NCBI GenBank assembly: GCA_017535785.1
Contig: JAFXTN010000008.1
Span: 248,001 to 312,000, forward strand
Source of the DNA: Butyrivibrio sp.
GTDB lineage: Bacteria > Bacillota > Clostridia > Lachnospirales > Lachnospiraceae
Direction of reading: 5' to 3'
Length of the DNA stretch: 64,000 nt
Shown: piece after piece, positions 1 through 64,000 of the stretch
Layout: every line of letters starts with the position of its first letter
How positions within the stretch are numbered: position 1 is the stretch's first letter
Notes under the pieces: generated by a model
The model's input: only the letters and a program-made list of their open reading frames with translations
The model's database searches: none
Told to the model about the DNA's origin: nothing
Position numbers and translations under genes: made by a program

Positions 1-1
1 A

Positions 2-124
2 AATGTTATCAAAAAAGGAATTAATTTAGTATCATTACGCTTTACCTCAATAGACTCAAGTATTGATTACGAGAACCCCAAACCATCAATTGCATTATCT
101 GAAATGAAGATCAATTGGGAATGA
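2..124 (+). CDS. C-terminal end of an unidentified protein (cut by window start)
   Basis: An open frame runs from base 2 to a TGA stop at 122-124, giving the last 40 residues of a protein that begins before the window. The fragment ends in MKINWE and has a beta-strand-like alternation of hydrophobic residues (GINLVSLRF). It is 26 bases ahead of the FkbH-like gene and probably in the same operon. The fragment is too short to name; a carbohydrate-binding or transferase C-terminus would fit the neighbourhood, but this is a guess. Confidence 0.5.
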   Translation, partial: NVIKKGINLVSLRFTSIDSSIDYENPKPSIALSEMKINWE

Positions 125-150
125 TGGGTTAAACAATAAAGGAGCACAAA

Positions 151-1935
151 ATGCTAAAAGAGTTGGAATATCCATTCGATGGAAAATTATTATTAAAGAA
201 CAAAAAGAAGATAAGAAAACAATTATTGGATAGCGATGCGAATTTTATTGATAAGAAGGTTGCAATTTTGGGAGGGTCAACAACCAAAGATATTCTGCAA
301 ATGTTGGAACTATTTTTATTGAATAATGGAATTCGACCGACTTTTTATGAATCCGAATATAATCAGTATTATCAAGATGCTATGTTTCCCAACGAAGAAT
401 TGGAAGAATTTAAACCTGATATTATTTATGTTTTCACTACTAATCGAAATATAACTTCATTCTCACAGATAGGAGATACATTAGAAAGAATAGACACTCT
501 TATAGATAGGGAATATCAAAGATTTTCTGAGATGTGGGATAAACTTGCTAACGTATATCGTTGCCCGGTTATACAAAATAATTTTGAATTGCCATTCTAT
601 AGGATTATGGGCAACAAAGAGGCAAGCGATATACACGGTTCAGTAAATTTTATCACTAGACTTAATCTCAAATTTTATGAGTATGCGCAAAAGCATGACA
701 ATTTCTATATCTGTGATATTAATTATATATCTGCGGATTATGGATTAAGAGAGTGGGCGGATCCTTTTTATTATTATATGTATAAATATGCTATTAATCC
801 AAGTGCGGTTCCTCTGTTGGCGTTAAATGTTGCTAATATAATAAAATCGATATTTGGCAAGAATAAAAAAGGATTTGTATTAGATTTGGATAATACTCTT
901 TGGGGAGGTGTTATTGGAGATGATGGTGTAGATAATATTGTTCTTGGACCTGAGGAATCTGAAGGGCAGGGTTATTCTGAGTTCCAAAGATATATTAAAG
1001 CACATAAACAGTTAGGGATTATATTAAATATAGATTCAAAAAATGATATAGAAAATGCTTTATCAGGATTGAATCATCCTGATAGTGAATTAAAACCGGA
1101 TGATTTCATATGTATAAAGGCTAACTGGGATCCTAAGGATAGTAATTTTACGCAAATTGCCAATGACCTGAGCCTTTTACCAGAAAGTTTGGTATTTATT
1201 GATGATAATCCAGCAGAGCGCCATATAGTTTCAAACCAGCTTAAAGATGTTTCAGCTCCGGAGATAGGAGATATACAGAACTATATTATTAATATTGATA
1301 GAAACGGATATTTTGAAGTTACCACATTATCTGAGGATGATTACAAACGAAACGAAATGTATAAAGAGAACGCTGAAAGGGCGCAGCTTCAAGCTAGTTT
1401 TTCAGACTACGGCGAGTATCTTGATTCCTTAGAAATGCAAGCAACTAATAAGCCTTTTGAGGCAATATATATGTCAAGAATTGCGCAATTGACGAACAAG
1501 AGTAATCAATTTAACCTGACAACTCATCGGTATACTCAAGAAGAAATTGAAAAGGTCGCATACGATGATTCGTATATAACAATATATGGCAAGTTGACGG
1601 ATAGATTTGGTGACAACGGAGTTGTTTCGGTTGTTATTGGACATATCATTGATGGAATATGTCATATTGATTTGTGGTTGATGAGTTGTAGGGTACTTAA
1701 GAGGGATATGGAGTTCGCTATGATGGATAGTTTGGTACATAGGTGTAAGGCCAAGGGAATCCATGAGATAAGAGGATATTATTATCCAACTTCAAAAAAT
1801 AAGATGGTTAGAGACTTTTATCATTTGCAAGGATTTGAAAAAATCAGCGAAGATCCCGACGGGAACACAGAATGGAAGTTTTCTATTCCATCAGATTATA
1901 AGAATAAAAATATACATATAAATGTGAATGAGTAA
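151..1935 (+). CDS. FkbH-like HAD-superfamily protein (glyceryl-ACP forming type)
   Basis: FkbH proteins take 1,3-bisphosphoglycerate, dephosphorylate it and load the glyceryl group on an acyl carrier protein. Here residues about 35-215 look like the SGNH-like N-terminal domain found in many FkbH proteins (block LGGST). Residues about 238-400 form the HAD domain with DLDNTLWGG (D245 and D247 as nucleophile and acid/base) and a VFIDDNPAER motif. Residues about 430-580 form the GNAT-like end with the family motif SCRVLKR, whose Cys is near residue 513. Length (594) is normal for the multidomain form. The start has a clear ribosome binding site, AAAGGAG. The next gene is an acyl carrier protein, the expected partner, followed by two membrane acyltransferases. 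No polyketide synthase is visible, so use in glycan acylation is inferred. The family call is firm; the acyl group is not proven. Confidence 0.88.
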   Translation: MLKELEYPFDGKLLLKNKKKIRKQLLDSDANFIDKKVAILGGSTTKDILQMLELFLLNNGIRPTFYESEYNQYYQDAMFPNEELEEFKPDIIYVFTTNRNITSFSQIGDTLERIDTLIDREYQRFSEMWDKLANVYRCPVIQNNFELPFYRIMGNKEASDIHGSVNFITRLNLKFYEYAQKHDNFYICDINYISADYGLREWADPFYYYMYKYAINPSAVPLLALNVANIIKSIFGKNKKGFVLDLDNTLWGGVIGDDGVDNIVLGPEESEGQGYSEFQRYIKAHKQLGIILNIDSKNDIENALSGLNHPDSELKPDDFICIKANWDPKDSNFTQIANDLSLLPESLVFIDDNPAERHIVSNQLKDVSAPEIGDIQNYIINIDRNGYFEVTTLSEDDYKRNEMYKENAERAQLQASFSDYGEYLDSLEMQATNKPFEAIYMSRIAQLTNKSNQFNLTTHRYTQEEIEKVAYDDSYITIYGKLTDRFGDNGVVSVVIGHIIDGICHIDLWLMSCRVLKRDMEFAMMDSLVHRCKAKGIHEIRGYYYPTSKNKMVRDFYHLQGFEKISEDPDGNTEWKFSIPSDYKNKNIHINVNE

Positions 1936-1971
1936 AAAAATAATAAATTAAATTATATTTAGGAGGATAAA

Positions 1972-2220
1972 ATGACTAGAGAAGAGGTATATAAGAAATT
2001 AGATGAAGTGTTCCAGGATGTATTTGATGATGAGACTATACATGTTGATGATAGTACGACAGCGGAGGATATAGAAGACTGGGATTCGTTTGAGCACATT
2101 AACCTGATTAATGCTGTTGAGGAAGCATTTGGAATTAAGATAAAGATGAATGAAGTAAAGAAGCTGGAGAATGTTGGACAAATGGTTAATATTATTATCG
2201 AAAGAGCAGTAGAATGTTAA
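1972..2220 (+). CDS. acyl carrier protein
   Basis: An 82-residue acidic helical protein with the phosphopantetheine site in the context DWDSF, Ser39; the usual motif is DSL, so Phe replaces Leu. The C-terminal half (INAVEEAFGIKI and a helix ending near residue 80) fits the PP-binding family. AGGAGG lies six bases before the ATG. It follows the FkbH-like gene by 36 bases and precedes an MBOAT gene, the same order logic as DltC/DltB in teichoic acid D-alanylation. It most likely carries the acyl unit made by the FkbH-like protein. A phosphopantetheinyl transferase is not seen in the window and must be encoded elsewhere. Confidence 0.92.
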   Translation: MTREEVYKKLDEVFQDVFDDETIHVDDSTTAEDIEDWDSFEHINLINAVEEAFGIKIKMNEVKKLENVGQMVNIIIERAVEC

Positions 2221-2324
2221 TCATGTTCTGGTGATTATTTTGAAACTATTAACTTCTTGCCACATTCCTTATCAAAAGGTTTATTGGTAATTATATTAAA
2301 CAGAAAAGAATAGAGAGATTATAA

Positions 2325-3854
2325 GTGAGCATTACGTCGTTTGTTTTTTGGGTTTTTTTATTAGTTTGCATAGCGCTGTTTTATCTTCTACCAAAGAAAT
2401 GGCAGTGGTTTTATTTGCTATGTTTTAGTATCTTCTTTTTTATAGCTTGTTCTGGATTGAGTATGCTTCCATATCTGGTCGCTGGAGTTATTGTCTCTTG
2501 GGGAGGAGGTATTTTGATTGCCAACCAAGAGGATGATAAAAAGCGTAAGCTACTTATAGTAATAGTGGTTATTCTTGTTTTTGGTGAGCTTGCATTCTTA
2601 AAGTATGGCAGAATGGCTGTAGAAACAATAAACATAATTAGTAGCATATTCGGAAGAAATGATATTATCGAATATGTTGTTTTGTTGGCACCAATCGGAA
2701 TCTCATATTATACATTGTCTCTTATAGGATATGTATTAGAAGTTTATTGGGGAAGTTATGAAGCAGAAAAGAATCCGTTAAAAATATTGCTTTTTGCGAC
2801 ATTCTTTCCTCAATTGACATCAGGACCGGTAACTCGTTATGAAGAAGTGTGTGTTCAACTGTATGGACAGCGTAGCTTTGATTATAGAAGGATTTTGTCT
2901 GGAGTTCAGCGTATTTTGTGGGGATTGTTTAAAAAACTTGTTATAGCGGACAGGGTTGCGCCTTGGGTTGCGACAGTTTATAACGATCCTGTGACATATA
3001 CGGGGTTTTACGTGGCTGTTGCAGTTGTTTTGTTTTCTGTTCAATTATATACTGATTTTTCAGGGTGTATGGATATCATATTAGGTGTATCTGAAATGTT
3101 TGATATTAAACTACCGGAGAACTTTGATACTCCTTTCTTTTCACAGACCATGGCTGAGTTTTGGCGTAGATGGCATATTACTATGGGGTTGTGGTTTAAA
3201 GATTATTTGTTGTATCCAATCCAAAAATCATTTTTTATGAGGAAGATGACAAAAAAACTAAAAAAAGTATTTGGAAAGAATGCTAGTAAGTTGATATCAC
3301 AGTCTCTTACTATGCTAGTTGTTTGGATTGCAATTGGAATATGGCATGGTGGAGAATATAAATTTATTCTGTGCAGTGGACTAATTCCAGGCTTTTACTT
3401 GATTATGGGACATATATTTGAGCCACTTTTTTCAAAGCTTAATGAATTGTTTCATATCAATACAGAGGCGATTAGCTGGCGCGTTTTTCGCATGATTAGG
3501 ACATACTTTTTATGCTTAACGTTTTGGGTGTTTTTAAAGGCTAATAATATAAAACATGGCATAATCATGATAAAGAGCATGTTATCTGATTTTAATCCTT
3601 GGATATTGTTTGATGGAGAGATTTACGAACTTGGAATGACATGGAAAGATTTCAATATAATATATATTGGAGTATTACTGATTTTTCTAGTCGGATTATT
3701 TCATTATAACGGGATTAAAATAAGAGATAAAATTAGTAAGCAGAATATCTGTGCTCAGTGGATTATAACAATTTTAGCGTTATTTTCAGTGGTTATTTTT
3801 GGGATTTATGGTCCGGGATATGACGCTGTTGATTTCATATATCAAGCATTTTAA
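2325..3854 (+). CDS. MBOAT family membrane O-acyltransferase (DltB/AlgI-like)
   Basis: A 509-residue polytopic membrane protein of the MBOAT family. It has the conserved FWRRWH block near residue 285 and the catalytic histidine in GIWHGG, H341. Members move acyl groups across or onto substrates at the outer face of the membrane (DltB: D-alanyl to teichoic acid; AlgI: acetyl to alginate). It starts with GTG; AGAGAG stands just upstream. It follows the acyl carrier protein by 104 bases in which I see no gene or strong terminator. Next to an ACP rather than an SGNH partner, it may take its acyl group from the ACP thioester, as DltB does from DltC. That substrate link is inference. Two further MBOAT proteins occur in the window (40217 and 47510), both with SGNH partners. 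Confidence 0.88.
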   Translation: MSITSFVFWVFLLVCIALFYLLPKKWQWFYLLCFSIFFFIACSGLSMLPYLVAGVIVSWGGGILIANQEDDKKRKLLIVIVVILVFGELAFLKYGRMAVETINIISSIFGRNDIIEYVVLLAPIGISYYTLSLIGYVLEVYWGSYEAEKNPLKILLFATFFPQLTSGPVTRYEEVCVQLYGQRSFDYRRILSGVQRILWGLFKKLVIADRVAPWVATVYNDPVTYTGFYVAVAVVLFSVQLYTDFSGCMDIILGVSEMFDIKLPENFDTPFFSQTMAEFWRRWHITMGLWFKDYLLYPIQKSFFMRKMTKKLKKVFGKNASKLISQSLTMLVVWIAIGIWHGGEYKFILCSGLIPGFYLIMGHIFEPLFSKLNELFHINTEAISWRVFRMIRTYFLCLTFWVFLKANNIKHGIIMIKSMLSDFNPWILFDGEIYELGMTWKDFNIIYIGVLLIFLVGLFHYNGIKIRDKISKQNICAQWIITILALFSVVIFGIYGPGYDAVDFIYQAF

Positions 3855-3872
3855 GGTGTTACGAGGGAAGTA

Positions 3873-5006
3873 ATGAAGGCAAATAATTATTCTTTCATCA
3901 ACGGTTTGAGAGGCATTGCAACTTTATTAGTGATGTTTTGCCATTGGGGAATGATTTTTACTAATAATAATGAGATTAGTGCTGAACTAGGATATTTTCA
4001 TCCTGTTCAGCTTGGAAAAGTCCCATTTATTACACTATTTGGGTATGCAATCAAAAGTTATTTAGGAATGGATCCTGGAATGATGGGAGTAGCACTGTTC
4101 TTTTTGATCAGTGGCTTCCTGATAAAAAGTTCATTGAGCAACAGAACGTGGTCGAAGTTTATAATAACCAGAATTCTTCGTATCTATCCACTGTATATTA
4201 TCTGCCTTATTATTACATGTATAGTATTATATTTTTCAGCACATATAAATGGTATTCCGTTCAGGGTTGATTTTTTTACTTTCATTGCCAATGCTTCTTT
4301 GACCAGGCTATGGTTTTGGGCCGGTGGTATTGATGGGGTTGTATGGACCTTAGAGATTGAGATGTTCTTTTATCTGATAGCATGTATATTATTATATTAT
4401 GGTAAAAAGATATATGAGATTAAAGCTATAATAGCCGTTGATTTTCTTTCTGTTGTCTATATTTATATTATTCATGGATTCTATGAGGGATTGTTGGATA
4501 AGTATTTTTATTTATATAAGACACTCTTTACGGTCGGGCATTATATGGTTTTTATGCCTTTCATTTTACTTGGAGCCATATGCAGATTAAGATTCGAGGG
4601 CGAAATTGATAAAAAACGGTTTTTTAGCTTATTATTTGTTCAATTGGCTGTTTTTGCGATAGATATACATTATTTTTATCCAATGAATTTTACCGGATAT
4701 ATTGCAAGCTACTTCTTAATGACAGCAGTTTTTGTTATTTCGATGTATGTTAAGAGTAAACAGAATGTTATCGTTAATGCAATTAAACGCTTCTTAGAAG
4801 GTGTTGCACAAATATCTTTTCCGTTTTATGCTCTTCACGGAGCTGCGGGTTATGCGGTACTTGCGTATCTGTATTCTCGCTTAAATCATTTTAAGCTTAG
4901 TTTTATAATAGCGTTGGTGTTGTTTGTATTGTGTTCTTACCTAGTTCATATTACAGTTGAGCGATTTACGAGAAAATTACAGAGGATAATGGACGGCAAA
5001 ACCTGA
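3873..5006 (+). CDS. acyltransferase-3 family membrane protein (OafA/NeuE-like)
   Basis: A 377-residue polytopic protein of the acyltransferase-3 family, which O-acylates surface sugars. The N-terminal motif FINGLRGIATLLVMFCHWG holds the conserved Arg13 and His24, and WTLEIEMFFYL (about residue 160) is the second family motif. About ten hydrophobic segments are visible and there is no C-terminal SGNH domain. It starts 18 bases after the MBOAT gene, with GAGGGAAG upstream of ATG, so the two are co-transcribed. It could transfer acetyl or another acyl group to the same polymer as the MBOAT protein. Confidence 0.88.
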   Translation: MKANNYSFINGLRGIATLLVMFCHWGMIFTNNNEISAELGYFHPVQLGKVPFITLFGYAIKSYLGMDPGMMGVALFFLISGFLIKSSLSNRTWSKFIITRILRIYPLYIICLIITCIVLYFSAHINGIPFRVDFFTFIANASLTRLWFWAGGIDGVVWTLEIEMFFYLIACILLYYGKKIYEIKAIIAVDFLSVVYIYIIHGFYEGLLDKYFYLYKTLFTVGHYMVFMPFILLGAICRLRFEGEIDKKRFFSLLFVQLAVFAIDIHYFYPMNFTGYIASYFLMTAVFVISMYVKSKQNVIVNAIKRFLEGVAQISFPFYALHGAAGYAVLAYLYSRLNHFKLSFIIALVLFVLCSYLVHITVERFTRKLQRIMDGKT

Positions 5007-5020
5007 TTATTTGTCCTTCC

Positions 5021-5049
5021 TTGAAGAATTAATCATCATAGAGTATACT
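5021..5049 (+). promoter_or_regulatory. candidate sigma-70 promoter ahead of manC
   Basis: TTGAAG (5021-5026) and TATACT (5044-5049) are separated by 17 bases. The same pair, also with 17 bases and TAGAG before the -10 box, occurs at 37469-37497. The hairpin at 5053-5105 would lie at the very start of this transcript. Confidence 0.5.
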
Positions 5050-5052
5050 ATC

Positions 5053-5117
5053 AGCGGTAGCGTTTTTATGGATATTTTTTATCCTATATAAAAAGCGCTA
5101 TCGCTAATATTTTTTTG
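5053..5117 (+). terminator. hairpin with T-tract between acyltransferase gene and manC
   Basis: AGCGGTAGCG with TTTTTAT pairs with ATAAAAAGCGCTATCGCT, with an inner GGATA/TATCC helix, and is followed by AATATTTTTTTG. It would end the acylation operon. Because a promoter-like sequence lies just upstream, it could instead be an attenuator in the manC leader. Confidence 0.65.
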
Positions 5118-5133
5118 TAAAGGAAATAAAAAT

Positions 5134-6450
5134 ATGCTTAATGTAATATTGTTATCAGGTGGATCAGGTAAGCGTTTATGGCCGTTATCAAATGATATAA
5201 GAAGTAAACAGTTCATAAAGATCTTTAAGAATGAAGACGGAGCCTATGAATCAATGGTTCAGAGGGTCTATAACAAGATCAAGAAGATTGATAGCGAGGC
5301 GACGATTACGATAGCTACAAGTAAGAGCCAGATTTCGGCTATACACAATCAGCTTGGAACAGATGTGGGGATTAGCGTTGAGCCTTGCAGGAGGGATACT
5401 TTCCCTGCAATTGCGCTGGCAACGTCATATTTAGTGGATGTACTTGGTGTATCAGCAGATGAACCTGTAGTTGTATGCCCTGTAGATCCTTATGTAGATG
5501 ATGATTATTTTGAGGCGCTCAAGAAGCTTGCTGATCAGGCAGGTAAGGCAGAGGCTAATCTGGTTCTCATGGGAATAGAGCCTACTTATCCGAGTGAAAA
5601 ATACGGATATATTATTCCTGAAGATAAGAATGCTACATCCAAGGTTTTGTCTTTTAAGGAAAAACCTACAGTTGAAGTTGCCAAGGATTATATTTCCAAG
5701 GGAGCTTTGTGGAACGGTGGTGTTTTTGCTTATAAGCTTAAATATGTTATCGATAAGGCACATGAGCTTATTGATTTCGTTGATTACAATGATCTTTTTG
5801 ATAAGTATGAAACGCTTGAAAAGATTTCTTTTGACTATGCAGTAGTAGAAAAAGAGGATGCGATACAGGTTCAGCGTTTTAGCGGTGAGTGGAAAGACTT
5901 GGGAACATGGAATACACTTACTGAGGCTATGACTGAGAATATAGTCGGAGAAGGTATTATGAACGAGAAGTGCAGTGGCGTTCATATTCTTAATGAGCTT
6001 AATGTTCCGATCATTGCGATGGGACTTACTGATGTAGTTATTTCCGCTTCTCCTGAAGGTATTCTGGTATCCGATAAGGAGCAGAGCTCATATATCAAGC
6101 CTTATGTTGACGGAATTGATCAGCAGATCATGTTTGCAGAGAAGTCCTGGGGTAAATATCAGGTATTGGACGTTGAATCAGAAGCTTTGACAATCAAGGT
6201 TGTGCTTAATCCCGGACATTCTATGAACTATCACAGTCACAAGAATAGGGATGAAGTATGGGTTGTGCTGTCAGGTGAAGGAAGAAGTGTTGTTGATGGC
6301 ATGGAGCAGAAGATTAAGGCCGGCGATGTTGTTACTATGAGCGCCGGATGCAGACATACTGTTTTTGCAGACACTGAGCTTAAGCTTGTAGAGGTGCAGC
6401 TTGGAAAGGATATAACAGTAGAGGACAAGCAGAAATTTGCCCTTGAGTGA
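5134..6450 (+). CDS. manC: mannose-1-phosphate guanylyltransferase, with cupin domain
   Basis: Makes GDP-mannose from mannose-1-phosphate and GTP. The nucleotidyltransferase domain (about 1-270) begins with LLSGGSGKRLWPLS, and shows FKEKP near residue 170. A C-terminal cupin (about 325-430) has PGHSMNYHSHKNRDEVW, the phosphomannose isomerase-type metal site. At 438 residues it is slightly shorter than typical bifunctional ManC/AlgA (about 470). AAAGGAAATA precedes the ATG. A separate class I mannose-6-phosphate isomerase follows directly, so the cupin may be redundant or only structural. The pair feeds mannose, or GDP-linked fucose-type sugars, into surface glycan. Confidence 0.93.
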   Translation: MLNVILLSGGSGKRLWPLSNDIRSKQFIKIFKNEDGAYESMVQRVYNKIKKIDSEATITIATSKSQISAIHNQLGTDVGISVEPCRRDTFPAIALATSYLVDVLGVSADEPVVVCPVDPYVDDDYFEALKKLADQAGKAEANLVLMGIEPTYPSEKYGYIIPEDKNATSKVLSFKEKPTVEVAKDYISKGALWNGGVFAYKLKYVIDKAHELIDFVDYNDLFDKYETLEKISFDYAVVEKEDAIQVQRFSGEWKDLGTWNTLTEAMTENIVGEGIMNEKCSGVHILNELNVPIIAMGLTDVVISASPEGILVSDKEQSSYIKPYVDGIDQQIMFAEKSWGKYQVLDVESEALTIKVVLNPGHSMNYHSHKNRDEVWVVLSGEGRSVVDGMEQKIKAGDVVTMSAGCRHTVFADTELKLVEVQLGKDITVEDKQKFALE

Positions 6451-6460
6451 TATAGAAGAT

Positions 6461-7471
6461 ATGAAAAACGATTCATTTAGAAATGTTCCATTTAAGTTAA
6501 AACCCGCTGCAAAGGATTATTTATGGGGCGGTCAGCGTCTTAATGACGATTTTGGGAAGAATATTGATATTGATCCCTTAGCTGAGACTTGGGAATGCAG
6601 TACTCACCCCGATGGACCAAGCGTGGTGTCAGGCGGTGAATACGACGGACGTAGGCTTATTGATGTATTGAAGGAGCATCCTGAGTATCTTGGTAAGCAC
6701 TGCGAGAAATTGGGAGAACTTCCGATTTTGATCAAATTTATTGATGCTAAGGCTAATCTGTCAGTGCAGGTTCATCCAAGTGATGATTACGCGAGGGAGT
6801 ATGAGAACGGACAGCTTGGTAAGACAGAGATGTGGTATGTTCTTGATGCCGCCAAGGATGCCAAGCTGGTTTATGGATTAAAGCATGACTGTAGTAAGGA
6901 TGCTATCAGGTCTTCAATTGAAGCAGGAGAGCTTGAGAAGCATCTTCAATATGTTCCGATTAATAAGAATGATGTTTTCTTTATTGAAGCAGGAACCATC
7001 CATGCTATCGGTGCAGGAGCTTTGATTGCGGAGATTCAGGAGAATAGCAATCTTACCTACAGATTGTATGATTACAATCGTGTAGATAAGAATGGCAATA
7101 AGCGTGAGCTTCATATCGACAAGGCTCTTGATGTTTCTAATCTAAGCAGTTCAGCGGAGCCCAAGCAGGCGATGAGGGTGCTTAATTATAAGCCCGGTGT
7201 TGCCAATGAGCTTCTTAGCAGATGCAAGTATTTTGAAGTGTATAGGATGCTGATAAATACTGAGAGAAGGCAGAATGTTACCTATTGCTCGGATGAGTTG
7301 TCGTTCAGGGTTCTTCTGTGCTATGCAGGTTGTGGTACGATCAGTTATACGCTTGAAGATGGCAGTAAGGAGTATATTGATGTATATAAAGGCGACTGTG
7401 TATTTGTGCCTGCAAACTCCGGAGTGCTTACGCTAAATGGTGTGATGGAGTTTTTGGATGTGAGGTGTTAA
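6461..7471 (+). CDS. manA: mannose-6-phosphate isomerase, class I
   Basis: Interconverts fructose-6-phosphate and mannose-6-phosphate. The family opening KLKPAAKDYLWGG follows the start, and VQVHPSDDYAREY plus GKTEMWYVLDA hold the Gln, His and Glu zinc ligands; EAGTIHAIGAG holds the last His. ATG at 6461 is preferred because it places LKP at the usual distance from the N-terminus. A TTG at 6437 in the same frame would add eight residues and overlap manC by 14 bases. Either way it is coupled to manC. A strong hairpin at 7527-7562 closes the operon. Confidence 0.92.
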   Translation: MKNDSFRNVPFKLKPAAKDYLWGGQRLNDDFGKNIDIDPLAETWECSTHPDGPSVVSGGEYDGRRLIDVLKEHPEYLGKHCEKLGELPILIKFIDAKANLSVQVHPSDDYAREYENGQLGKTEMWYVLDAAKDAKLVYGLKHDCSKDAIRSSIEAGELEKHLQYVPINKNDVFFIEAGTIHAIGAGALIAEIQENSNLTYRLYDYNRVDKNGNKRELHIDKALDVSNLSSSAEPKQAMRVLNYKPGVANELLSRCKYFEVYRMLINTERRQNVTYCSDELSFRVLLCYAGCGTISYTLEDGSKEYIDVYKGDCVFVPANSGVLTLNGVMEFLDVRC

Positions 7472-7524
7472 CAGAAGGAAATCGGATTCTGTCATCCAAT
7501 ATAACGTCGAATAATATGCATGCT

Positions 7525-7565
7525 AAAAATCCCACTATATTCTGATGAATATAGTGGGATTTATA
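7525..7565. terminator. bidirectional intrinsic terminator between convergent genes
   Basis: AAATCCCACTATATTC and GAATATAGTGGGATTT form a perfect 16-bp stem with loop TGAT. It has T-rich sequence on the right and A-rich on the left, so it can serve both manA and the converging gene at 7594-8817. Confidence 0.9.
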
Positions 7566-7593
7566 TTATTATGAGACTTGGTTGTTGATGCTA

Positions 7594-8817
7594 TCAGTTT
7601 TCGGGAATTAGTATTGCATAAACATCTGATGCCCAACGTACGTCCTGGCTTGTTCCGGATACTCGGATAGAGTCATTGGCATTGTAATTTAGCCACTCAG
7701 TTTTTGCATAACCATAACCTAACTCGTTATGTCTGAAATATGCATCAACAGTTAAAACACTTGCTCCTCGCAACTGTACTGAAAGAGTAACGCCGGCTTT
7801 TTCATATACCTGCTCACGGCTACCGACACTTGCAATAAACATTATTTTGCCTTTTTTATTAAAGCTTGCAGTTTTTACAGTGTCATATTGTTTAGGATTT
7901 AATACAATTATTTCCGGTAGTTTAACTGAGTTTTTGCCTTGAGTGTAACCATCTGTTTTGCCCTGAGCATATCCATCTGTCTTACCTTGGGTGTATCCAG
8001 CAGATTTACCATCAGTGTAACCGGAGTCATATGCTGATTTATATACACTTCCTGTGCTGAGGGTTCCGCCTTCATAGTATCCGCTGGGAATAGTATATGT
8101 TGTGTTGCTTGCTGGTGCCCAGTTAAGAGTTCCTCTGTTAACGACATCGTTCTGTATAGTAATATCGTTTGGATAATATCCGGAAGGCAGGGTTATAGCT
8201 TCATTGATTCCAAGATCAAGTGAATTCACACCGTCTATGTCTACGCTTGCGCTGGGAGATGAAGCAGAGAGACCTACACCCAGTCCTGAGTTGTTGCCTG
8301 AGGTATAGTAATTACCTGTAGCTGTTGTGGGAGCAGAGATGCCTTTGATAATGGAAATTGTATCGGCATACGAGGTATCCGATGGGATATTATTATTGGC
8401 GAAGACATTGCTGTTGAGCGCGTCAATGACATTAGATTTGTAATTGAGTATAGAGTTTAATACGATTTCATAGTTCTGAGTGAATGAACCAAAAATTTGT
8501 TGTAAGGCAGCATAGTCATTGTTGAGGTTAGCGATCTGATCCTCAACAGTATCGTCGCTATTGCCGGAATTCTCATCTTCCGAACTATCACTCTCTGATG
8601 CTGCGTCGCTTAGATTGGAAATCTGTTCGCCGATGTCATCAACCTTATCGGATATGTCGTTGATAGTATTGGGATCCATAAGATCTTCAATTTCGGAGTC
8701 AGACACAATGTCATCTGTAGCGGCATATGCATTTGTTCCAAATGCCAGAGACAACGCAAGAACTGTTCCTAGTACCTTTCCCAACATTTTTCTGCTTTTT
8801 TTCATTCTTTTTTTCAT
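7594..8817 (-). CDS. secreted protein with GYxxGKxD repeats
   Basis: An exported protein of unknown function. From ATG at 8817 the N-terminus is MKKRMKKSRKMLGKVLG, then a hydrophobic core and an AYA|ATDD signal peptidase I site near residue 32. A start at 8817 is chosen because AGGATGG lies eight bases before it; ATG 8829 and TTG 8862 are in frame. The mature part begins acidic and coiled-coil-like (about 35-130), continues with Ser/Thr/Gly-rich repeats of the DITIQ type, then four 8-residue repeats GYTQGKTD, and ends in a beta-rich domain of about 90 residues. It has no LPxTG or transmembrane end. Such proteins occur in Lachnospiraceae as unnamed surface proteins. It is monocistronic, facing manA. 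Confidence 0.75.
   Translation of the reverse strand: MKKRMKKSRKMLGKVLGTVLALSLAFGTNAYAATDDIVSDSEIEDLMDPNTINDISDKVDDIGEQISNLSDAASESDSSEDENSGNSDDTVEDQIANLNNDYAALQQIFGSFTQNYEIVLNSILNYKSNVIDALNSNVFANNNIPSDTSYADTISIIKGISAPTTATGNYYTSGNNSGLGVGLSASSPSASVDIDGVNSLDLGINEAITLPSGYYPNDITIQNDVVNRGTLNWAPASNTTYTIPSGYYEGGTLSTGSVYKSAYDSGYTDGKSAGYTQGKTDGYAQGKTDGYTQGKNSVKLPEIIVLNPKQYDTVKTASFNKKGKIMFIASVGSREQVYEKAGVTLSVQLRGASVLTVDAYFRHNELGYGYAKTEWLNYNANDSIRVSGTSQDVRWASDVYAILIPEN
7927..8022 (-). repeat. four 24-base repeats encoding GY(T/A)xGKxx
   Basis: Exactly 96 bases encode four octapeptides: GYTDGKSA, GYTQGKTD, GYAQGKTD and GYTQGKNS. The pattern of Gly every four residues with aromatic Tyr suggests a regular flexible or coiled linker between the two halves of the secreted protein. 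Confidence 0.85.
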
Positions 8818-8881
8818 ACGTTTTACCATCCTGTTTTTGTGTTTTTTGAGCCTACTACGCAAAAAAATAAATCTTAAAAGC

Positions 8882-8890
8882 AGTATAGCA
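8882..8890 (-). promoter_or_regulatory. extended -10 promoter for the secreted repeat protein
   Basis: Read on the minus strand the sequence is TGCTATACT, an extended -10 element. The -35 region (around 8905-8910, TTTATT) is poor. The predicted start point is about 45-50 bases before the chosen ATG at 8817. Confidence 0.45.
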
Positions 8891-8948
8891 TGAATATATA
8901 TGCAAATAAATATTTGAAATCAAACTTTGGTGTTAATGCCCGAAAAAG

Positions 8949-8990
8949 ACTAAAAAATATAATGCGCATATCTCAAAAGATATACGCATT
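8949..8990 (-). terminator. intrinsic terminator overlapping the methyltransferase stop codon
   Basis: On the minus strand AATGCGTATATCT, loop TTTG, and AGATATGCGCATT form a 13-bp stem with one mismatch, followed by ATATTTTTTAG. The stop codon at 8973-8975 lies inside the hairpin. Confidence 0.75.
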
Positions 8991-9689
8991 ATATTCATAT
9001 TTTCCGTTTAAATATTCAGGGTTGTCTACATCAGTGAAGATAACCCTTTTTCCGTAATCTTTGGCAATGTCGGTTATCCACTCTTTGTGCAAGAACAGTT
9101 TGTTCAGGCCTTTGTATTTTTCGTCGTAGTTCTCAATGGTCTTGCGTCTATGCTGTATGAGCTCATCTTCATATTTCTTATTATGGATCTCGCCAAGATA
9201 CGTTAATTTATTGGCTTTTTCGATCATCTTTCTAAGTACTGTTTCGGCATATTCTTGTGATTCAAAGTACTGAAAGACGCTTTCCGACATGACAATATCA
9301 AATTTGGGAGTGGTAGAAATTTCTTTTGCCTCACAGTGCTTAAAACCGTGGCAGCCTGTAGATATGATGGCGCTGCTCACCAGGGATTCGGAGTAGTCGC
9401 ATCCGCCAAATTCGGCTTCGGGAAGTCTGTTCTTGAACATAAAGAGATTGACTCCGCTGCCGCATCCGACCTCAAATACTGAGTTGATGTCCTGACCGAT
9501 CAGATTGGTGACTCTTTCAAAGAAGGTCAACCAGCTATCATAAAATGTTCTATAGTATCTCCCGGCGTTTTCTACAGCCACATCAAAGCCGTTGGCTTTT
9601 TTGAGCTCGCAGAATCTCTCATATTCATTTCCTGAGAATTGAGATGATACTATTCCTCTTTTATTCCAGATAGTTTTCCAATTATTCAT
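8973..9689 (-). CDS. class I SAM-dependent methyltransferase
   Basis: A 238-residue methyltransferase. Motif I is VFEVGCGSGVNLFMF (about residues 68-82), the acidic residue of motif II lies in GGCDYS, and FDIVMSESVFQYF is motif IV. The opening, WKTIWNKRG, and the way the sugar- or peptide-type methyltransferases of glycan clusters are built suggest a small-molecule or sugar substrate, which cannot be named. AGGGG precedes the ATG by about nine bases. It stands alone on the minus strand between a secreted protein and the NYN gene. Confidence 0.85.
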   Translation of the reverse strand: MNNWKTIWNKRGIVSSQFSGNEYERFCELKKANGFDVAVENAGRYYRTFYDSWLTFFERVTNLIGQDINSVFEVGCGSGVNLFMFKNRLPEAEFGGCDYSESLVSSAIISTGCHGFKHCEAKEISTTPKFDIVMSESVFQYFESQEYAETVLRKMIEKANKLTYLGEIHNKKYEDELIQHRRKTIENYDEKYKGLNKLFLHKEWITDIAKDYGKRVIFTDVDNPEYLNGKYEYNAYIF

Positions 9690-9728
9690 TTGATTATTCC
9701 CCTCTCGATTTTATAAGCGTACTTGTTT

Positions 9729-9737
9729 ATTGTAACA
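9729..9737 (-). promoter_or_regulatory. extended -10 element for the methyltransferase gene
   Basis: Minus-strand TGTTACAAT is an extended -10, about 40 bases before the start codon; the -35 (TATACG) is weak. The same ATGTTACAAT occurs at 55841-55850 ahead of the GH25 gene. Confidence 0.4.
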
Positions 9738-9844
9738 TGGAATAGAGAGTTCGTATAAACTGTAACTTGTACGATATAATGCGCTGGAGGCGGATAAGGT
9801 ATTACAAAAGGTATGAAGCATACGATTATTAACCTGATTATTGA

Positions 9845-9873
9845 TTGACAGGAATGGTGTTTGGAGATATAAT
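9845..9873 (+). promoter_or_regulatory. consensus sigma-70 promoter (distal) for the NYN leader
   Basis: TTGACA at 9845-9850 and TATAAT at 9868-9873 with a 17-base spacer, a perfect consensus pair. It would start RNA near 9880. Confidence 0.7.
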
Positions 9874-9912
9874 TCATATAATTGAAATGAATTCATTTTT
9901 GCACAAAAGTCA

Positions 9913-9941
9913 TTGACATTACAGAGGCCAGAGCGTATATT
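9913..9941 (+). promoter_or_regulatory. second sigma-70 promoter (proximal) for the NYN leader
   Basis: TTGACA at 9913-9918 and TATATT at 9936-9941, again 17 bases apart. RNA would begin near 9948, about 95 bases before the NYN start codon. Confidence 0.65.
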
Positions 9942-9947
9942 AAAGTT

Positions 9948-10032
9948 ACCAAGAGGTATTGGTTTGCTAATAATGCTCCAGGTTGTACGTCTCTCTGTAT
10001 ATGAGAATGACCGAACCCTGGAGTTTTTTATT
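9948..10032 (+). ncRNA. leader RNA or small RNA ending in a terminator-like hairpin
   Basis: Downstream of the tandem promoters, ACCAA/TTGGT can form a small hairpin (about 9948-9964). CTCCAGGTT (9976-9984) pairs with AACCCTGGAG (10014-10023) with one bulged base, and TTTTTTATT follows. This is an intrinsic terminator placed just before the ribosome binding site of the NYN gene. It may yield an ~85-150 base RNA, or act as an attenuator. No known riboswitch was recognised. Confidence 0.5.
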
Positions 10033-10042
10033 GGAGAAATAT

Positions 10043-10708
10043 ATGATAAAGACAGCAATACTAGTGGATGGAGGATTTTATAGAAGGAGAGCACAGGCTG
10101 TGAACGGTGATAAGTCTGCAGTTATGCGTGCTGATGAGCTGGCAACATATTGTAAACGGCACGTGCATACTCATGGAGAAGATAATTATCTTTATAGAAT
10201 CTTTTACTATGATTGTTTGCCTACTGACAAAAGGGTTTACCATCCTTTTTTAAAAAAACAAATTGATTTAGGGAAAAGCGATCTTTATATATGGACCAAT
10301 GAGTTTTTCAGTGAGTTAAAGAAAAGAAGGAAATTTGCATTGCGTCTTGGAAAATTGGCTGAAGAACAAGCGCATTACACGATAAGACCGGAAATAGTAA
10401 AGAAACTGTGTAGAGATACCTTGAAATTTGAAAATCTTTCTGAGCAAGATTTTTATTTGGCAATAGATCAAAAAGGCGTAGATATGAAGATTGGTCTGGA
10501 TATTGCCTCATTGGCATATAAGAATCAGGTTGATCAGATAATACTTATCTCCGGAGATAGTGATTTTGTTCCGGCTGCAAAGTTGGCGAGACGAGAAGGG
10601 ATAGATTTTATTTTAGATCCACTGGGTGCACATATAAAATCGGATTTATTTGAGCATATTGATGGACTTAGAACCTGCGACAAAAAATATCTTTCAAATG
10701 AAAAATAA
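10043..10708 (+). CDS. NYN domain (LabA/DUF88-like) PIN-fold nuclease-type protein
   Basis: A 221-residue NYN-domain protein, a PIN-like fold usually found in RNA-cleaving enzymes. Acidic metal-binding positions are visible in ILVDGG (start), GVDMKIGLDI and LISGDSDFVPAA. The ATG at 10043 is chosen because GGAGAA lies just before it and the NYN core begins at once; a TTG at 9983 in the same frame would run through the terminator-like hairpin and is unlikely. It is followed after 32 bases by an XRE regulator. Function is probably RNA processing or defence-like; the substrate is unknown. Confidence 0.8.
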   Translation: MIKTAILVDGGFYRRRAQAVNGDKSAVMRADELATYCKRHVHTHGEDNYLYRIFYYDCLPTDKRVYHPFLKKQIDLGKSDLYIWTNEFFSELKKRRKFALRLGKLAEEQAHYTIRPEIVKKLCRDTLKFENLSEQDFYLAIDQKGVDMKIGLDIASLAYKNQVDQIILISGDSDFVPAAKLARREGIDFILDPLGAHIKSDLFEHIDGLRTCDKKYLSNEK

Positions 10709-10740
10709 AAATGATATTTTATGGGGGAATGTGATAGGAC

Positions 10741-11109
10741 ATGACAATAAGCGAACGAATATTTGAAAGACTTAAACAACTGAATATGACGCAGAAGTCT
10801 TTTTCAGAGCAGACAGGAATACTGCCAAGTACTATAAGTGAATGGAAGAAAAATAAGACCAACCCCTCATCTGATAAAATCATGTCTATATGTAAGGTTC
10901 TTGATGTCACGCCTGAATGGCTTTTGTCCGGGATTGATGGGGCGGCAGGAAGAGATAACAACAGGACTTATTATGTGGTCGATAAGAGAACGGGTATAGG
11001 TACACTTGTTGAACGATATAATGAACTGGAGGCGGATAAGCGTGATAGGCTTATTGGATATGCTGATGCTCTTTTGTCAAAAGAAGTTTCACGAAGTATG
11101 ATAAAATAA
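10741..11109 (+). CDS. XRE-family helix-turn-helix regulator
   Basis: A 122-residue DNA-binding protein. The HTH spans about residues 7-62: MTQKSFSEQTGILPSTISEW is helix 2, turn and recognition helix, and VLDVTPEWLLSG ends the domain, as in the phage-repressor-like family. The C-terminus (VERYNELEADKRDRL) is a short helical dimerisation region common in Firmicutes versions. It follows the NYN gene closely and probably shares its transcript. It may regulate the NYN operon or the adjacent redox gene; no operator could be assigned. Confidence 0.85.
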   Translation: MTISERIFERLKQLNMTQKSFSEQTGILPSTISEWKKNKTNPSSDKIMSICKVLDVTPEWLLSGIDGAAGRDNNRTYYVVDKRTGIGTLVERYNELEADKRDRLIGYADALLSKEVSRSMIK

Positions 11110-11164
11110 TATCGTAAACCAATTATTTATTTGCAATGTATCATTTCCATTTACGGAGGCTCTC

Positions 11165-12829
11165 ATGATAACCAACCGGTGGTACGCAGTTATGGATTCC
11201 GGAGCAGTTAAGAAGGGAAGGCTCGTTGCCGCTAAAAGATTTGGCAAGGAGCTGGTTCTCTTTAGGGCGGCTTCCGGCGAAGTGGCGGCGGTTACTAGTC
11301 TTTGTGCCCACCGCGGAGCGTCGCTATGTAACGGATGGATTGAGAATGGCAATATTAAGTGTCCGTTTCACGGTATTGAGTATGATCCGGAGGGGAAGTG
11401 TGTCTATGTTCCCTCGGATGGCAAGGCTTCTACGAGGGATTATTCCGCATTTAACCTTAAGGCTTATCCGACGAGAGAGATTGGCGGGATTATTTTTGTC
11501 TGGTATGGTGAGGACGAGCCGGATGTGGAGCCTGATGTTTTTGATATTATACGAGACAGTTCTTTTGTCTATGATCATATGGAAGATGCCTGGAATGTAC
11601 ATTATTCCAGGGTTATAGAGAATCAGCTGGATGTTTCTCATCTGGCTTTTGTTCATCATAATACAATTGGCCGCGGAGGCAAGACTCTGTGTAACGGGCC
11701 TAAGGTTCTGTGGCTTGATGATAATACGATGCGCACGAGCGCTGATAATGCGGTGGATACAGGGCAGGTGCCCAAGTCTTCCGAAGACAGCGTTATCAAA
11801 TCTACCAATCTTACTTTTAAATTTCCCAATATGTGGCTTAACCACGTGACAGACAAGATTCAGATACTGGCCTTTTTCATTCCTGTCGATGATGAGCATT
11901 CAATCATTGCGCTTAGATTTTATAACAAGATTACGGGATTTAGGCCTGTTGATAAGCTTATAGCGTGGCTTGGAAGCAGGGCAAATAAAGTGGTGGAGCG
12001 GCAGGATAAGCGCATTGTTGAGACGCAGCTTCCTAAGAAGACGGATCTTTTTATGGATGAGCATCTTGCGGCGGCGGATCTACCAATAATTGAATACAGG
12101 AGGAAGCGTAAAGAATTGCAGAGTGGCAGGACTTCGGTTGTTGTGACCGGAGCGGCTCCCGGTATAAATGGCAAAGAGATGGCATCACAGAAAGGAGATT
12201 TCCACATGAACACAAAGGCAATGTACAAGTTATCTTATGGACTGTTTGTATGCACGGTGGTTAACGGGGACAAGATGAATGGCTGCATCACCAACACCGC
12301 GGTTCAGGTTGCATCCGACCCCAACAGGATTTCTATCGCAATTAATAAGGCGAATCTGACCCATGACATGCTTAAGGAAACCGGAAAGTGCAATGTTTCT
12401 GTGCTCAGCACTGAGGCCGGTTTTGATCTGTTCAAGCACTTTGGTTTCCAGAGCGGGAGAGATGTCGATAAGTTTGCAGGCTTTACAGACTGCAAGATGG
12501 CGGATAATGGTATTCCATACATCACCAAGGGGACCAATGCGTACTTTTCTTTGAATGTGGAAAAAGAAGTGGACCTTGGTTCGCATACTCTTTTCATCTG
12601 CGAGCCTGTCTTTATGGATGTGTTATCTGATGTGCCTTCCTGCACTTATGAATATTATCAGAATAATATTAAACCTAAGCCGCAGCCTGTCGGGGAGACT
12701 CCCAAGGGTGAGACGATCTGGCGCTGCACTATTTGTGGCTATGAGTATGTGGGCGAGGACATGCCCGATGATTTCATCTGCCCGATCTGCAAGCATCCCA
12801 AGGACGATTTTGAGAAGATAATAAGATAA
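11165..12829 (+). CDS. Rieske oxygenase-like / flavin reductase / rubredoxin fusion protein
   Basis: A three-part redox protein. Residues about 1-110 are a Rieske 2Fe-2S domain with CAHRG (C47, H49) and CPFHG (C66, H69). Residues about 140-330 resemble the catalytic half of Rieske oxygenases, with the mononuclear-iron pattern DVSHLAFVHH (H159, H164). Residues about 348-500 are an FMN flavin reductase domain starting MNTKAMYKLSYGLFV. Residues about 510-554 are rubredoxin with CTICGYEY and CPICKHP. A flavin reductase-rubredoxin protein (high-molecular-weight rubredoxin) is known in anaerobes as an electron carrier for oxygen and NO scavenging. The Rieske part in the same chain is unusual. AAAGGAG at 12191 stands nine bases before an in-frame ATG at 12206, so a separate 207-residue product is likely. 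GGAGGCTCTC precedes the first start. Confidence 0.88.
   Translation: MITNRWYAVMDSGAVKKGRLVAAKRFGKELVLFRAASGEVAAVTSLCAHRGASLCNGWIENGNIKCPFHGIEYDPEGKCVYVPSDGKASTRDYSAFNLKAYPTREIGGIIFVWYGEDEPDVEPDVFDIIRDSSFVYDHMEDAWNVHYSRVIENQLDVSHLAFVHHNTIGRGGKTLCNGPKVLWLDDNTMRTSADNAVDTGQVPKSSEDSVIKSTNLTFKFPNMWLNHVTDKIQILAFFIPVDDEHSIIALRFYNKITGFRPVDKLIAWLGSRANKVVERQDKRIVETQLPKKTDLFMDEHLAAADLPIIEYRRKRKELQSGRTSVVVTGAAPGINGKEMASQKGDFHMNTKAMYKLSYGLFVCTVVNGDKMNGCITNTAVQVASDPNRISIAINKANLTHDMLKETGKCNVSVLSTEAGFDLFKHFGFQSGRDVDKFAGFTDCKMADNGIPYITKGTNAYFSLNVEKEVDLGSHTLFICEPVFMDVLSDVPSCTYEYYQNNIKPKPQPVGETPKGETIWRCTICGYEYVGEDMPDDFICPICKHPKDDFEKIIR
12191..12208 (+). promoter_or_regulatory. internal ribosome binding site and in-frame ATG
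   Basis: AAAGGAG (12191-12197) is followed after eight bases by ATG (12206-12208) in frame with the fusion gene and exactly at the beginning of the flavin reductase domain. It looks like the preserved start of a once separate gene, and may still give a shorter flavin reductase-rubredoxin protein. Confidence 0.7.
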
Positions 12830-12843
12830 TAATGTAATAGATT

Positions 12844-12881
12844 AACGCCACATATCCGGGTGAAGGTTATGTGGCGTTTTG
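12844..12881. terminator. intrinsic terminator after the Rieske fusion gene
   Basis: AACGCCACATA pairs with TATGTGGCGTT (11 bp), loop of 13 bases, then TTGCTTT. It lies between convergent genes and may serve both, although the minus-strand tail is poor in T. Confidence 0.8.
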
Positions 12882-12887
12882 CTTTGA

Positions 12888-14270
12888 TCAGTACATATCA
12901 TCTATTGATATAAGTCTACATCCTTTAGCGGTTTTCTTTGTATAGTCAGTAAATCCTCCAAGTGAAAAGATGCAGATTAATGGATTGGTGGTTGGTAGAT
13001 ATTTAATCTTATCAATCAATTTTTCGTATTCAGTCTTATCGAACGGAGCGTTTTTAAATTTGCACTCTCCGACTAGAAGGACATCTTTTCCGTTTTTTCC
13101 AAGCAGATCTATTTCTATTTGCTTTGGCTTTTTGTTTTCATCAAGGACAGAGTCTTGATAGTCTGATATTTCAGTGAGAATAGGAAAATTATCTTGTCCT
13201 GCATGCATCATTAGGAATTCTTTTGCCATTTTTTCGAATATCTTACCCATGAAATCATGGAGATGTTCCTTTACGTTAGAGTAGTAGTATGCAGAGCCGT
13301 TATCTGCGTTTATCAGACTTGTTGCTCTGTTTACATAACGGAACCAGAATTCAAGCATACTGTCGTTTAGCATATAATATGGCTTTTTTGATATTCTCTT
13401 TTCCAGAATTTCTGCACCTGTGAGAACTTTAAGCGGGTAGTTGACATCATCTGAGCCGACAAAAGATGCAATTTCACTATTCTTGGTATGGCCGGTTGCG
13501 ACGGCTGAAATAATTGAATTGTACAGCGCAGGGTTCTGCTTCTCATTTGTTATCACGGTTTTAATCTGCTCTTCGGAGAAATAGCCTCCGATAGAGTAGA
13601 ATTCTTCTAAGATGTTTTCTTCCAGGCTAAGATTGGTATCGAACTGGTCTATGTATTTTGCAACACCGTTAGTAAGCCCATAACAAATAGCTTTTTCTTC
13701 ATTGGTGTATCCATCAAGAAATTCAGCAGTTTCCAAGTAATTAAACGGACGAAGCTTTAATTCCAGATTGCTTCTTCCGTGAAGTGGCGCGGATTCAGCC
13801 AGGACCTCATCTTTCATAAAGCTTACAAGAGATCCGCATAAAACAAAGAATAATTTGCTGCTTTTCCACTTTGTATCAATTGTTTTTTGAAGAACAGATT
13901 GGATATATGGGCATTGTTTGGCAAGATAAGGGTATTCGTCAATGAAAAAAATGATTTTTTCTTTCTCTGCTTGTTTTCCGATAAACTCAAAGAGGTTATC
14001 AAAGTTATTAAAACTGACACTACCTAGCATATCTGGAGCCAAGGCACTTAATACGGATTCAGTCATCATGGATAATAACTCTGACTCCCCGCGCTCTACG
14101 GCTGTAAAAGAGATATGTTTGCATTTATGTTCGGCGATGAATTTATTTATAAGCATTGTTTTTCCGATTCTTCGTCTTCCGTATAAGACAATCATTGAGA
14201 ATCCGGACTGTTTGTATTTTTTATCGAGTATAGCAAGCTCTTTTGTTCGTCCTCTGAATATTTCGCTCAT
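12888..14270 (-). CDS. DUF234-type AAA ATPase with C-terminal nuclease-like domain
   Basis: A 460-residue ATPase of the archaeal ATPase type common in anaerobes. FRGRTKELAIL opens the protein, Walker A is GRRRIGKT (about residues 32-39), Walker B is IIFFIDEYPYLA (about 105-116), and a winged-helix-like part follows (about 250-310). The C-terminal DUF234 region (about 340-455) has EIDLLGKNGKDVLLVGECK, a PD-(D/E)xK-like pattern with D, E and K. The family is often mobile or linked to defence, with no agreed function. The gene is alone on the minus strand; a promoter at 14343-14371 and three palindromes at 14291-14335 lie upstream. Confidence 0.85.
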   Translation of the reverse strand: MSEIFRGRTKELAILDKKYKQSGFSMIVLYGRRRIGKTMLINKFIAEHKCKHISFTAVERGESELLSMMTESVLSALAPDMLGSVSFNNFDNLFEFIGKQAEKEKIIFFIDEYPYLAKQCPYIQSVLQKTIDTKWKSSKLFFVLCGSLVSFMKDEVLAESAPLHGRSNLELKLRPFNYLETAEFLDGYTNEEKAICYGLTNGVAKYIDQFDTNLSLEENILEEFYSIGGYFSEEQIKTVITNEKQNPALYNSIISAVATGHTKNSEIASFVGSDDVNYPLKVLTGAEILEKRISKKPYYMLNDSMLEFWFRYVNRATSLINADNGSAYYYSNVKEHLHDFMGKIFEKMAKEFLMMHAGQDNFPILTEISDYQDSVLDENKKPKQIEIDLLGKNGKDVLLVGECKFKNAPFDKTEYEKLIDKIKYLPTTNPLICIFSLGGFTDYTKKTAKGCRLISIDDMY

Positions 14271-14290
14271 GATTTAACACCTCTCTTACT

Positions 14291-14335
14291 GAAATGCATT
14301 TCACCGAAATCAATTTCACCGAAATGCATTTCGGT
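14291..14335. promoter_or_regulatory. three 12-bp palindromes at exact 15-base spacing
   Basis: GAAATGCATTTC (14291), GAAATCAATTTC (14306) and GAAATGCATTTC (14321) are joined by ACC. The third extends to an 18-bp palindrome, ACCGAAATGCATTTCGGT. They lie between the predicted start of transcription (about 14336) and the ATPase start codon at 14270, an operator-like position. Confidence 0.75.
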
Positions 14336-14342
14336 TAATTAA

Positions 14343-14371
14343 ATTATAGTTCAATAAGTGAATATGTTCAA
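14343..14371 (-). promoter_or_regulatory. sigma-70 promoter for the DUF234 ATPase gene
   Basis: On the minus strand TTGAAC (14366-14371) and TATAAT (14343-14348) are 17 bases apart. Transcription would start at the edge of the palindrome cluster. Confidence 0.6.
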
Positions 14372-14384
14372 TAAATATATTAAG

Positions 14385-14434
14385 ACCATCAAAATGATGG
14401 CAAAAACTACTTGATTTACCATCATTTTGATGGT
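14385..14434. promoter_or_regulatory. paired palindromic operator ahead of the HipB/HipA-like genes
   Basis: CCATCAAAATGATGG (14386-14400) and CCATCATTTTGATGG (14419-14433) are each palindromic around the central A/T run and are inverted copies of each other. Their centres are 33 bases apart, three helical turns. This is typical of a repressor binding as two dimers, and the next gene encodes an HTH protein. Confidence 0.7.
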
Positions 14435-14491
14435 TTAATTATTGTATAAGATAATTATTGTTGTTTATAGTATGTTTGAGCGGTATAGATT

Positions 14492-15037
14492 ATGAATAAG
14501 AAATACATTACTCCAACCGGAATATCAGGGAAGTCAATAAAGGAGTTAAGGCAGACTCTTGGAATGACACAAAAGGAATTTGCGGAGTTTTGCGCGGTTT
14601 CCAAACCCACCGTTGAAAGGTGGGAAATGGGAGATAAAGAAGTGACAGGTCCGATAAATCTGATCAGTCAGTTTGTTATGCTCCATCCGGAGGTTGCCGA
14701 TGAACTTAAACTTCCGAAGAAAGAATATCCGCTCCGCATGTATTATTACTACAAGGATACTGTCTGTACTGTGATAGATGTAGATGAAGCTAAGCGACTG
14801 GTCAAGATCAAGAATTATGCCAAGAACGTCATGTTCAGGGCTTTTGGTGTGAATGAATCACCTTCTTTTGAGGACTACGAAGAATTTATAGAGTCAAGGT
14901 GTTTCCCGCGAACGAGGGACAAGATGAAGATTATGCTTGAGGGGCTGGGCATTCCCTTTTACGATCCGATTCTTATTATTGAGAAAACAGCCGGTCGAAT
15001 GGCGGAAGATGATTTTTGGATAAAGATTGAAAGGTGA
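14492..15037 (+). CDS. HTH regulator with C-terminal HipA-partner-like domain (antitoxin-type)
   Basis: A 181-residue protein. Residues about 15-65 form an XRE-type HTH (MTQKEFAEFCAVSKPTVERW). Residues about 80-181 form a second domain with RAFGVNESPSFEDYEEF, CFPRTRDKMKIML and GRMAEDDFWIKI, a pattern that accompanies HipA-like kinases in Firmicutes. It lies four bases before the kinase gene, so the two products are made together. It is likely the DNA-binding antitoxin and autorepressor, acting at the palindromes at 14385-14434. The second domain may supply the missing N-terminal part of a full HipA, as HipS does in HipBST; this is inference. Confidence 0.75.
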   Translation: MNKKYITPTGISGKSIKELRQTLGMTQKEFAEFCAVSKPTVERWEMGDKEVTGPINLISQFVMLHPEVADELKLPKKEYPLRMYYYYKDTVCTVIDVDEAKRLVKIKNYAKNVMFRAFGVNESPSFEDYEEFIESRCFPRTRDKMKIMLEGLGIPFYDPILIIEKTAGRMAEDDFWIKIER

Positions 15038-15041
15038 GATT

Positions 15042-15848
15042 ATGATAGAACTTTTGGAGGAAGAATTAAGAAGCTTTAGCAGGCAATCATCAAAGGGAAA
15101 TCAGCTCAAGGGTTGCAAAGATGGCAAATGGTATAAGGCTGATTACGCCGGTTATGAAGGATTAGCAGAATATGTGATATCAGCTCTTTTGACTAAAACA
15201 TCTTTAACTGAGGATGAGTTTGTAAAATATGAACTTACTGATATTAAGTATAAAGAAAGCGTGCTTAAGGGAGTAGAGAGTGATGATTTTCTGCATGATG
15301 ATTGGCAGATTGTAACACTGGAAAGGTTGTTTAAGACCATCTATGGGAGAGGCCTCAACTCGATAATTTATTCAATTGAGGATCATACCGAAAGAGTAAA
15401 AAGTCTGGTGGATCAGGTTGTTAGGATCACCGGGATAGAGGATTTTGGGCAGTACATTCAGAAGATGTTTGCAATAGATGCTTTTTTTCTTAATGAGGAT
15501 AGGCATACCCACAATATAGCGGTTCTAATGAACGGAAAGGGCGAGTATAAGAAATGCCCGATTTTTGATAACGGAGCAGGATTATTGTCGGACACAACAC
15601 TGGATTATCCGCTGGGTAAAGATCCTATAGCTTTAATGAAAACTGTTCAAGCCAAATCGGTTTGCCAAAGCTTTGAGGAGCAACTTGAGATTGCTGAGCG
15701 ATTGTATGGCAATAATATCAAGTTTGATTTCATCAAGAAAGATGTAGAGAAAATCTTAAAAGCAGCGGATAAGTACGGAAGCGAAGTGCTTGACCGCGTG
15801 CGTTACGTGATTTTTGAGCAGATGAGAAAATACTCATATCTTTTCTAG
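15042..15848 (+). CDS. HipA-like protein kinase (toxin-type)
   Basis: A 268-residue kinase of the HipA/CtkA fold, shorter than full HipA (about 440). ATP-binding features include the Gly-rich SSKGNQLKG and Lys in WYKADY. The catalytic loop is NEDRHTHN (D153, N158), and the metal-binding Asp is in FDNGAG (D176). ATG at 15042 is chosen because AAGGTGAG precedes it; a TTG at 15027 is in frame but has no such site. HipA kinases stop growth by phosphorylating targets such as glutamyl-tRNA synthetase; the target here is unknown. It is followed by an HNH gene 11 bases on. Confidence 0.82.
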   Translation: MIELLEEELRSFSRQSSKGNQLKGCKDGKWYKADYAGYEGLAEYVISALLTKTSLTEDEFVKYELTDIKYKESVLKGVESDDFLHDDWQIVTLERLFKTIYGRGLNSIIYSIEDHTERVKSLVDQVVRITGIEDFGQYIQKMFAIDAFFLNEDRHTHNIAVLMNGKGEYKKCPIFDNGAGLLSDTTLDYPLGKDPIALMKTVQAKSVCQSFEEQLEIAERLYGNNIKFDFIKKDVEKILKAADKYGSEVLDRVRYVIFEQMRKYSYLF

Positions 15849-15859
15849 GGAGAGGAACT

Positions 15860-16123
15860 TTGAGAACGCTCAAGCAAAAGAAACTGACCATAAAACACAT
15901 AATCCTTGAAAAAACAGGCGGCGTATGTTCCAAGTGTGGCAAGCCGCTACCGCTCGAAAAGACCACCATTGACCACCTCATTCCCAAGTACAGAGGCGGA
16001 ACAGACGAACTTAGTAATCTCATACCTATGTGCAAACGTTGCAACAAGCAGAAAGGCTCGAGGATTGTAGGGGTGGAGGAACTGAGGTATTTGAGTAAAG
16101 CGGCTCACGAGATGTTAGAATAA
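15860..16123 (+). CDS. small HNH endonuclease
   Basis: An 87-residue HNH nuclease. CSKCGKPL and CKRCNKQ are the zinc-binding pairs, and TIDHLIPKYRGG with the downstream Asn (LSNLIPMC) gives the H-N-H core. It starts with TTG preceded by GGGAGAGG. It is directly behind the HipA-like kinase and appears to be part of the same transcript, an unusual third member for a HipAB-type pair. It could be an independent mobile gene. Confidence 0.82.
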   Translation: MRTLKQKKLTIKHIILEKTGGVCSKCGKPLPLEKTTIDHLIPKYRGGTDELSNLIPMCKRCNKQKGSRIVGVEELRYLSKAAHEMLE

Positions 16124-16148
16124 GAGGAAAATTATTAAAATGCAAAGA

Positions 16149-16173
16149 AAAGTGCGGATTTATTCCGCACTTT
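16149..16173. terminator. bidirectional terminator between HNH and Rpn genes
   Basis: AAAGTGCGGA and TCCGCACTTT form a 10-bp stem with loop TTTAT, with TT on the right and A-rich sequence on the left. Confidence 0.85.
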
Positions 16174-16199
16174 TTCGCTTATCAAGTGATGATTTGTAT

Positions 16200-17090
16200 T
16201 TATTTATCTGATATACCGTGCTCTTTGAGGAGCGCTTTGAGCCGGGCAATCTCGGATTCGCTCTTTTCGTACTTTTCCGTTAAGTCAGCGGTCTTCGCTT
16301 CCAGCTCATCAAAAGCCCCTTGCATCTCTTTCTTGGCATCCCTGACACCGGCGGCGTATTCGGTGGCCATCTGTTCTCTGTAACGGCGCTGGCCTTCAAG
16401 AAGCTCTTTGGCTTGATTATCATAATTAAGTTCGAAAATCATACTGCCCACCTCCTCTATCGCGGGATTGTCCTTGGCAAGAGCTTTGAAATCCTCCCAC
16501 GTCGTGGCTTTGAAAAGATTTGCCCAGTACACAAGGTTGTTATCTTTATCTTCCTTTGTTGCAATATCTGTTTGGTCTAATTGTAGCACATTTACACCAA
16601 TCATATCAGTGTATTTCTCGTGGGTTTTCACGTTCAAAAGTTGATACTTGGCGTAAAACTCCGGTTCTGCGCCCGGCACCAGCTTTTTGTCGGTGATGCA
16701 GTAAAGCGTGGTTGGCTTAAGCAGCGTATAATCATCGCCCCGACCAATACTGTCGTAGGCCCGGCATAAATACAGGACAGAACGCGGTAGCCATTCCTGC
16801 TCACAATACATTTGCAGCTCAATGTTCATGATCTCATTGTTATTCAGCGTGAGCTTGACGTCCATGATTGTTTCTTTTGCCGCATTATTGAGTTCAATAG
16901 GATTCTCGACATGGATGTCCTTAACCTCTGAAGGAGAGATTCCCTTCAGGGCGCATACGAGTCCGGTCAGAGCTCCTTTCGATTTCTGCATGACATAGTG
17001 GAACATCATGTCGCTTTGCAGGGTGTACTCAATCTTGCCTGTGGCAGTCTCGTAGCTCCAACCCTGTTTAGAATTTGTTGTTTTCTTCAT
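16200..17090 (-). CDS. Rpn-family PD-(D/E)XK nuclease
   Basis: A 296-residue member of the Rpn/PDDEXK_2 family, once annotated as putative transposases and now known as recombination-promoting nucleases. The core is MDVKLTL with NIELQMY (about residues 77-98), giving the D and E-x-Q residues. IEYTLQSDMMFHYVM near the N-terminus is also typical. The last third is helical and charged (ELEAKTADLTEKYEKSE), a coiled coil. AGGAGGTTTTT lies before the ATG. No inverted repeats or target duplications were seen around it, so no insertion sequence is called. Confidence 0.85.
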   Translation of the reverse strand: MKKTTNSKQGWSYETATGKIEYTLQSDMMFHYVMQKSKGALTGLVCALKGISPSEVKDIHVENPIELNNAAKETIMDVKLTLNNNEIMNIELQMYCEQEWLPRSVLYLCRAYDSIGRGDDYTLLKPTTLYCITDKKLVPGAEPEFYAKYQLLNVKTHEKYTDMIGVNVLQLDQTDIATKEDKDNNLVYWANLFKATTWEDFKALAKDNPAIEEVGSMIFELNYDNQAKELLEGQRRYREQMATEYAAGVRDAKKEMQGAFDELEAKTADLTEKYEKSESEIARLKALLKEHGISDK

Positions 17091-17526
17091 TCAGAAAAAC
17101 CTCCAAGATAAAAATAGATGGCGTAACGCCTCAGAAGCCGGCGAGAATGCCCGAACGGACGGCCGACAAAAACCATTCTATCAGATAAATCTTAAGATTT
17201 ACCGTCGAAATTTCTTAAGGTTTTATGTAGAGGGCATGGGGGAGCTGCTGAGTGTTCTATAAAATCTCAAAAAACCGCATGGTTGACGGTAAAGAAATGC
17301 TTCAATCATGCCGATAAATATAATTGAGGGTTCTTAAGTTTTCCAATTGATTTAAATGTAATAGAAATCACATCTACTGATGCGAAAAAACGTTGATATA
17401 CATGGCGTTCCAACGCGTTTTGCTGGTACATTATATGTGGTAAAATAGAAGTGTATTACGAAATTTCGATTAATGTCTTGAGGATCATATAAAGGTAATA
17501 ACTTGATGAGTAAGCGAGGGTGAAGG
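17091..17526. other. intergenic region with palindrome and possible promoter
   Basis: No gene is seen in these 436 bases. AAATCTTAAGATTT at 17187-17200 is a perfect 14-bp palindrome, and TTCTTAAGG recurs at 17211. TGGTAAAAT at 17438-17446 is an extended -10 element that may start the AT-rich island 80 bases downstream; its -35 is weak. Base composition drops to AT-rich across this region. Confidence 0.5.
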
Positions 17527-18282
17527 ATGTTAAGTGATAGATATAAGGATGAAATAAGAAAAGCGCAATTTGATTTCTCTGGTAAATATAAATACATAGC
17601 ATTATTTACCAACCCGGCTTTTTTTGTTAGAAAGAATCTATATTATGGGATAAAGTCATTTGCGCCTGCGATGAAAGGCAAAGTTTTAGATTTTGGTTGT
17701 GGTGCAAAACCTTATCAGCAATTATTTAATAGATGTACAAAATATATTGGTTGTGATGTTGAGATTAGCGGACATGATCATAGTAATGAAGTAATAGATA
17801 AGTATTATGATGGCAAGCATCTTCCGTTTGAAAATGAATATTTTGATAGTGTGTTTTCAAGTGAAGTTTTCGAACATGTGGAAAATCTAGAGGAAATAAT
17901 GCTAGAGTTGAATCGTGTGGTAAAAAAAGGAGGATACATGTTGGTGACAGTTCCATTTATTTGGAAGGAACATGAAGTACCATACGATTATAGAAGATTT
18001 ACTAGTTTTGGGATAAAAAAGTTTCTGACTGATTATGGATTTGAAATTATAGAATGTAAAAAGCTGACAAGCTCATTTGAAGCAATATCGCAACTACGGA
18101 TTTCATACATAAGAGAGATAGTTAATGATATTACAAAAAATAGAACTGTGCGTATTATATGTCAGAGAATAATAATAACGCCGATGATTATCATGAGTAT
18201 TATACTTGGTACTCTTTTTCCCCAAAAGGATAATTTGTACATTGATAATATTGTTTTGTGTAGAAAAATTAGTGATAAATAG
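17527..18282 (+). CDS. SAM-dependent methyltransferase
   Basis: A 251-residue class I methyltransferase at the head of the AT-rich island. Motif I is VLDFGCGAKPY (about residues 53-63), a version often found in glycan-cluster methyltransferases. Other motifs are FDSVFSSEVFEHV and LNRVVKKGGYMLVTVPF. The last 35 residues are hydrophobic (IIITPMIIMSIILGTLF), suggesting membrane attachment. GAGGGTGAAGG precedes the ATG. The likely substrate is a sugar or lipid-linked glycan. Confidence 0.85.
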   Translation: MLSDRYKDEIRKAQFDFSGKYKYIALFTNPAFFVRKNLYYGIKSFAPAMKGKVLDFGCGAKPYQQLFNRCTKYIGCDVEISGHDHSNEVIDKYYDGKHLPFENEYFDSVFSSEVFEHVENLEEIMLELNRVVKKGGYMLVTVPFIWKEHEVPYDYRRFTSFGIKKFLTDYGFEIIECKKLTSSFEAISQLRISYIREIVNDITKNRTVRIICQRIIITPMIIMSIILGTLFPQKDNLYIDNIVLCRKISDK

Positions 18283-18309
18283 TTTGAGACTTAAAGAATG
18301 GGAGATGGT

Positions 18310-19227
18310 ATGGATATTTGGGCGGAATTTGATGAAAAAACAAATTACTTGGAAAGAACCTGCAGGAACAAAGTGGTATATATTTGGGGCTATGGTTTGA
18401 GCGGATGGTTTGTTGAGCATATATTAAAAAGAAATGGAATCACAAATATTAAAGCAATAGATAAGAATCCAAACATAAAAGCCTTTCGACCGTATTATAT
18501 TAAGTTTTTAAATCCAAAAGAATCAGTTCTTCTTCTTACTTTTGAGCCGGGTGAAAGTGACGAAAAGTATTTAAGTGATCTGGGTTTCAAAAAAGGTTTG
18601 AATTATATAGTTATTAAAGAATTGTATGATATTGATCAGAAAGGTTTTATTTCATATGAGAGATATTTGGATTGCAGATATGGGTTGGACATAACAACAG
18701 TTGTGGAAGAAACAGACAAACCTAGTGAAGAGTCTTGTGGATATCATTGGGGGATGGATTTTGTCATAGTGGATATGCTGAGTAAAGTTAAATTCAACTC
18801 AGAAGATGCTGTATTTGATTATGGATGCGGAAAAGGCGGTGCGCTGCTACTATTTAATAAAATGGGCTGTAAAAAACTTGGTGGAGTAGAATATGACAAA
18901 AGAGTCTATAGCAGTTTGATTAGAAATATGAAAAAACTTGATATTGATATCTCTGGCTTCATTCAAGGTGATGCAACTTTGGTTAAGAATGAGATAGATG
19001 CATACAATTATTATTTTTTTTATGATCCATTTGAAGGACAATCGTTTACTACAGTAATTGATAATATTTGCGAGAGCTATGAAAGAAAAAAGCGAAAAAT
19101 ATGCATTGTATATGCATCACCTAGATGCCATGAATATTTGATTAAAAGCGGATTTAAATTGATTGAGCATATGGATGTACAAGAAATGACGTATCCTAAT
19201 ATAAATATGTATGTTATAAATCCATAA
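18310..19227 (+). CDS. Rossmann-like domain fused to a methyltransferase-like domain
   Basis: About 305 residues. The first part (about 15-110) is a nucleotide-binding-like fold with VYIWGYGLSGWFVEHIL, the extra domain shared with many neighbours. The second (about 125-305) is a class I methyltransferase fold with AVFDYGCGKGGALLLF and FYDPFEG in the catalytic loop position. ATG at 18310 has GGGAG five bases before it; ATG at 18298 is also possible and adds four residues. The product follows the first methyltransferase by 27 bases. The function is probably methylation of a sugar; the role of the first domain is unknown. Confidence 0.72.
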   Translation: MDIWAEFDEKTNYLERTCRNKVVYIWGYGLSGWFVEHILKRNGITNIKAIDKNPNIKAFRPYYIKFLNPKESVLLLTFEPGESDEKYLSDLGFKKGLNYIVIKELYDIDQKGFISYERYLDCRYGLDITTVVEETDKPSEESCGYHWGMDFVIVDMLSKVKFNSEDAVFDYGCGKGGALLLFNKMGCKKLGGVEYDKRVYSSLIRNMKKLDIDISGFIQGDATLVKNEIDAYNYYFFYDPFEGQSFTTVIDNICESYERKKRKICIVYASPRCHEYLIKSGFKLIEHMDVQEMTYPNINMYVINP

Positions 19228-19267
19228 TAGTAACCGACAATTGTACAGAAAAGTAGAAAAAGGGATT

Positions 19268-20356
19268 ATGATGAAAAATCAGGTTGTCATGAAGTTTATA
19301 TCGGCTATTATCGAACACGATCAAATGATTGTTTTGGCGTGTAATTTGGCAGGTATTTTTAGGGTGAATTTAAAAAATGGATACGTAGAGACTCTTGCAG
19401 CTTTACCTCAAGAGTATTTTTCATATAACTATATGAAAATGTGTAAAGTAGATAACAAATACTACATCTCGCCATGTCATTCAGATTCTATAGTTGAAAT
19501 AGATGCAAATGATTGGCACGACCAGTATTTATACAAAATTGATGATAAACAGACAGAAGTAAAATCAATTAGATGTGGTGATGTATATCCTGTAGGTAGT
19601 TCTGTGTACTTTTTGCCTTTTGGGGGTCATGCAATTATCGAATTGAATAGAGAGACGCGTGAATTACAATACTATAAACAGTGTTTTGAATATGTTTCAG
19701 AGATAATCTCTGTTAAGCCGACTCTTTTATTTGGAGGAAGTGTTGTCGAAGGCGATAAAATATGGTTTGTATGTCGGCAGACTAATGTTGTTATAGGTTT
19801 TGACACGAAAAATAAAGAAACTGAATGTTATATTGTTGGAGAGGACAAGATAGGATTTAAGTCTATATGTTATGCTGAAAATTATTTTTGGATTTATACG
19901 GTTAAAGGCGATTTAATACAGTGGAATAGATCTAACGGAGTAAAACAGATCCTACATGAACTGGGGGGAGATGAGCCTGAAGATGTAGATATTTCTTTCC
20001 ACAATAATAAAATAGTACTCGCAGGACAGAGTATGTATCATTGTATTGAGGTTGATGTAAGTAGCGGTGAATGCGAGAAAATATTATTTGATAGAAATAA
20101 TAATGAAAAAAAGACATATGGGTTTTTTACAAAAATAGAAGATGGATTGTATTTTCTTCCGGAAGACAACGATTATTTTTATGAAATAGATACCATTAAT
20201 CGTAGTGCTTATGGGAGAAAAATCGTGCTTGAAGGAGTAGAACTGGAAAAATATAGAAAATTGCGAATTGAAAATGACATAAGAATAAAAGGCTTTGTTA
20301 TGGAGCGGGAAAATGAAACTATAGATGATTTTATTAAAATCATAAGTAATCCATAA
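19268..20356 (+). CDS. beta-propeller-like protein of unknown function
   Basis: About 362 residues, built of short beta repeats such as KIWFVCRQTNVVIGFD, NYFWIYTVKGDLIQWN and DGLYFLPEDNDYFYEID, typical of a six- or seven-bladed propeller. There is no signal peptide, so it acts in the cytoplasm. ATG at 19268 is chosen with AAAAGGG upstream; a TTG at 19241 would add nine residues. It may bind a glycan intermediate or hold enzymes together. No enzyme motif was recognised. Confidence 0.65.
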   Translation: MMKNQVVMKFISAIIEHDQMIVLACNLAGIFRVNLKNGYVETLAALPQEYFSYNYMKMCKVDNKYYISPCHSDSIVEIDANDWHDQYLYKIDDKQTEVKSIRCGDVYPVGSSVYFLPFGGHAIIELNRETRELQYYKQCFEYVSEIISVKPTLLFGGSVVEGDKIWFVCRQTNVVIGFDTKNKETECYIVGEDKIGFKSICYAENYFWIYTVKGDLIQWNRSNGVKQILHELGGDEPEDVDISFHNNKIVLAGQSMYHCIEVDVSSGECEKILFDRNNNEKKTYGFFTKIEDGLYFLPEDNDYFYEIDTINRSAYGRKIVLEGVELEKYRKLRIENDIRIKGFVMERENETIDDFIKIISNP

Positions 20357-20375
20357 GAATAACCACGAGGTATAT

Positions 20376-22019
20376 ATGGTAGACCATGAGCTTAAGAACC
20401 GAATATTTAAACTGTTGAAAATTTACAGAGTAGAGGAACCTTTGAATGATTTCGAATCTGTGTATATCTGTGGTTATAAATGGACTAAAAGCATAATGTT
20501 CGATTATTTGTGCGAATGCGGATATAAGGATAAATTGTGTGGGTTTCTAAACATAGATGATTCTGATTTGCAAACGAGTAATGAGGTGAAAATCGCAGAT
20601 TTAGAAGGAAATGAAAAAATATTCGTTTACCTTATTACTTACAAATTAGATTACGAAGATATAAGGAATGAATTGAATAAGAATGGCATTCAACATATTC
20701 AATTGGTGAACTGTTTTGATAAAAGAGATGCTCACTTTTATTACAATCTTCCTGAAACAAGATTTGCTGAAGAATTTAAATATGTAATTGGACTACGTGA
20801 TGATAGTAACGTAAGAAAATGGTTTATTAATTCAAATGCTTATAATCAACAGTGCAAAAAAACAAGAGCAAAGAAGTATATTTTTTTTACGGCGGATATA
20901 AGTTGTATAGGAGGGCTACAACTATATACACTTGGAAAATATCATTATCTTGAAAGAGAAGGCTGGAAAGTATATGTGATTCATTGTGGGACGGAATTAT
21001 ATTCAAGCGTAATTCCGGACCTTAATCACTTTGTTGGATGTTCGTTGCCGGAAATTGGTAAGCCTGTTGAAAATTTCAGTATAAGTGAAATAGAGGAGAC
21101 CATAGAAATAGTAAAGATATTGATTGAATGGGATTCAAATGATGATCTTTGTGTGGTTGAATCGCATTCTGAATGCCTTGCAGTATGGGCTGAGCTGTTT
21201 GCGGAGTCTATAAACGGTAAACATTTCTGCTTTAATTGTAATGAGATTTTTAGAGGCGAAAATAAGTATTATGAGAGATATCTTGACTATTTTGTATACA
21301 AATATAACAGAAGAGAATTGGCAACAACATCGGTTAAGGCGATGAATATGCTATTTGACGGAAAGATAGAAATCAAACCTGAATGTTGCCCGTGTTTTGA
21401 TCCAATAGAGCAAATGCCGGTAATGGATGTTGAAGATTTCGATAGTTCTATTATTCCTAAAAAGGATTATAGGATCTGCTATATTGGAAGAACTCAAAAG
21501 GGATACTTTGATAATATTGTCAAAGGAATATTCGAATTTGCAGAATACTGTATGCAACGGATGGAAAGCGTTGCATTTGTGGTTGTGGGTCAATTAGATG
21601 AAAAAAAACAAATTGAGTTGTTAGAGAACAAAACATCTAATCTTGAATTTTGTTTTTTAGGCGATTTGGTTCCCATACCGAAGGACTTATATACCGAAGT
21701 TGACTTAGTCGTTGGAGGATCTGACTCGGCATATTATTCTGCATTGATGAATGTCCCTGTTGTTATAGCAGATGCGGCAAATTATAAGGCTAATGGTATA
21801 TACGGATATGACACAAAAGATCTTCTTTATTGTGAATCGGAAGATATGCAGATGACTTTTTTTAGTGCATTTACTAGAGCATTAATAAGCAAAGAGTATC
21901 TTGAAAAAACATATGAAGTTCCCCAAAGGGATATGGATAAGGAATATAGTAAGCAAATGGATTTGATTAGAAAATCTGATCAAAAAAAAGACTACTATAG
22001 TTTTAAGGGAATTAAATAG
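20376..22019 (+). CDS. Rossmann-like domain fused to a GT-B (family 4-like) glycosyltransferase
   Basis: 547 residues. Residues about 25-130 contain the shared accessory fold (VYICGYKWTKSIMFDYL ... YLITY). Residues about 165-540 look like a GT-B glycosyltransferase: IFFTADISCIGGLQLYTLG is the family-4 type Gly-rich N-terminal loop, and RICYIGRTQKGYFDNIVKGI begins the C-terminal nucleotide-sugar-binding half. DLVVGGSDSAYYSALMNVPVV matches the usual acidic sugar-nucleotide pocket position, though the E-x7-E motif is poor. It is cytoplasmic and lies 19 bases after the propeller gene. Confidence 0.72.
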   Translation: MVDHELKNRIFKLLKIYRVEEPLNDFESVYICGYKWTKSIMFDYLCECGYKDKLCGFLNIDDSDLQTSNEVKIADLEGNEKIFVYLITYKLDYEDIRNELNKNGIQHIQLVNCFDKRDAHFYYNLPETRFAEEFKYVIGLRDDSNVRKWFINSNAYNQQCKKTRAKKYIFFTADISCIGGLQLYTLGKYHYLEREGWKVYVIHCGTELYSSVIPDLNHFVGCSLPEIGKPVENFSISEIEETIEIVKILIEWDSNDDLCVVESHSECLAVWAELFAESINGKHFCFNCNEIFRGENKYYERYLDYFVYKYNRRELATTSVKAMNMLFDGKIEIKPECCPCFDPIEQMPVMDVEDFDSSIIPKKDYRICYIGRTQKGYFDNIVKGIFEFAEYCMQRMESVAFVVVGQLDEKKQIELLENKTSNLEFCFLGDLVPIPKDLYTEVDLVVGGSDSAYYSALMNVPVVIADAANYKANGIYGYDTKDLLYCESEDMQMTFFSAFTRALISKEYLEKTYEVPQRDMDKEYSKQMDLIRKSDQKKDYYSFKGIK

Positions 22020-22031
22020 GAAGATAGCAAT

Positions 22032-23159
22032 ATGAAAAAATTTATTTTTGGAGCAGGTCATGATGCAAGATATGTAGTAGCTAATGCCTTTTTGGCAAAG
22101 AACGAAGAATATGATGGTGTGATAGTTTCGTCTAAGGAAGATAATCCGGACAGGCTATACTTTTTGACTGTTTATAGTGTAGAGGAAGCAGTTAATAAAT
22201 TTGGGAGAAATATAGAGGTAACACTCGGAGTTTCTAAACAATATAAGGATGCTGTTAAAGAAATACTGTGTGATCATGGTATAACGAATGTGGTTGAACC
22301 GGATCGATTTTCGCTCAGGTTTAATGATTATCCCGATGTTAGCATGACTGATTATTTACAGGCTTGGTTTTTTGCGGTTACTGGAAAGATGTTGGATTGG
22401 GAAAACTTAAGGACGTATGACGAAAAAATCCAATGGTTGAAGATATTTGACTGTACTGATAAGAAGAGAGACTTAGCGGACAAATATAAAGTCAGAGAAT
22501 TTATAAAAGAAAAAATTGGAGATAAATATTTAATTCCAATTTACGGTACTTGGAAACATTTTAGGGATATAGAATTTGATACACTACCTCAATCATTTGT
22601 TTTGAAATGCAATCATGGATCAGGCTGGAATGAGATAGTATATGATAAAAAAAATATCGATATGGATGATCTGAATAGTAAGTTCGAGAGTTGGCTTAGG
22701 TGTGATTATGCCGATACTCCCGGATTGGAATTGCAGTATAAGGGGATAGATCCGTTAATAATTGCTGAGAAATTACTTGAAGATGATTCAGGGGATGTTC
22801 GAGATTATAAGTTTTTTGTATTTGATGGACAAGTAAAAATGATACAGGTAGATATTAATAGACTTAGTAATCATAAAAGGAATATATATACTCCCGAATG
22901 GGAGTATATACCCGTGTCAATTCACTATCCATCAGCGCCGGAAGTAGTTGTTGAACGTCCTAAATGTCTGAGCAAAATGATTGAAATTGCTGAGACTCTA
23001 GGGGAGGGATTTATTCATGTACGAGTCGATTTATACCTTGTGAATGGAAATATTTTTTTTGGCGAGATGACGTTTACACATGGTAATGGGATAGAAGTAT
23101 TTAATCCGGAAGAATTCGGATTGAAAATGGGAAACTGGATAAAAATTCCAAATCAATGA
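22032..23159 (+). CDS. Rossmann-like domain fused to TupA-like ATP-grasp enzyme
   Basis: 375 residues. KKFIFGAGHDARYVV at the N-terminus (1-95) is the shared GxGxx domain. From about residue 115 the protein matches TupA-like ATP-grasp enzymes: TYDEKIQWLKIFDCTDKK, ADKYKVREFIKEKIG, FVLKCNHGSGWNEIVYDK (ATP-binding), DYKFFVFDG and FGEMTFTHGNG with catalytic acidic residues. TupA is linked to teichuronopeptide synthesis, so this enzyme may attach an amino acid or other carboxylate to a glycan. ATP-grasp chemistry is well supported; the acceptor is not. Confidence 0.82.
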   Translation: MKKFIFGAGHDARYVVANAFLAKNEEYDGVIVSSKEDNPDRLYFLTVYSVEEAVNKFGRNIEVTLGVSKQYKDAVKEILCDHGITNVVEPDRFSLRFNDYPDVSMTDYLQAWFFAVTGKMLDWENLRTYDEKIQWLKIFDCTDKKRDLADKYKVREFIKEKIGDKYLIPIYGTWKHFRDIEFDTLPQSFVLKCNHGSGWNEIVYDKKNIDMDDLNSKFESWLRCDYADTPGLELQYKGIDPLIIAEKLLEDDSGDVRDYKFFVFDGQVKMIQVDINRLSNHKRNIYTPEWEYIPVSIHYPSAPEVVVERPKCLSKMIEIAETLGEGFIHVRVDLYLVNGNIFFGEMTFTHGNGIEVFNPEEFGLKMGNWIKIPNQ

Positions 23160-23173
23160 AAAGGAATAATATT

Positions 23174-24412
23174 ATGATTTCAGTGACTACTATTATGCCT
23201 GTTTATAATATGGCTGAATATATAGAAAAAGCAATTGCAGAATGGGGAAAACAATCATTAAAACAAAAAGAATTGATTTGTATTGATGATTGCAGTAATG
23301 ATAGTACGGCTAGTGTATTGAAAAGATGTGCTTCAAAATATGAAAACATAAGAATTATTACTCTAGAAAAGAATTCAGGCGCAGGACCAGCAAGAAATAG
23401 GGGAATAATCGAAGCTAAAGGAGAGTATATAAGTTTTCTGGATGCTGATGATAGATATATTGATAAAAATGCTTTAGAGAGAATGTATGAAGCTGCAAGA
23501 AGAGATAATTGTGATGTTTGTGGGGGAATGGTATCTGACTTGTTAGATGATACGATCCTACCATATGAGAGGTTTCGGAACATAGACTTTAACGGAAATG
23601 AGTATATTGATTTATCATATAGTTCCTTTCAAGACGACTATTATTATCAGGGATTTATATATAAGAATGAATATTTAAAAAGGAATGATTTCATATTTCC
23701 TGATTTAAGAAGAAATCAAGACCCGCCTTTTTTGTCAAAAGCTATGTTTTATGCAAATACGATTAGAGTCGTAAATACTGAGTATTATCTACATTTGATT
23801 GGACATAAAACAGTAAGCCACAATCCGAGAAGCATTTGCGATAGTTTCAAAGGATTTCTTATGAACATAGAATTTGCAGACCAAAATGGTCTGGATATAT
23901 TGCTTCAGAAGAGTGCATACAGAATTAACAGAACATTTTTATATTTGTGGAGAGGAATTCTGAATGATGAGTGTCATGAGTTTTGGGATATGGCATTCAA
24001 GGCTGAGAGTATTTTGAAAAAATACAATATAAATGTTGATATATTAGGTTATTATCCGTATCTGCATAATAGAAACGACTATTTTGATGAATACATGACA
24101 ATGGTTAAATTAGAAAATGCTTTTTTCCATGGTAAAAGGCTGATAATCTATGGCGCAGGGAATAATGGTATAAGGATTTATAGATATATTAAAGGTAAAA
24201 ATTTGTGTGAAGTTACAAAGTGGATAGATAAAAATAAATCGGGGGAATTTATAGAAGATATATTTATTTCAGATATCAGCTCATTGAATGACTGTGTTTT
24301 TGATTATGTGTTGATAAGTCCCGGTGATAGACATGTTTCTGAAGAAATCAAACAAGAACTCAGAAATACGGGTATAGATGAAAAGAGGATCGTTGAATGG
24401 ATAAATCTTTGA
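23174..24412 (+). CDS. GT2 glycosyltransferase with C-terminal Rossmann-like domain
   Basis: About 412 residues. The GT-A domain begins ISVTTIMPVYNMAEYI and has LICIDDCSNDST and FLDADD, D90 and D92, for metal and nucleotide-sugar binding. The C-terminal domain (about 320-412) is RLIIYGAGNNGIRIY ... FDYVLISPGD, the shared accessory fold. ATG at 23174 has AAAAGGA upstream; ATG 23156 overlaps the previous stop as ATGA and may give translational coupling. The gene overlaps the following radical SAM gene by 16 bases. Confidence 0.82.
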   Translation: MISVTTIMPVYNMAEYIEKAIAEWGKQSLKQKELICIDDCSNDSTASVLKRCASKYENIRIITLEKNSGAGPARNRGIIEAKGEYISFLDADDRYIDKNALERMYEAARRDNCDVCGGMVSDLLDDTILPYERFRNIDFNGNEYIDLSYSSFQDDYYYQGFIYKNEYLKRNDFIFPDLRRNQDPPFLSKAMFYANTIRVVNTEYYLHLIGHKTVSHNPRSICDSFKGFLMNIEFADQNGLDILLQKSAYRINRTFLYLWRGILNDECHEFWDMAFKAESILKKYNINVDILGYYPYLHNRNDYFDEYMTMVKLENAFFHGKRLIIYGAGNNGIRIYRYIKGKNLCEVTKWIDKNKSGEFIEDIFISDISSLNDCVFDYVLISPGDRHVSEEIKQELRNTGIDEKRIVEWINL

Positions 24413-25890
24413 AGGGGAAGACAAATAAATATATTATTGCCGGATCTGGGGATTATGGGCGGAGAGCTCTTACATATTATGGAAATGATAATGTGGAATT
24501 TTTTATGGATAATGATCCGAAGAAACAGGGGAATTATATTGATGGAATTAAGGTTTGTTCTTTTGAACTGTTAAGGGATCTTTCTGATCAATATAGAGTT
24601 ATAGTTGCTGTAAAAAACTATGAAGCTGTTGTTTCACAGTTAACTGGTTTTAATGTTAATGATTATATTGTTTTTTCACCTATAGTAGCAGAAATAATAG
24701 AAAACATACCACGTCCGGAGAAGAACTGTGGAATAATTTTATTTGGCTACGATATATACACCAGGCAGATCATAGATGGTGTTATAAAAGAGGGTTGGAA
24801 GGAAGATTCCATTATTATTGCTGAAAGAAAGCGCATTATTGAGAATAAACAACTTCAATCATGCGGAATAAAGGACATTGAACAGATTGATACAGAATCG
24901 AATGTTGTAATGGTTTCATCCGTAATCTATGCGTATGGGATTGAGCAATATAAAATACGCAATAAAATGAGAACAAAAAAATGGATCAATCCATTTTTGG
25001 AGGAATCTTACTATCCGAAGGATAAGGTGATTATAAACACATACACATCAGATGCAGTGGAGACAACTGAGGAGAAATGGATTAAAGATAGGAACAGAAC
25101 AGAGGCTCGAGAAAGCTTAGAGGATTACTATTTTGAGCTTAACGAAGAGTTACCTATTTTTTCGCATATAGAGATTGAGACGGTAAACAGATGTAATGGA
25201 AAATGTTCGTTTTGTCCTGTCAGTGTAGGGCATGATGTGAGAACATATGCTGTAATGGAAGACAAACTGTTCTATAAGATCATTGATGAACTGGAAGAAT
25301 TGGATTATAGGGGGAGAATAGCACTTTTTTCTAATAACGAACCTTTTATAGATAAAAGAATAATCATGTTTCATGAATATGCTAGAAGAAAATTAGCAAA
25401 TGCAAGATTTCATTTATATACCAATGGTTCTTTGCTGACTTTGGAAAAATTTATATCTATCATAGAATATTTGGACGAGCTGATTATTGATAACTACAAT
25501 CAGGAATTAGAGCTTAATGATAATAGCCGGATTATATATGAGTATATAAAGAAAAATCCTGAGCTCATATCTAAGGTTGATATCGTCATCCGAAAAGAAA
25601 ATGAGGTATTGAGTACACGTGGAGGAGATGCACCGAATCGAGAAGTAAAAATATCCTACGATGATGTGACCTGCACGCATCCGTTGCGACAAATGATAAT
25701 AAGACCAGATGGAAAAGTATCGCTATGTTGTAACGATCCGTACGGGAGAGCAACTTTGGGCGATGTAACAAATAATACGCTTAAAGAGATATGGTATGGA
25801 GAAGCGTTTTCGAAAATTCGAGAGCAATTAAAGGGTGGAAGAGGAAATATTAGTTATTGCAAATACTGTGATTTTTTTGGGTGTAAATAA
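24397..25890 (+). CDS. radical SAM/SPASM enzyme with two N-terminal Rossmann-like domains
   Basis: 497 residues. Two accessory folds come first: KYIIAGSGDYGRRAL (about 10-95) and GIILFGYDIYTRQII (about 110-195). The radical SAM domain starts near residue 255 with NRCNGKCSFC (C266, C270, C273 binding the 4Fe-4S cluster). The C-terminal part (about 425-497) has CTHPLRQMIIRPDG, LCCNDPYGRATLGDV and CKYCDFFGC, a SPASM-like set of Cys. Glycan-cluster radical SAM enzymes of this kind modify sugars or small acceptors. The reaction is unknown. The gene starts inside the end of the GT2 gene with AGAGGA upstream. Confidence 0.82.
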   Translation: MDKSLKGKTNKYIIAGSGDYGRRALTYYGNDNVEFFMDNDPKKQGNYIDGIKVCSFELLRDLSDQYRVIVAVKNYEAVVSQLTGFNVNDYIVFSPIVAEIIENIPRPEKNCGIILFGYDIYTRQIIDGVIKEGWKEDSIIIAERKRIIENKQLQSCGIKDIEQIDTESNVVMVSSVIYAYGIEQYKIRNKMRTKKWINPFLEESYYPKDKVIINTYTSDAVETTEEKWIKDRNRTEARESLEDYYFELNEELPIFSHIEIETVNRCNGKCSFCPVSVGHDVRTYAVMEDKLFYKIIDELEELDYRGRIALFSNNEPFIDKRIIMFHEYARRKLANARFHLYTNGSLLTLEKFISIIEYLDELIIDNYNQELELNDNSRIIYEYIKKNPELISKVDIVIRKENEVLSTRGGDAPNREVKISYDDVTCTHPLRQMIIRPDGKVSLCCNDPYGRATLGDVTNNTLKEIWYGEAFSKIREQLKGGRGNISYCKYCDFFGCK

Positions 25891-25893
25891 GAT

Positions 25894-26775
25894 ATGTATA
25901 AATGTTTATTATGGGGCACAGGGAAACAGTTCTCATGTAGCACGCAGGTAATTAAATATTATGAACAGCGTCAAGAAATTGAAATTGTAGGAATTACGTC
26001 AAACGAAAAAATCTATAGCCAAATATTGGGGTGGACATTTATCCCCAAACATGAAATTTCTAATTATTCTATAGATATTGTGATTGTAATGATTGAGGAT
26101 CCGGATATAAATGTTTTTGAAGAGATATATAGTAAGGGGTTTAAATACGAAGATGTTATAGATATTAAGGTGCTAAAGCTTCCGGCGTTTTCATTTGAAA
26201 ATTATCTTTGGATAAAAAAGGATACTCCAACTATTTTTTCGCCTATGTGTTGGGGAGGGGTTACTTATCATTCGTTGGGACTAAAGTTTAAATCGCCTTT
26301 TATAAATATGTTCCTTCTAGAGGATGATTACATGCAGTTTTTAGATGATCCCAAGTCATTTATTGAACATGAAATAAGTTATAAAAAAACTGGATGGAGT
26401 GAAATAATGAAGAAGGAATATCCTATAGCAGATTGCGATGGGATAGAACTGCATTTTAATCATTACAATTCTTTTGAAGAAGCAAAAAGCAGCTGGGATA
26501 GGAGAAAGAAACGAATTAATTGGGATAATATTCTTGCTATGATGTTTACTGATAATTTGGATGTCGCTGAAAGATTCTTGAAAATGAATTATACGAAAAA
26601 AATGCTTTTCATTTCATTTGAGATGAATGCTGAAGAAGCTATTTATTTAAATTTGGCTGATTACCGTGATGGGATTGACTTATGGACGGCTGTAAATGAT
26701 ACGGCTAAAGGGAAATACGTGAATTATGATATTTTCAAAATGATGAAGGATGGTGAGCTGTCTTTCTTAATCTGA
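25894..26775 (+). CDS. Rossmann-like domain fused to DUF1919 exopolysaccharide protein
   Basis: 293 residues. The N-terminal part (1-85) is the shared accessory fold, CLLWGTGKQFSCSTQVI. From about 105 it matches the DUF1919 family found in exopolysaccharide clusters: TIFSPMCWGGVTYHSLGL, SPFINMFLLEDDYMQFL and ELHFNHYNSFEEAKSSW with the pattern of conserved Cys, His and Asp. Some relatives are proposed to be glycosyltransferase-like or phosphotransferase-like, but no activity is settled. The start is three bases after the previous stop, so it is coupled. Confidence 0.75.
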   Translation: MYKCLLWGTGKQFSCSTQVIKYYEQRQEIEIVGITSNEKIYSQILGWTFIPKHEISNYSIDIVIVMIEDPDINVFEEIYSKGFKYEDVIDIKVLKLPAFSFENYLWIKKDTPTIFSPMCWGGVTYHSLGLKFKSPFINMFLLEDDYMQFLDDPKSFIEHEISYKKTGWSEIMKKEYPIADCDGIELHFNHYNSFEEAKSSWDRRKKRINWDNILAMMFTDNLDVAERFLKMNYTKKMLFISFEMNAEEAIYLNLADYRDGIDLWTAVNDTAKGKYVNYDIFKMMKDGELSFLI

Positions 26776-26796
26776 TGAAAAGACGAGGTGGTGGTA

Positions 26797-27999
26797 GTGC
26801 TTTCTGTAATTGTTCCTATATATAATGGTCAAAAATACATAAAAAAATGTATATATAGTATTTTGAATCAAGAGTATGCGGATATAGAAGTGATTTGTGT
26901 TGATGATGGATCAATTGATGATTCGTTGCGGATAATTACAGAATTAGCGCAAACGGATGGAAGAATAAGAATAATTCATAAAGACAAAAATGAAGGATTA
27001 GTTTCAGCTAGAAAAACGGGGATAAATAATGCAAGAGGAAAGTATGTCGCATATGTAGATTGTGATGACTGGATTGAAAAGAACATGTATCTGGATATGG
27101 TTTCATATGCGGAGAAATATAATGTTGATATCGTAACTAGTGGAACTATTTATGAGGGGAAAATTAATAAAACAGTTTATGATGGGTTTGATGAAGGATT
27201 ATATGATGATGATAAACTCGAGTTTATTAAGAGTCATATATTTTTTTCAGATAGAAGGTATGAAGAAGGTATTAGGTCAAATCTTGTGAATAAGATTTAC
27301 AAAAAAGATTTGATCATGGACATACAAAATAGCATATCTGACAGTGTATCATACGGAGAAGATAGACTTTGTACATTGAAGTGCATAGTGGGAGCTATTT
27401 CTATATATGTTTTGCATAGAGCATATTATCATTATGCTATATATGATAATTCCATGAGCAGCGGGGATAATTATTTTTATTTGGATCAGATAGGGTGTTT
27501 GTATAGAGAATTATTGAAAGCCATATCTGATACTCGTTATAGTAAACAACTAAAATTCCAATGTGGAATATATATAACTCAATTATTGCTTAAGGGAATA
27601 AATAATAATTTAGGAATTGAACCCGAAGATATGGTATGGATACATCCTTCGTGGGTGTCAGATATCCCTAGCAATAGTAGGATTATATTATATGGGTGTG
27701 GAAGAAGAGGAAAAACATACTACCGACAATTAAAAAACAGTGTGAAAAACATTGAGATTGTGGCCTGGGTTGATAAGAATTACAAAAATTTTATTGATCA
27801 TATTACAGAGATTAAAAATCCGGATGACATTGATGAATTGCAATTTGACTACATAATTGTTTCTGTAGAGAATGACAAAGCAGCAGAAGAGATAAATGAG
27901 TTATTGGCAAAAAAAGGGGTTGATAAGAGTAAAATTATCAGACCAATTCCTTTGGACTCGTTTTGGCAATTTGCTGAAAGCTCAGGATTATATGTATAG
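26797..27999 (+). CDS. GT2 glycosyltransferase with C-terminal Rossmann-like domain
   Basis: 400 residues. LSVIVPIYNGQKYI begins the GT-A domain, with VICVDDGSIDDS and YVDCDDW for the acidic metal site. After a helical middle part (KGINNNLG ... MVWIHPSW), the shared accessory domain is IILYGCGRRGKTYY (about 295-390). GTG at 26797 is chosen since GAGG lies eight bases before it; GTG 26788 is also in frame. It is a paralogue of the gene at 30740, with which it shares the KGIN-LG and WI-P-W segments. Confidence 0.8.
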   Translation: MLSVIVPIYNGQKYIKKCIYSILNQEYADIEVICVDDGSIDDSLRIITELAQTDGRIRIIHKDKNEGLVSARKTGINNARGKYVAYVDCDDWIEKNMYLDMVSYAEKYNVDIVTSGTIYEGKINKTVYDGFDEGLYDDDKLEFIKSHIFFSDRRYEEGIRSNLVNKIYKKDLIMDIQNSISDSVSYGEDRLCTLKCIVGAISIYVLHRAYYHYAIYDNSMSSGDNYFYLDQIGCLYRELLKAISDTRYSKQLKFQCGIYITQLLLKGINNNLGIEPEDMVWIHPSWVSDIPSNSRIILYGCGRRGKTYYRQLKNSVKNIEIVAWVDKNYKNFIDHITEIKNPDDIDELQFDYIIVSVENDKAAEEINELLAKKGVDKSKIIRPIPLDSFWQFAESSGLYV

Positions 28000-28017
28000 A
28001 AAAGGACGGTATTAGAA

Positions 28018-29607
28018 GTGCGTTTTTTGGATCAGGCTATTGAAGAGAATTTGTTTGAAGAGTCCGACGAAGTGTTGCGTGTTGGAAGATGGAATGATTT
28101 AGAGGCAGTCTCTACAACTGTGCCTGTATATGTTTTCGGGGCTGGTGAGGGAACAGAATATTTATTAAAAAAAAGTGGTACACATTTTAAAATTGCCGGG
28201 GTAGTTGATAATGATAAAACAAAGTGGAACAAAAAGCTGATAGATTATATTGATTCTGACATATATGGCGATTTAATAATTTCTCCACCGGAAACATTAA
28301 AAAAAACTGGAGGTAATTGCGCATTAGTAATTACAAGTATTCGGTATTGTGATGAGATATTTGAACAGCTCAAAGAGTATCACATTAAATATGTATATTC
28401 TTTGCTTCATATGGAGGCGAATAGAAGAATAGAAGAAGGCTGTGATCATGAAGAAGGAAGGACGGATGAAAAGGTTGAATTTGCAAGAGAATGTTCATTA
28501 AAGCCGATTAAGGCAAATAAGATTATTCTTGCAAGAGATGGTCTTGCGGGACATGGAAAACAGATTTTTAAGAGATTATCAGAGCTTGATTTGGATATAG
28601 ATCTTGTGTGGGTCAAAGAAAAAGAAAATTCAGAAGAAATTCCAGGTGTCAGAACAATAATTCAATCTGATTGGAAAACATATATTGAAGAACTCGAGAC
28701 AGCTCATATTTGGATATTCGGAGACATGATACCTGAGTATGCAATAAAACGTCCGGAACAGATATACATTCATGTGAAGCATTGGGCAAGCATTACTCTT
28801 AAGAGCTTTTATTTCCATTTGAAGCGGCATCTGGAAACAAAGAGTATCTATGATTACTATCGTCATAACTCAGATGCGATGGATTATTGTATGGTGGGTA
28901 GTGATTTTGATGAAGAGACTTGTCGTACAGGATTTGATTTTGATGGTGAGTTTGTGCGTGTGGGTTCACCAAGGAGTGATGTATTGTTTGAAGAAGGCGT
29001 GAAAGCGAAGGTATATGAACGCCTTGGAATAAATCAGGGTATACACACATTGCTATATGCTCCGACATTTAGATCAAAAAATCCCACTTCCTTGATAGGG
29101 CGTATGGGAGATGTTGATCTCGACTTTGAAATGCTTAAATCTACTCTCGAGAAAAGGTATGGTGGAGAATGGATGATTCTTCTTAGAATCCATCCGGATG
29201 TAGCTTTGGAAAGCAGAAAAGTGAAAAAACTGAAATGTGTTATGGATGTTTCAAGTTATCCGGATTCGGAGGAACTCGTTGCTGCTACAGATATTCTGAT
29301 TTCTGACTATTCAAGTATTATGTTTGAGCCAGCATTTGTGATGAAACCGGTTTTTTTATATGCTCCTGATGTGGATTCATATATAGGAAATGATCGAGAT
29401 TTGCTTCTAGACTATTATAGCCTGCCATTTTCTGTTTCGAAGAGTAATGAGGAACTGAATAATGTTATAGAGAAATTCGATGAAAAACAATATATAGAGA
29501 ATGTTGATGTTTTTCTAAAGAAATATGGAGTAAATGAAGACGGGAATGCATCTGAACGGGCATCAAGATTTATTCTGAGCCTTTTAGATGGAAGAAAAGG
29601 CAAATAG
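28018..29607 (+). CDS. Rossmann-like domain fused to CDP-glycerol glycerophosphotransferase-like enzyme
   Basis: 529 residues. VYVFGAGEGTEYLLKK (about residues 40-55) marks the shared N-terminal domain. Residues about 165-525 match the TagB/TagF glycerophosphotransferase family: LLYAPTFRSKN, LLRIHPDVAL, DILISDYSSIMFEPAFV and PVFLYAPD are the typical motifs. The family moves phospho-glycerol or phospho-ribitol from CDP-alditol to teichoic acid-like polymers. It starts with GTG and has AAGGACGG upstream. Together with the cytidylyltransferase fusion at 33130 it suggests a phosphoalditol-containing polymer. Confidence 0.8.
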   Translation: MRFLDQAIEENLFEESDEVLRVGRWNDLEAVSTTVPVYVFGAGEGTEYLLKKSGTHFKIAGVVDNDKTKWNKKLIDYIDSDIYGDLIISPPETLKKTGGNCALVITSIRYCDEIFEQLKEYHIKYVYSLLHMEANRRIEEGCDHEEGRTDEKVEFARECSLKPIKANKIILARDGLAGHGKQIFKRLSELDLDIDLVWVKEKENSEEIPGVRTIIQSDWKTYIEELETAHIWIFGDMIPEYAIKRPEQIYIHVKHWASITLKSFYFHLKRHLETKSIYDYYRHNSDAMDYCMVGSDFDEETCRTGFDFDGEFVRVGSPRSDVLFEEGVKAKVYERLGINQGIHTLLYAPTFRSKNPTSLIGRMGDVDLDFEMLKSTLEKRYGGEWMILLRIHPDVALESRKVKKLKCVMDVSSYPDSEELVAATDILISDYSSIMFEPAFVMKPVFLYAPDVDSYIGNDRDLLLDYYSLPFSVSKSNEELNNVIEKFDEKQYIENVDVFLKKYGVNEDGNASERASRFILSLLDGRKGK

Positions 29608-29615
29608 CGAGGGGA

Positions 29616-30743
29616 ATGATGTCCTATATAGTATTAAAATTTGATGACCTGACAGTAGAAAATCTTTCATATTTTGCATCACTTCATGAGTATTGCAAAT
29701 CACTAGATATTCCGGTTTGTTATGGGGTTATTGGAAAGAGCCTTGATGATCCGTCGAAAGAATATGTGGCAGCACTGAGAAAAATGATTGAAGAAGGCGT
29801 TGAACTATGGAATCATGGGTATCGCCATACAGAAACTGAATTCTCATCTAATCAAACTTTGCTGCAAGAGGATTCTATTAAGGCTACGCAGAACCTGTTG
29901 AAGGAATATTTTGGTAGGCCCGGAGCAACATTTGGATCACCGCATAATAACAGCACCGAAGAAACTGTAAGTGTGCTGAGCGAGTCGTTTCCTGAAATAA
30001 CGAATTACTTCTACATGGTAGATGGTAGTGGAGTATCATCTGCCAGGCAACTTTTGATGCGATGTAATTATGAGATCACAACCGGCGTAGTAGACCTTGA
30101 TTTTTTTAGGAAGGAATATGATAGGATAAAAGATTATCCCTACTTTGTTATGCAGGGGCACCCGAGTTTTTGGCGCGCTGAGGACTTCGACAGGTTTAAA
30201 GAGATGCTGTCATTCCTGATAGCTGATGGGAATGAATTTGTTACAACAGAAGAACTTGGGAATAAAGATATAGGTGGGTATACAAATAGTTCAGTGGATT
30301 CCTGGATGGGAAGTCTTGAGAACTTTTTTGTTACACACGATAAGGTATTCTTTTATGGTGCGGGTGAGATTGGAAGAGAACTATATAGGTTTATGAGTCT
30401 GAGAGGATTTAAGCCGTATGGCTTTGTAGTATCAGATGGAAAGAGGATTATTCCTGATACCTGCGGAGTATCGGTATTTGAATTTTCAGAGATCAAAAAT
30501 GAAGTGGGGGAAATTGGTATTGTGCCCACTATCCTTGGTAGGACACATAAACAGATTTTGGGCAGTAATGATCTGTCGCTTTTTGATATATGGATGCCTA
30601 GTAGTGTTAGTATGACTTTGGATGTGGATAATGCGTCAAAAATAAATTACTCCGATACCTTAGAATATGACAGATTTATAGATTATGTAAGATATGATCT
30701 TTCTCTATTAAGCTGGAAGAATAATTTGGAGGTGGGAAAGTGA
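29616..30743 (+). CDS. polysaccharide deacetylase-like protein with C-terminal Rossmann-like domain
   Basis: 375 residues. YIVLKFDDLTVENL near the start carries the Asp pair of NodB-type deacetylases, and WNHGYRHTE the His-x3-His metal ligands; FGSPHNNS and VMQGHPSFW complete the fold (about 1-230). DKVFFYGAGEIGRELYRF begins the shared accessory domain (about 245-360). ATG at 29619 is an equally good start given GAGGGG. It probably removes acetyl groups from a sugar inside the cell, as there is no signal peptide. The gene overlaps the next by four bases. Confidence 0.78.
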   Translation: MMSYIVLKFDDLTVENLSYFASLHEYCKSLDIPVCYGVIGKSLDDPSKEYVAALRKMIEEGVELWNHGYRHTETEFSSNQTLLQEDSIKATQNLLKEYFGRPGATFGSPHNNSTEETVSVLSESFPEITNYFYMVDGSGVSSARQLLMRCNYEITTGVVDLDFFRKEYDRIKDYPYFVMQGHPSFWRAEDFDRFKEMLSFLIADGNEFVTTEELGNKDIGGYTNSSVDSWMGSLENFFVTHDKVFFYGAGEIGRELYRFMSLRGFKPYGFVVSDGKRIIPDTCGVSVFEFSEIKNEVGEIGIVPTILGRTHKQILGSNDLSLFDIWMPSSVSMTLDVDNASKINYSDTLEYDRFIDYVRYDLSLLSWKNNLEVGK

Positions 30744-31909
30744 GTAATCCTTTTTTATCGATCATTATACCCGTATTTAATACTGAAAAATACCTTCGGC
30801 AGTGCCTTGAAAGCGTTGTTTCACAGACTTTTAAGGAAATGGAGATTATTTGCATTGATGATGGATCCACAGATGGATCTTCAAAAATATTGGAAGAATA
30901 CGCGGAACATGATTTCAGAATAAGATTGATTCACAAACAAAACGGAGGGCTGGTCAGCGTAAGGAAACTTGGTGTGTCTGAAGCGAAAGGACGGTATATA
31001 GGATTTGTAGACAGCGATGATTGGATTGATCCTGTGATGTATGAAAGGCTATGCAATTCTGCAATGGAGCAAGATGCTGATATGGTGTCATCCAGTTATT
31101 GGCAGGAAGGGGAGTATACTAATATATCCAAAGATGCCGTTGCCTCAGGTGTGTACGAGGGTAATAGGATGAGTGAGCTTAGGGATCATGCAATCTTGGA
31201 TATAGAAAAGCATGATAAAGGGCTGAGTGGTTCTCTTTGTACAAAACTGTTTAGGACATCAATACTGAGGGATGTTATGCCGCAGATTCCCTTAGATATC
31301 AAAGTCTCCGAGGATAAGGTGACATCGTTGACTTTTCTGCTGGAAAGTAGCAGGGTAGTTATACTCGATGAGGCATATTACCATTACAGAATTAATCATG
31401 ACTCGATGTTTCATGTAGATGATCCGGATTATTTGTTGAATTACAATACTGTTTATAAATACTTCAGAAGTCTGTACAGTCACAGGAATTTTACTGAAAA
31501 AATGCGGATACAGGCAGAGTTGTATATTGTACAATTTCTCATTAAAGGTATTAATACACAGTTGGGATTCTCTTTCAGAAATTTGATGTGGATCGATCCC
31601 AATTGGATAGACGAACCAGGATTAGGTAAAAGGGTGGCAATATACGGACAGGGTGAACTCGCAAGGACGTATGAGAGACATTTGAAAACAAACAGTGAAA
31701 AATGTTTTGCCGGCTATATTGATGATCATAGCAGTGCTATAGATGGTTATGATAGTGTTGTCATAGCTGTTAAGAATAAAGAAGTTGCAATGAAAGCAAA
31801 AGAAAAACTTACAGCAGAAGGCATTGATGATAAGAAGATATTCTGGTTTAAGCAGGATGAAATTTTCTGGAAGTATGTGGATGCAATGGGGTTAGGAAAG
31901 GAAAAATGA
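30740..31909 (+). CDS. GT2 glycosyltransferase with C-terminal Rossmann-like domain
   Basis: 389 residues, starting with GTG that overlaps the previous stop as GTGA. FLSIIIPVFNTEKYL, IICIDDGSTDGS and FVDSDDWIDP are GT-A hallmarks. The middle segment KGINTQLGFSF ... LMWIDPNWID is shared with the paralogue at 26797. The accessory domain begins VAIYGQGELARTYE (about residue 298), a variant of GxGxxG. GGAGG lies upstream. The product likely adds one sugar to the repeat unit; the donor is unknown. Confidence 0.8.
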   Translation: MSNPFLSIIIPVFNTEKYLRQCLESVVSQTFKEMEIICIDDGSTDGSSKILEEYAEHDFRIRLIHKQNGGLVSVRKLGVSEAKGRYIGFVDSDDWIDPVMYERLCNSAMEQDADMVSSSYWQEGEYTNISKDAVASGVYEGNRMSELRDHAILDIEKHDKGLSGSLCTKLFRTSILRDVMPQIPLDIKVSEDKVTSLTFLLESSRVVILDEAYYHYRINHDSMFHVDDPDYLLNYNTVYKYFRSLYSHRNFTEKMRIQAELYIVQFLIKGINTQLGFSFRNLMWIDPNWIDEPGLGKRVAIYGQGELARTYERHLKTNSEKCFAGYIDDHSSAIDGYDSVVIAVKNKEVAMKAKEKLTAEGIDDKKIFWFKQDEIFWKYVDAMGLGKEK

Positions 31910-33133
31910 ATGGGAGACTTCAAGTATGAAGAGGAGTACAGAGAAAAGTATAAGAATACGCCACTTGAGGACATCATGATTTTTCGTAGTGGACCTATGG
32001 CTTCCATAAATATAGAGGGGATGGATTTTGATGATAATGCGCGGGCTTTGTTTGAGTATGCATTACAGATAAAAATTAATGAGAAATACAAGCTTGTATG
32101 GATTGTTAAGAATCCTGCGAAGTTGAATGAGATGTTCAAGGAATATAAAAATGTTCTATTCCTTTCATGGGATGATGCTGATTCAGACGATATAAGTAAA
32201 AGGGATACTTTCTTTTATCATTTATGTCTTGCGAAATATTTCTTTTTAACAGATTCGTATGGTATTGCTCTTGGATGTAGAAAAGATCAGATAAGGGTGA
32301 TGCTTTGGCATGGATGCGGATTTAAGACAAGATTAGGGTTTTCGCCAAATGAAGATCATTACGAATATATGATTGTTACAGGTGATGAGTATGCAAGGAC
32401 ATATGCTAAGGTATTTGGTTTACGTGATGATCAGATGCTCGTTACCGGATACCCTAAGGTTGATTATATCTTTCATCCGGATGAGGATTGGATTAAGAAA
32501 TTGGATGTAAAAAGAGGTGCTAAGTATATTTTCTGGATGCCTACTTTTAGAAACACTAATAAAACGGGATTGGAAAGACATAATCACACAAAGCCCAAAG
32601 GTGAGACGGGGCTTCCTGTTGTTGAAACGCTGAATGAAATGAGTAAGTTGAATGGATTGCTAGCTTCTCGTGATACGGTCATGATTGTAAAACTCCATCC
32701 ATTTCAGGATAGATCTTTGATCTGTGATGTATCTGAATTTAGTAATATACAGCTCATAGAAAACGAGAGCTTGTTGAAAGCAGACATACAGATTAATCAG
32801 ATCCTCGGGTATGCCGATGCACTCATCAGTGACTATTCATCTGTAGCTGTTGATTATCTTGTAAAAGACAGACCGGTTGCATTTACGTTAGATGATATTG
32901 ATAGCTATGAGAAAGAAAGAGGCTTTTTTTGGACTGATCTAAAGTCGCATCTCCCGGGAAAAGAAATATACGACTATGATGAATTTTATAGTTTTGTTGA
33001 AGATGTTCTTAATGGTCTTGATCCGGGAGTGGATAAGAGGCATTTGATTTGTGAAGAAATGCAGAAATTCAGTGATGATCGCAACAGTGAGAGAGTATTC
33101 AAAGCATTGGGAATTGAGAGGGAGATTACATGA
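31910..33133 (+). CDS. CDP-glycerol glycerophosphotransferase-like protein
   Basis: 407 residues of the TagB/TagF-like family without the accessory Rossmann domain. FFLTDSYGIALGCRKDQ, VMLWHGCGFKTRLGF (catalytic His region), FWMPTFRNTNKTG, VKLHPFQD and ADALISDYSSVAVDYL are the usual motifs. The start is immediate after the preceding stop with AAAGGA upstream. The second member of this family in the cluster, it may prime the polymer while the gene at 28018 extends it, as TagB and TagF do; which does which is not clear. Confidence 0.85.
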   Translation: MGDFKYEEEYREKYKNTPLEDIMIFRSGPMASINIEGMDFDDNARALFEYALQIKINEKYKLVWIVKNPAKLNEMFKEYKNVLFLSWDDADSDDISKRDTFFYHLCLAKYFFLTDSYGIALGCRKDQIRVMLWHGCGFKTRLGFSPNEDHYEYMIVTGDEYARTYAKVFGLRDDQMLVTGYPKVDYIFHPDEDWIKKLDVKRGAKYIFWMPTFRNTNKTGLERHNHTKPKGETGLPVVETLNEMSKLNGLLASRDTVMIVKLHPFQDRSLICDVSEFSNIQLIENESLLKADIQINQILGYADALISDYSSVAVDYLVKDRPVAFTLDDIDSYEKERGFFWTDLKSHLPGKEIYDYDEFYSFVEDVLNGLDPGVDKRHLICEEMQKFSDDRNSERVFKALGIEREIT

Positions 33134-34467
33134 AGACGGTTATTACCTATGGAACTTTTGATCTTTTTCATGAAGGGCACTATAACATATTGAAAAGAGC
33201 TAAGGCTTTGGGAGATTATCTGATTGTGGGGGTGACGACTGAAGGATATGACAATTCCAGAGGTAAACTAAATATTGTCGAGCCTCTTATGGAAAGAATT
33301 GAGCACGTTAAAGAATGCGGTTTTGCTGATAAAGTAATAATCGAAGACCATATGGGACAGAAGATAGAGGATATTCAGAAATACCATGTGGACACGTTTG
33401 TGATTGGTTCGGATTGGCTTGGAAAATTTGATTATCTGAAGGAATATTGCGAAGTTATATATCTGGAAAGAACAAAGGGTGTCTCAAGTACATTGAAGAG
33501 AAAAGAGGAATTTCAGCTTATTCGCTTTGGTGTAGTGGGAAGCGGAAGGATAGCAACCAGATTTGTGCTGGAGGCAAGATACGTTAGTGGTGTACATGTG
33601 GAAGGGGTATATAATCCTCATATTGAAAGTGCAAAAAAGTTTGCGATAGATCATGAATTGGCTGTTTATGAGGATGACTATGACAGTTTTCTTGAAAAGA
33701 TAAATGCAGTATATATCGCATCGCCCCATGGTACGCACTATGAATATGCAAAGAGGGCATTGGAAAGAGGCAGGAATGTACTCGTAGAAAAACCGATGGT
33801 TTTGAAAAAGCGAGACGCCGAAGAATTGTTTGCGCTTGCAAAGAAAAATGGATGTATATTGATGGAGGCCATAAAGACAGCCTATGCTCCTGGGTTTGTG
33901 AGATTGATAGCATTAGCCAAAAGTGGTGTCATTGGTGAGATAAGAGATGTAGAAGCATGTTTCACAAAACTTACAGGGGATAATACAAGAGAACTGACAG
34001 ATACTGAATATGGCGGAAGTTTTACGGAACTTGCCAGTTACACGATACTCCCTATAATAAAGCTTCTTGGAACGGATTATAAGAATATACGGTTTAAGTG
34101 TAATAATACACAGAATAATTTAGATGGTTATACAAAGGCATATTTTGAATATGAAGATGCGCAGGCAACTTCAAAAACTGGACTTAAGGTGAAATCAGAG
34201 GGGCAACTTATCATATCCGGGACATCCGGATATATAAAGGTTACAGCACCCTGGTGGAAAACAACAGAGTTTGAGTTGTGCTATGAAGACACATCGCAAA
34301 ACGAAAAGATATATAATCATTTCAAAGGGGACGGACTCAGGTATGAAATCAGTGATTTTGTCTCTAAAGTAAATAGATATGGAAACAATGATTTTAAGCT
34401 CACAAGGGAAGATTCTATTGCTATAGCAGAAATTATGGAAAGATTTTTAAAAGAGCATAGAAGTTAA
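33130..34467 (+). CDS. glycerol-3-phosphate cytidylyltransferase-like / Gfo-Idh-MocA oxidoreductase fusion
   Basis: 445 residues with two enzymes in one chain. Residues 1-130 are a TagD-type cytidylyltransferase: GTFDLFHEGH (H14, H17) and RTKGVSST (about 114-121). Residues about 133-440 are a Gfo/Idh/MocA NAD(P)-dependent oxidoreductase: GVVGSGRIATRF, YIASPHGTHYEYA and VEKPM with the Lys of the active site near 221. A cytidylyltransferase joined to a reductase recalls the Bcs1 protein of Haemophilus (TarI plus TarJ), but both halves here come from different families. It probably makes a CDP-alditol for the phosphotransferases next door. The gene overlaps the previous one by four bases (ATGA). 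Confidence 0.85.
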   Translation: MKTVITYGTFDLFHEGHYNILKRAKALGDYLIVGVTTEGYDNSRGKLNIVEPLMERIEHVKECGFADKVIIEDHMGQKIEDIQKYHVDTFVIGSDWLGKFDYLKEYCEVIYLERTKGVSSTLKRKEEFQLIRFGVVGSGRIATRFVLEARYVSGVHVEGVYNPHIESAKKFAIDHELAVYEDDYDSFLEKINAVYIASPHGTHYEYAKRALERGRNVLVEKPMVLKKRDAEELFALAKKNGCILMEAIKTAYAPGFVRLIALAKSGVIGEIRDVEACFTKLTGDNTRELTDTEYGGSFTELASYTILPIIKLLGTDYKNIRFKCNNTQNNLDGYTKAYFEYEDAQATSKTGLKVKSEGQLIISGTSGYIKVTAPWWKTTEFELCYEDTSQNEKIYNHFKGDGLRYEISDFVSKVNRYGNNDFKLTREDSIAIAEIMERFLKEHRS

Positions 34468-34524
34468 TGGTAATAGAGATGATCCGTGTGAATGGTATGC
34501 TGAGGTATTACGAGGATATGCGGA

Positions 34525-34767
34525 ATGAGATTCATTGATTTCTTTTTTGGAAAAAGCAGGAAAATTTCATCAGTTCCTTCATATGATTACGACCCGTCAA
34601 AAGAAAAGCCAATAATCCGAGCATCTATCTGCACCGACGAGCAGGTTGCGGGTTTTAAGGATTTAGTAACGGGCGAGTTCCACGAGATAATGCTGATCCG
34701 CGACGAGAAGGATCTTGAGGATTTCAAGAAGGCGTGCGGGGTGGAGAAAGTGGAGAAGGAGTACTGA
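34525..34767 (+). CDS. small conserved hypothetical protein
   Basis: An 80-residue soluble protein with an N-terminal amphipathic segment MRFIDFFFGKSRK, then IRASICTDEQVAGFKDL and EIMLIRDEKDLEDFKK. Similar small proteins occur in Lachnospiraceae; no function is known to me. GAGGATA precedes the ATG. It marks the end of the AT-rich island, and its codon use is already richer in G and C. Confidence 0.65.
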   Translation: MRFIDFFFGKSRKISSVPSYDYDPSKEKPIIRASICTDEQVAGFKDLVTGEFHEIMLIRDEKDLEDFKKACGVEKVEKEY

Positions 34768-34819
34768 AGGGACAATCTGCTTAAGCGAAAGCTCTTTTGT
34801 ATAAATCTTATACTTCTAG

Positions 34820-34848
34820 TTGCCAATCCCGCCTCTGATAAATATAAT
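34820..34848 (+). promoter_or_regulatory. sigma-70 promoter ahead of the 4,6-dehydratase gene
   Basis: TTGCCA (34820-34825) and TATAAT (34843-34848), spacer 17. A second element, TGATATAAT at 34871-34879, is an extended -10 26-31 bases further on and would give a very short leader. Confidence 0.55.
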
Positions 34849-34918
34849 ATATCGGTAAACTTATTTTTTCTGATATAATAGGTAGTGATTTCAGATTTGT
34901 ATGGAGATAGAAGACAAG

Positions 34919-35929
34919 ATGCAGAATTCAATTTTGGATAACAAGACAATATTGGTAACGGGCGGTACAGGCTCTTTTGGACATTGCTTTACTGAGTATG
35001 TCCTTCAGCATTACAATCCCAAGAAGATCATCATCTACTCAAGGGATGAGTACAAGCAGTTCACCATGGCCAATGAGAAGATATACAAAGAGAACGCAGA
35101 CAAGATGCGTTTCTTTATCGGTGACGTAAGGGACGGCGCTAGATTTGAGCGTGCGTGTGAGAATGTTGATTACATCATTCATGCGGCTGCACTTAAGCAG
35201 GTGCCTGCCTGTGAGTACAATCCCGATGAAGCTATCAAGACTAATATTACAGGAGCTCAGAACGTTATCAACGCAGCGCTCAATACCGGAGTTAAGAGGG
35301 TTGTAGCTCTTTCAACGGATAAGGCGGTTAATCCGGTTAATCTTTATGGTGCGACCAAGATGGTTTCCGACAAGCTCTTTATTGCAGCCAATGCATATTC
35401 GGGAACCAAGGATGTTAACTTCTCGATCGTTCGTTACGGTAACGTAGCAGGCAGCAGAGGATCTATCATTCCTTTCTTCAAGCAGCTTATTGAGAAGGGT
35501 GAGAAAGAGCTTCCTATTACGGATTATCGCATGACTCGTTTCTGGATCAGTCTTCCCGAGGGTGTTGAGCTAGTTCTTAAGGCACTTGCAGAGGCTAAGG
35601 GCGGTGAGACATTCATCAGTAAGATTCCTTCATTCCATATCAAGGATCTTGCGGAGGCTATGTGCCCCGGCATCAAGACTGTTGAGGTTGGTATCAGACC
35701 CGGTGAGAAGCTTGATGAGATCATGGTAACAACCGAGGATGCTCCTTTTACATATGAGTACGACAAGCACTTCATCGTATATCCTCAGGTTACATTTAAC
35801 GACAAGCAGGTTCCGGATCTTTCCGGCAAGAAAGTTGCCGACGGTTTCTACTACAGCTCAGGTAATAACACAGAGTGGATGAGCGTGGAAGAGATCAGAA
35901 GAAGACTTTCTGAAGCTGTAGATCATTGA
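34919..35929 (+). CDS. UDP-GlcNAc 4,6-dehydratase (inverting, PseB/CapE-like)
   Basis: 337 residues (342 from the upstream ATG at 34901). Short-chain dehydrogenase fold of the FlaA1/PseB/CapE group: TILVTGGTGSFGHCF is the NAD(P) loop, HAAALKQVPACEYNP and LSTDKAVNPVNLYGATK carry the catalytic residues, and VRYGNVAGSRGSIIPFF is typical of this family. It converts UDP-GlcNAc to a UDP-4-keto-6-deoxy-hexose. No PseC-like aminotransferase or CapF/G partner is in the window, so the final sugar is open. The gene is alone between its promoter and a terminator. Confidence 0.87.
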   Translation: MQNSILDNKTILVTGGTGSFGHCFTEYVLQHYNPKKIIIYSRDEYKQFTMANEKIYKENADKMRFFIGDVRDGARFERACENVDYIIHAAALKQVPACEYNPDEAIKTNITGAQNVINAALNTGVKRVVALSTDKAVNPVNLYGATKMVSDKLFIAANAYSGTKDVNFSIVRYGNVAGSRGSIIPFFKQLIEKGEKELPITDYRMTRFWISLPEGVELVLKALAEAKGGETFISKIPSFHIKDLAEAMCPGIKTVEVGIRPGEKLDEIMVTTEDAPFTYEYDKHFIVYPQVTFNDKQVPDLSGKKVADGFYYSSGNNTEWMSVEEIRRRLSEAVDH

Positions 35930-35938
35930 GATTTAGCG

Positions 35939-35968
35939 TAATATCCCCATTAAGGGGATATTATTTTG
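35939..35968 (+). terminator. intrinsic terminator after the 4,6-dehydratase gene
   Basis: TAATATCCCC pairs with GGGGATATTA across loop ATTAA, followed by TTTTG. Confidence 0.85.
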
Positions 35969-36069
35969 ATAACAATAAACGATATTTCGTTAACTCCTTA
36001 AGACTTTCTTAAGATTAGCGGCAGAAATTCTTAATTTTCTTCCAAAGGCATTTATTTCCCCCAAAAAGG

Positions 36070-36078
36070 TGATACAAT
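36070..36078 (+). promoter_or_regulatory. extended -10 element ahead of the SGNH lipoprotein gene
   Basis: TGATACAAT lies 66 bases before the lipoprotein start. The -35 region is weak. CTTAAGA occurs twice at about 35998-36014, similar to the CTTAAG palindrome at 17187, and may be a regulator site. Confidence 0.4.
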
Positions 36079-36144
36079 GATTTTGGTGTACAGCAAAAGA
36101 CGGGAAGGAACACAGCTTACACAGCTATAAGAGGAGAAAAAGGA

Positions 36145-37344
36145 ATGAAAAATATATACACAAAAGCATTTTCGATCATGCTTTCAATTTCAATGGTTCT
36201 TACCGCATGTTCAGCTCCGGGGAAGGGAACTGATACAGCGGAAGAATATGTTAACGAAGATATCTTAGCAAAGGGAGAGCAGACAGATGAGGCAGCTCAA
36301 GACGGTTCTATCGTAGTTGCCGAGAATCTTGTACAGCCTACTTTGGAGCAGGCAGCAGCTTCTTCATCATCTTCTACTATTGTTAATGAAGAACCTAAGG
36401 AGGAAGCCCCTGCAGAGGAGAAGGCTCCTGACAGATGCTATATGGTATTCATCGGTGATAGCCAGATGGAGAATGGATTAAGTGAGAGAACGGACATTGC
36501 GCACTTGGTTGCTGAGAGAGTTCCTCATGCCAAGGTTTATAATCTTGGAATCGGCGGAACTACTGCTTGTGTTGAGATGTCTACTTCAGACACTAATCTG
36601 GACAACTGGGATTCACCTTCATTTAACGGAATCTGCTACGGTCTTGCAGGCAAGATCGATGTAGACGGCGTATTTGCCAACCGTGAAGACGTAAGACATG
36701 CTATAAAAGAAATTAATCCCGCTACAGTTGATTATTATTTTATAGAATATGGTGCCAACGATTTCTTCCAGAAGATGCCGCTTGATAATACTCAGCATGA
36801 CGGCAATGATCTTCACACATACTATGGCGGACTTGAGAGAGGTATTGCTACCCTTAAGGAGATCAGTCCCCAGGCTAAGATTATCGTTATGACACCTTTC
36901 TACGGAATTTATACAGACGGTAACGGTAAGTATCTCGGTGACTCTTACATCGTAAGTAACGGGGTGGATACACTTGCCAATTACGCTAGAAAGGCACTTA
37001 ATGTTGCAGATGATATGAAGGTTATCGATTTCGATTGTATGAACGATAAGCGTTTTGATCTTTACCTTGATACTGCAGATGAGTACCTTATGGACGGAAC
37101 CCATCTTACACTCAAGGGAAGACAGGTGGTTGCAAGACTTCTTGCACATATTCCGAATTTCTATGAAGAAAATGAACCTTATGAGTATTTGGAACAAGAT
37201 TATATTAAGATAGCAGATTTTGATCCCGAAGAATACTTCATGGTGCCCAATTCCGAGCTTAAGGAAGAGAATTTCAACAAACTGATTCGAGAGGGTGCAT
37301 TCCCTCTGGCTCGTGAGCATGGCGCAGCAGACGATGATGACTAA
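36145..37344 (+). CDS. SGNH/GDSL hydrolase lipoprotein
   Basis: 399 residues. The signal sequence ends in the lipobox VLTAC, so Cys22 is lipidated and the protein sits on the outer face of the membrane. After an acidic, Ser-rich linker (about 25-95), the SGNH domain shows FIGDSQM with Ser106, GIGGTT, GANDFF and DGTHLT with D317 and H320. The full catalytic set is present. It may acetylate or deacetylate surface glycan. RBS AAGGA is close to the ATG. It is monocistronic, with two hairpins after it. Confidence 0.88.
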   Translation: MKNIYTKAFSIMLSISMVLTACSAPGKGTDTAEEYVNEDILAKGEQTDEAAQDGSIVVAENLVQPTLEQAAASSSSSTIVNEEPKEEAPAEEKAPDRCYMVFIGDSQMENGLSERTDIAHLVAERVPHAKVYNLGIGGTTACVEMSTSDTNLDNWDSPSFNGICYGLAGKIDVDGVFANREDVRHAIKEINPATVDYYFIEYGANDFFQKMPLDNTQHDGNDLHTYYGGLERGIATLKEISPQAKIIVMTPFYGIYTDGNGKYLGDSYIVSNGVDTLANYARKALNVADDMKVIDFDCMNDKRFDLYLDTADEYLMDGTHLTLKGRQVVARLLAHIPNFYEENEPYEYLEQDYIKIADFDPEEYFMVPNSELKEENFNKLIREGAFPLAREHGAADDDD

Positions 37345-37345
37345 G

Positions 37346-37376
37346 TTTACGCACGGATTTCGCATCCATGCGTAAA
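37346..37376 (+). other. hairpin directly after the SGNH lipoprotein gene
   Basis: TTTACGCACGGAT and ATCCATGCGTAAA form a 13-bp stem with one mismatch. No T-run follows, so it is probably an mRNA 3' structure rather than a terminator. Confidence 0.5.
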
Positions 37377-37400
37377 TCCTTCAACAAAATAACCTAAGGA

Positions 37401-37437
37401 AAGCCCACAGATACCCTCAAACGTCTGTGGGCTTTTC
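37401..37437 (+). terminator. intrinsic terminator
   Basis: AAGCCCACAGA pairs with TCTGTGGGCTT (11 bp) with a 12-base loop, followed by TTCG. It ends the lipoprotein transcript. Confidence 0.8.
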
Positions 37438-37468
37438 GCCGGGTAAAATCAAGGTGTTTTTCTGATTC

Positions 37469-37513
37469 TTGAAGAAATCAAGCGGTTAGAGTATACTACT
37501 AATATTAGTGGTA
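37469..37513 (+). promoter_or_regulatory. promoter with overlapping palindromic operator
   Basis: TTGAAG (37469) and TATACT (37492-37497), spacer 17. TACTACTAATATTAGTGGTA (37494-37513) is a 20-bp near-perfect palindrome over the end of the -10 box and the start point, a classic repressor position. The regulator is not identified. Confidence 0.6.
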
Positions 37514-37568
37514 CTATGCCCTAAGGGCGACCGCTTATTTTAAACTATAGAAGTTGAGGGTAAACAAT

Positions 37569-39152
37569 ATGAAAAAGGCTCTTATAATTGGTGCAGGTCC
37601 TGCGGGACTTACAGCTGCTTACGAGCTTTTGACTAAGTCAAAAGATTATCAGGTAGTGATCTTCGAGGAGACCGACCAGTTTGGAGGAATATCCAGAACC
37701 GTAGAATACAAGGGTAACCGCATGGATATGGGCGGTCACAGATTTTTCACCAAGGTTCCCGAAGTTAACGAGTGGTGGGACAAGATGCTTCCCAAGCAGG
37801 GAAAGCCTACTTATGACGATATAGTTTTGGACAGAAAGATGCAGATGGCTGAGGGTGGCCCGGATCCTGAGAAGACGGACAGGGTTATGCTCAGGAGGAA
37901 CAGAGTATCCAGAATCTTTTTTGACCGTAAGTTCTATGACTATCCTATTTCTTTGAAGGCTGAGACTTTCAAGAATATGGGACTTATAAAGACAATTGAG
38001 TGTGGATTCTCATACATCGGCGCAATGCTCTTTAAGCGCAAGGAGAATTCACTTGAAGATTTCTATATTAACCGTTTCGGCAAGAAGCTTTATTCTATGT
38101 TCTTTGAGTATTACACAGAGAACCTCTGGGGCAGACATCCTTCCGATATTGATCCTTCATGGGGCGCACAGCGAGTTAAGGGCGTTTCCATAATGGCGGT
38201 TCTTAAGAATGCTTTCCGCAAGCTTTCCGGAAAGACGGGCGGTAAGGTTGAGACATCTCTTATCGAGGAGTTCAGCTATCCCAAGCTCGGCCCCGGTCAG
38301 CTCTGGGAGGTAACAGCCGATGAGATCAAGAGGCTTGGCGGTACCATCATCATGAACGCCAAGGTTACAGGTATCAAGAAGGACGGCAACCATATCAAGG
38401 GTGTTTCTTATATGATGGATGGTAAAGAGGTTGAGATCGACGGAGATATAGTTATCAGCTCAATGCCGATCAAGGATCTCGTTGCAGGAATGAATGACGT
38501 TCCCGCTGATCCCGCAAGGATCGCGGCAGGACTTCCTTATCGTGATTACATGACTCTCGGCGTACTTGTTCCCAAGCTTAATCTTGAGAATAAGACCAAT
38601 ATCAAGACTATCGGCAATATCGTACCGGATAACTGGGTTTACGTTCAGGACAGAACGGTTAAGATGGGAAGATTCCAGATTTACAACAACTGGTCTCCTT
38701 ATCTTGTTAAAGACCTTGAGAACACAGTATGGGTCGGACTTGAGTATTTCTGTTTTGAAGGCGATAACATGTGGAACATGACTGAGGATGAATTCGCTAA
38801 GATGGCTATCGATGAGATGGTGACACTTAACCTTATTAGCAGCGCCGACGAGGTTATGGACTATCACATGGAAAGAGTTAAGAAGGCATATCCTGCTTAC
38901 TTCGATACCTATGAAGAGATGGATAAACTTATCGAGTATCTCGATACGATCGACAATCTCTACTGTGTAGGTAGAAACGGTCAGCATAGATACAACAATA
39001 TCGACCATTCAATGTGCACTTCATTCGAGGTTGTAAAGAATATCATAAATGGCGAGACAGATCGCAGCAATATCTGGAACGTCAATACCGAGAAGGAATA
39101 CCATGAAACTGATGCGGCAGAGAACGCAGAAGAAGAGGTTGAAGTAGACTAA
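37569..39152 (+). CDS. FAD-dependent oxidoreductase, UDP-galactopyranose mutase-like/amine oxidase type
   Basis: 527 residues. [15 protein letters not shown] is the FAD loop, [16 protein letters not shown] holds the ribose-binding Glu, and [15 protein letters not shown] is the family motif seen in UDP-galactopyranose mutase-like proteins of glycan clusters. [18 protein letters not shown]-like sequence near the end completes the FAD site. ATG at 37569 is used because GAGGG lies eight bases before it; TTG 37554 is in frame. It may interconvert ring forms of a nucleotide sugar. The next gene is a polyprenyl-phosphate glycosyltransferase, which suggests a joint role in lipid-linked sugar supply. 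Confidence 0.75.
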
Positions 39153-39158
39153 ATATAC

Positions 39159-39197
39159 AATGCGGTGCTTATACAGACATGGCACCGCATTTTTTTA
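39159..39197 (+). terminator. intrinsic terminator after the FAD oxidoreductase gene
   Basis: AATGCGGTGC pairs with GCACCGCATT (10 bp, 13-base loop), followed by seven T. Confidence 0.88.
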
Positions 39198-39231
39198 AGT
39201 AATACCGGACTCGGTTTTTAGGAGTTATTTT

Positions 39232-40185
39232 ATGAAAAAGATCAGTATTTTAATCCCCTGTTTTAACGAGGAAGAGAACGTAGAGGGGATCTCGGCAGCA
39301 ATAGAAAAGGTTCTGATAAAAGACCTTTCAAATTATGACTACGAGATCGTATTTATAGACAACGCATCAACAGACAGCACAAGAGCCAAGATCGAGAAGA
39401 TCTGTGAGGGTAACAAGAAGATCAAGGCTATCTTCAATGTCACCAATTTCGGACAGTTCAATTCTCCCTTCCACGGGATGTGCTCACTTGACGGTGACTG
39501 CGTTATCCCTGTATGTGCGGACTTCCAGGATCCCGTTGAGATGATCCCTATCTTCGTTAAGAAGTGGGAAGAGGGACACAAGATTGTAAGCGGAGTTAAG
39601 TCCTCAAGTAAGGAGAATGGATTCATCTATTTCCTCAGGACTATCTACTACAAGACCATCAAGAACATGTCCAGCGTCCGCATGATAGAGCACTTCACGG
39701 GCTTTGGACTTTACGATAAGACTTTTATCCGGCTTCTTAGAAAGCTGGACGATCCGGTGCCCTTCATAAGAGGTATCGTTGCGGAGTACGGCGAGGGCTT
39801 CAACATGACGACCGTCGAGTACGAGCAGCCTCAGAGAAGAGCCGGCAAGACTCACAATAATTTCTACACTTTATATGATGCGGCTATGCTCAGCATTACA
39901 TCCTACACAAAGGTGGGACTTCGTCTTTGCACTATTGCGGGATTTGTCTGTGCACTTATAGATATGATCGTAGCTTTTGTTTATCTCATACTTAAGCTTA
40001 CTCACTGGTACAGTTTCCATGCAGGTTACGCGCCGATGATCATCGGTATGTTCCTTATCGGGGCTATCCAGCTCTTTTTCATAGGACTTATGGGCGAGTA
40101 TATTCTCAACATCAATACGAGAGTTATAGGAAGACCCATCGTAGTCGAGGAGAAGCGTATAAACTTCGATACAGAGCAGAAGTGA
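39232..40185 (+). CDS. polyprenyl-phosphate glycosyltransferase (GtrB/DPM1-like)
   Basis: 317 residues. GT2 domain with ISILIPCFNEEENVEGI, VFIDNASTDST and CADFQDPVEMIP, the family motif for transfer of a hexose to undecaprenyl phosphate. Two transmembrane segments follow (about 230-250 and 265-285). The product is the donor for GT-C enzymes outside the membrane, several of which lie downstream (43793, 50510, 53838, 60005), and the ArnE/F-like pair at 53106 could flip it. It starts 34 bases after the terminator with TTAGGAG. Confidence 0.88.
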   Translation: MKKISILIPCFNEEENVEGISAAIEKVLIKDLSNYDYEIVFIDNASTDSTRAKIEKICEGNKKIKAIFNVTNFGQFNSPFHGMCSLDGDCVIPVCADFQDPVEMIPIFVKKWEEGHKIVSGVKSSSKENGFIYFLRTIYYKTIKNMSSVRMIEHFTGFGLYDKTFIRLLRKLDDPVPFIRGIVAEYGEGFNMTTVEYEQPQRRAGKTHNNFYTLYDAAMLSITSYTKVGLRLCTIAGFVCALIDMIVAFVYLILKLTHWYSFHAGYAPMIIGMFLIGAIQLFFIGLMGEYILNINTRVIGRPIVVEEKRINFDTEQK

Positions 40186-40216
40186 TGCGCATCTAATAAA
40201 TCATTCGGGAGAGAGT

Positions 40217-41677
40217 ATGAGTTTTATTTCGTTTGCATTCATGGTGTTTTTGCCGGTAGCAGTGCTTATAAACTTCATAGTTCCAAGAAAATACCGCTAT
40301 ATATGGCTGCTTATCGTGAGTCTTGCTTTTTATGCAACGGCGGGGATTGCCGCTACGGTGATCCTGGTGGTATCGATGGCATCGATCTACGCGGCAGGAC
40401 TTTTACTTGATAAATACAAGAATAAAGCCAAGCAGATATTTATTGCATGCCTGATCTTTAATCTTGGGATTCTTTTTGTTTTTAAATATCTGAATTTCTT
40501 TATGAGAATATTGGGGCTTGTGTCATTCGGCGCTATCGGTGACATTCGCTTCAATCTTGTGCTCGTGCTTGGATTATCTTTTTATATCCTTAAGGCTGTG
40601 GGATATCTCTTCGACGTTTACAGAGGTGATATAGAGGCCGAGAGAGATCCGGCCATGCTGGCTCTTTTTATCTCATTCTTCCCGCAGATACTTGCGGGAC
40701 CTATTGAGAGAGCAGGTAATTTATTGCCTCAGTTTAGAGAGCCTAAGACTGTTGATTTCGACAGATTCAGAGACGGGCTTTTGCAGATCCTCTGGGGATA
40801 TTTCTTAAAGCTTGTTGTTGCCGACAGACTGGCGATATTTGTTAACGCCGTCTTTGATACGGAGGCGCAGCTTGACATCAAGGGTGCGACAGCTCTTGTA
40901 GCTATCATTTTCTACACATTTGAAATATATACCGATTTCGCGGGCTATTCGCATATATCGATCGGTGTGGCTAGGATCCTTGGGATCGATGTTATGAAGA
41001 ATTTCGATACTCCGTATCTTGCGATGTCGATCGCGGAGTTCTGGAGAAGATGGCACATTTCGCTCTCATCCTGGCTTAGAGATTATCTCTACATTCCGCT
41101 TGGCGGAAACAGGAAAGGTACGCTTAGGAAGTACTTAAATATCCTTATAGTCTTTGCGGTCAGCGGACTGTGGCACGGCGCGAACTTTACGTTCGTTGTC
41201 TGGGGACTTCTTCACGGTCTGTATCAGGTGATCGGAAAGGCGATCACTCCTGCAAGAGATAAGATCATAGAATTGTTCAATATCGGAAGATACAGTTTTT
41301 CTCACAAGGTGGTAAAGACTGCGGTCACCTTTTTCCTTGTAAGCTATGCGTGGGTGTTCTTTAGAGCGGACAGTATCGCAGGTGCGATAAGGGTCATCAG
41401 GAGCTCTTTTTACTTCACACCGTGGAAGTTTGTTGATTCAAGCTTGTATGGCTTTGGACTTTCAAGAGGAAACTTTTTGCTGGGCGCTGCAGGTATCGTG
41501 CTTGTGATCATTGTAGATCTGTTTAACAGTAGAGGCGTTGTGATCAGGGAGAACATCTTAAAGCAGGGACTTTGGCTTAGATGGATCATCATGATCGCGG
41601 GAATTTTGATCACTGTCATCTGCGGCATCTGGGGACCCGGCTACAACGTAGCAGACTTTATATATAAACAGTTTTAA
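40217..41677 (+). CDS. MBOAT O-acyltransferase (AlgI-like)
   Basis: 486 residues, about ten membrane segments. FWRRWHISLSSWLRDYLYI, PLGGNRKG and SGLWHGANFTF with His320 are the AlgI-type signature. AlgI proteins pass acetyl groups from inside the cell to partner SGNH proteins that put them on polysaccharide. The next gene is such a partner. GGGAGAGAGT precedes the ATG. Confidence 0.92.
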   Translation: MSFISFAFMVFLPVAVLINFIVPRKYRYIWLLIVSLAFYATAGIAATVILVVSMASIYAAGLLLDKYKNKAKQIFIACLIFNLGILFVFKYLNFFMRILGLVSFGAIGDIRFNLVLVLGLSFYILKAVGYLFDVYRGDIEAERDPAMLALFISFFPQILAGPIERAGNLLPQFREPKTVDFDRFRDGLLQILWGYFLKLVVADRLAIFVNAVFDTEAQLDIKGATALVAIIFYTFEIYTDFAGYSHISIGVARILGIDVMKNFDTPYLAMSIAEFWRRWHISLSSWLRDYLYIPLGGNRKGTLRKYLNILIVFAVSGLWHGANFTFVVWGLLHGLYQVIGKAITPARDKIIELFNIGRYSFSHKVVKTAVTFFLVSYAWVFFRADSIAGAIRVIRSSFYFTPWKFVDSSLYGFGLSRGNFLLGAAGIVLVIIVDLFNSRGVVIRENILKQGLWLRWIIMIAGILITVICGIWGPGYNVADFIYKQF

Positions 41678-41685
41678 AGGTATCT

Positions 41686-43179
41686 ATGAAGAGAAAGATA
41701 AATATAGCTTTAAAGTGCATATTTTTTACTATAACCGTTGCGGCGCTCTTACTTGCATCTACTGTTGCCCTTAGGAGAAAGGACAGCATTTATAAGTATG
41801 CGGATTTTTTTGAGGTAGCCAAAAAGGATCAGGTGGATGTTCTTTTTCTCGGATCGTCACATGTGATCAATGCGGTAAATCCGACGGTTCTGTATAATAA
41901 ATACGGCTATACTTCCTACAACATGGGAGGCCACGGCTCGCTCCTTCAGGCGACCTACTGGGAGCTCATGGAGGCGCTTCAGTACACGACACCTGAGTGG
42001 GTTGTTGTCGATGCTTACATGCTTGAGAAGGACTACCGCTATCTTGATGACAGGGATGCCAATCCCGATGAAAGCGAGGTCAATACTTCCATTGAGCAGC
42101 TTCATCTGAACATGGATGTCTGGCCGCTCAATAAGCTCAAGGTCGAGGCGATGAACGATCTTGTCCAGGATAAAGATCTTAAGAGGGAGTTCCTCTTTGA
42201 TTTCATTGTTTATCACAACAGGTGGGAGTACATCACTGAGGATGATTTCAAGTCGATCGTCGGAAGCGAGTCAAGAAACGAGCTCTTCGGAGCGGAGATG
42301 AGATATGACGTTGAGACTGCGCCTGTCGTTTATCCAAGGCCCGAGGAGGGTGAGATTTTTGCGGATGAGACGGTTGGAATGACATATCTTACTAAGATCA
42401 TCGAGGAGTGTCAGGATAGAGAGATCGGAGTTCTTGTTACCTTTGATCCTTTTAATCCGGAGCCCAAGGATGTTATAGCGGCAAACACAGCAGGTGCTAT
42501 ATGCAGTGCTTACGATGTGCCGTATCTGAATATGCTTGATGCGGACGTTATCGATATTTACTCGGATCTTAATGACCGCGGACATTTAAATGTTACCGGA
42601 GCAACCAAGGTTACGAATATCATCGGTCAGTGGCTCAAAGACAATGCAGGCCTTGAGGATCACAGGGGCGATGCGAAGTATGCGTACTGGGAGAAGCTCA
42701 GCAACAAGTACTACGAGGATCTTAGGGAAAAGATACTTTCCGAGGATAATCTTTTTACCAAGTTAAGAGCCTTGTCTCTTGGCGAGTACGGCTTTGTGCT
42801 TTATTGTAACAGCGGTTCGCAGGTGTTTACGGACTATCCGATGAAGCATTTGATAAAAGAGATCTCGGATACCAATGTGATCATGGATACGAAGACGGGG
42901 CCTTATATAATGATCTACGATCCAGGCTTTAACAAGGTTTATGAGGCATCGGGAGATTCAGGTCTTGAAAACGTCGAGACTGCGATGGGCTATATGTATT
43001 ATCAGCCGGTTGAGCAGAATTTCAGACTTTTGTATGAGGAAGATGACGAGGACACCAATTATCTCTATGATGAATCGCATGTGTCTGAAGATATCCAGCT
43101 TCTTATCTATGATAAGAATACCGGAGAAGTGATAGATAAAGAGTATTACACTTCCAAAGGAGGCAATTATGGCAAATAA
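41686..43179 (+). CDS. membrane-anchored SGNH-like protein (AlgJ/DltD type)
   Basis: 497 residues with an N-terminal anchor (about 8-28). VLFLGSSHVINAVNP (S57/S58) and DRGHLNVTG (D297, H300) give the SGNH nucleophile and Asp-His pair, and YNMGGHGS and VVVDAYMLE are the inner blocks. It lies nine bases after the MBOAT gene and is the likely extracellular acetyltransferase of the pair. The C-terminal third (about 370-497) is a beta-rich domain of unknown type. The gene overlaps uridine kinase by 11 bases. Confidence 0.85.
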   Translation: MKRKINIALKCIFFTITVAALLLASTVALRRKDSIYKYADFFEVAKKDQVDVLFLGSSHVINAVNPTVLYNKYGYTSYNMGGHGSLLQATYWELMEALQYTTPEWVVVDAYMLEKDYRYLDDRDANPDESEVNTSIEQLHLNMDVWPLNKLKVEAMNDLVQDKDLKREFLFDFIVYHNRWEYITEDDFKSIVGSESRNELFGAEMRYDVETAPVVYPRPEEGEIFADETVGMTYLTKIIEECQDREIGVLVTFDPFNPEPKDVIAANTAGAICSAYDVPYLNMLDADVIDIYSDLNDRGHLNVTGATKVTNIIGQWLKDNAGLEDHRGDAKYAYWEKLSNKYYEDLREKILSEDNLFTKLRALSLGEYGFVLYCNSGSQVFTDYPMKHLIKEISDTNVIMDTKTGPYIMIYDPGFNKVYEASGDSGLENVETAMGYMYYQPVEQNFRLLYEEDDEDTNYLYDESHVSEDIQLLIYDKNTGEVIDKEYYTSKGGNYGK

Positions 43180-43789
43180 GGTCTGTATCGTAGGAATTGC
43201 GGGAGGTACCGCATCCGGAAAGACTACAATTGTTAGGAAGATAAAAGAGAGTTTTGGCGACGATATCGTTGTCATAAACCATGATTCATATTATAAGGCG
43301 CACAACGATCTTTCCTATGAGGACAGAACAAGGCTTAACTACGATCATCCCGATGCGTTCGATACGGAGAGAATGATCGAGGATGTAAAAAAGCTTAAGA
43401 ACAACGAGGAAGTTGATATCCCGGTTTATGATTTCTCGATCCATAACAGGGTTGATTCTACGGTACATATCGTTCCTAAGAATGTCATAATCCTTGAGGG
43501 TATCCTGGTCCTTGAGAACAAGGAGTTGCGCGATCTTATGGACATCAAGGTCTTTGTCGACACAGACGCCGACGAAAGACTTATGCGCAGGATCATCCGC
43601 GATATGGCTGAGCGTGCAAGAAGCATCGAATCGATCCTTACTCAGTACAGAGATACCGTTAAGCCGATGCATGAGCAGTTCATCGAGCCCAGCAAGAAGT
43701 ACGCGGACATCATAATCCCGCGCGGCGGCGAGAACCTCACGGGTATCGGAATTTTACAGCAGCATCTTAAACTAATGTTGGGAGAGTAA
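43169..43789 (+). CDS. udk: uridine kinase
   Basis: 206 residues. The P-loop is GGTASGKTT (about 12-20), followed by INHDSYYKAHNDL, LNYDHPDAFDTE and IPVYDFSIHNR, diagnostic for uridine/cytidine kinase, and IILEGILVLENKELR. It converts uridine to UMP with ATP. GGAGG lies before the ATG inside the end of the SGNH gene, so it is translated with the glycan genes. Its job may be to recycle nucleosides to UTP and CTP for sugar activation. Confidence 0.93.
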   Translation: MANKVCIVGIAGGTASGKTTIVRKIKESFGDDIVVINHDSYYKAHNDLSYEDRTRLNYDHPDAFDTERMIEDVKKLKNNEEVDIPVYDFSIHNRVDSTVHIVPKNVIILEGILVLENKELRDLMDIKVFVDTDADERLMRRIIRDMAERARSIESILTQYRDTVKPMHEQFIEPSKKYADIIIPRGGENLTGIGILQQHLKLMLGE

Positions 43790-43792
43790 AAT

Positions 43793-44977
43793 ATGTTGCA
43801 GGTCTTATGGTCTGTGGTACGTCTCATCTTCTGGATGGTGGCGGTTCCGTTCTTTATAGGACAGCTTTTTAATTTCATATTGCCGGTTGATAAAAAGAGA
43901 AGATCCTTTGGCATCACGTATCTTCTGGGGCTTTTGATCTACTTCGCATTATTTGATATCATCGCGCTTCCTTGCATGATACTTATCAAGTACAGCGCAT
44001 TTAAGTGCTGTACCCGGATCTACGGCGTTATATCTGTGTTGCTTGCAGTGCTTGGTGCATGCAAGCATTTCGGAGTTCTTTTTACCAAGGAAAAAGAGCC
44101 TTCGCGCAAGGTGACTCTTGATTATATCGAGGATTTCAAGAGCTTTAAGACTGAGACTAAGATATATTTCGGGATCTTTATCGCACTGGTTCTTTTGCAG
44201 ATGGTGATGAGCCTTGTATATGCGCCGTTTGACGGAGATGATGCGTTCTATGTTGTGCAGTCGCTTCAGGCGCAGCAGGCAGATGTGATGAATACGATAA
44301 ACCCGTATCTTGGAAGGTCACAGCTTCTTAGTGCTGAGTACAGGCATGCGCTTGCGGTCATTATCATGTGGATCGCATTTATCGCTAAGGCTTCGGGAGT
44401 TCATGCGACGATCCTTTCACACTCGGTAATGCCGGTCTTCGTGATACCGCTTGTTTACTTCGTTTATTATGAGATCGCGAAGGTTTTATTTAAGGATAAA
44501 GAGAACAGCACGGGGAAAAAAGAGCTTTTGCCTGTGTTTATGATATTCATAACGCTTTTGATCATGTTCGGAAATGTATCGATAAATACGCCTGCGACGT
44601 TCCTTCTTATGAGGACCTGGCAGGGAAAGACGATCTTTTGCAATCTGATTCTTCCGATGATGCTCTGGATCTTTTTACTTATGTTTGAAGATGCCAAGAA
44701 GGTTGGCGAAGTATCGGGTGGATTAAAAGAGACTACAAGAGTTGCGGCTCCTTGGTGGATCATGCTTACGCTTGCAAATATACTCTCGTGTATGTGTACG
44801 ATGCTTGGAGCAGGTATCGGGGCAGGCTTTGCGGCACTTCTTACACTGGCTCTTTTGATAGTTACCAAGAGAAAGTCTGTGATCCTCGGATTATGTATTT
44901 CGGTCATTCCAAACATTGTCTATGTCGGACTTTTTTTGATGCTTAAGAAGGGCTGGTTACATACTATTTTTAATTAA
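43793..44977 (+). CDS. polytopic membrane protein, DUF6077-like (N-terminal half of a split pair?)
   Basis: 394 residues with about ten membrane segments. FDGDDAFYVVQSLQAQ after the third segment resembles the acidic first outer loop of GT-C glycosyltransferases, and RSQLLSAEYRHALAV follows. It looks like the DUF6077 family known in Lachnospiraceae, though I cannot confirm it here. The protein stops at HTIFN after a membrane helix, and the next gene continues with more membrane segments and a soluble end, as if one protein had been cut in two. GGGAG precedes the ATG. Confidence 0.65.
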   Translation: MLQVLWSVVRLIFWMVAVPFFIGQLFNFILPVDKKRRSFGITYLLGLLIYFALFDIIALPCMILIKYSAFKCCTRIYGVISVLLAVLGACKHFGVLFTKEKEPSRKVTLDYIEDFKSFKTETKIYFGIFIALVLLQMVMSLVYAPFDGDDAFYVVQSLQAQQADVMNTINPYLGRSQLLSAEYRHALAVIIMWIAFIAKASGVHATILSHSVMPVFVIPLVYFVYYEIAKVLFKDKENSTGKKELLPVFMIFITLLIMFGNVSINTPATFLLMRTWQGKTIFCNLILPMMLWIFLLMFEDAKKVGEVSGGLKETTRVAAPWWIMLTLANILSCMCTMLGAGIGAGFAALLTLALLIVTKRKSVILGLCISVIPNIVYVGLFLMLKKGWLHTIFN

Positions 44978-44988
44978 ATGAGGCTTAT

Positions 44989-45828
44989 ATGTACGGAATA
45001 TTCAGAGAATGTTGGGTGACGCTGCGCCAGTACTTTGGCGGCTATGGCGAGCCCGCTGACAATTTCAGAGCGTATTTGTATATAGTTCTTTTGCTTGCGG
45101 CAGCCGTTTATATCACGGCCCGTGAGCGCAATGCGGCGAAGAAGCTTTTACTTGGCATCGCACCGATCGTGATCGTTTTGGGATTTCTTTTTCCCGTGAC
45201 GAGATGGGCGTACGTAAGCAAGATCGATCCGCCTATGGGAGAGACCTATTACAGGATCCTGTGGCTGATCCCGATGTATGTTGTCATCGCCTATGCGGTG
45301 TGTCTTCTGATATCTCGTGTAAAGAGATATAGGTTTAAGACTGTTATTGCGGTTGCGACGGTGCTTGTGATCGCGCTTTCAGGCTCGCTTGTCTATGTAA
45401 ATCAATATATGACCAGAGCCGAGAATATGTATCACATCCCGCAGTATGCTATAAATATCTGCGATGCGATAAAGCCCGCGGACGGCGAGGAACGTGTGAC
45501 GGCGGCTTTTCCGACGGAGCTTACTTATTTTGTGAGGCAGTACACTACGGATATAAATATGCCGTTCGGCAGAGATTATACGGACTGGACCGAGAATAAT
45601 TATTATCATGCGGTTTATGATGCAATGGAAAAGCCAGAAGTTATAAACGCAGATGAGCTTATAGCAGCGACGCGCGATCCGGAAGGAAACGGAAACACGG
45701 CGGTGAGCTGCAAGTATATCGTGCTGAAAGAAGACCGCAAGATCGACAAGGATCTTACGAGCCTTGGACTTAAGCTTGTCGGTACTATCGACGGCTACAA
45801 TATATACGAGGACCCGGAAGTGGAGTAA
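44989..45828 (+). CDS. membrane protein with soluble C-terminal domain (second half of the split pair?)
   Basis: 279 residues. MYGIFRECWVTLRQYFGGYG opens the protein, then three membrane segments, then about 130 extracytoplasmic residues (TAAFPTELTYFVRQYTTDI and CKYIVLKEDRK). The reading frame is offset from the previous gene (+2), and its own frame has a stop at 44971, so a single point error cannot be told from a true two-gene arrangement. TGAGG lies seven bases before the ATG. The pair probably forms one GT-C-type unit. Confidence 0.65.
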   Translation: MYGIFRECWVTLRQYFGGYGEPADNFRAYLYIVLLLAAAVYITARERNAAKKLLLGIAPIVIVLGFLFPVTRWAYVSKIDPPMGETYYRILWLIPMYVVIAYAVCLLISRVKRYRFKTVIAVATVLVIALSGSLVYVNQYMTRAENMYHIPQYAINICDAIKPADGEERVTAAFPTELTYFVRQYTTDINMPFGRDYTDWTENNYYHAVYDAMEKPEVINADELIAATRDPEGNGNTAVSCKYIVLKEDRKIDKDLTSLGLKLVGTIDGYNIYEDPEVE

Positions 45829-45844
45829 AGGGAGTGGACCTGAT

Positions 45845-46711
45845 TTGAAAACAGAAGTACAACAATACCTCGACAGAGTGCATGAGTCGGATTATGCGAT
45901 GCTCTCGGAGGTTGACAGAATATGCAGGAAATATGATATACAGTATTATCTTCACGGCGGCACGATGCTCGGCGCTGTGAGGCACGAGGACTTCATCCCG
46001 TGGGATGACGACGTGGACATTTTATTCTTAAGAGAAGACTACGAGAAGTTTTTGGAAGTTTATGAAAAAGAGGCGGATCCTCGCTTTAAGCTTTTGAGGT
46101 TCGAGCAGTATCCGCAGTTCTTTGACTTTATCACCAAGATAGCGGACAGTGAGCTTACCTACGAGGAGACGACTTTTGGGGCGGAGGATTTCTACGATCA
46201 CAGATATTCACACCCGACACTCGATCTTTTCGTGTTTGATAAAGAGGCTGATAACCACAAGTGGCAGCTGATCAGGATGAAGCTTTTGTATGCGCTTGCG
46301 ATGGGACACAGGCCTTACGTTCATTACAGCAAGTTTAGCGGCGCGATGAAGGCGGTTTCCTTCGTGCTCACTACGATCGGAAAGCTTGTGCCTTTTAAAA
46401 CGATCGCGCGTAAGTACATGATGCTTCAGACACTTGGCGGCGTAGCAAAGCGCGCTGTGCAGAGCGGCAGTGAGCCTGCGGATGAGACGACTCTTTTTAT
46501 CTCTAATGAGCAGCCGGATCCCAGGTACTGGGGACTTGATTTCGATGCGGAGCATCTGATCTACGGACCTGATACAGCTAAGATCCGAGACAAGGAGTTC
46601 CCTATCCCCAAGCACCACGACAGGTGGCTTAAGAAGACTTATGGCGACTATATGAGTCTTCCACCGGAGGACAAGCGCGTTCCGATGCATGTGAACGTGA
46701 TAAAGGAGTAA
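45845..46711 (+). CDS. LicD family phosphotransferase
   Basis: About 289 residues. YYLHGGTMLGAVRHEDFIPW with DDDVDI is the LicD signature. The family moves phosphocholine or phosphoalditol (ribitol phosphate in fukutin-type relatives) from a CDP donor to glycan. TTG at 45845 is preferred, with GGGAG upstream; the frame is open to 45764 but that start would lie inside the previous gene. The next gene makes a CDP-alditol or CDP-ME-like product, a fitting donor supply. Confidence 0.85.
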   Translation: MKTEVQQYLDRVHESDYAMLSEVDRICRKYDIQYYLHGGTMLGAVRHEDFIPWDDDVDILFLREDYEKFLEVYEKEADPRFKLLRFEQYPQFFDFITKIADSELTYEETTFGAEDFYDHRYSHPTLDLFVFDKEADNHKWQLIRMKLLYALAMGHRPYVHYSKFSGAMKAVSFVLTTIGKLVPFKTIARKYMMLQTLGGVAKRAVQSGSEPADETTLFISNEQPDPRYWGLDFDAEHLIYGPDTAKIRDKEFPIPKHHDRWLKKTYGDYMSLPPEDKRVPMHVNVIKE

Positions 46712-46722
46712 CGTGGCGAGAA

Positions 46723-46758
46723 AGAATTACGCAGTGCGGACAGAATTACGCGGCGCGG
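46723..46758 (+). repeat. two imperfect 17-bp direct repeats
   Basis: AGAATTACGCAGTGCGG and AGAATTACGCGGCGCGG, 19 bases apart, in the short gap before the cytidylyltransferase gene. They are probably a local duplication. Confidence 0.6.
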
Positions 46759-46794
46759 CTAAGTAAATCAGCGCGGCGACAAGGAGTGATTTTT

Positions 46795-47508
46795 ATGAAG
46801 ACAATAGCACTTATAATTGCGGGCGGAACCGGCGAGAGAATGCATCAGGATATTCCGAAGCAGTTCCTTACGGTAAACGAAAAGCCCGTGATCGTGTATA
46901 CGCTCGAGGCGTTCCAGAACCATCCCGAGATCGATTCGATCGCGGTTGTTTGCGTCGATGGTTGGGAGCAGATGCTTAGAGCTTACGCAAGACAGTTTAA
47001 TATAGACAAGTTAGACATCGTGGTACCCGGCGGCGAAAACGGCCAGGGCTCAATAAGAAACGGTGTTTATGAGCTTGAAAAGCACTTTGATAAAGACGAC
47101 ATCGTGCTCATTCACGACGCGATCCGTCCCATGGTCTCTGCTGAGATCATTTCTGATTGTCTTATGAAGACTAAGCAGTTTGGAAATGCGATCACATCGA
47201 TCCCCTGCGCGGAGGCTATGCTCACAACTTCAAACGGCGAGGACAGCGAGGAGACTTATCCAAGAGACAACCTTAAGAGAACTCAGACTCCGCAGGGCTT
47301 TAAGCTCGGCGAGATCTGCGACCTTCACAGAGAAGCACTCGAAAAGGGCATCACTAGCTCTGTTGCTTCCTGCACGCTTATGATCGAGCTCGGTCGCAAG
47401 GTCTTTTTCTCACAGGGATCTGAAAAGAACATCAAACTCACAACGGTAGATGATATCGATATTTTCAAGGCGCTTCTTATCAGCAAGAGAAGTGAATGGT
47501 TAAAATAA
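46795..47508 (+). CDS. IspD/TarI-like cytidylyltransferase
   Basis: 237 residues. IIAGGTGERMHQDIPKQFL is the nucleotidyltransferase loop, HDAIRPMVSAEI and RTQTPQGFKL are shared by IspD (2-C-methylerythritol-4-phosphate) and TarI (ribitol-5-phosphate) enzymes. AAGGAG lies eight bases before ATG 46795; GTG 46786 is in frame. Placement between LicD and MBOAT genes favours CDP-ribitol synthesis over isoprenoid synthesis, but a housekeeping IspD cannot be excluded. No TarJ-type reductase is adjacent. Confidence 0.8.
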   Translation: MKTIALIIAGGTGERMHQDIPKQFLTVNEKPVIVYTLEAFQNHPEIDSIAVVCVDGWEQMLRAYARQFNIDKLDIVVPGGENGQGSIRNGVYELEKHFDKDDIVLIHDAIRPMVSAEIISDCLMKTKQFGNAITSIPCAEAMLTTSNGEDSEETYPRDNLKRTQTPQGFKLGEICDLHREALEKGITSSVASCTLMIELGRKVFFSQGSEKNIKLTTVDDIDIFKALLISKRSEWLK

Positions 47509-47509
47509 C

Positions 47510-49027
47510 ATGTTATTCAATTCGTATGGATTTGTGATGCTTTTTTTGCCAATCTTCATACTTGGTTTTGGATTGCTAAGGCGGGCTCTTTCGGATCATG
47601 AAAACAGGTCAAAAGAGCTTGCTCTTGATATATGGATCATCGCGGGATCTTTGGTTTTCTACGGTCTGTTCGGCCTTAGAAATCTATTTGTCCTGCTTGT
47701 CAGTATCTTGTGGAACGCGGCGATCGTTCGCGCGCTCACAGGCAAGAGGGCTCAGGAAAAAGAGCCTGCGTATAAAAGAAATATTCTGATGATAGGGGTC
47801 ACGGTTGACGCCCTTCTTCTTTTGGCGTGCAAGTTTACGGGTGTGTTCTTCCCGGTCGCCATCAGCTTTTACACCTTCAATCAGATAGCGTTTATTGTGG
47901 ATGTGTACAGAGGCGAAGCCGAATTTGACGGCGACTTTCTCACATATCTTTCGTACATTCTCTTTTTCCCAAAGCTCCTTCAGGGACCGCTCATGCCTTA
48001 CAAAAAGTTTGTTGAAGAGCAAAAGAAATCCTTCGAAGCTAAGACTGACTGGGAAAATGTGATGCGTGCGATGCTTCTTTTGTCCATGGGCCTTTTTAAG
48101 AAAGTAATTCTTGCGGATACCTTCGGAAAGGCAGTTAACTACGGCTTTTCAAACATCGCTGTGCTCGGACGTTTGGAAGCGATCCTGTCAGCATTCTTTT
48201 ATTCATTCCAGCTTTATTTTGATTTTAGCGGCTACTGCGACGTTGCGACGGCGGTATGCATGCTGATGGGCTTTGAGCTTGTCGTGAATTTCAATTCGCC
48301 TTACAAGTCAGTGAACATCATGGATTTCTGGAAAAGATGGCACATCACGCTCACGGACTTTTTTACAAAGTACATTTACATTCCGCTCGGCGGTAACAGA
48401 AAAGGTGCGGTCCGCACGTACGTAAACATTCTGATCGTGTTCCTTGTGAGTGGCATCTGGCACGGGACCGGCTGGACGTTCATAGTATGGGGGCTCATGC
48501 ACGGCGTGATGAACGTCATCACACGCGCAGTGAAGAAGGCGCGCGATGCAAAGGCCGCAAAGGCCGGCGCGGAGCAGAACGTCGGCGAGAATGCGAATGG
48601 CGACGTGATTCGAACACGTGGCGGCGTGGCGCATGCGGCGGCTGTTCTTCTGAACTTCCTGTACGTGACGGCTGCGTGGGTGTTCTTTAGGGCGGCGAGT
48701 GTGAAGGATGCGATCGGCCTTTTCGGGCGCATGATCTTAGGTGGCGTGAGACCTTTCTACAGCACCTTTGCGGACGGCTTTAATCTTGATGAGATCTGGT
48801 ATTTCATCAAGGTCACGCCTCTTATGAAGCTTAGTTTTTCGTGGGATATATGTTTATGGCTTTTCACGGCGTTTGCGGTGATCATCATTTTCTTTTGCCC
48901 AAATGCTATTGAATATACTAAGAAGTGCAAGATCGGAGTCCGCACGACGCTCCTTACGGCGTTTCTGCTGTTCTGGTGCGTGCTGAGTTTCGGCGGCGTT
49001 GCGACTTATCTTTATATGAATTTCTGA
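47510..49027 (+). CDS. MBOAT O-acyltransferase (AlgI-like), second of the pair type
   Basis: 505 residues. FWKRWHITLTDFFTKYIYI, PLGGNRKG and SGIWHGTGWTF with His318 are present. It differs from the copy at 40217 by a charged insert of about 25 residues rich in Ala, Lys and Asn (KKARDAKAAKAG) near residue 345, coded by GC-rich DNA. It starts one base after the cytidylyltransferase stop with a poor ribosome site, so translation is coupled. An SGNH partner follows. Confidence 0.9.
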   Translation: MLFNSYGFVMLFLPIFILGFGLLRRALSDHENRSKELALDIWIIAGSLVFYGLFGLRNLFVLLVSILWNAAIVRALTGKRAQEKEPAYKRNILMIGVTVDALLLLACKFTGVFFPVAISFYTFNQIAFIVDVYRGEAEFDGDFLTYLSYILFFPKLLQGPLMPYKKFVEEQKKSFEAKTDWENVMRAMLLLSMGLFKKVILADTFGKAVNYGFSNIAVLGRLEAILSAFFYSFQLYFDFSGYCDVATAVCMLMGFELVVNFNSPYKSVNIMDFWKRWHITLTDFFTKYIYIPLGGNRKGAVRTYVNILIVFLVSGIWHGTGWTFIVWGLMHGVMNVITRAVKKARDAKAAKAGAEQNVGENANGDVIRTRGGVAHAAAVLLNFLYVTAAWVFFRAASVKDAIGLFGRMILGGVRPFYSTFADGFNLDEIWYFIKVTPLMKLSFSWDICLWLFTAFAVIIIFFCPNAIEYTKKCKIGVRTTLLTAFLLFWCVLSFGGVATYLYMNF

Positions 49028-49088
49028 GAAATGTCGTGCGGATCTGCGCATTTAGGTGTTACAAAGAATCTTTTTATCGAGGTTACGG

Positions 49089-50159
49089 ATGAAGAAGTAT
49101 AGGAATCTTTTCATCAGTTTAATAGCGATCTTATTGGCTTTGACGGTGGCGGTGACGGCACTTGTTGTTTACGTGGATCCGTTTTTTCACTACCATGCGC
49201 CGCTCAAGGGCTTTCCTTACATCGTCGACAATCAGCTTAGCCAGAATCCGGGCATGGCAAAGAACATGCTCTATGATTCATGCATAATCGGCTCTTCGAT
49301 GACGGTTAATTTTGATACGGATGATTTTAAGGAACTTCTTGGAAGGGATACCGCTAAGCTCAGCTACAGCGGGGCTTATCCCAAGGACGATAACAATATT
49401 TTATCGATCGTTTTTGACAAAGATACGTACGCAAGGAAAAACCGCGACATGAAGGCGGTGTTCATCGCGGCGGACATTCCGACTATGACGGCGGATGTGG
49501 ATGAGATCAAGTATCCGCTTCCAGAGTATCTTTACGACGACAATTATCTCAACGATGTTGAGTATGTGCTCAACAAGGATGTTTTGTTTGAATATATCTT
49601 AAAGCCGATGATCCAGGGCAAGGGCTCGGATCTTTCGGAGATCTACTTTAGCTGGTGGACGCCCGATTATTACAATATCCAGTGGGTAATGCACAACTAC
49701 GAAAAGCCGGAGGCTGTGGCTGAGAGCGCATCCGAGGACTCTTTTATCCCGGCGACGGAGCGCAACCTTGAGGCAAATATCTTGCCGTTTGTTGAGGCCA
49801 ATCCCGATACGGAGTTCTATTTCTTTTTCCCGCCCTACAGCATTCTTTATTTGAACAATGTGCTGTGCGAGAACACGTACGAGGCGACGATGAACCAGTA
49901 CAGGTACGTTGCGAAGCGGCTTTTGGAATATGATAATGTGCGCCTGTTTTATTTTCAGAACATTGACGAGGTGCTGGACCTCAACAACTACGCGGATTAC
50001 TCGCATTACAAGCCCGAGATCAACAGATTTATGGTAGAATGCTTTAAGAGCGGCGAGCACGAGATCCACTCAGAAGATGAGATGGCAAAAGAGCTGTCGA
50101 AGATGGACGAGATGGTGCGCGACTTTGATTTCGAGGCGCTCTTCTCGAAGGAGTGGTGA
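49089..50159 (+). CDS. membrane-anchored SGNH-like protein (AlgJ/DltD type)
   Basis: 356 residues with one N-terminal membrane segment (about 8-30) and VYVDPFFHYHAPLKG after it. CIIGSSMTVNFD has the nucleophile (S69/S70); the end of the domain has NYADYSHYKPEIN with the Asp-His-type pair. DltD and related proteins have this build. It follows the MBOAT gene by 61 bases, giving a second acyl-transfer pair. ATG 49089 has GAGG upstream; GTG 49056 is in frame. Confidence 0.8.
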   Translation: MKKYRNLFISLIAILLALTVAVTALVVYVDPFFHYHAPLKGFPYIVDNQLSQNPGMAKNMLYDSCIIGSSMTVNFDTDDFKELLGRDTAKLSYSGAYPKDDNNILSIVFDKDTYARKNRDMKAVFIAADIPTMTADVDEIKYPLPEYLYDDNYLNDVEYVLNKDVLFEYILKPMIQGKGSDLSEIYFSWWTPDYYNIQWVMHNYEKPEAVAESASEDSFIPATERNLEANILPFVEANPDTEFYFFFPPYSILYLNNVLCENTYEATMNQYRYVAKRLLEYDNVRLFYFQNIDEVLDLNNYADYSHYKPEINRFMVECFKSGEHEIHSEDEMAKELSKMDEMVRDFDFEALFSKEW

Positions 50160-50199
50160 GCGCCGCGGTGGGGCTGAGGCTGCTCGATTTGTGGCAGGA

Positions 50200-50500
50200 G
50201 ACTGCTACTATTGAAGATTTGCGGATATAGGCAGTTGATTTCTGGGGCGAGAGACTGCTACTTTTGGAGATTTGTGGATATAGGCAGTTGATTTCTGAGG
50301 CGAGAGACTGCTACTTTTGGAGATTTGTGGATATAAGCAGTTGATTTCTGAAGTGAGAGACTGCTACTATTGAAGATTTGCGGATATAGGCAGATAATCA
50401 CAGTGAAAAACAACTGCTACTTTCGAAGAATTGCAAATATAGGCAGATAAACCCCGAAAAAAACATCTGCCGGAAATACGATTTGCAAAATCTAGCAGTA
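50200..50500 (+). repeat. 53-bp tandem repeat array, about 5-6 copies
   Basis: ACTGCTACT begins units at 50201, 50254, 50307, 50360 and 50413, exactly 53 bases apart. A sixth, decayed unit starts near 50466. Each unit contains ACTGCTA and later TAGGCAGT, so single units can fold as hairpins. The units drift gradually toward the 3' end. There are no distinct spacers and no reading frame, so it is neither CRISPR nor coding. Confidence 0.9.
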
Positions 50501-50509
50501 ATAATAGGT

Positions 50510-52033
50510 ATGAAACAGATGAATTTAGAAAAGACAAAGAAAATTGCATCACGGGCATTGCTGATATTATCAGTACTGGCGCTGATTGTCATGATTGGCA
50601 CGGTGCTGGTGACTTCGCTGTACACGGTGCCGATATCGGATGATTACTGGTACGCGAGGACCGGCATAGGCGCAAAGGGGCTGTGGCACAGGCTTATCGT
50701 TGCGGTGCAATTTTCATATGAGATATATGTGCATCACCAGGGAACATACTTCACGTCGTTCATCGGCTCGCTGTTTAACCCGCTTATTCACGGCGGTTTC
50801 CCGAAGCTGAGAGTGGTCATGTTCATCAATGCTGTGATGGCTTTTGCATCGATTTTATCATTTGTATATGTTGCTCTTGGCAAGTTAAAAGTAAAGTCGG
50901 CCACCGCAAAGGTGTTCATTCTTGCGGCCGCAACCTTCGTAATTACAGGCTTTGACGCCTTTCAGGAGATATTCTACTGGTTCGTTGGCGCGTGCGTTTA
51001 CGGCTTCCCAATGTCACTTGGGATGTTTGCGGTGACGCTCCTGCTTCTTGCAAACGGCCGCGGAACCGCGCATACACCGGAACTCGACGCCTCAACATCA
51101 GAAGGCAAAGTAGCCGCGGCATCCAAGACCAAGCTCCTCTATATCTTATCCGCGATACTTGGTTTCTGCGCGGTCGGAGCTTCGCTTGCGATCACGGGAA
51201 CGGTGTGCTGGATTGTGCTCAGCATTGTTGTGTTCTACGCTATTAAAGATAAGAAACTTGATAGAAAAAACATTTCGGTATTTCTTGCTTGCTTTGGCGG
51301 AGCGTTGATAAATGCGGCGGCGCCGGGCAATTTCATTCGTCTGGATCTTGAAAGCGGCGAGTCATTTACACTTGTCGACGGAATCAGCAATACATGGGGC
51401 TATTTCATCTACGCGCTTAAATGGCTCTTTTTAAATAAAAACTACGGATGCGTATTTCTTGCGCTGATCATCACGGGATTTGTGGTGTTGGGCAATCGCA
51501 AGATCGCACGTGAATACGTGATACTTTCCGTAATGCTTTTGTTTACACCGTTTGTCACTGTTTTTCCGGTGCTTATGGGATACGGTGTAGGATGGATGCC
51601 GAACAGATGCTTCTACATCCTGATCGTTGTCATGGATTTCGCTTTTGGAAACCTTGCGCTTGCGGTGGGAGCTCTTTTGTCTGATATATTAAAAGAGAAC
51701 TTCAAGAAGCCTGCGCTTATCGCGTTAGCCGCAGTTTTACTTGTTTTATTCGCTGCAACGCCGTATAACATAAGAGAGTACATTTTCCTAAAGATGGACA
51801 AGCAGCTTGTCATGGGAGAGTTCCAAGAAAACTATAAGAATACAAAGGCTATGCTTGATGGATTTGCGGATATGGAGGGAGAGGACGTTGAGGTCGATGT
51901 GCCGCTTCATCCCGAGGAAGTCAGGAATTTCTATTGCTTTTATCTGACGGAAGATCCGACAAGTGATTTTAACAAAGACATTGCCAAGGCCTACGGGCTT
52001 AATTCAATCGTGAATATAAGGAAGGAGGACTGA
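50510..52033 (+). CDS. polytopic membrane protein, GT-C-like (DUF6056-like)
   Basis: 507 residues with about eleven membrane segments and a C-terminal soluble end. PISDDYWYARTG in the first outer loop carries the Asp pair typical of GT-C sugar transferases that use polyprenyl-phosphate donors. FQEIFYWFVGACVYGFP and MGYGVGWMPNRCFYIL follow. ATG 50510 is used; ATG 50519 is also possible. It lies inside the decayed end of the 53-bp repeat array. The next gene, an SGNH-like protein, is two bases away. Confidence 0.7.
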   Translation: MKQMNLEKTKKIASRALLILSVLALIVMIGTVLVTSLYTVPISDDYWYARTGIGAKGLWHRLIVAVQFSYEIYVHHQGTYFTSFIGSLFNPLIHGGFPKLRVVMFINAVMAFASILSFVYVALGKLKVKSATAKVFILAAATFVITGFDAFQEIFYWFVGACVYGFPMSLGMFAVTLLLLANGRGTAHTPELDASTSEGKVAAASKTKLLYILSAILGFCAVGASLAITGTVCWIVLSIVVFYAIKDKKLDRKNISVFLACFGGALINAAAPGNFIRLDLESGESFTLVDGISNTWGYFIYALKWLFLNKNYGCVFLALIITGFVVLGNRKIAREYVILSVMLLFTPFVTVFPVLMGYGVGWMPNRCFYILIVVMDFAFGNLALAVGALLSDILKENFKKPALIALAAVLLVLFAATPYNIREYIFLKMDKQLVMGEFQENYKNTKAMLDGFADMEGEDVEVDVPLHPEEVRNFYCFYLTEDPTSDFNKDIAKAYGLNSIVNIRKED

Positions 52034-52035
52034 TC

Positions 52036-53046
52036 ATGGGAGATAATGAAATGAGAGATCCGAACGTAGAAAATATGGGAAATGAGGAGAGGAAGATCCC
52101 GATCTGGGCGCATCTTATCGCGCTCGGTGTAATAGTTGCAGTGGTTGTTTGTTCTGCGATCGCACTTTTGAAGTGGAATAACGGAACAGTGAAAGTTGAA
52201 GGAGATGCAGATGGGGACTATGAGGTAGAGGTCCTTGACCAGATTTTTCTTTTGCCCGAGGATAAGAAGGCGGGTCATACATATGACGAGGAGGAGACGA
52301 TCCTCATGCTCGGAAATGACGCGCTTACTTACGACATGAAGGAGTCGGGATTTGCGGGGCAGGTTTCTGAGAAGCTTGGCGCGACATGCATAAATGCAGG
52401 CTTCCCGGCATCTACTGTGGCTTGCAAGAACAAGGACTACAGCGATGAATATCCACTTGATGCCTTCAGTTTCTATAACGTTGCGAAGGCTATAAGCACC
52501 GGAGATTACTCGCAGCTTCTTTCTTCAGCGGAGAAATTTGAGGATTCGACTTACGATAAGAGCGCAGAGACACTTGCTGCTGTTGATTTTGAGAAGGTAG
52601 ATACGCTTGTAATTTTCTACAATGCGCAGGATTACTTGAACGGCAGGATTGGTCTTAATCCCGACGACAAGGGAGATGTCATCACTTACAGCGGTGCGCT
52701 TAATTCAGGAATAAAGCTCATTCAGGAGAAGTATCCTTACATAAGGATCGTGTGCATGTCGTTCCCGATGTGCTATGCGTATGATTCTAGCGGAGCGCTT
52801 GTGAGCGGCGACAGAGTTGACTTTGGAAACGGTAAGCTCACGACTTATCTTCAGTTTATGATGGATAATTCCGGCGAGACGGGAGTTTCTTTTGTCGACA
52901 ATTATTACGGAACAATCCATGAGGACAACAGCTCACAGTGGCTTCTTGACAACGTTCACGTCAACGCGGCCTGCAACGAGCATATGGCGCAGCACTTTAT
53001 AAACGCTATCTATCCTGATAGCGAGGCTGCTGAGAAAAACGACTAA
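52036..53046 (+). CDS. membrane-anchored SGNH-like protein lacking the nucleophile
   Basis: 336 residues, membrane segment about 24-46, then an SGNH-like domain. The first block is LMLGNDAL (G93, N94, D95), where GDS is expected, so Ser is replaced by Asp. The last block, DNVHVNAAC, keeps D305 and H308. The protein may be an inactive binding protein, or may use another residue. It is translationally linked to the GT-C-like gene before it. A hairpin (ACTAAGC/GCTTAGT) covers the stop. Confidence 0.75.
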   Translation: MGDNEMRDPNVENMGNEERKIPIWAHLIALGVIVAVVVCSAIALLKWNNGTVKVEGDADGDYEVEVLDQIFLLPEDKKAGHTYDEEETILMLGNDALTYDMKESGFAGQVSEKLGATCINAGFPASTVACKNKDYSDEYPLDAFSFYNVAKAISTGDYSQLLSSAEKFEDSTYDKSAETLAAVDFEKVDTLVIFYNAQDYLNGRIGLNPDDKGDVITYSGALNSGIKLIQEKYPYIRIVCMSFPMCYAYDSSGALVSGDRVDFGNGKLTTYLQFMMDNSGETGVSFVDNYYGTIHEDNSSQWLLDNVHVNAACNEHMAQHFINAIYPDSEAAEKND

Positions 53047-53105
53047 GCCGGGGCTTAGTAATATTTGGTAAAAAGAGCCGGCGCCTTTAGCCGGGAGGAA
53101 TTATT

Positions 53106-53477
53106 ATGAAAAAGAAAATCGGTATTGTGGACATTTTGCAGATCCAGAGCGCGGTGGTTGTCTATTCGCTTTCGACGGTTGCCGCTAATCTGGCGTCCAA
53201 GCAGGCTTTTTTGTCTTGGAAATACATAATGTTTTTTGGCTTGGAATTTGCGATCTTGGGCATTTATGCCATCGTCTGGCAGCAGATGATAAAGAAATTC
53301 CAGCTTTCAATCGCGTATGCAAATAAGGCGCTGACCCTCATGTGGTCTATGCTTTGGAACTTTGTGATCTTCAGTCAGGGCATCACGCCGTGGAAGGTCG
53401 TCGGCGTCGTGATTGTTGTGATCGGCGTTATTGTCATGAATCTGAGCAATGAGGAGGGAAAAGAAAATGATAAATAA
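53106..53477 (+). CDS. small multidrug-resistance-fold membrane protein (ArnE/F-like)
   Basis: 123 residues, four membrane segments, with LASKQAF and ALTLMWSMLWNFVIF like the EamA/SMR fold. It overlaps the next small gene of the same fold by 11 bases. Two short SMR-type proteins in tandem match ArnE and ArnF, which flip undecaprenyl-phosphate-linked aminoarabinose. Here they may flip the lipid-linked sugar made by the GtrB-like enzyme. GGGAGG precedes the ATG. Confidence 0.75.
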   Translation: MKKKIGIVDILQIQSAVVVYSLSTVAANLASKQAFLSWKYIMFFGLEFAILGIYAIVWQQMIKKFQLSIAYANKALTLMWSMLWNFVIFSQGITPWKVVGVVIVVIGVIVMNLSNEEGKENDK

Positions 53478-53811
53478 GTTCTTTTTCCTGATGCTGCTTG
53501 CAGAGCTCATTGCATCAACATCGCAGGTTTTACTTAAAAAGAGTGCGGAGAAAAATTATCCGAACATTATCCGGGAGTATCTGAACGCGCTTGTTATAGG
53601 CGGCTATTCGCTGCTTGTGCTTTCTATGGTGATCTCGATTTTTTGCTACGATGGGCTTGGTTACATGGGAGTTGTTGTCATGGAGCCTGTCGGATACATC
53701 ATCGTGATGATCATGTCGAGGCTGTTCTTTGGGGAAAAGGTCAGCCGGAGAAAGCTTCTCGGAGTAGCGCTGATCCTCAGCGGAATTGTTATATTTAACG
53801 TACTTGGGTGA
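53467..53811 (+). CDS. small multidrug-resistance-fold membrane protein (ArnE/F-like partner)
   Basis: 114 residues, four membrane segments, with QVLLKKSAEKN after the first and MEPVGYIIVMIMSRLFFGEKVS near the third, the usual EamA/SMR pattern. ATG 53467 has GGAGG upstream, inside the end of the first SMR gene. The two are likely a heterodimer. Confidence 0.78.
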   Translation: MINKFFFLMLLAELIASTSQVLLKKSAEKNYPNIIREYLNALVIGGYSLLVLSMVISIFCYDGLGYMGVVVMEPVGYIIVMIMSRLFFGEKVSRRKLLGVALILSGIVIFNVLG

Positions 53812-53837
53812 GATATGGGGGCTATTGGAGGCTTAAT

Positions 53838-55556
53838 ATGAATGCAAAAAAAGACAGATTACCCGGTATTTTACGTCATTTGGCACTGATCCTTCTTGAT
53901 GCGGTTTTGGTGCTTATCTTGTGGACTTACGCGGATGCAAATCTGCATCACTACACAGCTAGGATGGATGCGGATATCGCATCCGAAACGCTTCTGGGGA
54001 CGAGGATCTATGAGAATGGTTTCAGACAGCCCGATACGTGGGTTGTGTCGACTCATAATTATGTGATCATGGCGCCGAACCTCGCGGCGTTTATTTATCC
54101 TATCGTTGAAAAGAACATGAATCTGGCGATGGGGATCGCGATCGTTTTGTTGTTTCTTTTGATGGCGAGGCTCATGTATGTCTATCTGCGTGACATGGAG
54201 CTGTCGCACATCGGGATCATCAGCGCGATGATCTTGTCGTTTTCGCTCATGCGAACGAGTGACGACATCCAGCAGATGATCTTTTTGTACGCGGCTTATT
54301 ACGTCGTGCATTTCATTACGTTATTCCTGTTTCTTATCTTGTATAACAAGGCTATTGAAAAGGACAAGGTCCCGCTTTGGACCTTTGGTCTTACGCTTTT
54401 ATTGTCGTTTCTTAACGGACTTCAGGGCATGCATGCTGCGCTTTTCTGCTACATGCCGCTTCTTGGAGTTGAGCTTGTAAGAAGATTTGTTTCATTCATA
54501 AAAAAGGAAAAGCAGAGCAATTTCCTGATACTCGGCTGGCTCTTGGCTACTTCGTTCCTGTCAGTCTTTGCGACTAAGATCGTGGGTTCGTACACTCTCG
54601 GCGCAAGCAGGAATATACGTCACGCCGGCGAAAAGTTTATCGAGTACGTCTGGCCGTTTTTCCTAGACGTCATCAGTTTTGAAAAGTTGCCGGTGCTCGT
54701 TGCGCTGTTCTGCGTACTCGCCGCGCTTGGATATATCTATACGATAAGAGAGTTGTTGATTGGGGCCGCGGGGGCTGAGGCAGCACAGGCCGGGGCTACT
54801 GAAGCGCCTGTAGAGGCTGCGCTTGCAAAATCACCGTTTTGGAGTGTGCTTGCGTTTCCTTTCGGTGTTATCGTGTGCATGCTTTCATCGACATTTACTA
54901 CAGCCGAGGCTGCGCCCAGATACTACATCATGATCTTGTTTGTGGTCGGCGTCGGCGTTGCACTGTTCCTACGCGGCGTGACAGAGTTGGCTGCGCGCAG
55001 CGCGAAGGGCGAATCCGCGAGTGGTGCAAAGGCGGCTACGGAGGATGATGCAAGGGCAGTTCCTACGCGCAGCGCCGCTGATGCAAAGAACGGCAAGGCT
55101 TGGGCGAAGTATGTCTGCGCCGCTATCGCTGCGCTTGTGATCATATATGGCCTTGATAAGGCTTATGTGTTCAACAAAGATCTGATCATAAATGATGATT
55201 CCTTTGAGCAAGCTGCATCGCAGATTGCTCGCTGGATGGAAGATAATGGCTATGAGTACGGCTACTCGACCTTTAATCATGCCAATACCATCACGGTTAT
55301 GAGCAACAACAAAGTAAAGGTCCGCGCGGTAAACTCCATGAGCGAGCTTGAAGGCGCCAAGTGGCTTTCCGACAAGACTTGGTATCCTCCGCTTAAATCA
55401 AGCGAGGGCCCGACTTGCTACATCGTCAGCGAGTCTAATGCCGAGGACTTCGAGTGCTTCCTGGCTGCGAAGCAGCCCACAGTCGTTGAAGAGATCAAGA
55501 TCGGAGACTTCGAAGTTTACGTCCTCGATCACGACTATACGTTGTGGGTGGATTAA
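53838..55556 (+). CDS. polytopic membrane protein, GT-C-like
   Basis: 572 residues, about eleven membrane segments. The first outer loop has YADANLHHYTARMDADIASE, with several Asp and Glu. Residues about 310-335 and 390-425 are Ala-rich, charged linkers (AGAEAAQAGATEAPVEAA), coded by GC-rich DNA. The C-terminal 110 residues form a soluble domain. TTGGAGG is upstream of ATG 53838. Following the ArnE/F-like pair, it is likely to transfer the flipped sugar to an outside acceptor. Confidence 0.68.
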   Translation: MNAKKDRLPGILRHLALILLDAVLVLILWTYADANLHHYTARMDADIASETLLGTRIYENGFRQPDTWVVSTHNYVIMAPNLAAFIYPIVEKNMNLAMGIAIVLLFLLMARLMYVYLRDMELSHIGIISAMILSFSLMRTSDDIQQMIFLYAAYYVVHFITLFLFLILYNKAIEKDKVPLWTFGLTLLLSFLNGLQGMHAALFCYMPLLGVELVRRFVSFIKKEKQSNFLILGWLLATSFLSVFATKIVGSYTLGASRNIRHAGEKFIEYVWPFFLDVISFEKLPVLVALFCVLAALGYIYTIRELLIGAAGAEAAQAGATEAPVEAALAKSPFWSVLAFPFGVIVCMLSSTFTTAEAAPRYYIMILFVVGVGVALFLRGVTELAARSAKGESASGAKAATEDDARAVPTRSAADAKNGKAWAKYVCAAIAALVIIYGLDKAYVFNKDLIINDDSFEQAASQIARWMEDNGYEYGYSTFNHANTITVMSNNKVKVRAVNSMSELEGAKWLSDKTWYPPLKSSEGPTCYIVSESNAEDFECFLAAKQPTVVEEIKIGDFEVYVLDHDYTLWVD

Positions 55557-55622
55557 GGGCCGGAGATGGCGTAGCGTCGCGACAAGTTTTATTTGTGGAT
55601 TATTGAGGATTGTATAGGTTGT

Positions 55623-55763
55623 GCACCGTTGGAAAAGGGTTCGATGGAATTCCAACGGTGCATTTTGTTGGGGGCGCACCGTTGAAATCGCTATCACCTT
55701 GATATCAACGGTGTAATTTGGATGCTTTGCACCGTTAAAAACGAGCTTGATGTCAAAACACCC
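55623..55763 (+). repeat. ~53-bp hairpin tandem repeat, 3 copies
   Basis: GCACCGTT starts units at 55623, 55675 and 55729 (52 and 54 bases apart). Unit 1 has a perfect 12-bp stem, GCACCGTTGGAA/TTCCAACGGTGC; unit 2 an 8-bp core, ACCGTTGA/TCAACGGT; unit 3 is decayed on the right side. It has the same period as the array at 50200 but a different sequence. Confidence 0.88.
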
Positions 55764-55821
55764 GTACACATGTCGTTATAACGTTATGCAACGCGCGTTT
55801 TGTGATAATTCTGTGAAGGAC

Positions 55822-55882
55822 TTGTCTATTCAGTACACTGATGTTACAATCACAATATATAGTGTATTACTAGGAGTAATAC
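55822..55882 (+). promoter_or_regulatory. promoter and inverted repeat ahead of the GH25 gene
   Basis: TTGTCT (55822) and TACAAT (55845-55850), spacer 17, with TG before the -10 box. GTATTACT, AGG, AGTAATAC at 55864-55882 is an 8-bp inverted repeat near the start of the transcript. About 110 leader bases follow, in which I see no other gene. Confidence 0.6.
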
Positions 55883-55995
55883 AGTGACAATAAACACGAT
55901 AAAAACACTGGTTTTAAGATACTTTGAATAAGCACTGTATGTAATGAGGAGAATATGCTTTGTCTATATATGGCAAGCAGGGTTAGGTAGAGAGT

Positions 55996-58900
55996 ATGAA
56001 AAAGAAAAAATTTGGTTTGTTTGCCGGTAAAAAAGCTGGTGCAAGACGTAGAGAAGAGGCCGGTAGATTCAAAGACTACAGGGACTCTTATTATGAAGAC
56101 GACGATTTTAACGACGACTTTGAAGATGAATACGACAGAGACGATTACGATGACAGAGACTACGCTGAAGATGATGATTACTACAGCGAAGACTATGACG
56201 ACGTAGATCGCAATTATAGAGATGAAGACGCTCGTTATGAAGACGAGCGTGATTATCGTGACGACAATCGCTATGCCGACGAAGATGATCGTTACGAGGA
56301 CGAGGAAGACGACCGTTATGCTGACGACGAGCGCTATGAGGATGAATATGGCGACCGTTATGCTGACGACGAGCGCTATGAGGACGAAGATGGCGAGCGT
56401 TATGCGGACGATGATTATTATGAAGATGAAGATAGATACGAAGACGATGTAGACGATCGCTATGCCGATGAGGAAGATGACCGCTACGAAGACGAAGAAG
56501 ACGACGCCGACTATCGCGAAGACGATCGTTATGAAGACGAAGAAGGCGATGCCGACTACCGCGAAAATGATCGCTATGAAGACGAAGAAGACGACGCCGA
56601 CTACCGCGAAGACGATCGTTATGAAGATGAAGAGGACGATCGCTACGAAGATGCTGACGTAGATTACGCTGAAGACGATCGCTACGAGGATGAAGATGCT
56701 CGCTATGATGACGAGCGCGATTATGGCGAAGACGACGTCGATTACCGCGAAGACGATCGCTATGAAGATGAAGAAGACGATCGCTACGAAGATGATGACC
56801 GCTACGCCGACGATGAAGAGCGCTACGCGGACGATGATGACCGTTACGCCGACGATGAAGAGCGCTACGCGGACGAAGATGATCGTTACGAAGACGACTA
56901 CGATGACCGCTATGCGGATGATTATGATGACTATGAGTATGACAGGTACGATGATGACGACCGTTATGCTTCTGATCTTGCGCGCGGAAATAAGAGCGCC
57001 GCATTTGCAGGCAAGGCTTCAAAGAGCAAGGCTCTGAAGAGCGCCAAGAAATCTGCGAAGAAATCTCGCAAAGATTCAAGAAGGAAAAACAAAAAAGAGA
57101 GAGACGACAGAGACAGCGTTTTTGCGCGTTTCCTTACTTTTGTTAAAGGAACAAGCGCTGTTGAGAGAACGGCTGCGGCTGTCGGAATCGTTATTCTGGC
57201 AGGTGTTATTGTGACGATGTCTTTCTTTAGCACCGTTATGGGTAGAAATCATGAGATCAGCTCTTTTGCCGACGTAGGTTCAAACATGGGCAATGGCGAA
57301 GTTGTCGGCCAGAGCGGACTTATTGCGGTTGCCGATGCTGAAAAAGCAAAAAGCATGGCTGCCGAGATGGTGGAGTCTCCTGAAGAGGAGGAAGAAGAGG
57401 AAGAAGACGTTGAAGATGTTGAGATCAAAATGAATCTCACAACGATCAAGAGCGACATGAAGATCAAGTTTGTAAGTGCAAAGACCAACAAACTTGTTGC
57501 CAGTGTTCCTTTCAAGGTTGACGTTACAACTCCCGACGGCTCCAAGATTTCATATGAGGATGACGACAAGGACGGAATTATTTATAAAAAAGAGCTTAAG
57601 GCAGGAAAATACACAGTTACTCCTGTTGCACTTTCAGGCGACTATGCCAAGTACAAGCTCGATACTTCATCAAAGACTCTTAACGTAAAAGACACTGTAG
57701 AGATGAAGGCAGTCGATGTCAGCAACGAGATCAAGAAAGAATCTCAGGTCAATGCGGCAAAAGAGGATACGGCTGTCCAGACACAGGTTGAATCCGTGTT
57801 AAAAGACACAGTTGAATGGGTAGAGAGCACCAAGACTCCCGTCGGTGACGGCGAAGGCGAAGGTGATTATACCTACGAAGAGATAGATAATAATAATATC
57901 AAAAATCCCATCGCATTCAGCAGAAATTTTGCGCCGGGTACATTTGTAAAGACAGCGCTTTTTACCGGCGCCGGAACTGATGCAACTCTTCCACCGACTA
58001 CGGGGGACGATAATTCAAATACTGATAATACAGGCGACAAAACAGAAACTCCGAAGGAAAAGACTGACGAGGAAAAGGCGGCTGAGGAAAAAGCTGAGCA
58101 GGAAAGATTAGCTAAAGAAAAAGAAGAGCAAGAGAAAGCTGAACAAGAGAGATTAGCTAAAGAGAAAGAAGAACAGGAAAAAGCCGAGAAAGAGAAGGCT
58201 GAGCAGGAGAGATTAGCTAAGGAAAAAGAAGAGAAAGAAAAAGCAGAAAAGGAAAAGGCAGAAAAAGAAAGGCTTGAAAAAGAGAAAGCTGATAAAGAAA
58301 AGGCAGATAAAGAGAAAGCCGACGCAGAATTAAAGGCAAAGCCTATTGTTCCAAGTCCTAACCTAAACGGTAAGGAAATGAAGGTCGGAGAAAAATCCGC
58401 TGAGATTAAGGCAACAAATGCAAACGGCGAGTCTATTCCGGTTAAGCTTGTTGCAAGGAATGATGTTGCCAAGATAGAAGGAAATTGTATCGTTGCTGTA
58501 AAAGAAGGAAAGGCGCTTGTTGACGTTACTTCAGAAGGATACAAAACACCTTATAGCTTTAATATTCAGGTAAAGGCTGCACCTCTTAAGAAGATGAAGC
58601 TTAGCGTTGAAAACGGCATCAAGCTTAAAGTCGGCAGTGTGACAAATGCGATCACAGCCGTTGATGAAGCTGATGGAAAGACTGCTGTTAATATCAAAGC
58701 TATTACAATTAGAAACGAAGATAAGAATGTACTTGAACTTGTAGACGGAAATAAGATCAAGGTAAAAGCTAAAGGATCCGGAAAAGCATTTGCTGATGTT
58801 ACGGCAGATGGTTACACAACCTATAGCCTTACGATCTATATAGAAGGTACCGGTGGAAAGATACCTCTCAAGGTCAGCAATATGACCTTGATGGAAGGCA

Positions 58901-59961
58901 AGAAGGTTTCACCTGCGGTTTCTGAGCTTGTGAAAGATGACAATATTAAAAAGATCAAGCTTACTTCAGACAATACAAAGATTGTTCAGATCGAAGGAGA
59001 TGCTTCGATCGTTCCTGTGGCAAAGGGTGTTGCTAATGTCACTGTTACCGCAGACGGATATGAAGCATCCGATAAGATCAAGATCACCGTTCTTGGAAAG
59101 AAAGATCCGCTTACAGACAAAGACGGAAAGCCTCTGTATATGAAGAATTCCGATGGCAAGTTTGTGGAAGCGACGCTTGCGGATTACGATCCGAACAAGA
59201 AGTTCTATACAAGAAAGGCCGGCAAGCAGGAGTACAAATACACCGGATGGCAGACGATCGACGGAAAGACATACTTCTTTAAGAAGGATCATGAGTATGT
59301 TACCGGCGAGCAGGTAATCCAGGGTGCAAAGTATACGTTTGGTGCGGACGGTGTGCTTGCGAGCGGTTCGGGATCCAGAGGAATCGACGTAAGTAAGTGG
59401 AACGGATCGATCGATTGGAATAAAGTTAAGAACGAAGGAATCGATTTTGCTATAATAAGATGTGGATACAGAGGTTCATCTGCGGGTGCGCTCATCGAGG
59501 ATCCTACATTCAGGACCAACATGAAGGGAGCGCAGGCAGCAGGGATCAAGGTTGGAGTGTACTTCTTCACTCAGGCTGTCAACGAGGTTGAGGCGGTTGA
59601 GGAAGCTTCAATGGTAATCAATCTTTGTAAGGGATACGGTTTGACATATCCGGTATACCTTGACGTTGAGGGCTCTAACGGACGAGGCGATTCGATCAGT
59701 GCGGCTCAGCGTACAGCCAACATCAAGGCGTTCTGCGGAACAATTCAGAATGCAGGTTACAAGGCAGGTGTATACGCTAACAAGACTTGGTTCACAAGCA
59801 AGATCAACACTTCACAGCTTACAAATTACAAGATCTGGCTTGCGCAGTATGCGGCAGCTCCGACATACAACGCTACAAGATACGATATGTGGCAGTACAC
59901 ATCCAAGGGAAAAGTATCCGGAATATCAGGAAATGTCGATATGAACACTTGGTATCGTTAA
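55996..59961 (+). CDS. giant membrane-anchored GH25 lysozyme with acidic repeat tail
   Basis: 1321 residues. Residues about 27-330 are almost only Asp, Glu, Tyr and Arg, in DDRYEDEE-type repeats. A Lys/Ser-rich stretch (about 340-375) and one membrane helix, VGIVILAGVIVTMSFF (about 391-413), follow. The order suggests the acidic tail is in the cytoplasm and the rest outside. A folded, possibly Cna-like domain (about 480-570), a Lys/Glu coiled segment (about 690-785), Ig-like Big repeats (about 790-1060) and a glucan/choline-binding-like repeat, YTGWQTIDGKTYFF (about 1080), lead to the GH25 domain (about 1128-1321). Its RGIDVSKWNG (D1131) and YLDVEG (D1223, E1225) are the catalytic residues for cutting peptidoglycan. 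It likely remodels the wall for polymer attachment. Confidence 0.9.
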   Translation: MKKKKFGLFAGKKAGARRREEAGRFKDYRDSYYEDDDFNDDFEDEYDRDDYDDRDYAEDDDYYSEDYDDVDRNYRDEDARYEDERDYRDDNRYADEDDRYEDEEDDRYADDERYEDEYGDRYADDERYEDEDGERYADDDYYEDEDRYEDDVDDRYADEEDDRYEDEEDDADYREDDRYEDEEGDADYRENDRYEDEEDDADYREDDRYEDEEDDRYEDADVDYAEDDRYEDEDARYDDERDYGEDDVDYREDDRYEDEEDDRYEDDDRYADDEERYADDDDRYADDEERYADEDDRYEDDYDDRYADDYDDYEYDRYDDDDRYASDLARGNKSAAFAGKASKSKALKSAKKSAKKSRKDSRRKNKKERDDRDSVFARFLTFVKGTSAVERTAAAVGIVILAGVIVTMSFFSTVMGRNHEISSFADVGSNMGNGEVVGQSGLIAVADAEKAKSMAAEMVESPEEEEEEEEDVEDVEIKMNLTTIKSDMKIKFVSAKTNKLVASVPFKVDVTTPDGSKISYEDDDKDGIIYKKELKAGKYTVTPVALSGDYAKYKLDTSSKTLNVKDTVEMKAVDVSNEIKKESQVNAAKEDTAVQTQVESVLKDTVEWVESTKTPVGDGEGEGDYTYEEIDNNNIKNPIAFSRNFAPGTFVKTALFTGAGTDATLPPTTGDDNSNTDNTGDKTETPKEKTDEEKAAEEKAEQERLAKEKEEQEKAEQERLAKEKEEQEKAEKEKAEQERLAKEKEEKEKAEKEKAEKERLEKEKADKEKADKEKADAELKAKPIVPSPNLNGKEMKVGEKSAEIKATNANGESIPVKLVARNDVAKIEGNCIVAVKEGKALVDVTSEGYKTPYSFNIQVKAAPLKKMKLSVENGIKLKVGSVTNAITAVDEADGKTAVNIKAITIRNEDKNVLELVDGNKIKVKAKGSGKAFADVTADGYTTYSLTIYIEGTGGKIPLKVSNMTLMEGKKVSPAVSELVKDDNIKKIKLTSDNTKIVQIEGDASIVPVAKGVANVTVTADGYEASDKIKITVLGKKDPLTDKDGKPLYMKNSDGKFVEATLADYDPNKKFYTRKAGKQEYKYTGWQTIDGKTYFFKKDHEYVTGEQVIQGAKYTFGADGVLASGSGSRGIDVSKWNGSIDWNKVKNEGIDFAIIRCGYRGSSAGALIEDPTFRTNMKGAQAAGIKVGVYFFTQAVNEVEAVEEASMVINLCKGYGLTYPVYLDVEGSNGRGDSISAAQRTANIKAFCGTIQNAGYKAGVYANKTWFTSKINTSQLTNYKIWLAQYAAAPTYNATRYDMWQYTSKGKVSGISGNVDMNTWYR
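56283..56960 (+). repeat. degenerate repeats encoding DDRYEDEE-type acidic units
   Basis: GATCGYTAYGARGAYGAA-like words recur in tandem and near tandem. They encode units of 5-16 residues. The repeats are in frame and keep the D/E-R-Y-E-D pattern while codons vary, so selection on protein sequence seems likely. Confidence 0.85.
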
Positions 59962-60004
59962 CGCGATATGTTTAAGCTCTGCGCAATACGCTCCGGAGGA
60001 AAAA

Positions 60005-61513
60005 ATGACTAGAAATTATAAGAACAAAGGATTAGGGCCTTTTCAAACCCTGTCCTTTGTTTTGCCTTTTCTTTTTTATATGGGATTTGCAGTGATCGAC
60101 GGGCCTGTTTGGTGCGTCGATTCTCCCAGTTATACGAGTATGGACTTTTCAAGGGAACCGGTTTATCCGCTGTTCCTTTTGCTGTTTAGAAAGATATTTG
60201 AATTATTCGATTGGTCAGGAAAGATGTATGGCCTTGAGTCTTATCTTTTTCCCGTGATACTCATTCAGAGTATGCTCTGGGTCTACGTTACCTACAGATT
60301 GGGAAAAGAAGTCTATGAGGAAGCACGCTCTTTTCTCCCTGAAAAAAGGGCGCTGATCCTTGGCTATACCGCGATCGGAACGCAGATAGCGGTCTCCGCG
60401 CTCAACAGATTTATGGCAAACAGAGGCTCGATGTACTCGGAGTGCATCATGACGGAGTCGCTTGCGATGCCGCTTCTTGTGCTGTTTATCATCTATCTGT
60501 GGAAGCTTCTTAGGAACTTCAGCAATGACAATCTCATAAAAACATTTTTACTTGGGGTCCTTAGCGCGAGCATCAGAAAGCAGATGCTGATCCTGCTCAT
60601 CGTTTGGGGCGGCACGGCGCTTGTGGTCTATCTTTTGGCGATCAGAAATAACGGACTTCACAAGCTCTTTATCACGATCCTTATGATATTTGCGGCGTAT
60701 GCGTGCATCGGCATCTTCGACAGGACCTACAACTACTTTGTGCGCGGCGAGTTTGCGGAGCACATCGGAAACAGTAAGGGCGGGCTCGACACGGTTCTTT
60801 ACACGGCGAAGGCTGAGGATAAAGAGCTGTTTACGAAGTACGACGATTCCGAGGATTATCCGAATCTTTCCGGGCTCTACGAGGAGATCTACAGCACTTT
60901 ACAGGAAAAAGAGCTGACGATTGATTTTGCACCCGGCTATGAAAATAAAGAGGAGTCGAACGTGCTTAACAGCGACTGGGCGGCTATGGCTTCGCACTAC
61001 GCGGACTGCTACGATGTGATCGGCTTTGACGTTGTGCAGGTTAAGTGCGATGAGTACGTGGCGGAGAATTTCCCGGGGCTTGAGCTTACCAAGGCTCAGT
61101 TAAAAGAGAATGCGGTTGAGGGAGTTCTTTTTAAAACACTCCTTAAAAAGGATCTGAATGATGTCTTTCATAAAAAAGGCGGCGCGGTCAAATACGTATT
61201 TACCGCAAACGTCCTTAAGGCATTTGTGATCTCGGCGGCAAACATGAGACCGGAGATCCTGATAAAGGCGTCGTTCCTTATCTATCTCTTTTACCTTGCC
61301 ATATTTATCATGACGGCGCTCAAGGCAGCGCAGGGTGCAGGGTCAAGTGTGACGAACGGACGAAGAGTTTTCTTGCTTTTATCGTTTATAACTTTGGCGG
61401 CAGTTGCCGTAAACTGCGTGGTTACGGGCTCCATGATATTCCCACAACCAAGATATATGTGTTACACAATGGGGCTCTTCTACTTGACACTGACTTGTGG
61501 TATACTGTGCTAG
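60005..61513 (+). CDS. polytopic membrane protein, GT-C-like
   Basis: 502 residues with about ten membrane segments and a long outer loop (about 255-385). CVDSPSYTSMDFSREPVYPL in the first loop has Asp and Glu as in GT-C transferases. NRFMANRGSMYSECIMTESL follows. CTCCGGAGG precedes the ATG by six bases. It lies 43 bases after the GH25 gene without a terminator. The next genes make dTDP-sugar, a possible source of its donor. Confidence 0.7.
   Translation: MTRNYKNKGLGPFQTLSFVLPFLFYMGFAVIDGPVWCVDSPSYTSMDFSREPVYPLFLLLFRKIFELFDWSGKMYGLESYLFPVILIQSMLWVYVTYRLGKEVYEEARSFLPEKRALILGYTAIGTQIAVSALNRFMANRGSMYSECIMTESLAMPLLVLFIIYLWKLLRNFSNDNLIKTFLLGVLSASIRKQMLILLIVWGGTALVVYLLAIRNNGLHKLFITILMIFAAYACIGIFDRTYNYFVRGEFAEHIGNSKGGLDTVLYTAKAEDKELFTKYDDSEDYPNLSGLYEEIYSTLQEKELTIDFAPGYENKEESNVLNSDWAAMASHYADCYDVIGFDVVQVKCDEYVAENFPGLELTKAQLKENAVEGVLFKTLLKKDLNDVFHKKGGAVKYVFTANVLKAFVISAANMRPEILIKASFLIYLFYLAIFIMTALKAAQGAGSSVTNGRRVFLLLSFITLAAVAVNCVVTGSMIFPQPRYMCYTMGLFYLTLTCGILC
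61498..61506 (+). promoter_or_regulatory. extended -10 element before rfbB
   Basis: TGGTATACT at the end of the previous gene, 87 bases before the rfbB start. The -35 region (TTCTAC) is poor. TTGACA at 61484 is too close to pair with it. Confidence 0.35.
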
Positions 61514-61592
61514 TGTAATTGTCAAAAATATGCTTTCAAAGCAGTTACATATTTACATTTCATTTTGAAAGGATAACAAAAAGGAAAATAAA

Positions 61593-62678
61593 ATGAGAAC
61601 TTATCTTGTTACAGGAGGAGCCGGATTCATCGGTTCTAACTACATCCATTACATGTTTAAGAAGTATGACAACGACATCCGTATCATCAATGTGGATGTA
61701 CTTACATATGCGGGTAACCTCGAGAACCTCAGAGATGTTGAGAATCGCGATAACTATACATTCGTAAGAGCCGACATCACTGACAGAGAGGCGATCGACA
61801 AGATCTTTGCAGAGAACGATATCGACAGAGTTGTTCATTTCGCTGCAGAGAGCCACGTTGACAGATCTATCGTTAATCCTGAGATCTTCGTTCAGACCAA
61901 CGTTCTTGGAACAGCTACAATGCTCAATGCTGCCAAGAAGGCTTGGGAGCTTCCTGACGGATCTTTCAAGGAGGGCAAGAAGTTCCTTCATGTTTCAACA
62001 GACGAAGTTTACGGAACACTTGATGACGATCCGAATGCATATTTCTATGAGACAACTCCTTACGATCCTCACAGCCCTTACTCAGCAAGTAAGGCAGGAT
62101 CTGATATGCTTGTTAAGGCATATATGGACACATATAAGTTCCCTGCAAATATCACAAACTGCTCCAACAACTACGGACCTTATCAGTTCCCCGAGAAGCT
62201 CATTCCTCTTGTGATCAACAACGCACTTGCAGGAAAGGATCTTCCTGTTTACGGTGACGGTAAGAACGTTCGTGACTGGCTCTATGTTGAAGACCACGCT
62301 AAGGCTATCGATATGGTTCAGGAACAGGGCAGACTTTTCGAGACATACAATGTCGGCGGACATAATGAGAAGCAGAATATTGAGATCGTTAAGACTATCA
62401 TTGACGTTCTCAAGGAAGAGCTTGATGATTCAGATCCCAGAAAGGCACATCTTTCATACGACCTTATCAAGTACGTAACAGACAGAAAGGGTCATGACAG
62501 AAGATATGCGATCGCACCCGACAAGATCAAGAGTGAGATCGGCTGGGAGCCTGAGACAATGTTCAAGGAAGGCATCAGAAAGACAATCAAGTGGTACTTC
62601 GAGAACCATGATTGGATGGAGCACGTTACAAGCGGCGACTATGAGAAATACTACGAAAAAATGTACGATAACAGATAA
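61593..62678 (+). CDS. rfbB: dTDP-glucose 4,6-dehydratase
   Basis: 361 residues. VTGGAGFIGSNYIHYMF is the NAD loop, DRVVHFAAESHVDRSI, HVSTDEVYG and PYSASKAGSDML hold the catalytic Thr/Asp/Glu and Tyr-x3-Lys. NNYGPYQFPEKLIPL is typical. It makes dTDP-4-keto-6-deoxy-glucose, the precursor of rhamnose and other deoxy-sugars. rmlA follows after 52 bases; rmlC and rmlD are not in the window. Codon use is of the highly expressed type. Confidence 0.95.
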   Translation: MRTYLVTGGAGFIGSNYIHYMFKKYDNDIRIINVDVLTYAGNLENLRDVENRDNYTFVRADITDREAIDKIFAENDIDRVVHFAAESHVDRSIVNPEIFVQTNVLGTATMLNAAKKAWELPDGSFKEGKKFLHVSTDEVYGTLDDDPNAYFYETTPYDPHSPYSASKAGSDMLVKAYMDTYKFPANITNCSNNYGPYQFPEKLIPLVINNALAGKDLPVYGDGKNVRDWLYVEDHAKAIDMVQEQGRLFETYNVGGHNEKQNIEIVKTIIDVLKEELDDSDPRKAHLSYDLIKYVTDRKGHDRRYAIAPDKIKSEIGWEPETMFKEGIRKTIKWYFENHDWMEHVTSGDYEKYYEKMYDNR

Positions 62679-62701
62679 TGATGCGGACTGATCCGTATCA
62701 T
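62678..62701 (+). other. hairpin between rfbB and rmlA
   Basis: ATGATGCGGA and TCCGTATCAT with loop CTGA, one mismatch, no T-run. It may adjust relative mRNA stability of the two genes. Confidence 0.45.
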
Positions 62702-62730
62702 ACCTATAAAGAAAATCAGGAGACTATACA

Positions 62731-63600
62731 ATGAAGGGTATTATTTTGGCGGGTGGCTCAGGAACAAGGCTTTACCCCCTTACAAGAGCGATTTCCAAGC
62801 AGATCATGCCTGTTTATGACAAGCCTATGATCTACTATCCTCTTTCAACACTTATGCTTGCTGGTATCAGAGATGTACTTATCATCTCAACTCCCAGAGA
62901 TCTTCCTATCTTTGAGGATCTTTTCGGAACAGGCGAGCAGCTTGGTATGCACTTTGAGTATGCTATCCAGGATCAGCCAAGAGGCCTTGCTGATGCGTTT
63001 ATCATCGGTGAGAAGTTCATCGGAAGCGACAGCGTAGCACTTGTACTTGGTGACAATATCTTTTACGGACAGAGCTTTTCTAAGCTCCTTAGAGATGTTG
63101 CGGCAAGAGAAAAGGGCGCGACGATCTTCGGATACTATGTTCGCGATCCCAGAGCTTACGGCGTTGTAGAGTTTGATGAGAACGGAAAGGCTATCAGCAT
63201 TGAGGAGAAGCCTGAGCATCCCAAGAGCAACTACGCAGTACCCGGACTTTATTTCTACGACAACGATGTTGTCGATATAGCTAAGAACGTTAAGCCTTCT
63301 GCTCGTGGTGAGATCGAGATCACAAGCATCAACAATGAGTACCTCAGAAGAGGAACTCTTCATGTTGAGACAATGGGAAGAGGCTTTGCTTGGCTTGATA
63401 CAGGCAATCACGATTCCCTTCTCGATGCGGCAGATTTCGTTTGCGCATTCCAGAAGAGACAGGGACTTTACGTTTCATGTATCGAAGAGATCGCGTATAA
63501 GCGCGGATTCATAGATAAAGAGCAGCTTCTTAAGCTTGCGGAGCCACTCATGAAGACCGATTACGGTAAGTATCTGGTTGAGGTAGCTAACGGGCTGTGA
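62731..63600 (+). CDS. rmlA: glucose-1-phosphate thymidylyltransferase
   Basis: 289 residues. [18 protein letters not shown] is the nucleotide-binding loop, [28 protein letters not shown] and [15 protein letters not shown] are strictly conserved in RmlA. It couples dTTP and glucose-1-phosphate to dTDP-glucose, the substrate of rfbB upstream. AGGAG lies before the ATG. Confidence 0.96.
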
Positions 63601-63730
63601 GCTGTGAGCACTTGACGACGTATTTTGGAGTCTAGTGCGAACGTCTTCCGGCGAGCGAAGCGAGAGCGGAAGCTCTTTGTGAATAGAACCTGACGAAGGA
63701 AAGAACCTGACGACAAAGAGGGGAAGAGCG

Positions 63731-64000
63731 GTGGACAAACGTGTTTTCACTATGGCGATCCTTACGATCATCAGCGCCTTTATTCTTGTGCTCGTGATCG
63801 TATACGCCACTAATGCTGATAAGATAAAAGATCTGACGGGGAAGGGCGGAACGGATGAGGCAGATGCAGCAACGTCTTTTGTGTCCGAGACCGGTATGAT
63901 AGAGGGGGATCAGATAGGAGATAATCTCGATGCCTTTCTTAATGATGAAGATTTTTTTGACGAGAACGACAATCTTCCTTCCATCGTTGTGATAAAAGAA
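63731..64000 (+). CDS. membrane-anchored protein, N-terminal part (cut by window end)
   Basis: A GTG at 63731 with GAGGGGAAG upstream opens a frame that runs to the end of the window, 90 residues. MAILTIISAFILVLVIVYA is a signal anchor, followed by an acidic extracytoplasmic part (DEADAATSF and DAFLNDEDFFDEND). It could be another SGNH or wall-attached protein of the type found upstream. The 130 bases before it hold a CTTCCG/CGGAAG hairpin and a duplicated AGAACCTGACGA. Confidence 0.6.
   Translation, partial: MDKRVFTMAILTIISAFILVLVIVYATNADKIKDLTGKGGTDEADAATSFVSETGMIEGDQIGDNLDAFLNDEDFFDENDNLPSIVVIKE

Follow-up and report, generated by a model that had tools for sequence, protein, structure and literature searches.

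The question raised by this locus is what a single kind of Rossmann-like domain does on many unlike glycan enzymes encoded side by side. In a preliminary description of the window (the whole 64,000-nt stretch of Butyrivibrio DNA that was analysed), eleven such domains with GxGxxG-type loops were noticed on ten different glycan enzymes in a row, at the N-terminus of some and the C-terminus of others. With ORFs delimited mechanically, the positions of all ten ORFs and the placement of the domain at one or the other end were confirmed, and the row reads as follows.

18298..19227, + strand: SAM methyltransferase-like protein, N-terminal Rossmann-like domain at about 18367-18612, loop GYGLSG (hhalign 97.2% with three homologs)
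19241..20356, + strand: domain-free gene within the row, no Pfam match at cut-off and no domain match
20376..22019, + strand: probable GT-B enzyme, degenerate N-terminal domain at about 20457-20699, GxG loop absent (hhalign 76.9%, E 2e-5)
22032..23159, + strand: TupA-like ATP-grasp protein (PF14305, E 3e-59), N-terminal domain at 22041-22286, loop GAGHDA (hhalign 96.9%)
23156..24412, + strand: GT2 (PF00535), C-terminal domain at 24137-24379, loop GAGNNG (hhalign 98.9%)
24397..25890, + strand: radical SAM/SPASM enzyme (PF04055, PF13186), N-terminal domain at 24427-24654, loop GSGDYG (hhalign 98.8%)
about 24727-24996, + strand: second, weak copy within 24397, GxG loop absent (hhalign 27%, E 7e-4)
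25894..26775, + strand: DUF1919 protein (PF22674, PF08942), N-terminal C2185-like domain at 25900-26145, loop GTGKQF (hhalign 96.5%)
26788..27999, + strand: GT2, C-terminal domain at 27679-27924, loop GCGRRG (hhalign 99.2%)
28018..29607, + strand: CDP-glycerol phosphotransferase-like protein (PF04464, E 6e-62), N-terminal domain at 28126-28389, loop GAGEGT (hhalign 98.1%)
29616..30743, + strand: polysaccharide deacetylase-like protein (PF10096, PF01522), C-terminal domain at 30342-30557, loop GAGEIG (hhalign 97.4%)
30740..31909, + strand: GT2 (PF00535), shortened C-terminal domain at 31631-31828, loop GQGELA (hhalign 96.5%)
31910..33133, + strand: second phosphotransferase (PF04464), a relative of 28018, with no significant domain match

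In the profile search the domain was also absent from 33130 and every remaining ORF of the window. The ten genes are indeed neighbours, although 19241, lying within the row, shows no domain; and since three of the ten encode GT2 enzymes, eight enzyme kinds are represented rather than ten.

The test profile was built from relatives only, all window sequences having been taken out, and nine of the eleven proposed domains proved homologous to it (hhalign 96.5-99.2%), which supports the view that many unlike enzymes share a single homologous Rossmann-like domain. Reversed-sequence decoys gave zero matches, and two of 150 random 150-aa control segments scored above 50% (95.6 and 88.2), these two being possibly unrecognised members; chance likeness of the GxG loops was ruled out by the decoys, the control segments and the genome scan. 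The loop is present in the nine firm copies and missing from the other two. On its sequence, the copy on 20376 is a probable member, and its homolog in genome G342 carries a clear domain (hhalign 98.5%) at the C-terminal end; because neither protein had a Pfam enzyme match, the label GT-B, taken from the preliminary description and from recall, is presumptive. Membership of the second copy in 24397 is suggested mainly by a modest fold model (pLDDT 68.5), for which Rex/NADH was the first Foldseek row at an E value of only 0.02 and Rex came up often in both the Foldseek and the VIA list, other NAD(P) enzymes standing at similar Z. The earlier observation was therefore partly confirmed, and it holds largely.

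Several of the firm copies score low in one search or another. The domain of 18298, when aligned alone without its homologs, gave 87.2%; Pfam methyltransferase matches to this protein were under the cut-off, and full-length relatives were found in three of 244 genomes besides its own, the remaining matches starting at residue 121 or later. The domain of 30740 was below 1e-3 in the final HMM round. PF22674 gave 21.1 bits on the whole 23156 protein and 25.6 on its isolated domain, the cut-off of 27 being passed by 25894 (32.2 bits, with a PDB 2g6t match at E 2e-35) and by L099:9998 (45.9 bits), and PglD_N (PF17836) gave 13.6 bits on 26788 and 13.0 on 30740 (cut-off 23.4). For 24397, NCBIfam returned weak matches to NeuD and Rex; it yielded nothing further on the domain. 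In an AlphaFold2 model of the GT2 at 26788 (mean pLDDT 79.4; blocks of 60-85 in the domain), strands and helices alternated at residues 298-375 in an order that fits a Rossmann-like fold. The whole model was uninformative on its domain in Foldseek, because the matches listed (best 50 rows) were glycosyltransferases; the nearest GT-A enzymes among them include TarS, TarP and RmlT.

When the fusion pattern was counted beyond this cluster, it was found to recur in related bacteria. The genome of the window (2.9 Mb, 39 contigs, 91% complete) contained 12 profile matches at E<0.02, eight of them no more than about 10 kb away from this row. Matches outside the row were:

C22:140747, a 652-aa frame
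C11:61248, 235 aa, the size of Rex
C6:93489, 362 aa
C22:234755, 214 aa

At least 35 of 200 genomes of the same family had five or more matches; these are minimum counts, since no more than 17 or 26 candidates per genome were scored, and they were tallied by eye with the genome of the window and ORFs the size of Rex included. Across 33 regions, mostly picked for holding the domain (L031-L046 and L100-L109 as such, L110-L114 via homologs of three window enzymes, and L099 via DUF1919), it was present on 209 of 529 ORFs. The set of copies compared below numbered 214, comprising 211 HMM copies and those of 18298, 20376 and 30740, which were added by hand and have gapped columns; without the 15 stand-alone ORFs, one of which (L044:19389) is clipped by a region end, 199 copies remain. 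Most searches of the literature, judged by titles and the openings of abstracts, brought up nothing on such domain-enzyme fusions.

The spread through one cluster had been taken to suggest a common partner or scaffold, and the comparison of copies did not bear this out. With stand-alone copies left out, identity between copies of different enzymes was 0.199 within a genome versus 0.196 across genomes, a likeness reached in 261 of 2000 label shuffles, and the 26 pairs inside the window averaged 0.167 versus 0.184 for window-other pairs; with stand-alone copies included, the within-genome likeness was marginal (45 of 1000 shuffles). These identities also ruled out a recent duplication of one domain along the cluster. 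Domain identity instead tracked enzyme identity: it was 21-22% where the enzymes were below 35% identical (629 pairs), 44.4% on average for 19 pairs at 50-70%, and 79.5% for six pairs above 70%, all six of which compare G001 with G182, genomes that share part of the cluster in nearly identical form and are not independent. Each copy travels with its enzyme. In one case a sharply different domain was found on a 93%-identical enzyme, and one exchange had its breakpoint at the domain-enzyme joint. Enzyme groups were formed by single-linkage BLAST and their counts are rough, group 0 (86 ORFs) pulling in even 33130; the domain alignment has 78 columns at about 20% mean identity, from which a tree would hardly resolve.

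The domain is not bound to one position. It was found at either end of enzymes, inside them or as a separate gene, and it was absent or doubled on some related enzymes. Switching of ends was seen in three enzyme kinds: 1) 20376 and its G342 homolog (33% identity over 406 aa), 2) a GT2 pair (36% over 243), and 3) Gly_transf_sug glycosyltransferases (36% over 228). Such switching speaks against a fixed contribution to the active site; of the 29 N-versus-C pairs, 19 involve the GT2 L034:11562, the start of which is clipped by a region end, and four involve L039:8393. Two cases of splitting were found, a separate domain gene lying 8 nt upstream of a DUF4422 enzyme gene in G004 (fused counterpart in G024) and another 7 nt upstream of a TOD1/MUCI70-like enzyme gene in G338 (fused counterpart in G450). 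Both split enzyme genes have a Shine-Dalgarno-like stretch by eye, and a frameshift or assembly fault is an improbable, though conceivable, source of the splits. That the domain serves only the fold of its own enzyme is disfavoured, since relatives are domain-free, carry it at the opposite end or have it split into a separate gene. A domain that travels with its enzyme, sits at either end, can be split off and recurs elsewhere looks more like a reusable control module than like the glue of one assembly line.

Comparison of the loop revealed its first glycine in 205 and its second in 183 of the 214 copies, the full GxGxx[GA] being kept in 144 and lost in 70. In 116 of the 214 the loop is of dinucleotide type and strand 2 ends in an Asp, and six of the window's nine firm copies are among them; the signature is incomplete in 98, among them 22032, 25894 and 28018. 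With 98 such copies, and with both weak copies of the window devoid of the loop, not every copy need bind a ligand.

The explanation that we prefer, tentatively, is that the domain is a nucleotide-binding regulatory or dimerising module acting enzyme by enzyme. The copies would represent one widespread, poorly annotated Rossmann-like module, each serving as a control unit specific to its enzyme: the glycine-rich pocket might bind a ribonucleotide, one like NAD(H) or some other nucleotide of the cell, and binding might alter the module's own dimer or domain contact and so tune the attached glycan enzyme. By analogy, a UMP-sensing role is reported for the middle domain of WbaP, and Rex is a sensor of NADH. 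Among the possibilities raised in the preliminary description, a sensed nucleotide is the leading one, the solved profile relatives including binders of NADH, UMP/UDP and UDP-sugars. Radical SAM enzymes and deacetylases, which need no nucleotide sugar, are among the carriers, and this counts in favour of a control unit. The glycine loop may, on the other hand, be kept for folding alone, and a contact of purely structural kind could explain the enzyme-specificity just as well.

A possible, if rather unlikely, alternative is docking, in which contacts between the domains themselves, or between them and free membrane copies, would assemble the enzymes into a complex without any ligand. TarS, TarP and RmlT, the enzymes near the modelled GT2, carry additional oligomerisation parts, which counts for docking, as do the longest rows, with up to ten consecutive carrier genes (G350), and the marginal within-genome likeness seen with stand-alone copies included. 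Free copies whose N-terminal segment is hydrophobic, found in G007 (four), G450 (two, weakly hydrophobic) and G225 (one), keep a docking role open, and the hydrophobic-start subfamily, fused and shortened forms included, occurs in 15 of 150 family genomes; however, a profile of this subfamily found no free copy in the window's own genome. Also against docking, the likeness vanished once stand-alone copies were left out, and no conserved surface patch stood out, as judged by column conservation only. In favour of docking, WbaP is reported to dimerise via a relative of the domain (PMC10942596). A broader proposal, that in the glycan clusters of this family an interchangeable plug domain forms a control and docking bus, with membrane-anchored free copies as hubs on which, or on each other, the enzyme copies dock under gating by a cellular nucleotide, so that an acquired plug-bearing enzyme would gain both a membrane location and the shared metabolic control from the outset, appears distinctly improbable.

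Doubtful, too, is a substrate handle, in which the domain would hold a nucleotide sugar for the catalytic domain to modify, as do the N-terminal domains of PglD and VioB. VioB is a profile relative, and 15 and 6 of 100 isolated domains matched PglD_N and Methyltransf_14 (PF08484), respectively, at E 0.01; but end switching and separate encoding are poorly compatible with a shared active site, and GT2 enzymes bind their own donor. In Pcryo_0637, a PglD relative, the N-terminal domain is reported as a UDP-binding platform, the loop Ser and an Asp-Asp after strand 2 contacting ribose and uracil (PMC8040287). Both contacts together were found in none of the 214 copies (Asp-Asp alone in seven, Ser alone in five), which rules out PglD-type UDP binding as a general rule. 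Very improbable, finally, is a passive module, an old add-on that aids folding or solubility or a tolerated joint of gene exchange with neither ligand nor partner, for although low mean identity, frequent loss of the full loop, domain-free relatives and the exchange at the domain-enzyme joint would fit it, the first two loop glycines are largely retained and the domain still adjoins its enzyme in the two cases where it is separately encoded.

The domain is common in the family, and here it is common to many enzyme kinds side by side. The best-matching Pfam model recognised 17 of 100 copies at E 0.01, so many such enzymes will presumably be annotated without it. The natural pairs, fused and split, with and without the domain, or N- and C-terminal, offer direct tests of its role; were it a nucleotide sensor, one signal could tune whole capsule-type pathways, and if it served docking, it would provide parts for building enzyme complexes.

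Among known systems, the domain profile matched Rex (5zz5, E 1e-10), 3nkl (E 3e-9), 2g6t (E 1e-6), WbaP chains (E 3e-6) and VioB (E 2e-5) in the PDB, so that its solved relatives include the NADH sensor Rex, a sub-domain of a UDP-sugar enzyme, CAC2185, WbaP and VioB. Ordinary NAD(P) enzymes, such as dihydrodipicolinate reductase (7e-7), matched as well, and the closeness to sensors is therefore not specific. In the Pfam scan of 100 isolated domains at E 0.01, 20 families were matched, PF22674 by 17 domains and the WbaP family PF13727 by none. C2185-like_N (PF22674), represented by 2g6t, which we take to be CAC2185 of Clostridium acetobutylicum, is the same domain by profile, 25894 aligning over residues 1-245; its Pfam model catches only a minority of the copies on other enzymes, and 2g6t itself is without the GxGxxG loop. 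The C-terminal domain of C-methyltransferases (PF08484) is also an add-on of sugar enzymes and has a fixed place in one enzyme family. The N-terminal domain of PglD, VioB and NeuD (PF17836) is similar in size and likewise belongs to glycan enzymes, whereas its UDP-contact residues are absent here. The NAD(H)-binding domain of Rex was the best profile match and, for about half of the copies, is alike in the GxGxxG loop and the Asp after strand 2; in contrast to Rex, the copies here have no DNA-binding part, are attached to glycan enzymes and occur many times per genome. In WbaP, the domain is reported to be stabilised by UMP, UDP and UTP and to supply most of the dimer contact, the full-length enzyme being inhibited by UMP with an IC50 of 4.1 uM, and a domain of this type is described on unrelated dehydratases as well, its being common to unrelated enzymes having been called puzzling by the authors (PMC10942596). 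It lies there between the membrane bundle and the catalytic domain and bears a dimerising beta-hairpin, whereas here it stands at either end of the enzyme; in the large phosphoglycosyl transferases, as here, the domain is attached to a glycan enzyme, and that of WbaP is reported to sense a nucleotide.

The occurrence of the Rossmann-like accessory domain on the enzymes of the row is real, and it is general across the bacterial family of the window. The following features were located in the window (ORFs are named by their start positions):

18298 to 31909, + strand: row of glycan genes, eleven ORFs
19241-20356: 371-aa protein inside the row, without the domain and with nothing above the Pfam cut-off
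33130-34467: fusion of a cytidylyltransferase with a GFO/IDH/MocA oxidoreductase (Pfam), downstream of the row

Judged from profile matches, the domain is present, surely or probably, in ten of the eleven ORFs, and 19241 was the sole one lacking it in the profile search of the row. Pfam assigned the catalytic parts to TupA ATP-grasp, GT2 (three), radical SAM/SPASM, DUF1919, CDP-glycerol phosphotransferase and polysaccharide deacetylase; the methyltransferase match was weaker than the cut-off, and no enzyme match was returned by Pfam for 20376, which both the preliminary description and we take to be GT-B. Pfam analysis of neighbouring genes revealed that the row is embedded in a large surface-glycan region. 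Upstream lie genes resembling those of mannose-1-phosphate guanylyltransferase and phosphomannose isomerase; downstream come LicD, MBOAT and an IspD-like gene, together with enzymes of the CapD and GDP-mannose-dehydratase types. Profile search did not find the domain on the downstream window enzymes, GT2 and LicD among them. It was also noticed that a single protein (11165-12829) contains Rieske, VanA_C, flavin reductase and rubredoxin-like parts, and that 43793-44977 and 50483-52033, in the downstream glycan region, encode DUF6077 and DUF6056 family proteins.

Eight of the 12 domain-profile matches (E<0.02) in the window's own genome fall inside the row. At E 1e-5, at least 173 of 200 family genomes had a match (one to three in 132, four in 6, five or more in at least 35, with at least 26 in the richest), per-genome counts being lower bounds. 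In a separate phylum scan, whose counts are likewise lower bounds, at least 209 of 299 genomes matched, at least 11 having five or more. Among the matches listed for the phylum, many single ones were Rex-size frames (205-245 aa). Within 33 regions, mostly picked for holding the domain, 209 of 529 ORFs carried it: 88 at the N-terminus, 96 at the C-terminus, 8 internally, 15 as stand-alone ORFs and 2 in double copy. The longest domain-bearing runs spanned 10 genes in comparison genome G350 and 8 genes in Pseudobutyrivibrio sp. ACV-2 (Lachnospiraceae), followed by 7 each in G008 and the window. Pfam (E 0.001) identified on 107 domain proteins GT2 (26), radical SAM (11), FkbM methyltransferase (7), DUF4422 (5), GT1 (5), phosphotransferase, LicD, Gly_transf_sug and cytidylyltransferase-like (3 each), plus further kinds. 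The window radical SAM protein carries a firm copy and a weak second one, a two-copy form also found in ACV-2 (L099:5934); relatives at 49-57% identity have one, others zero. Proteins of 737-792 aa with an internal domain were alike across several genomes (L099:16478-18847, L032:10377-12587, L042:6617-8992), and the two scanned begin with a part weakly resembling a methyltransferase and end in a cytidylyltransferase-like one. Searches of an open-access library, which misses most subscription journals, turned up no description of such fusions.

The preliminary description had further taken the spread through one cluster to suggest a common partner, scaffold or sensed nucleotide; here the pattern on the enzymes stood, and the analysis gave no support for the cluster-wide partner. 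With stand-alone copies excluded, domains on different enzymes had a mean identity of 0.199 within a genome (620 pairs) and 0.196 across genomes (15756 pairs), the former value being matched or passed by 261 of 2000 shuffles; with these copies included, the value was 0.2015 and the mean of the shuffles 0.198 (45 of 1000 reached it). Window copies were 0.167 identical to one another (26 pairs) versus 0.184 to others. There is thus no sign of spreading inside the cluster. Domain identity instead tracks enzyme identity, not without exceptions: 10 of 44 pairs with enzymes at least 40% identical had domains at most 26% identical, as in window 22032 and its G007 relative (enzyme 43%, domain 11%). 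All six pairs above 70% enzyme identity were between G001 and G182. A methyltransferase common to these two genomes shows an abrupt break in DNA identity where domain and enzyme meet:

L043:7955-8992, L101:3577-4602: methyltransferase gene in this pair of genomes

The catalytic parts are 93% identical and the domains 38%. Because DNA identity in 60-base windows falls from 87-100% in the catalytic part to 48-60% in the domain and remains low upstream, this single case places the breakpoint of a larger exchange at the domain-enzyme joint.

Presence and position also varied among 1046 homologous enzyme pairs (N- versus C-terminal 29, C-terminal versus none 77, N-terminal versus none 45). The domain lies in front on 20376 and behind on its G342 relative (33% over 406 aa), in front on a GT2 of G005 and behind on many others (best 36% over 243 aa), and behind on a Gly_transf_sug enzyme of G007 and in front on relatives (36% over 228 aa). 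In two genomes, domain and enzyme are adjacent genes, fused as one gene in relatives:

L040:7263-8383: G004, 141-aa domain gene, 8-nt gap, 230-aa DUF4422 gene
L114:9027-10116: G338, 136-aa domain gene, 7-nt gap, 225-aa TOD1/MUCI70-like gene

Their fused counterparts, in G024 and G450, respectively, have enzyme identities of 45 and 47% and domain identities of 28 and 35%; among 208 copies, the fused cognate was nearest to the G338 domain and ranked 7 for that of G004.

Fifteen stand-alone ORFs were found in the 33 regions, including one truncated by a region end, and seven begin with a hydrophobic segment:

L038:10732-11235; L039:152-652, 1825-2319, 3217-3726: G007
L113:6757-7239, 10034-10498: G450
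L105:9344-9826: G225

Their 19-residue Kyte-Doolittle maxima are 1.28-2.78, both G450 copies being weakest. The segment is followed by a common linker with an invariant Trp and then the domain alone, in which the second loop glycine is gone in most of the seven. Several can occur in one cluster, with neighbours mostly lacking the domain. Of 150 family genomes, 15 held the subfamily, fused and shortened forms counted, and its profile found none in the window's own genome. These free copies are the strongest support for a docking role of the domain, which we regard as a doubtful possibility. That the domain is a handle for substrate is improbable: the two PglD-type contacts occur together in none of 214 copies, and end-switching and splitting argue against the pocket belonging to the active site. 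A purely passive module is very improbable.

Tentatively favoured over these is a regulatory or dimerising module gated by a nucleotide, as suggested by the signature counts, the end-switching and splitting, and the ligands of relatives; putative nucleotide binding by the domain would gate each enzyme singly, through regulation or dimerisation. GxGxx[GA] plus Asp occurs in 116 of the 214 copies and six of the nine firm window copies, the full signature thus missing from almost half of the 214. Solved profile relatives include Rex, the 3nkl sub-domain, CAC2185 (PDB 2g6t), WbaP and VioB, as well as ordinary NAD(P) enzymes. The ligand of Rex is NADH according to structure entry titles, and PMC10942596 and PMC8040287 give UMP, UDP and UTP for WbaP and UDP for a PglD relative, respectively.
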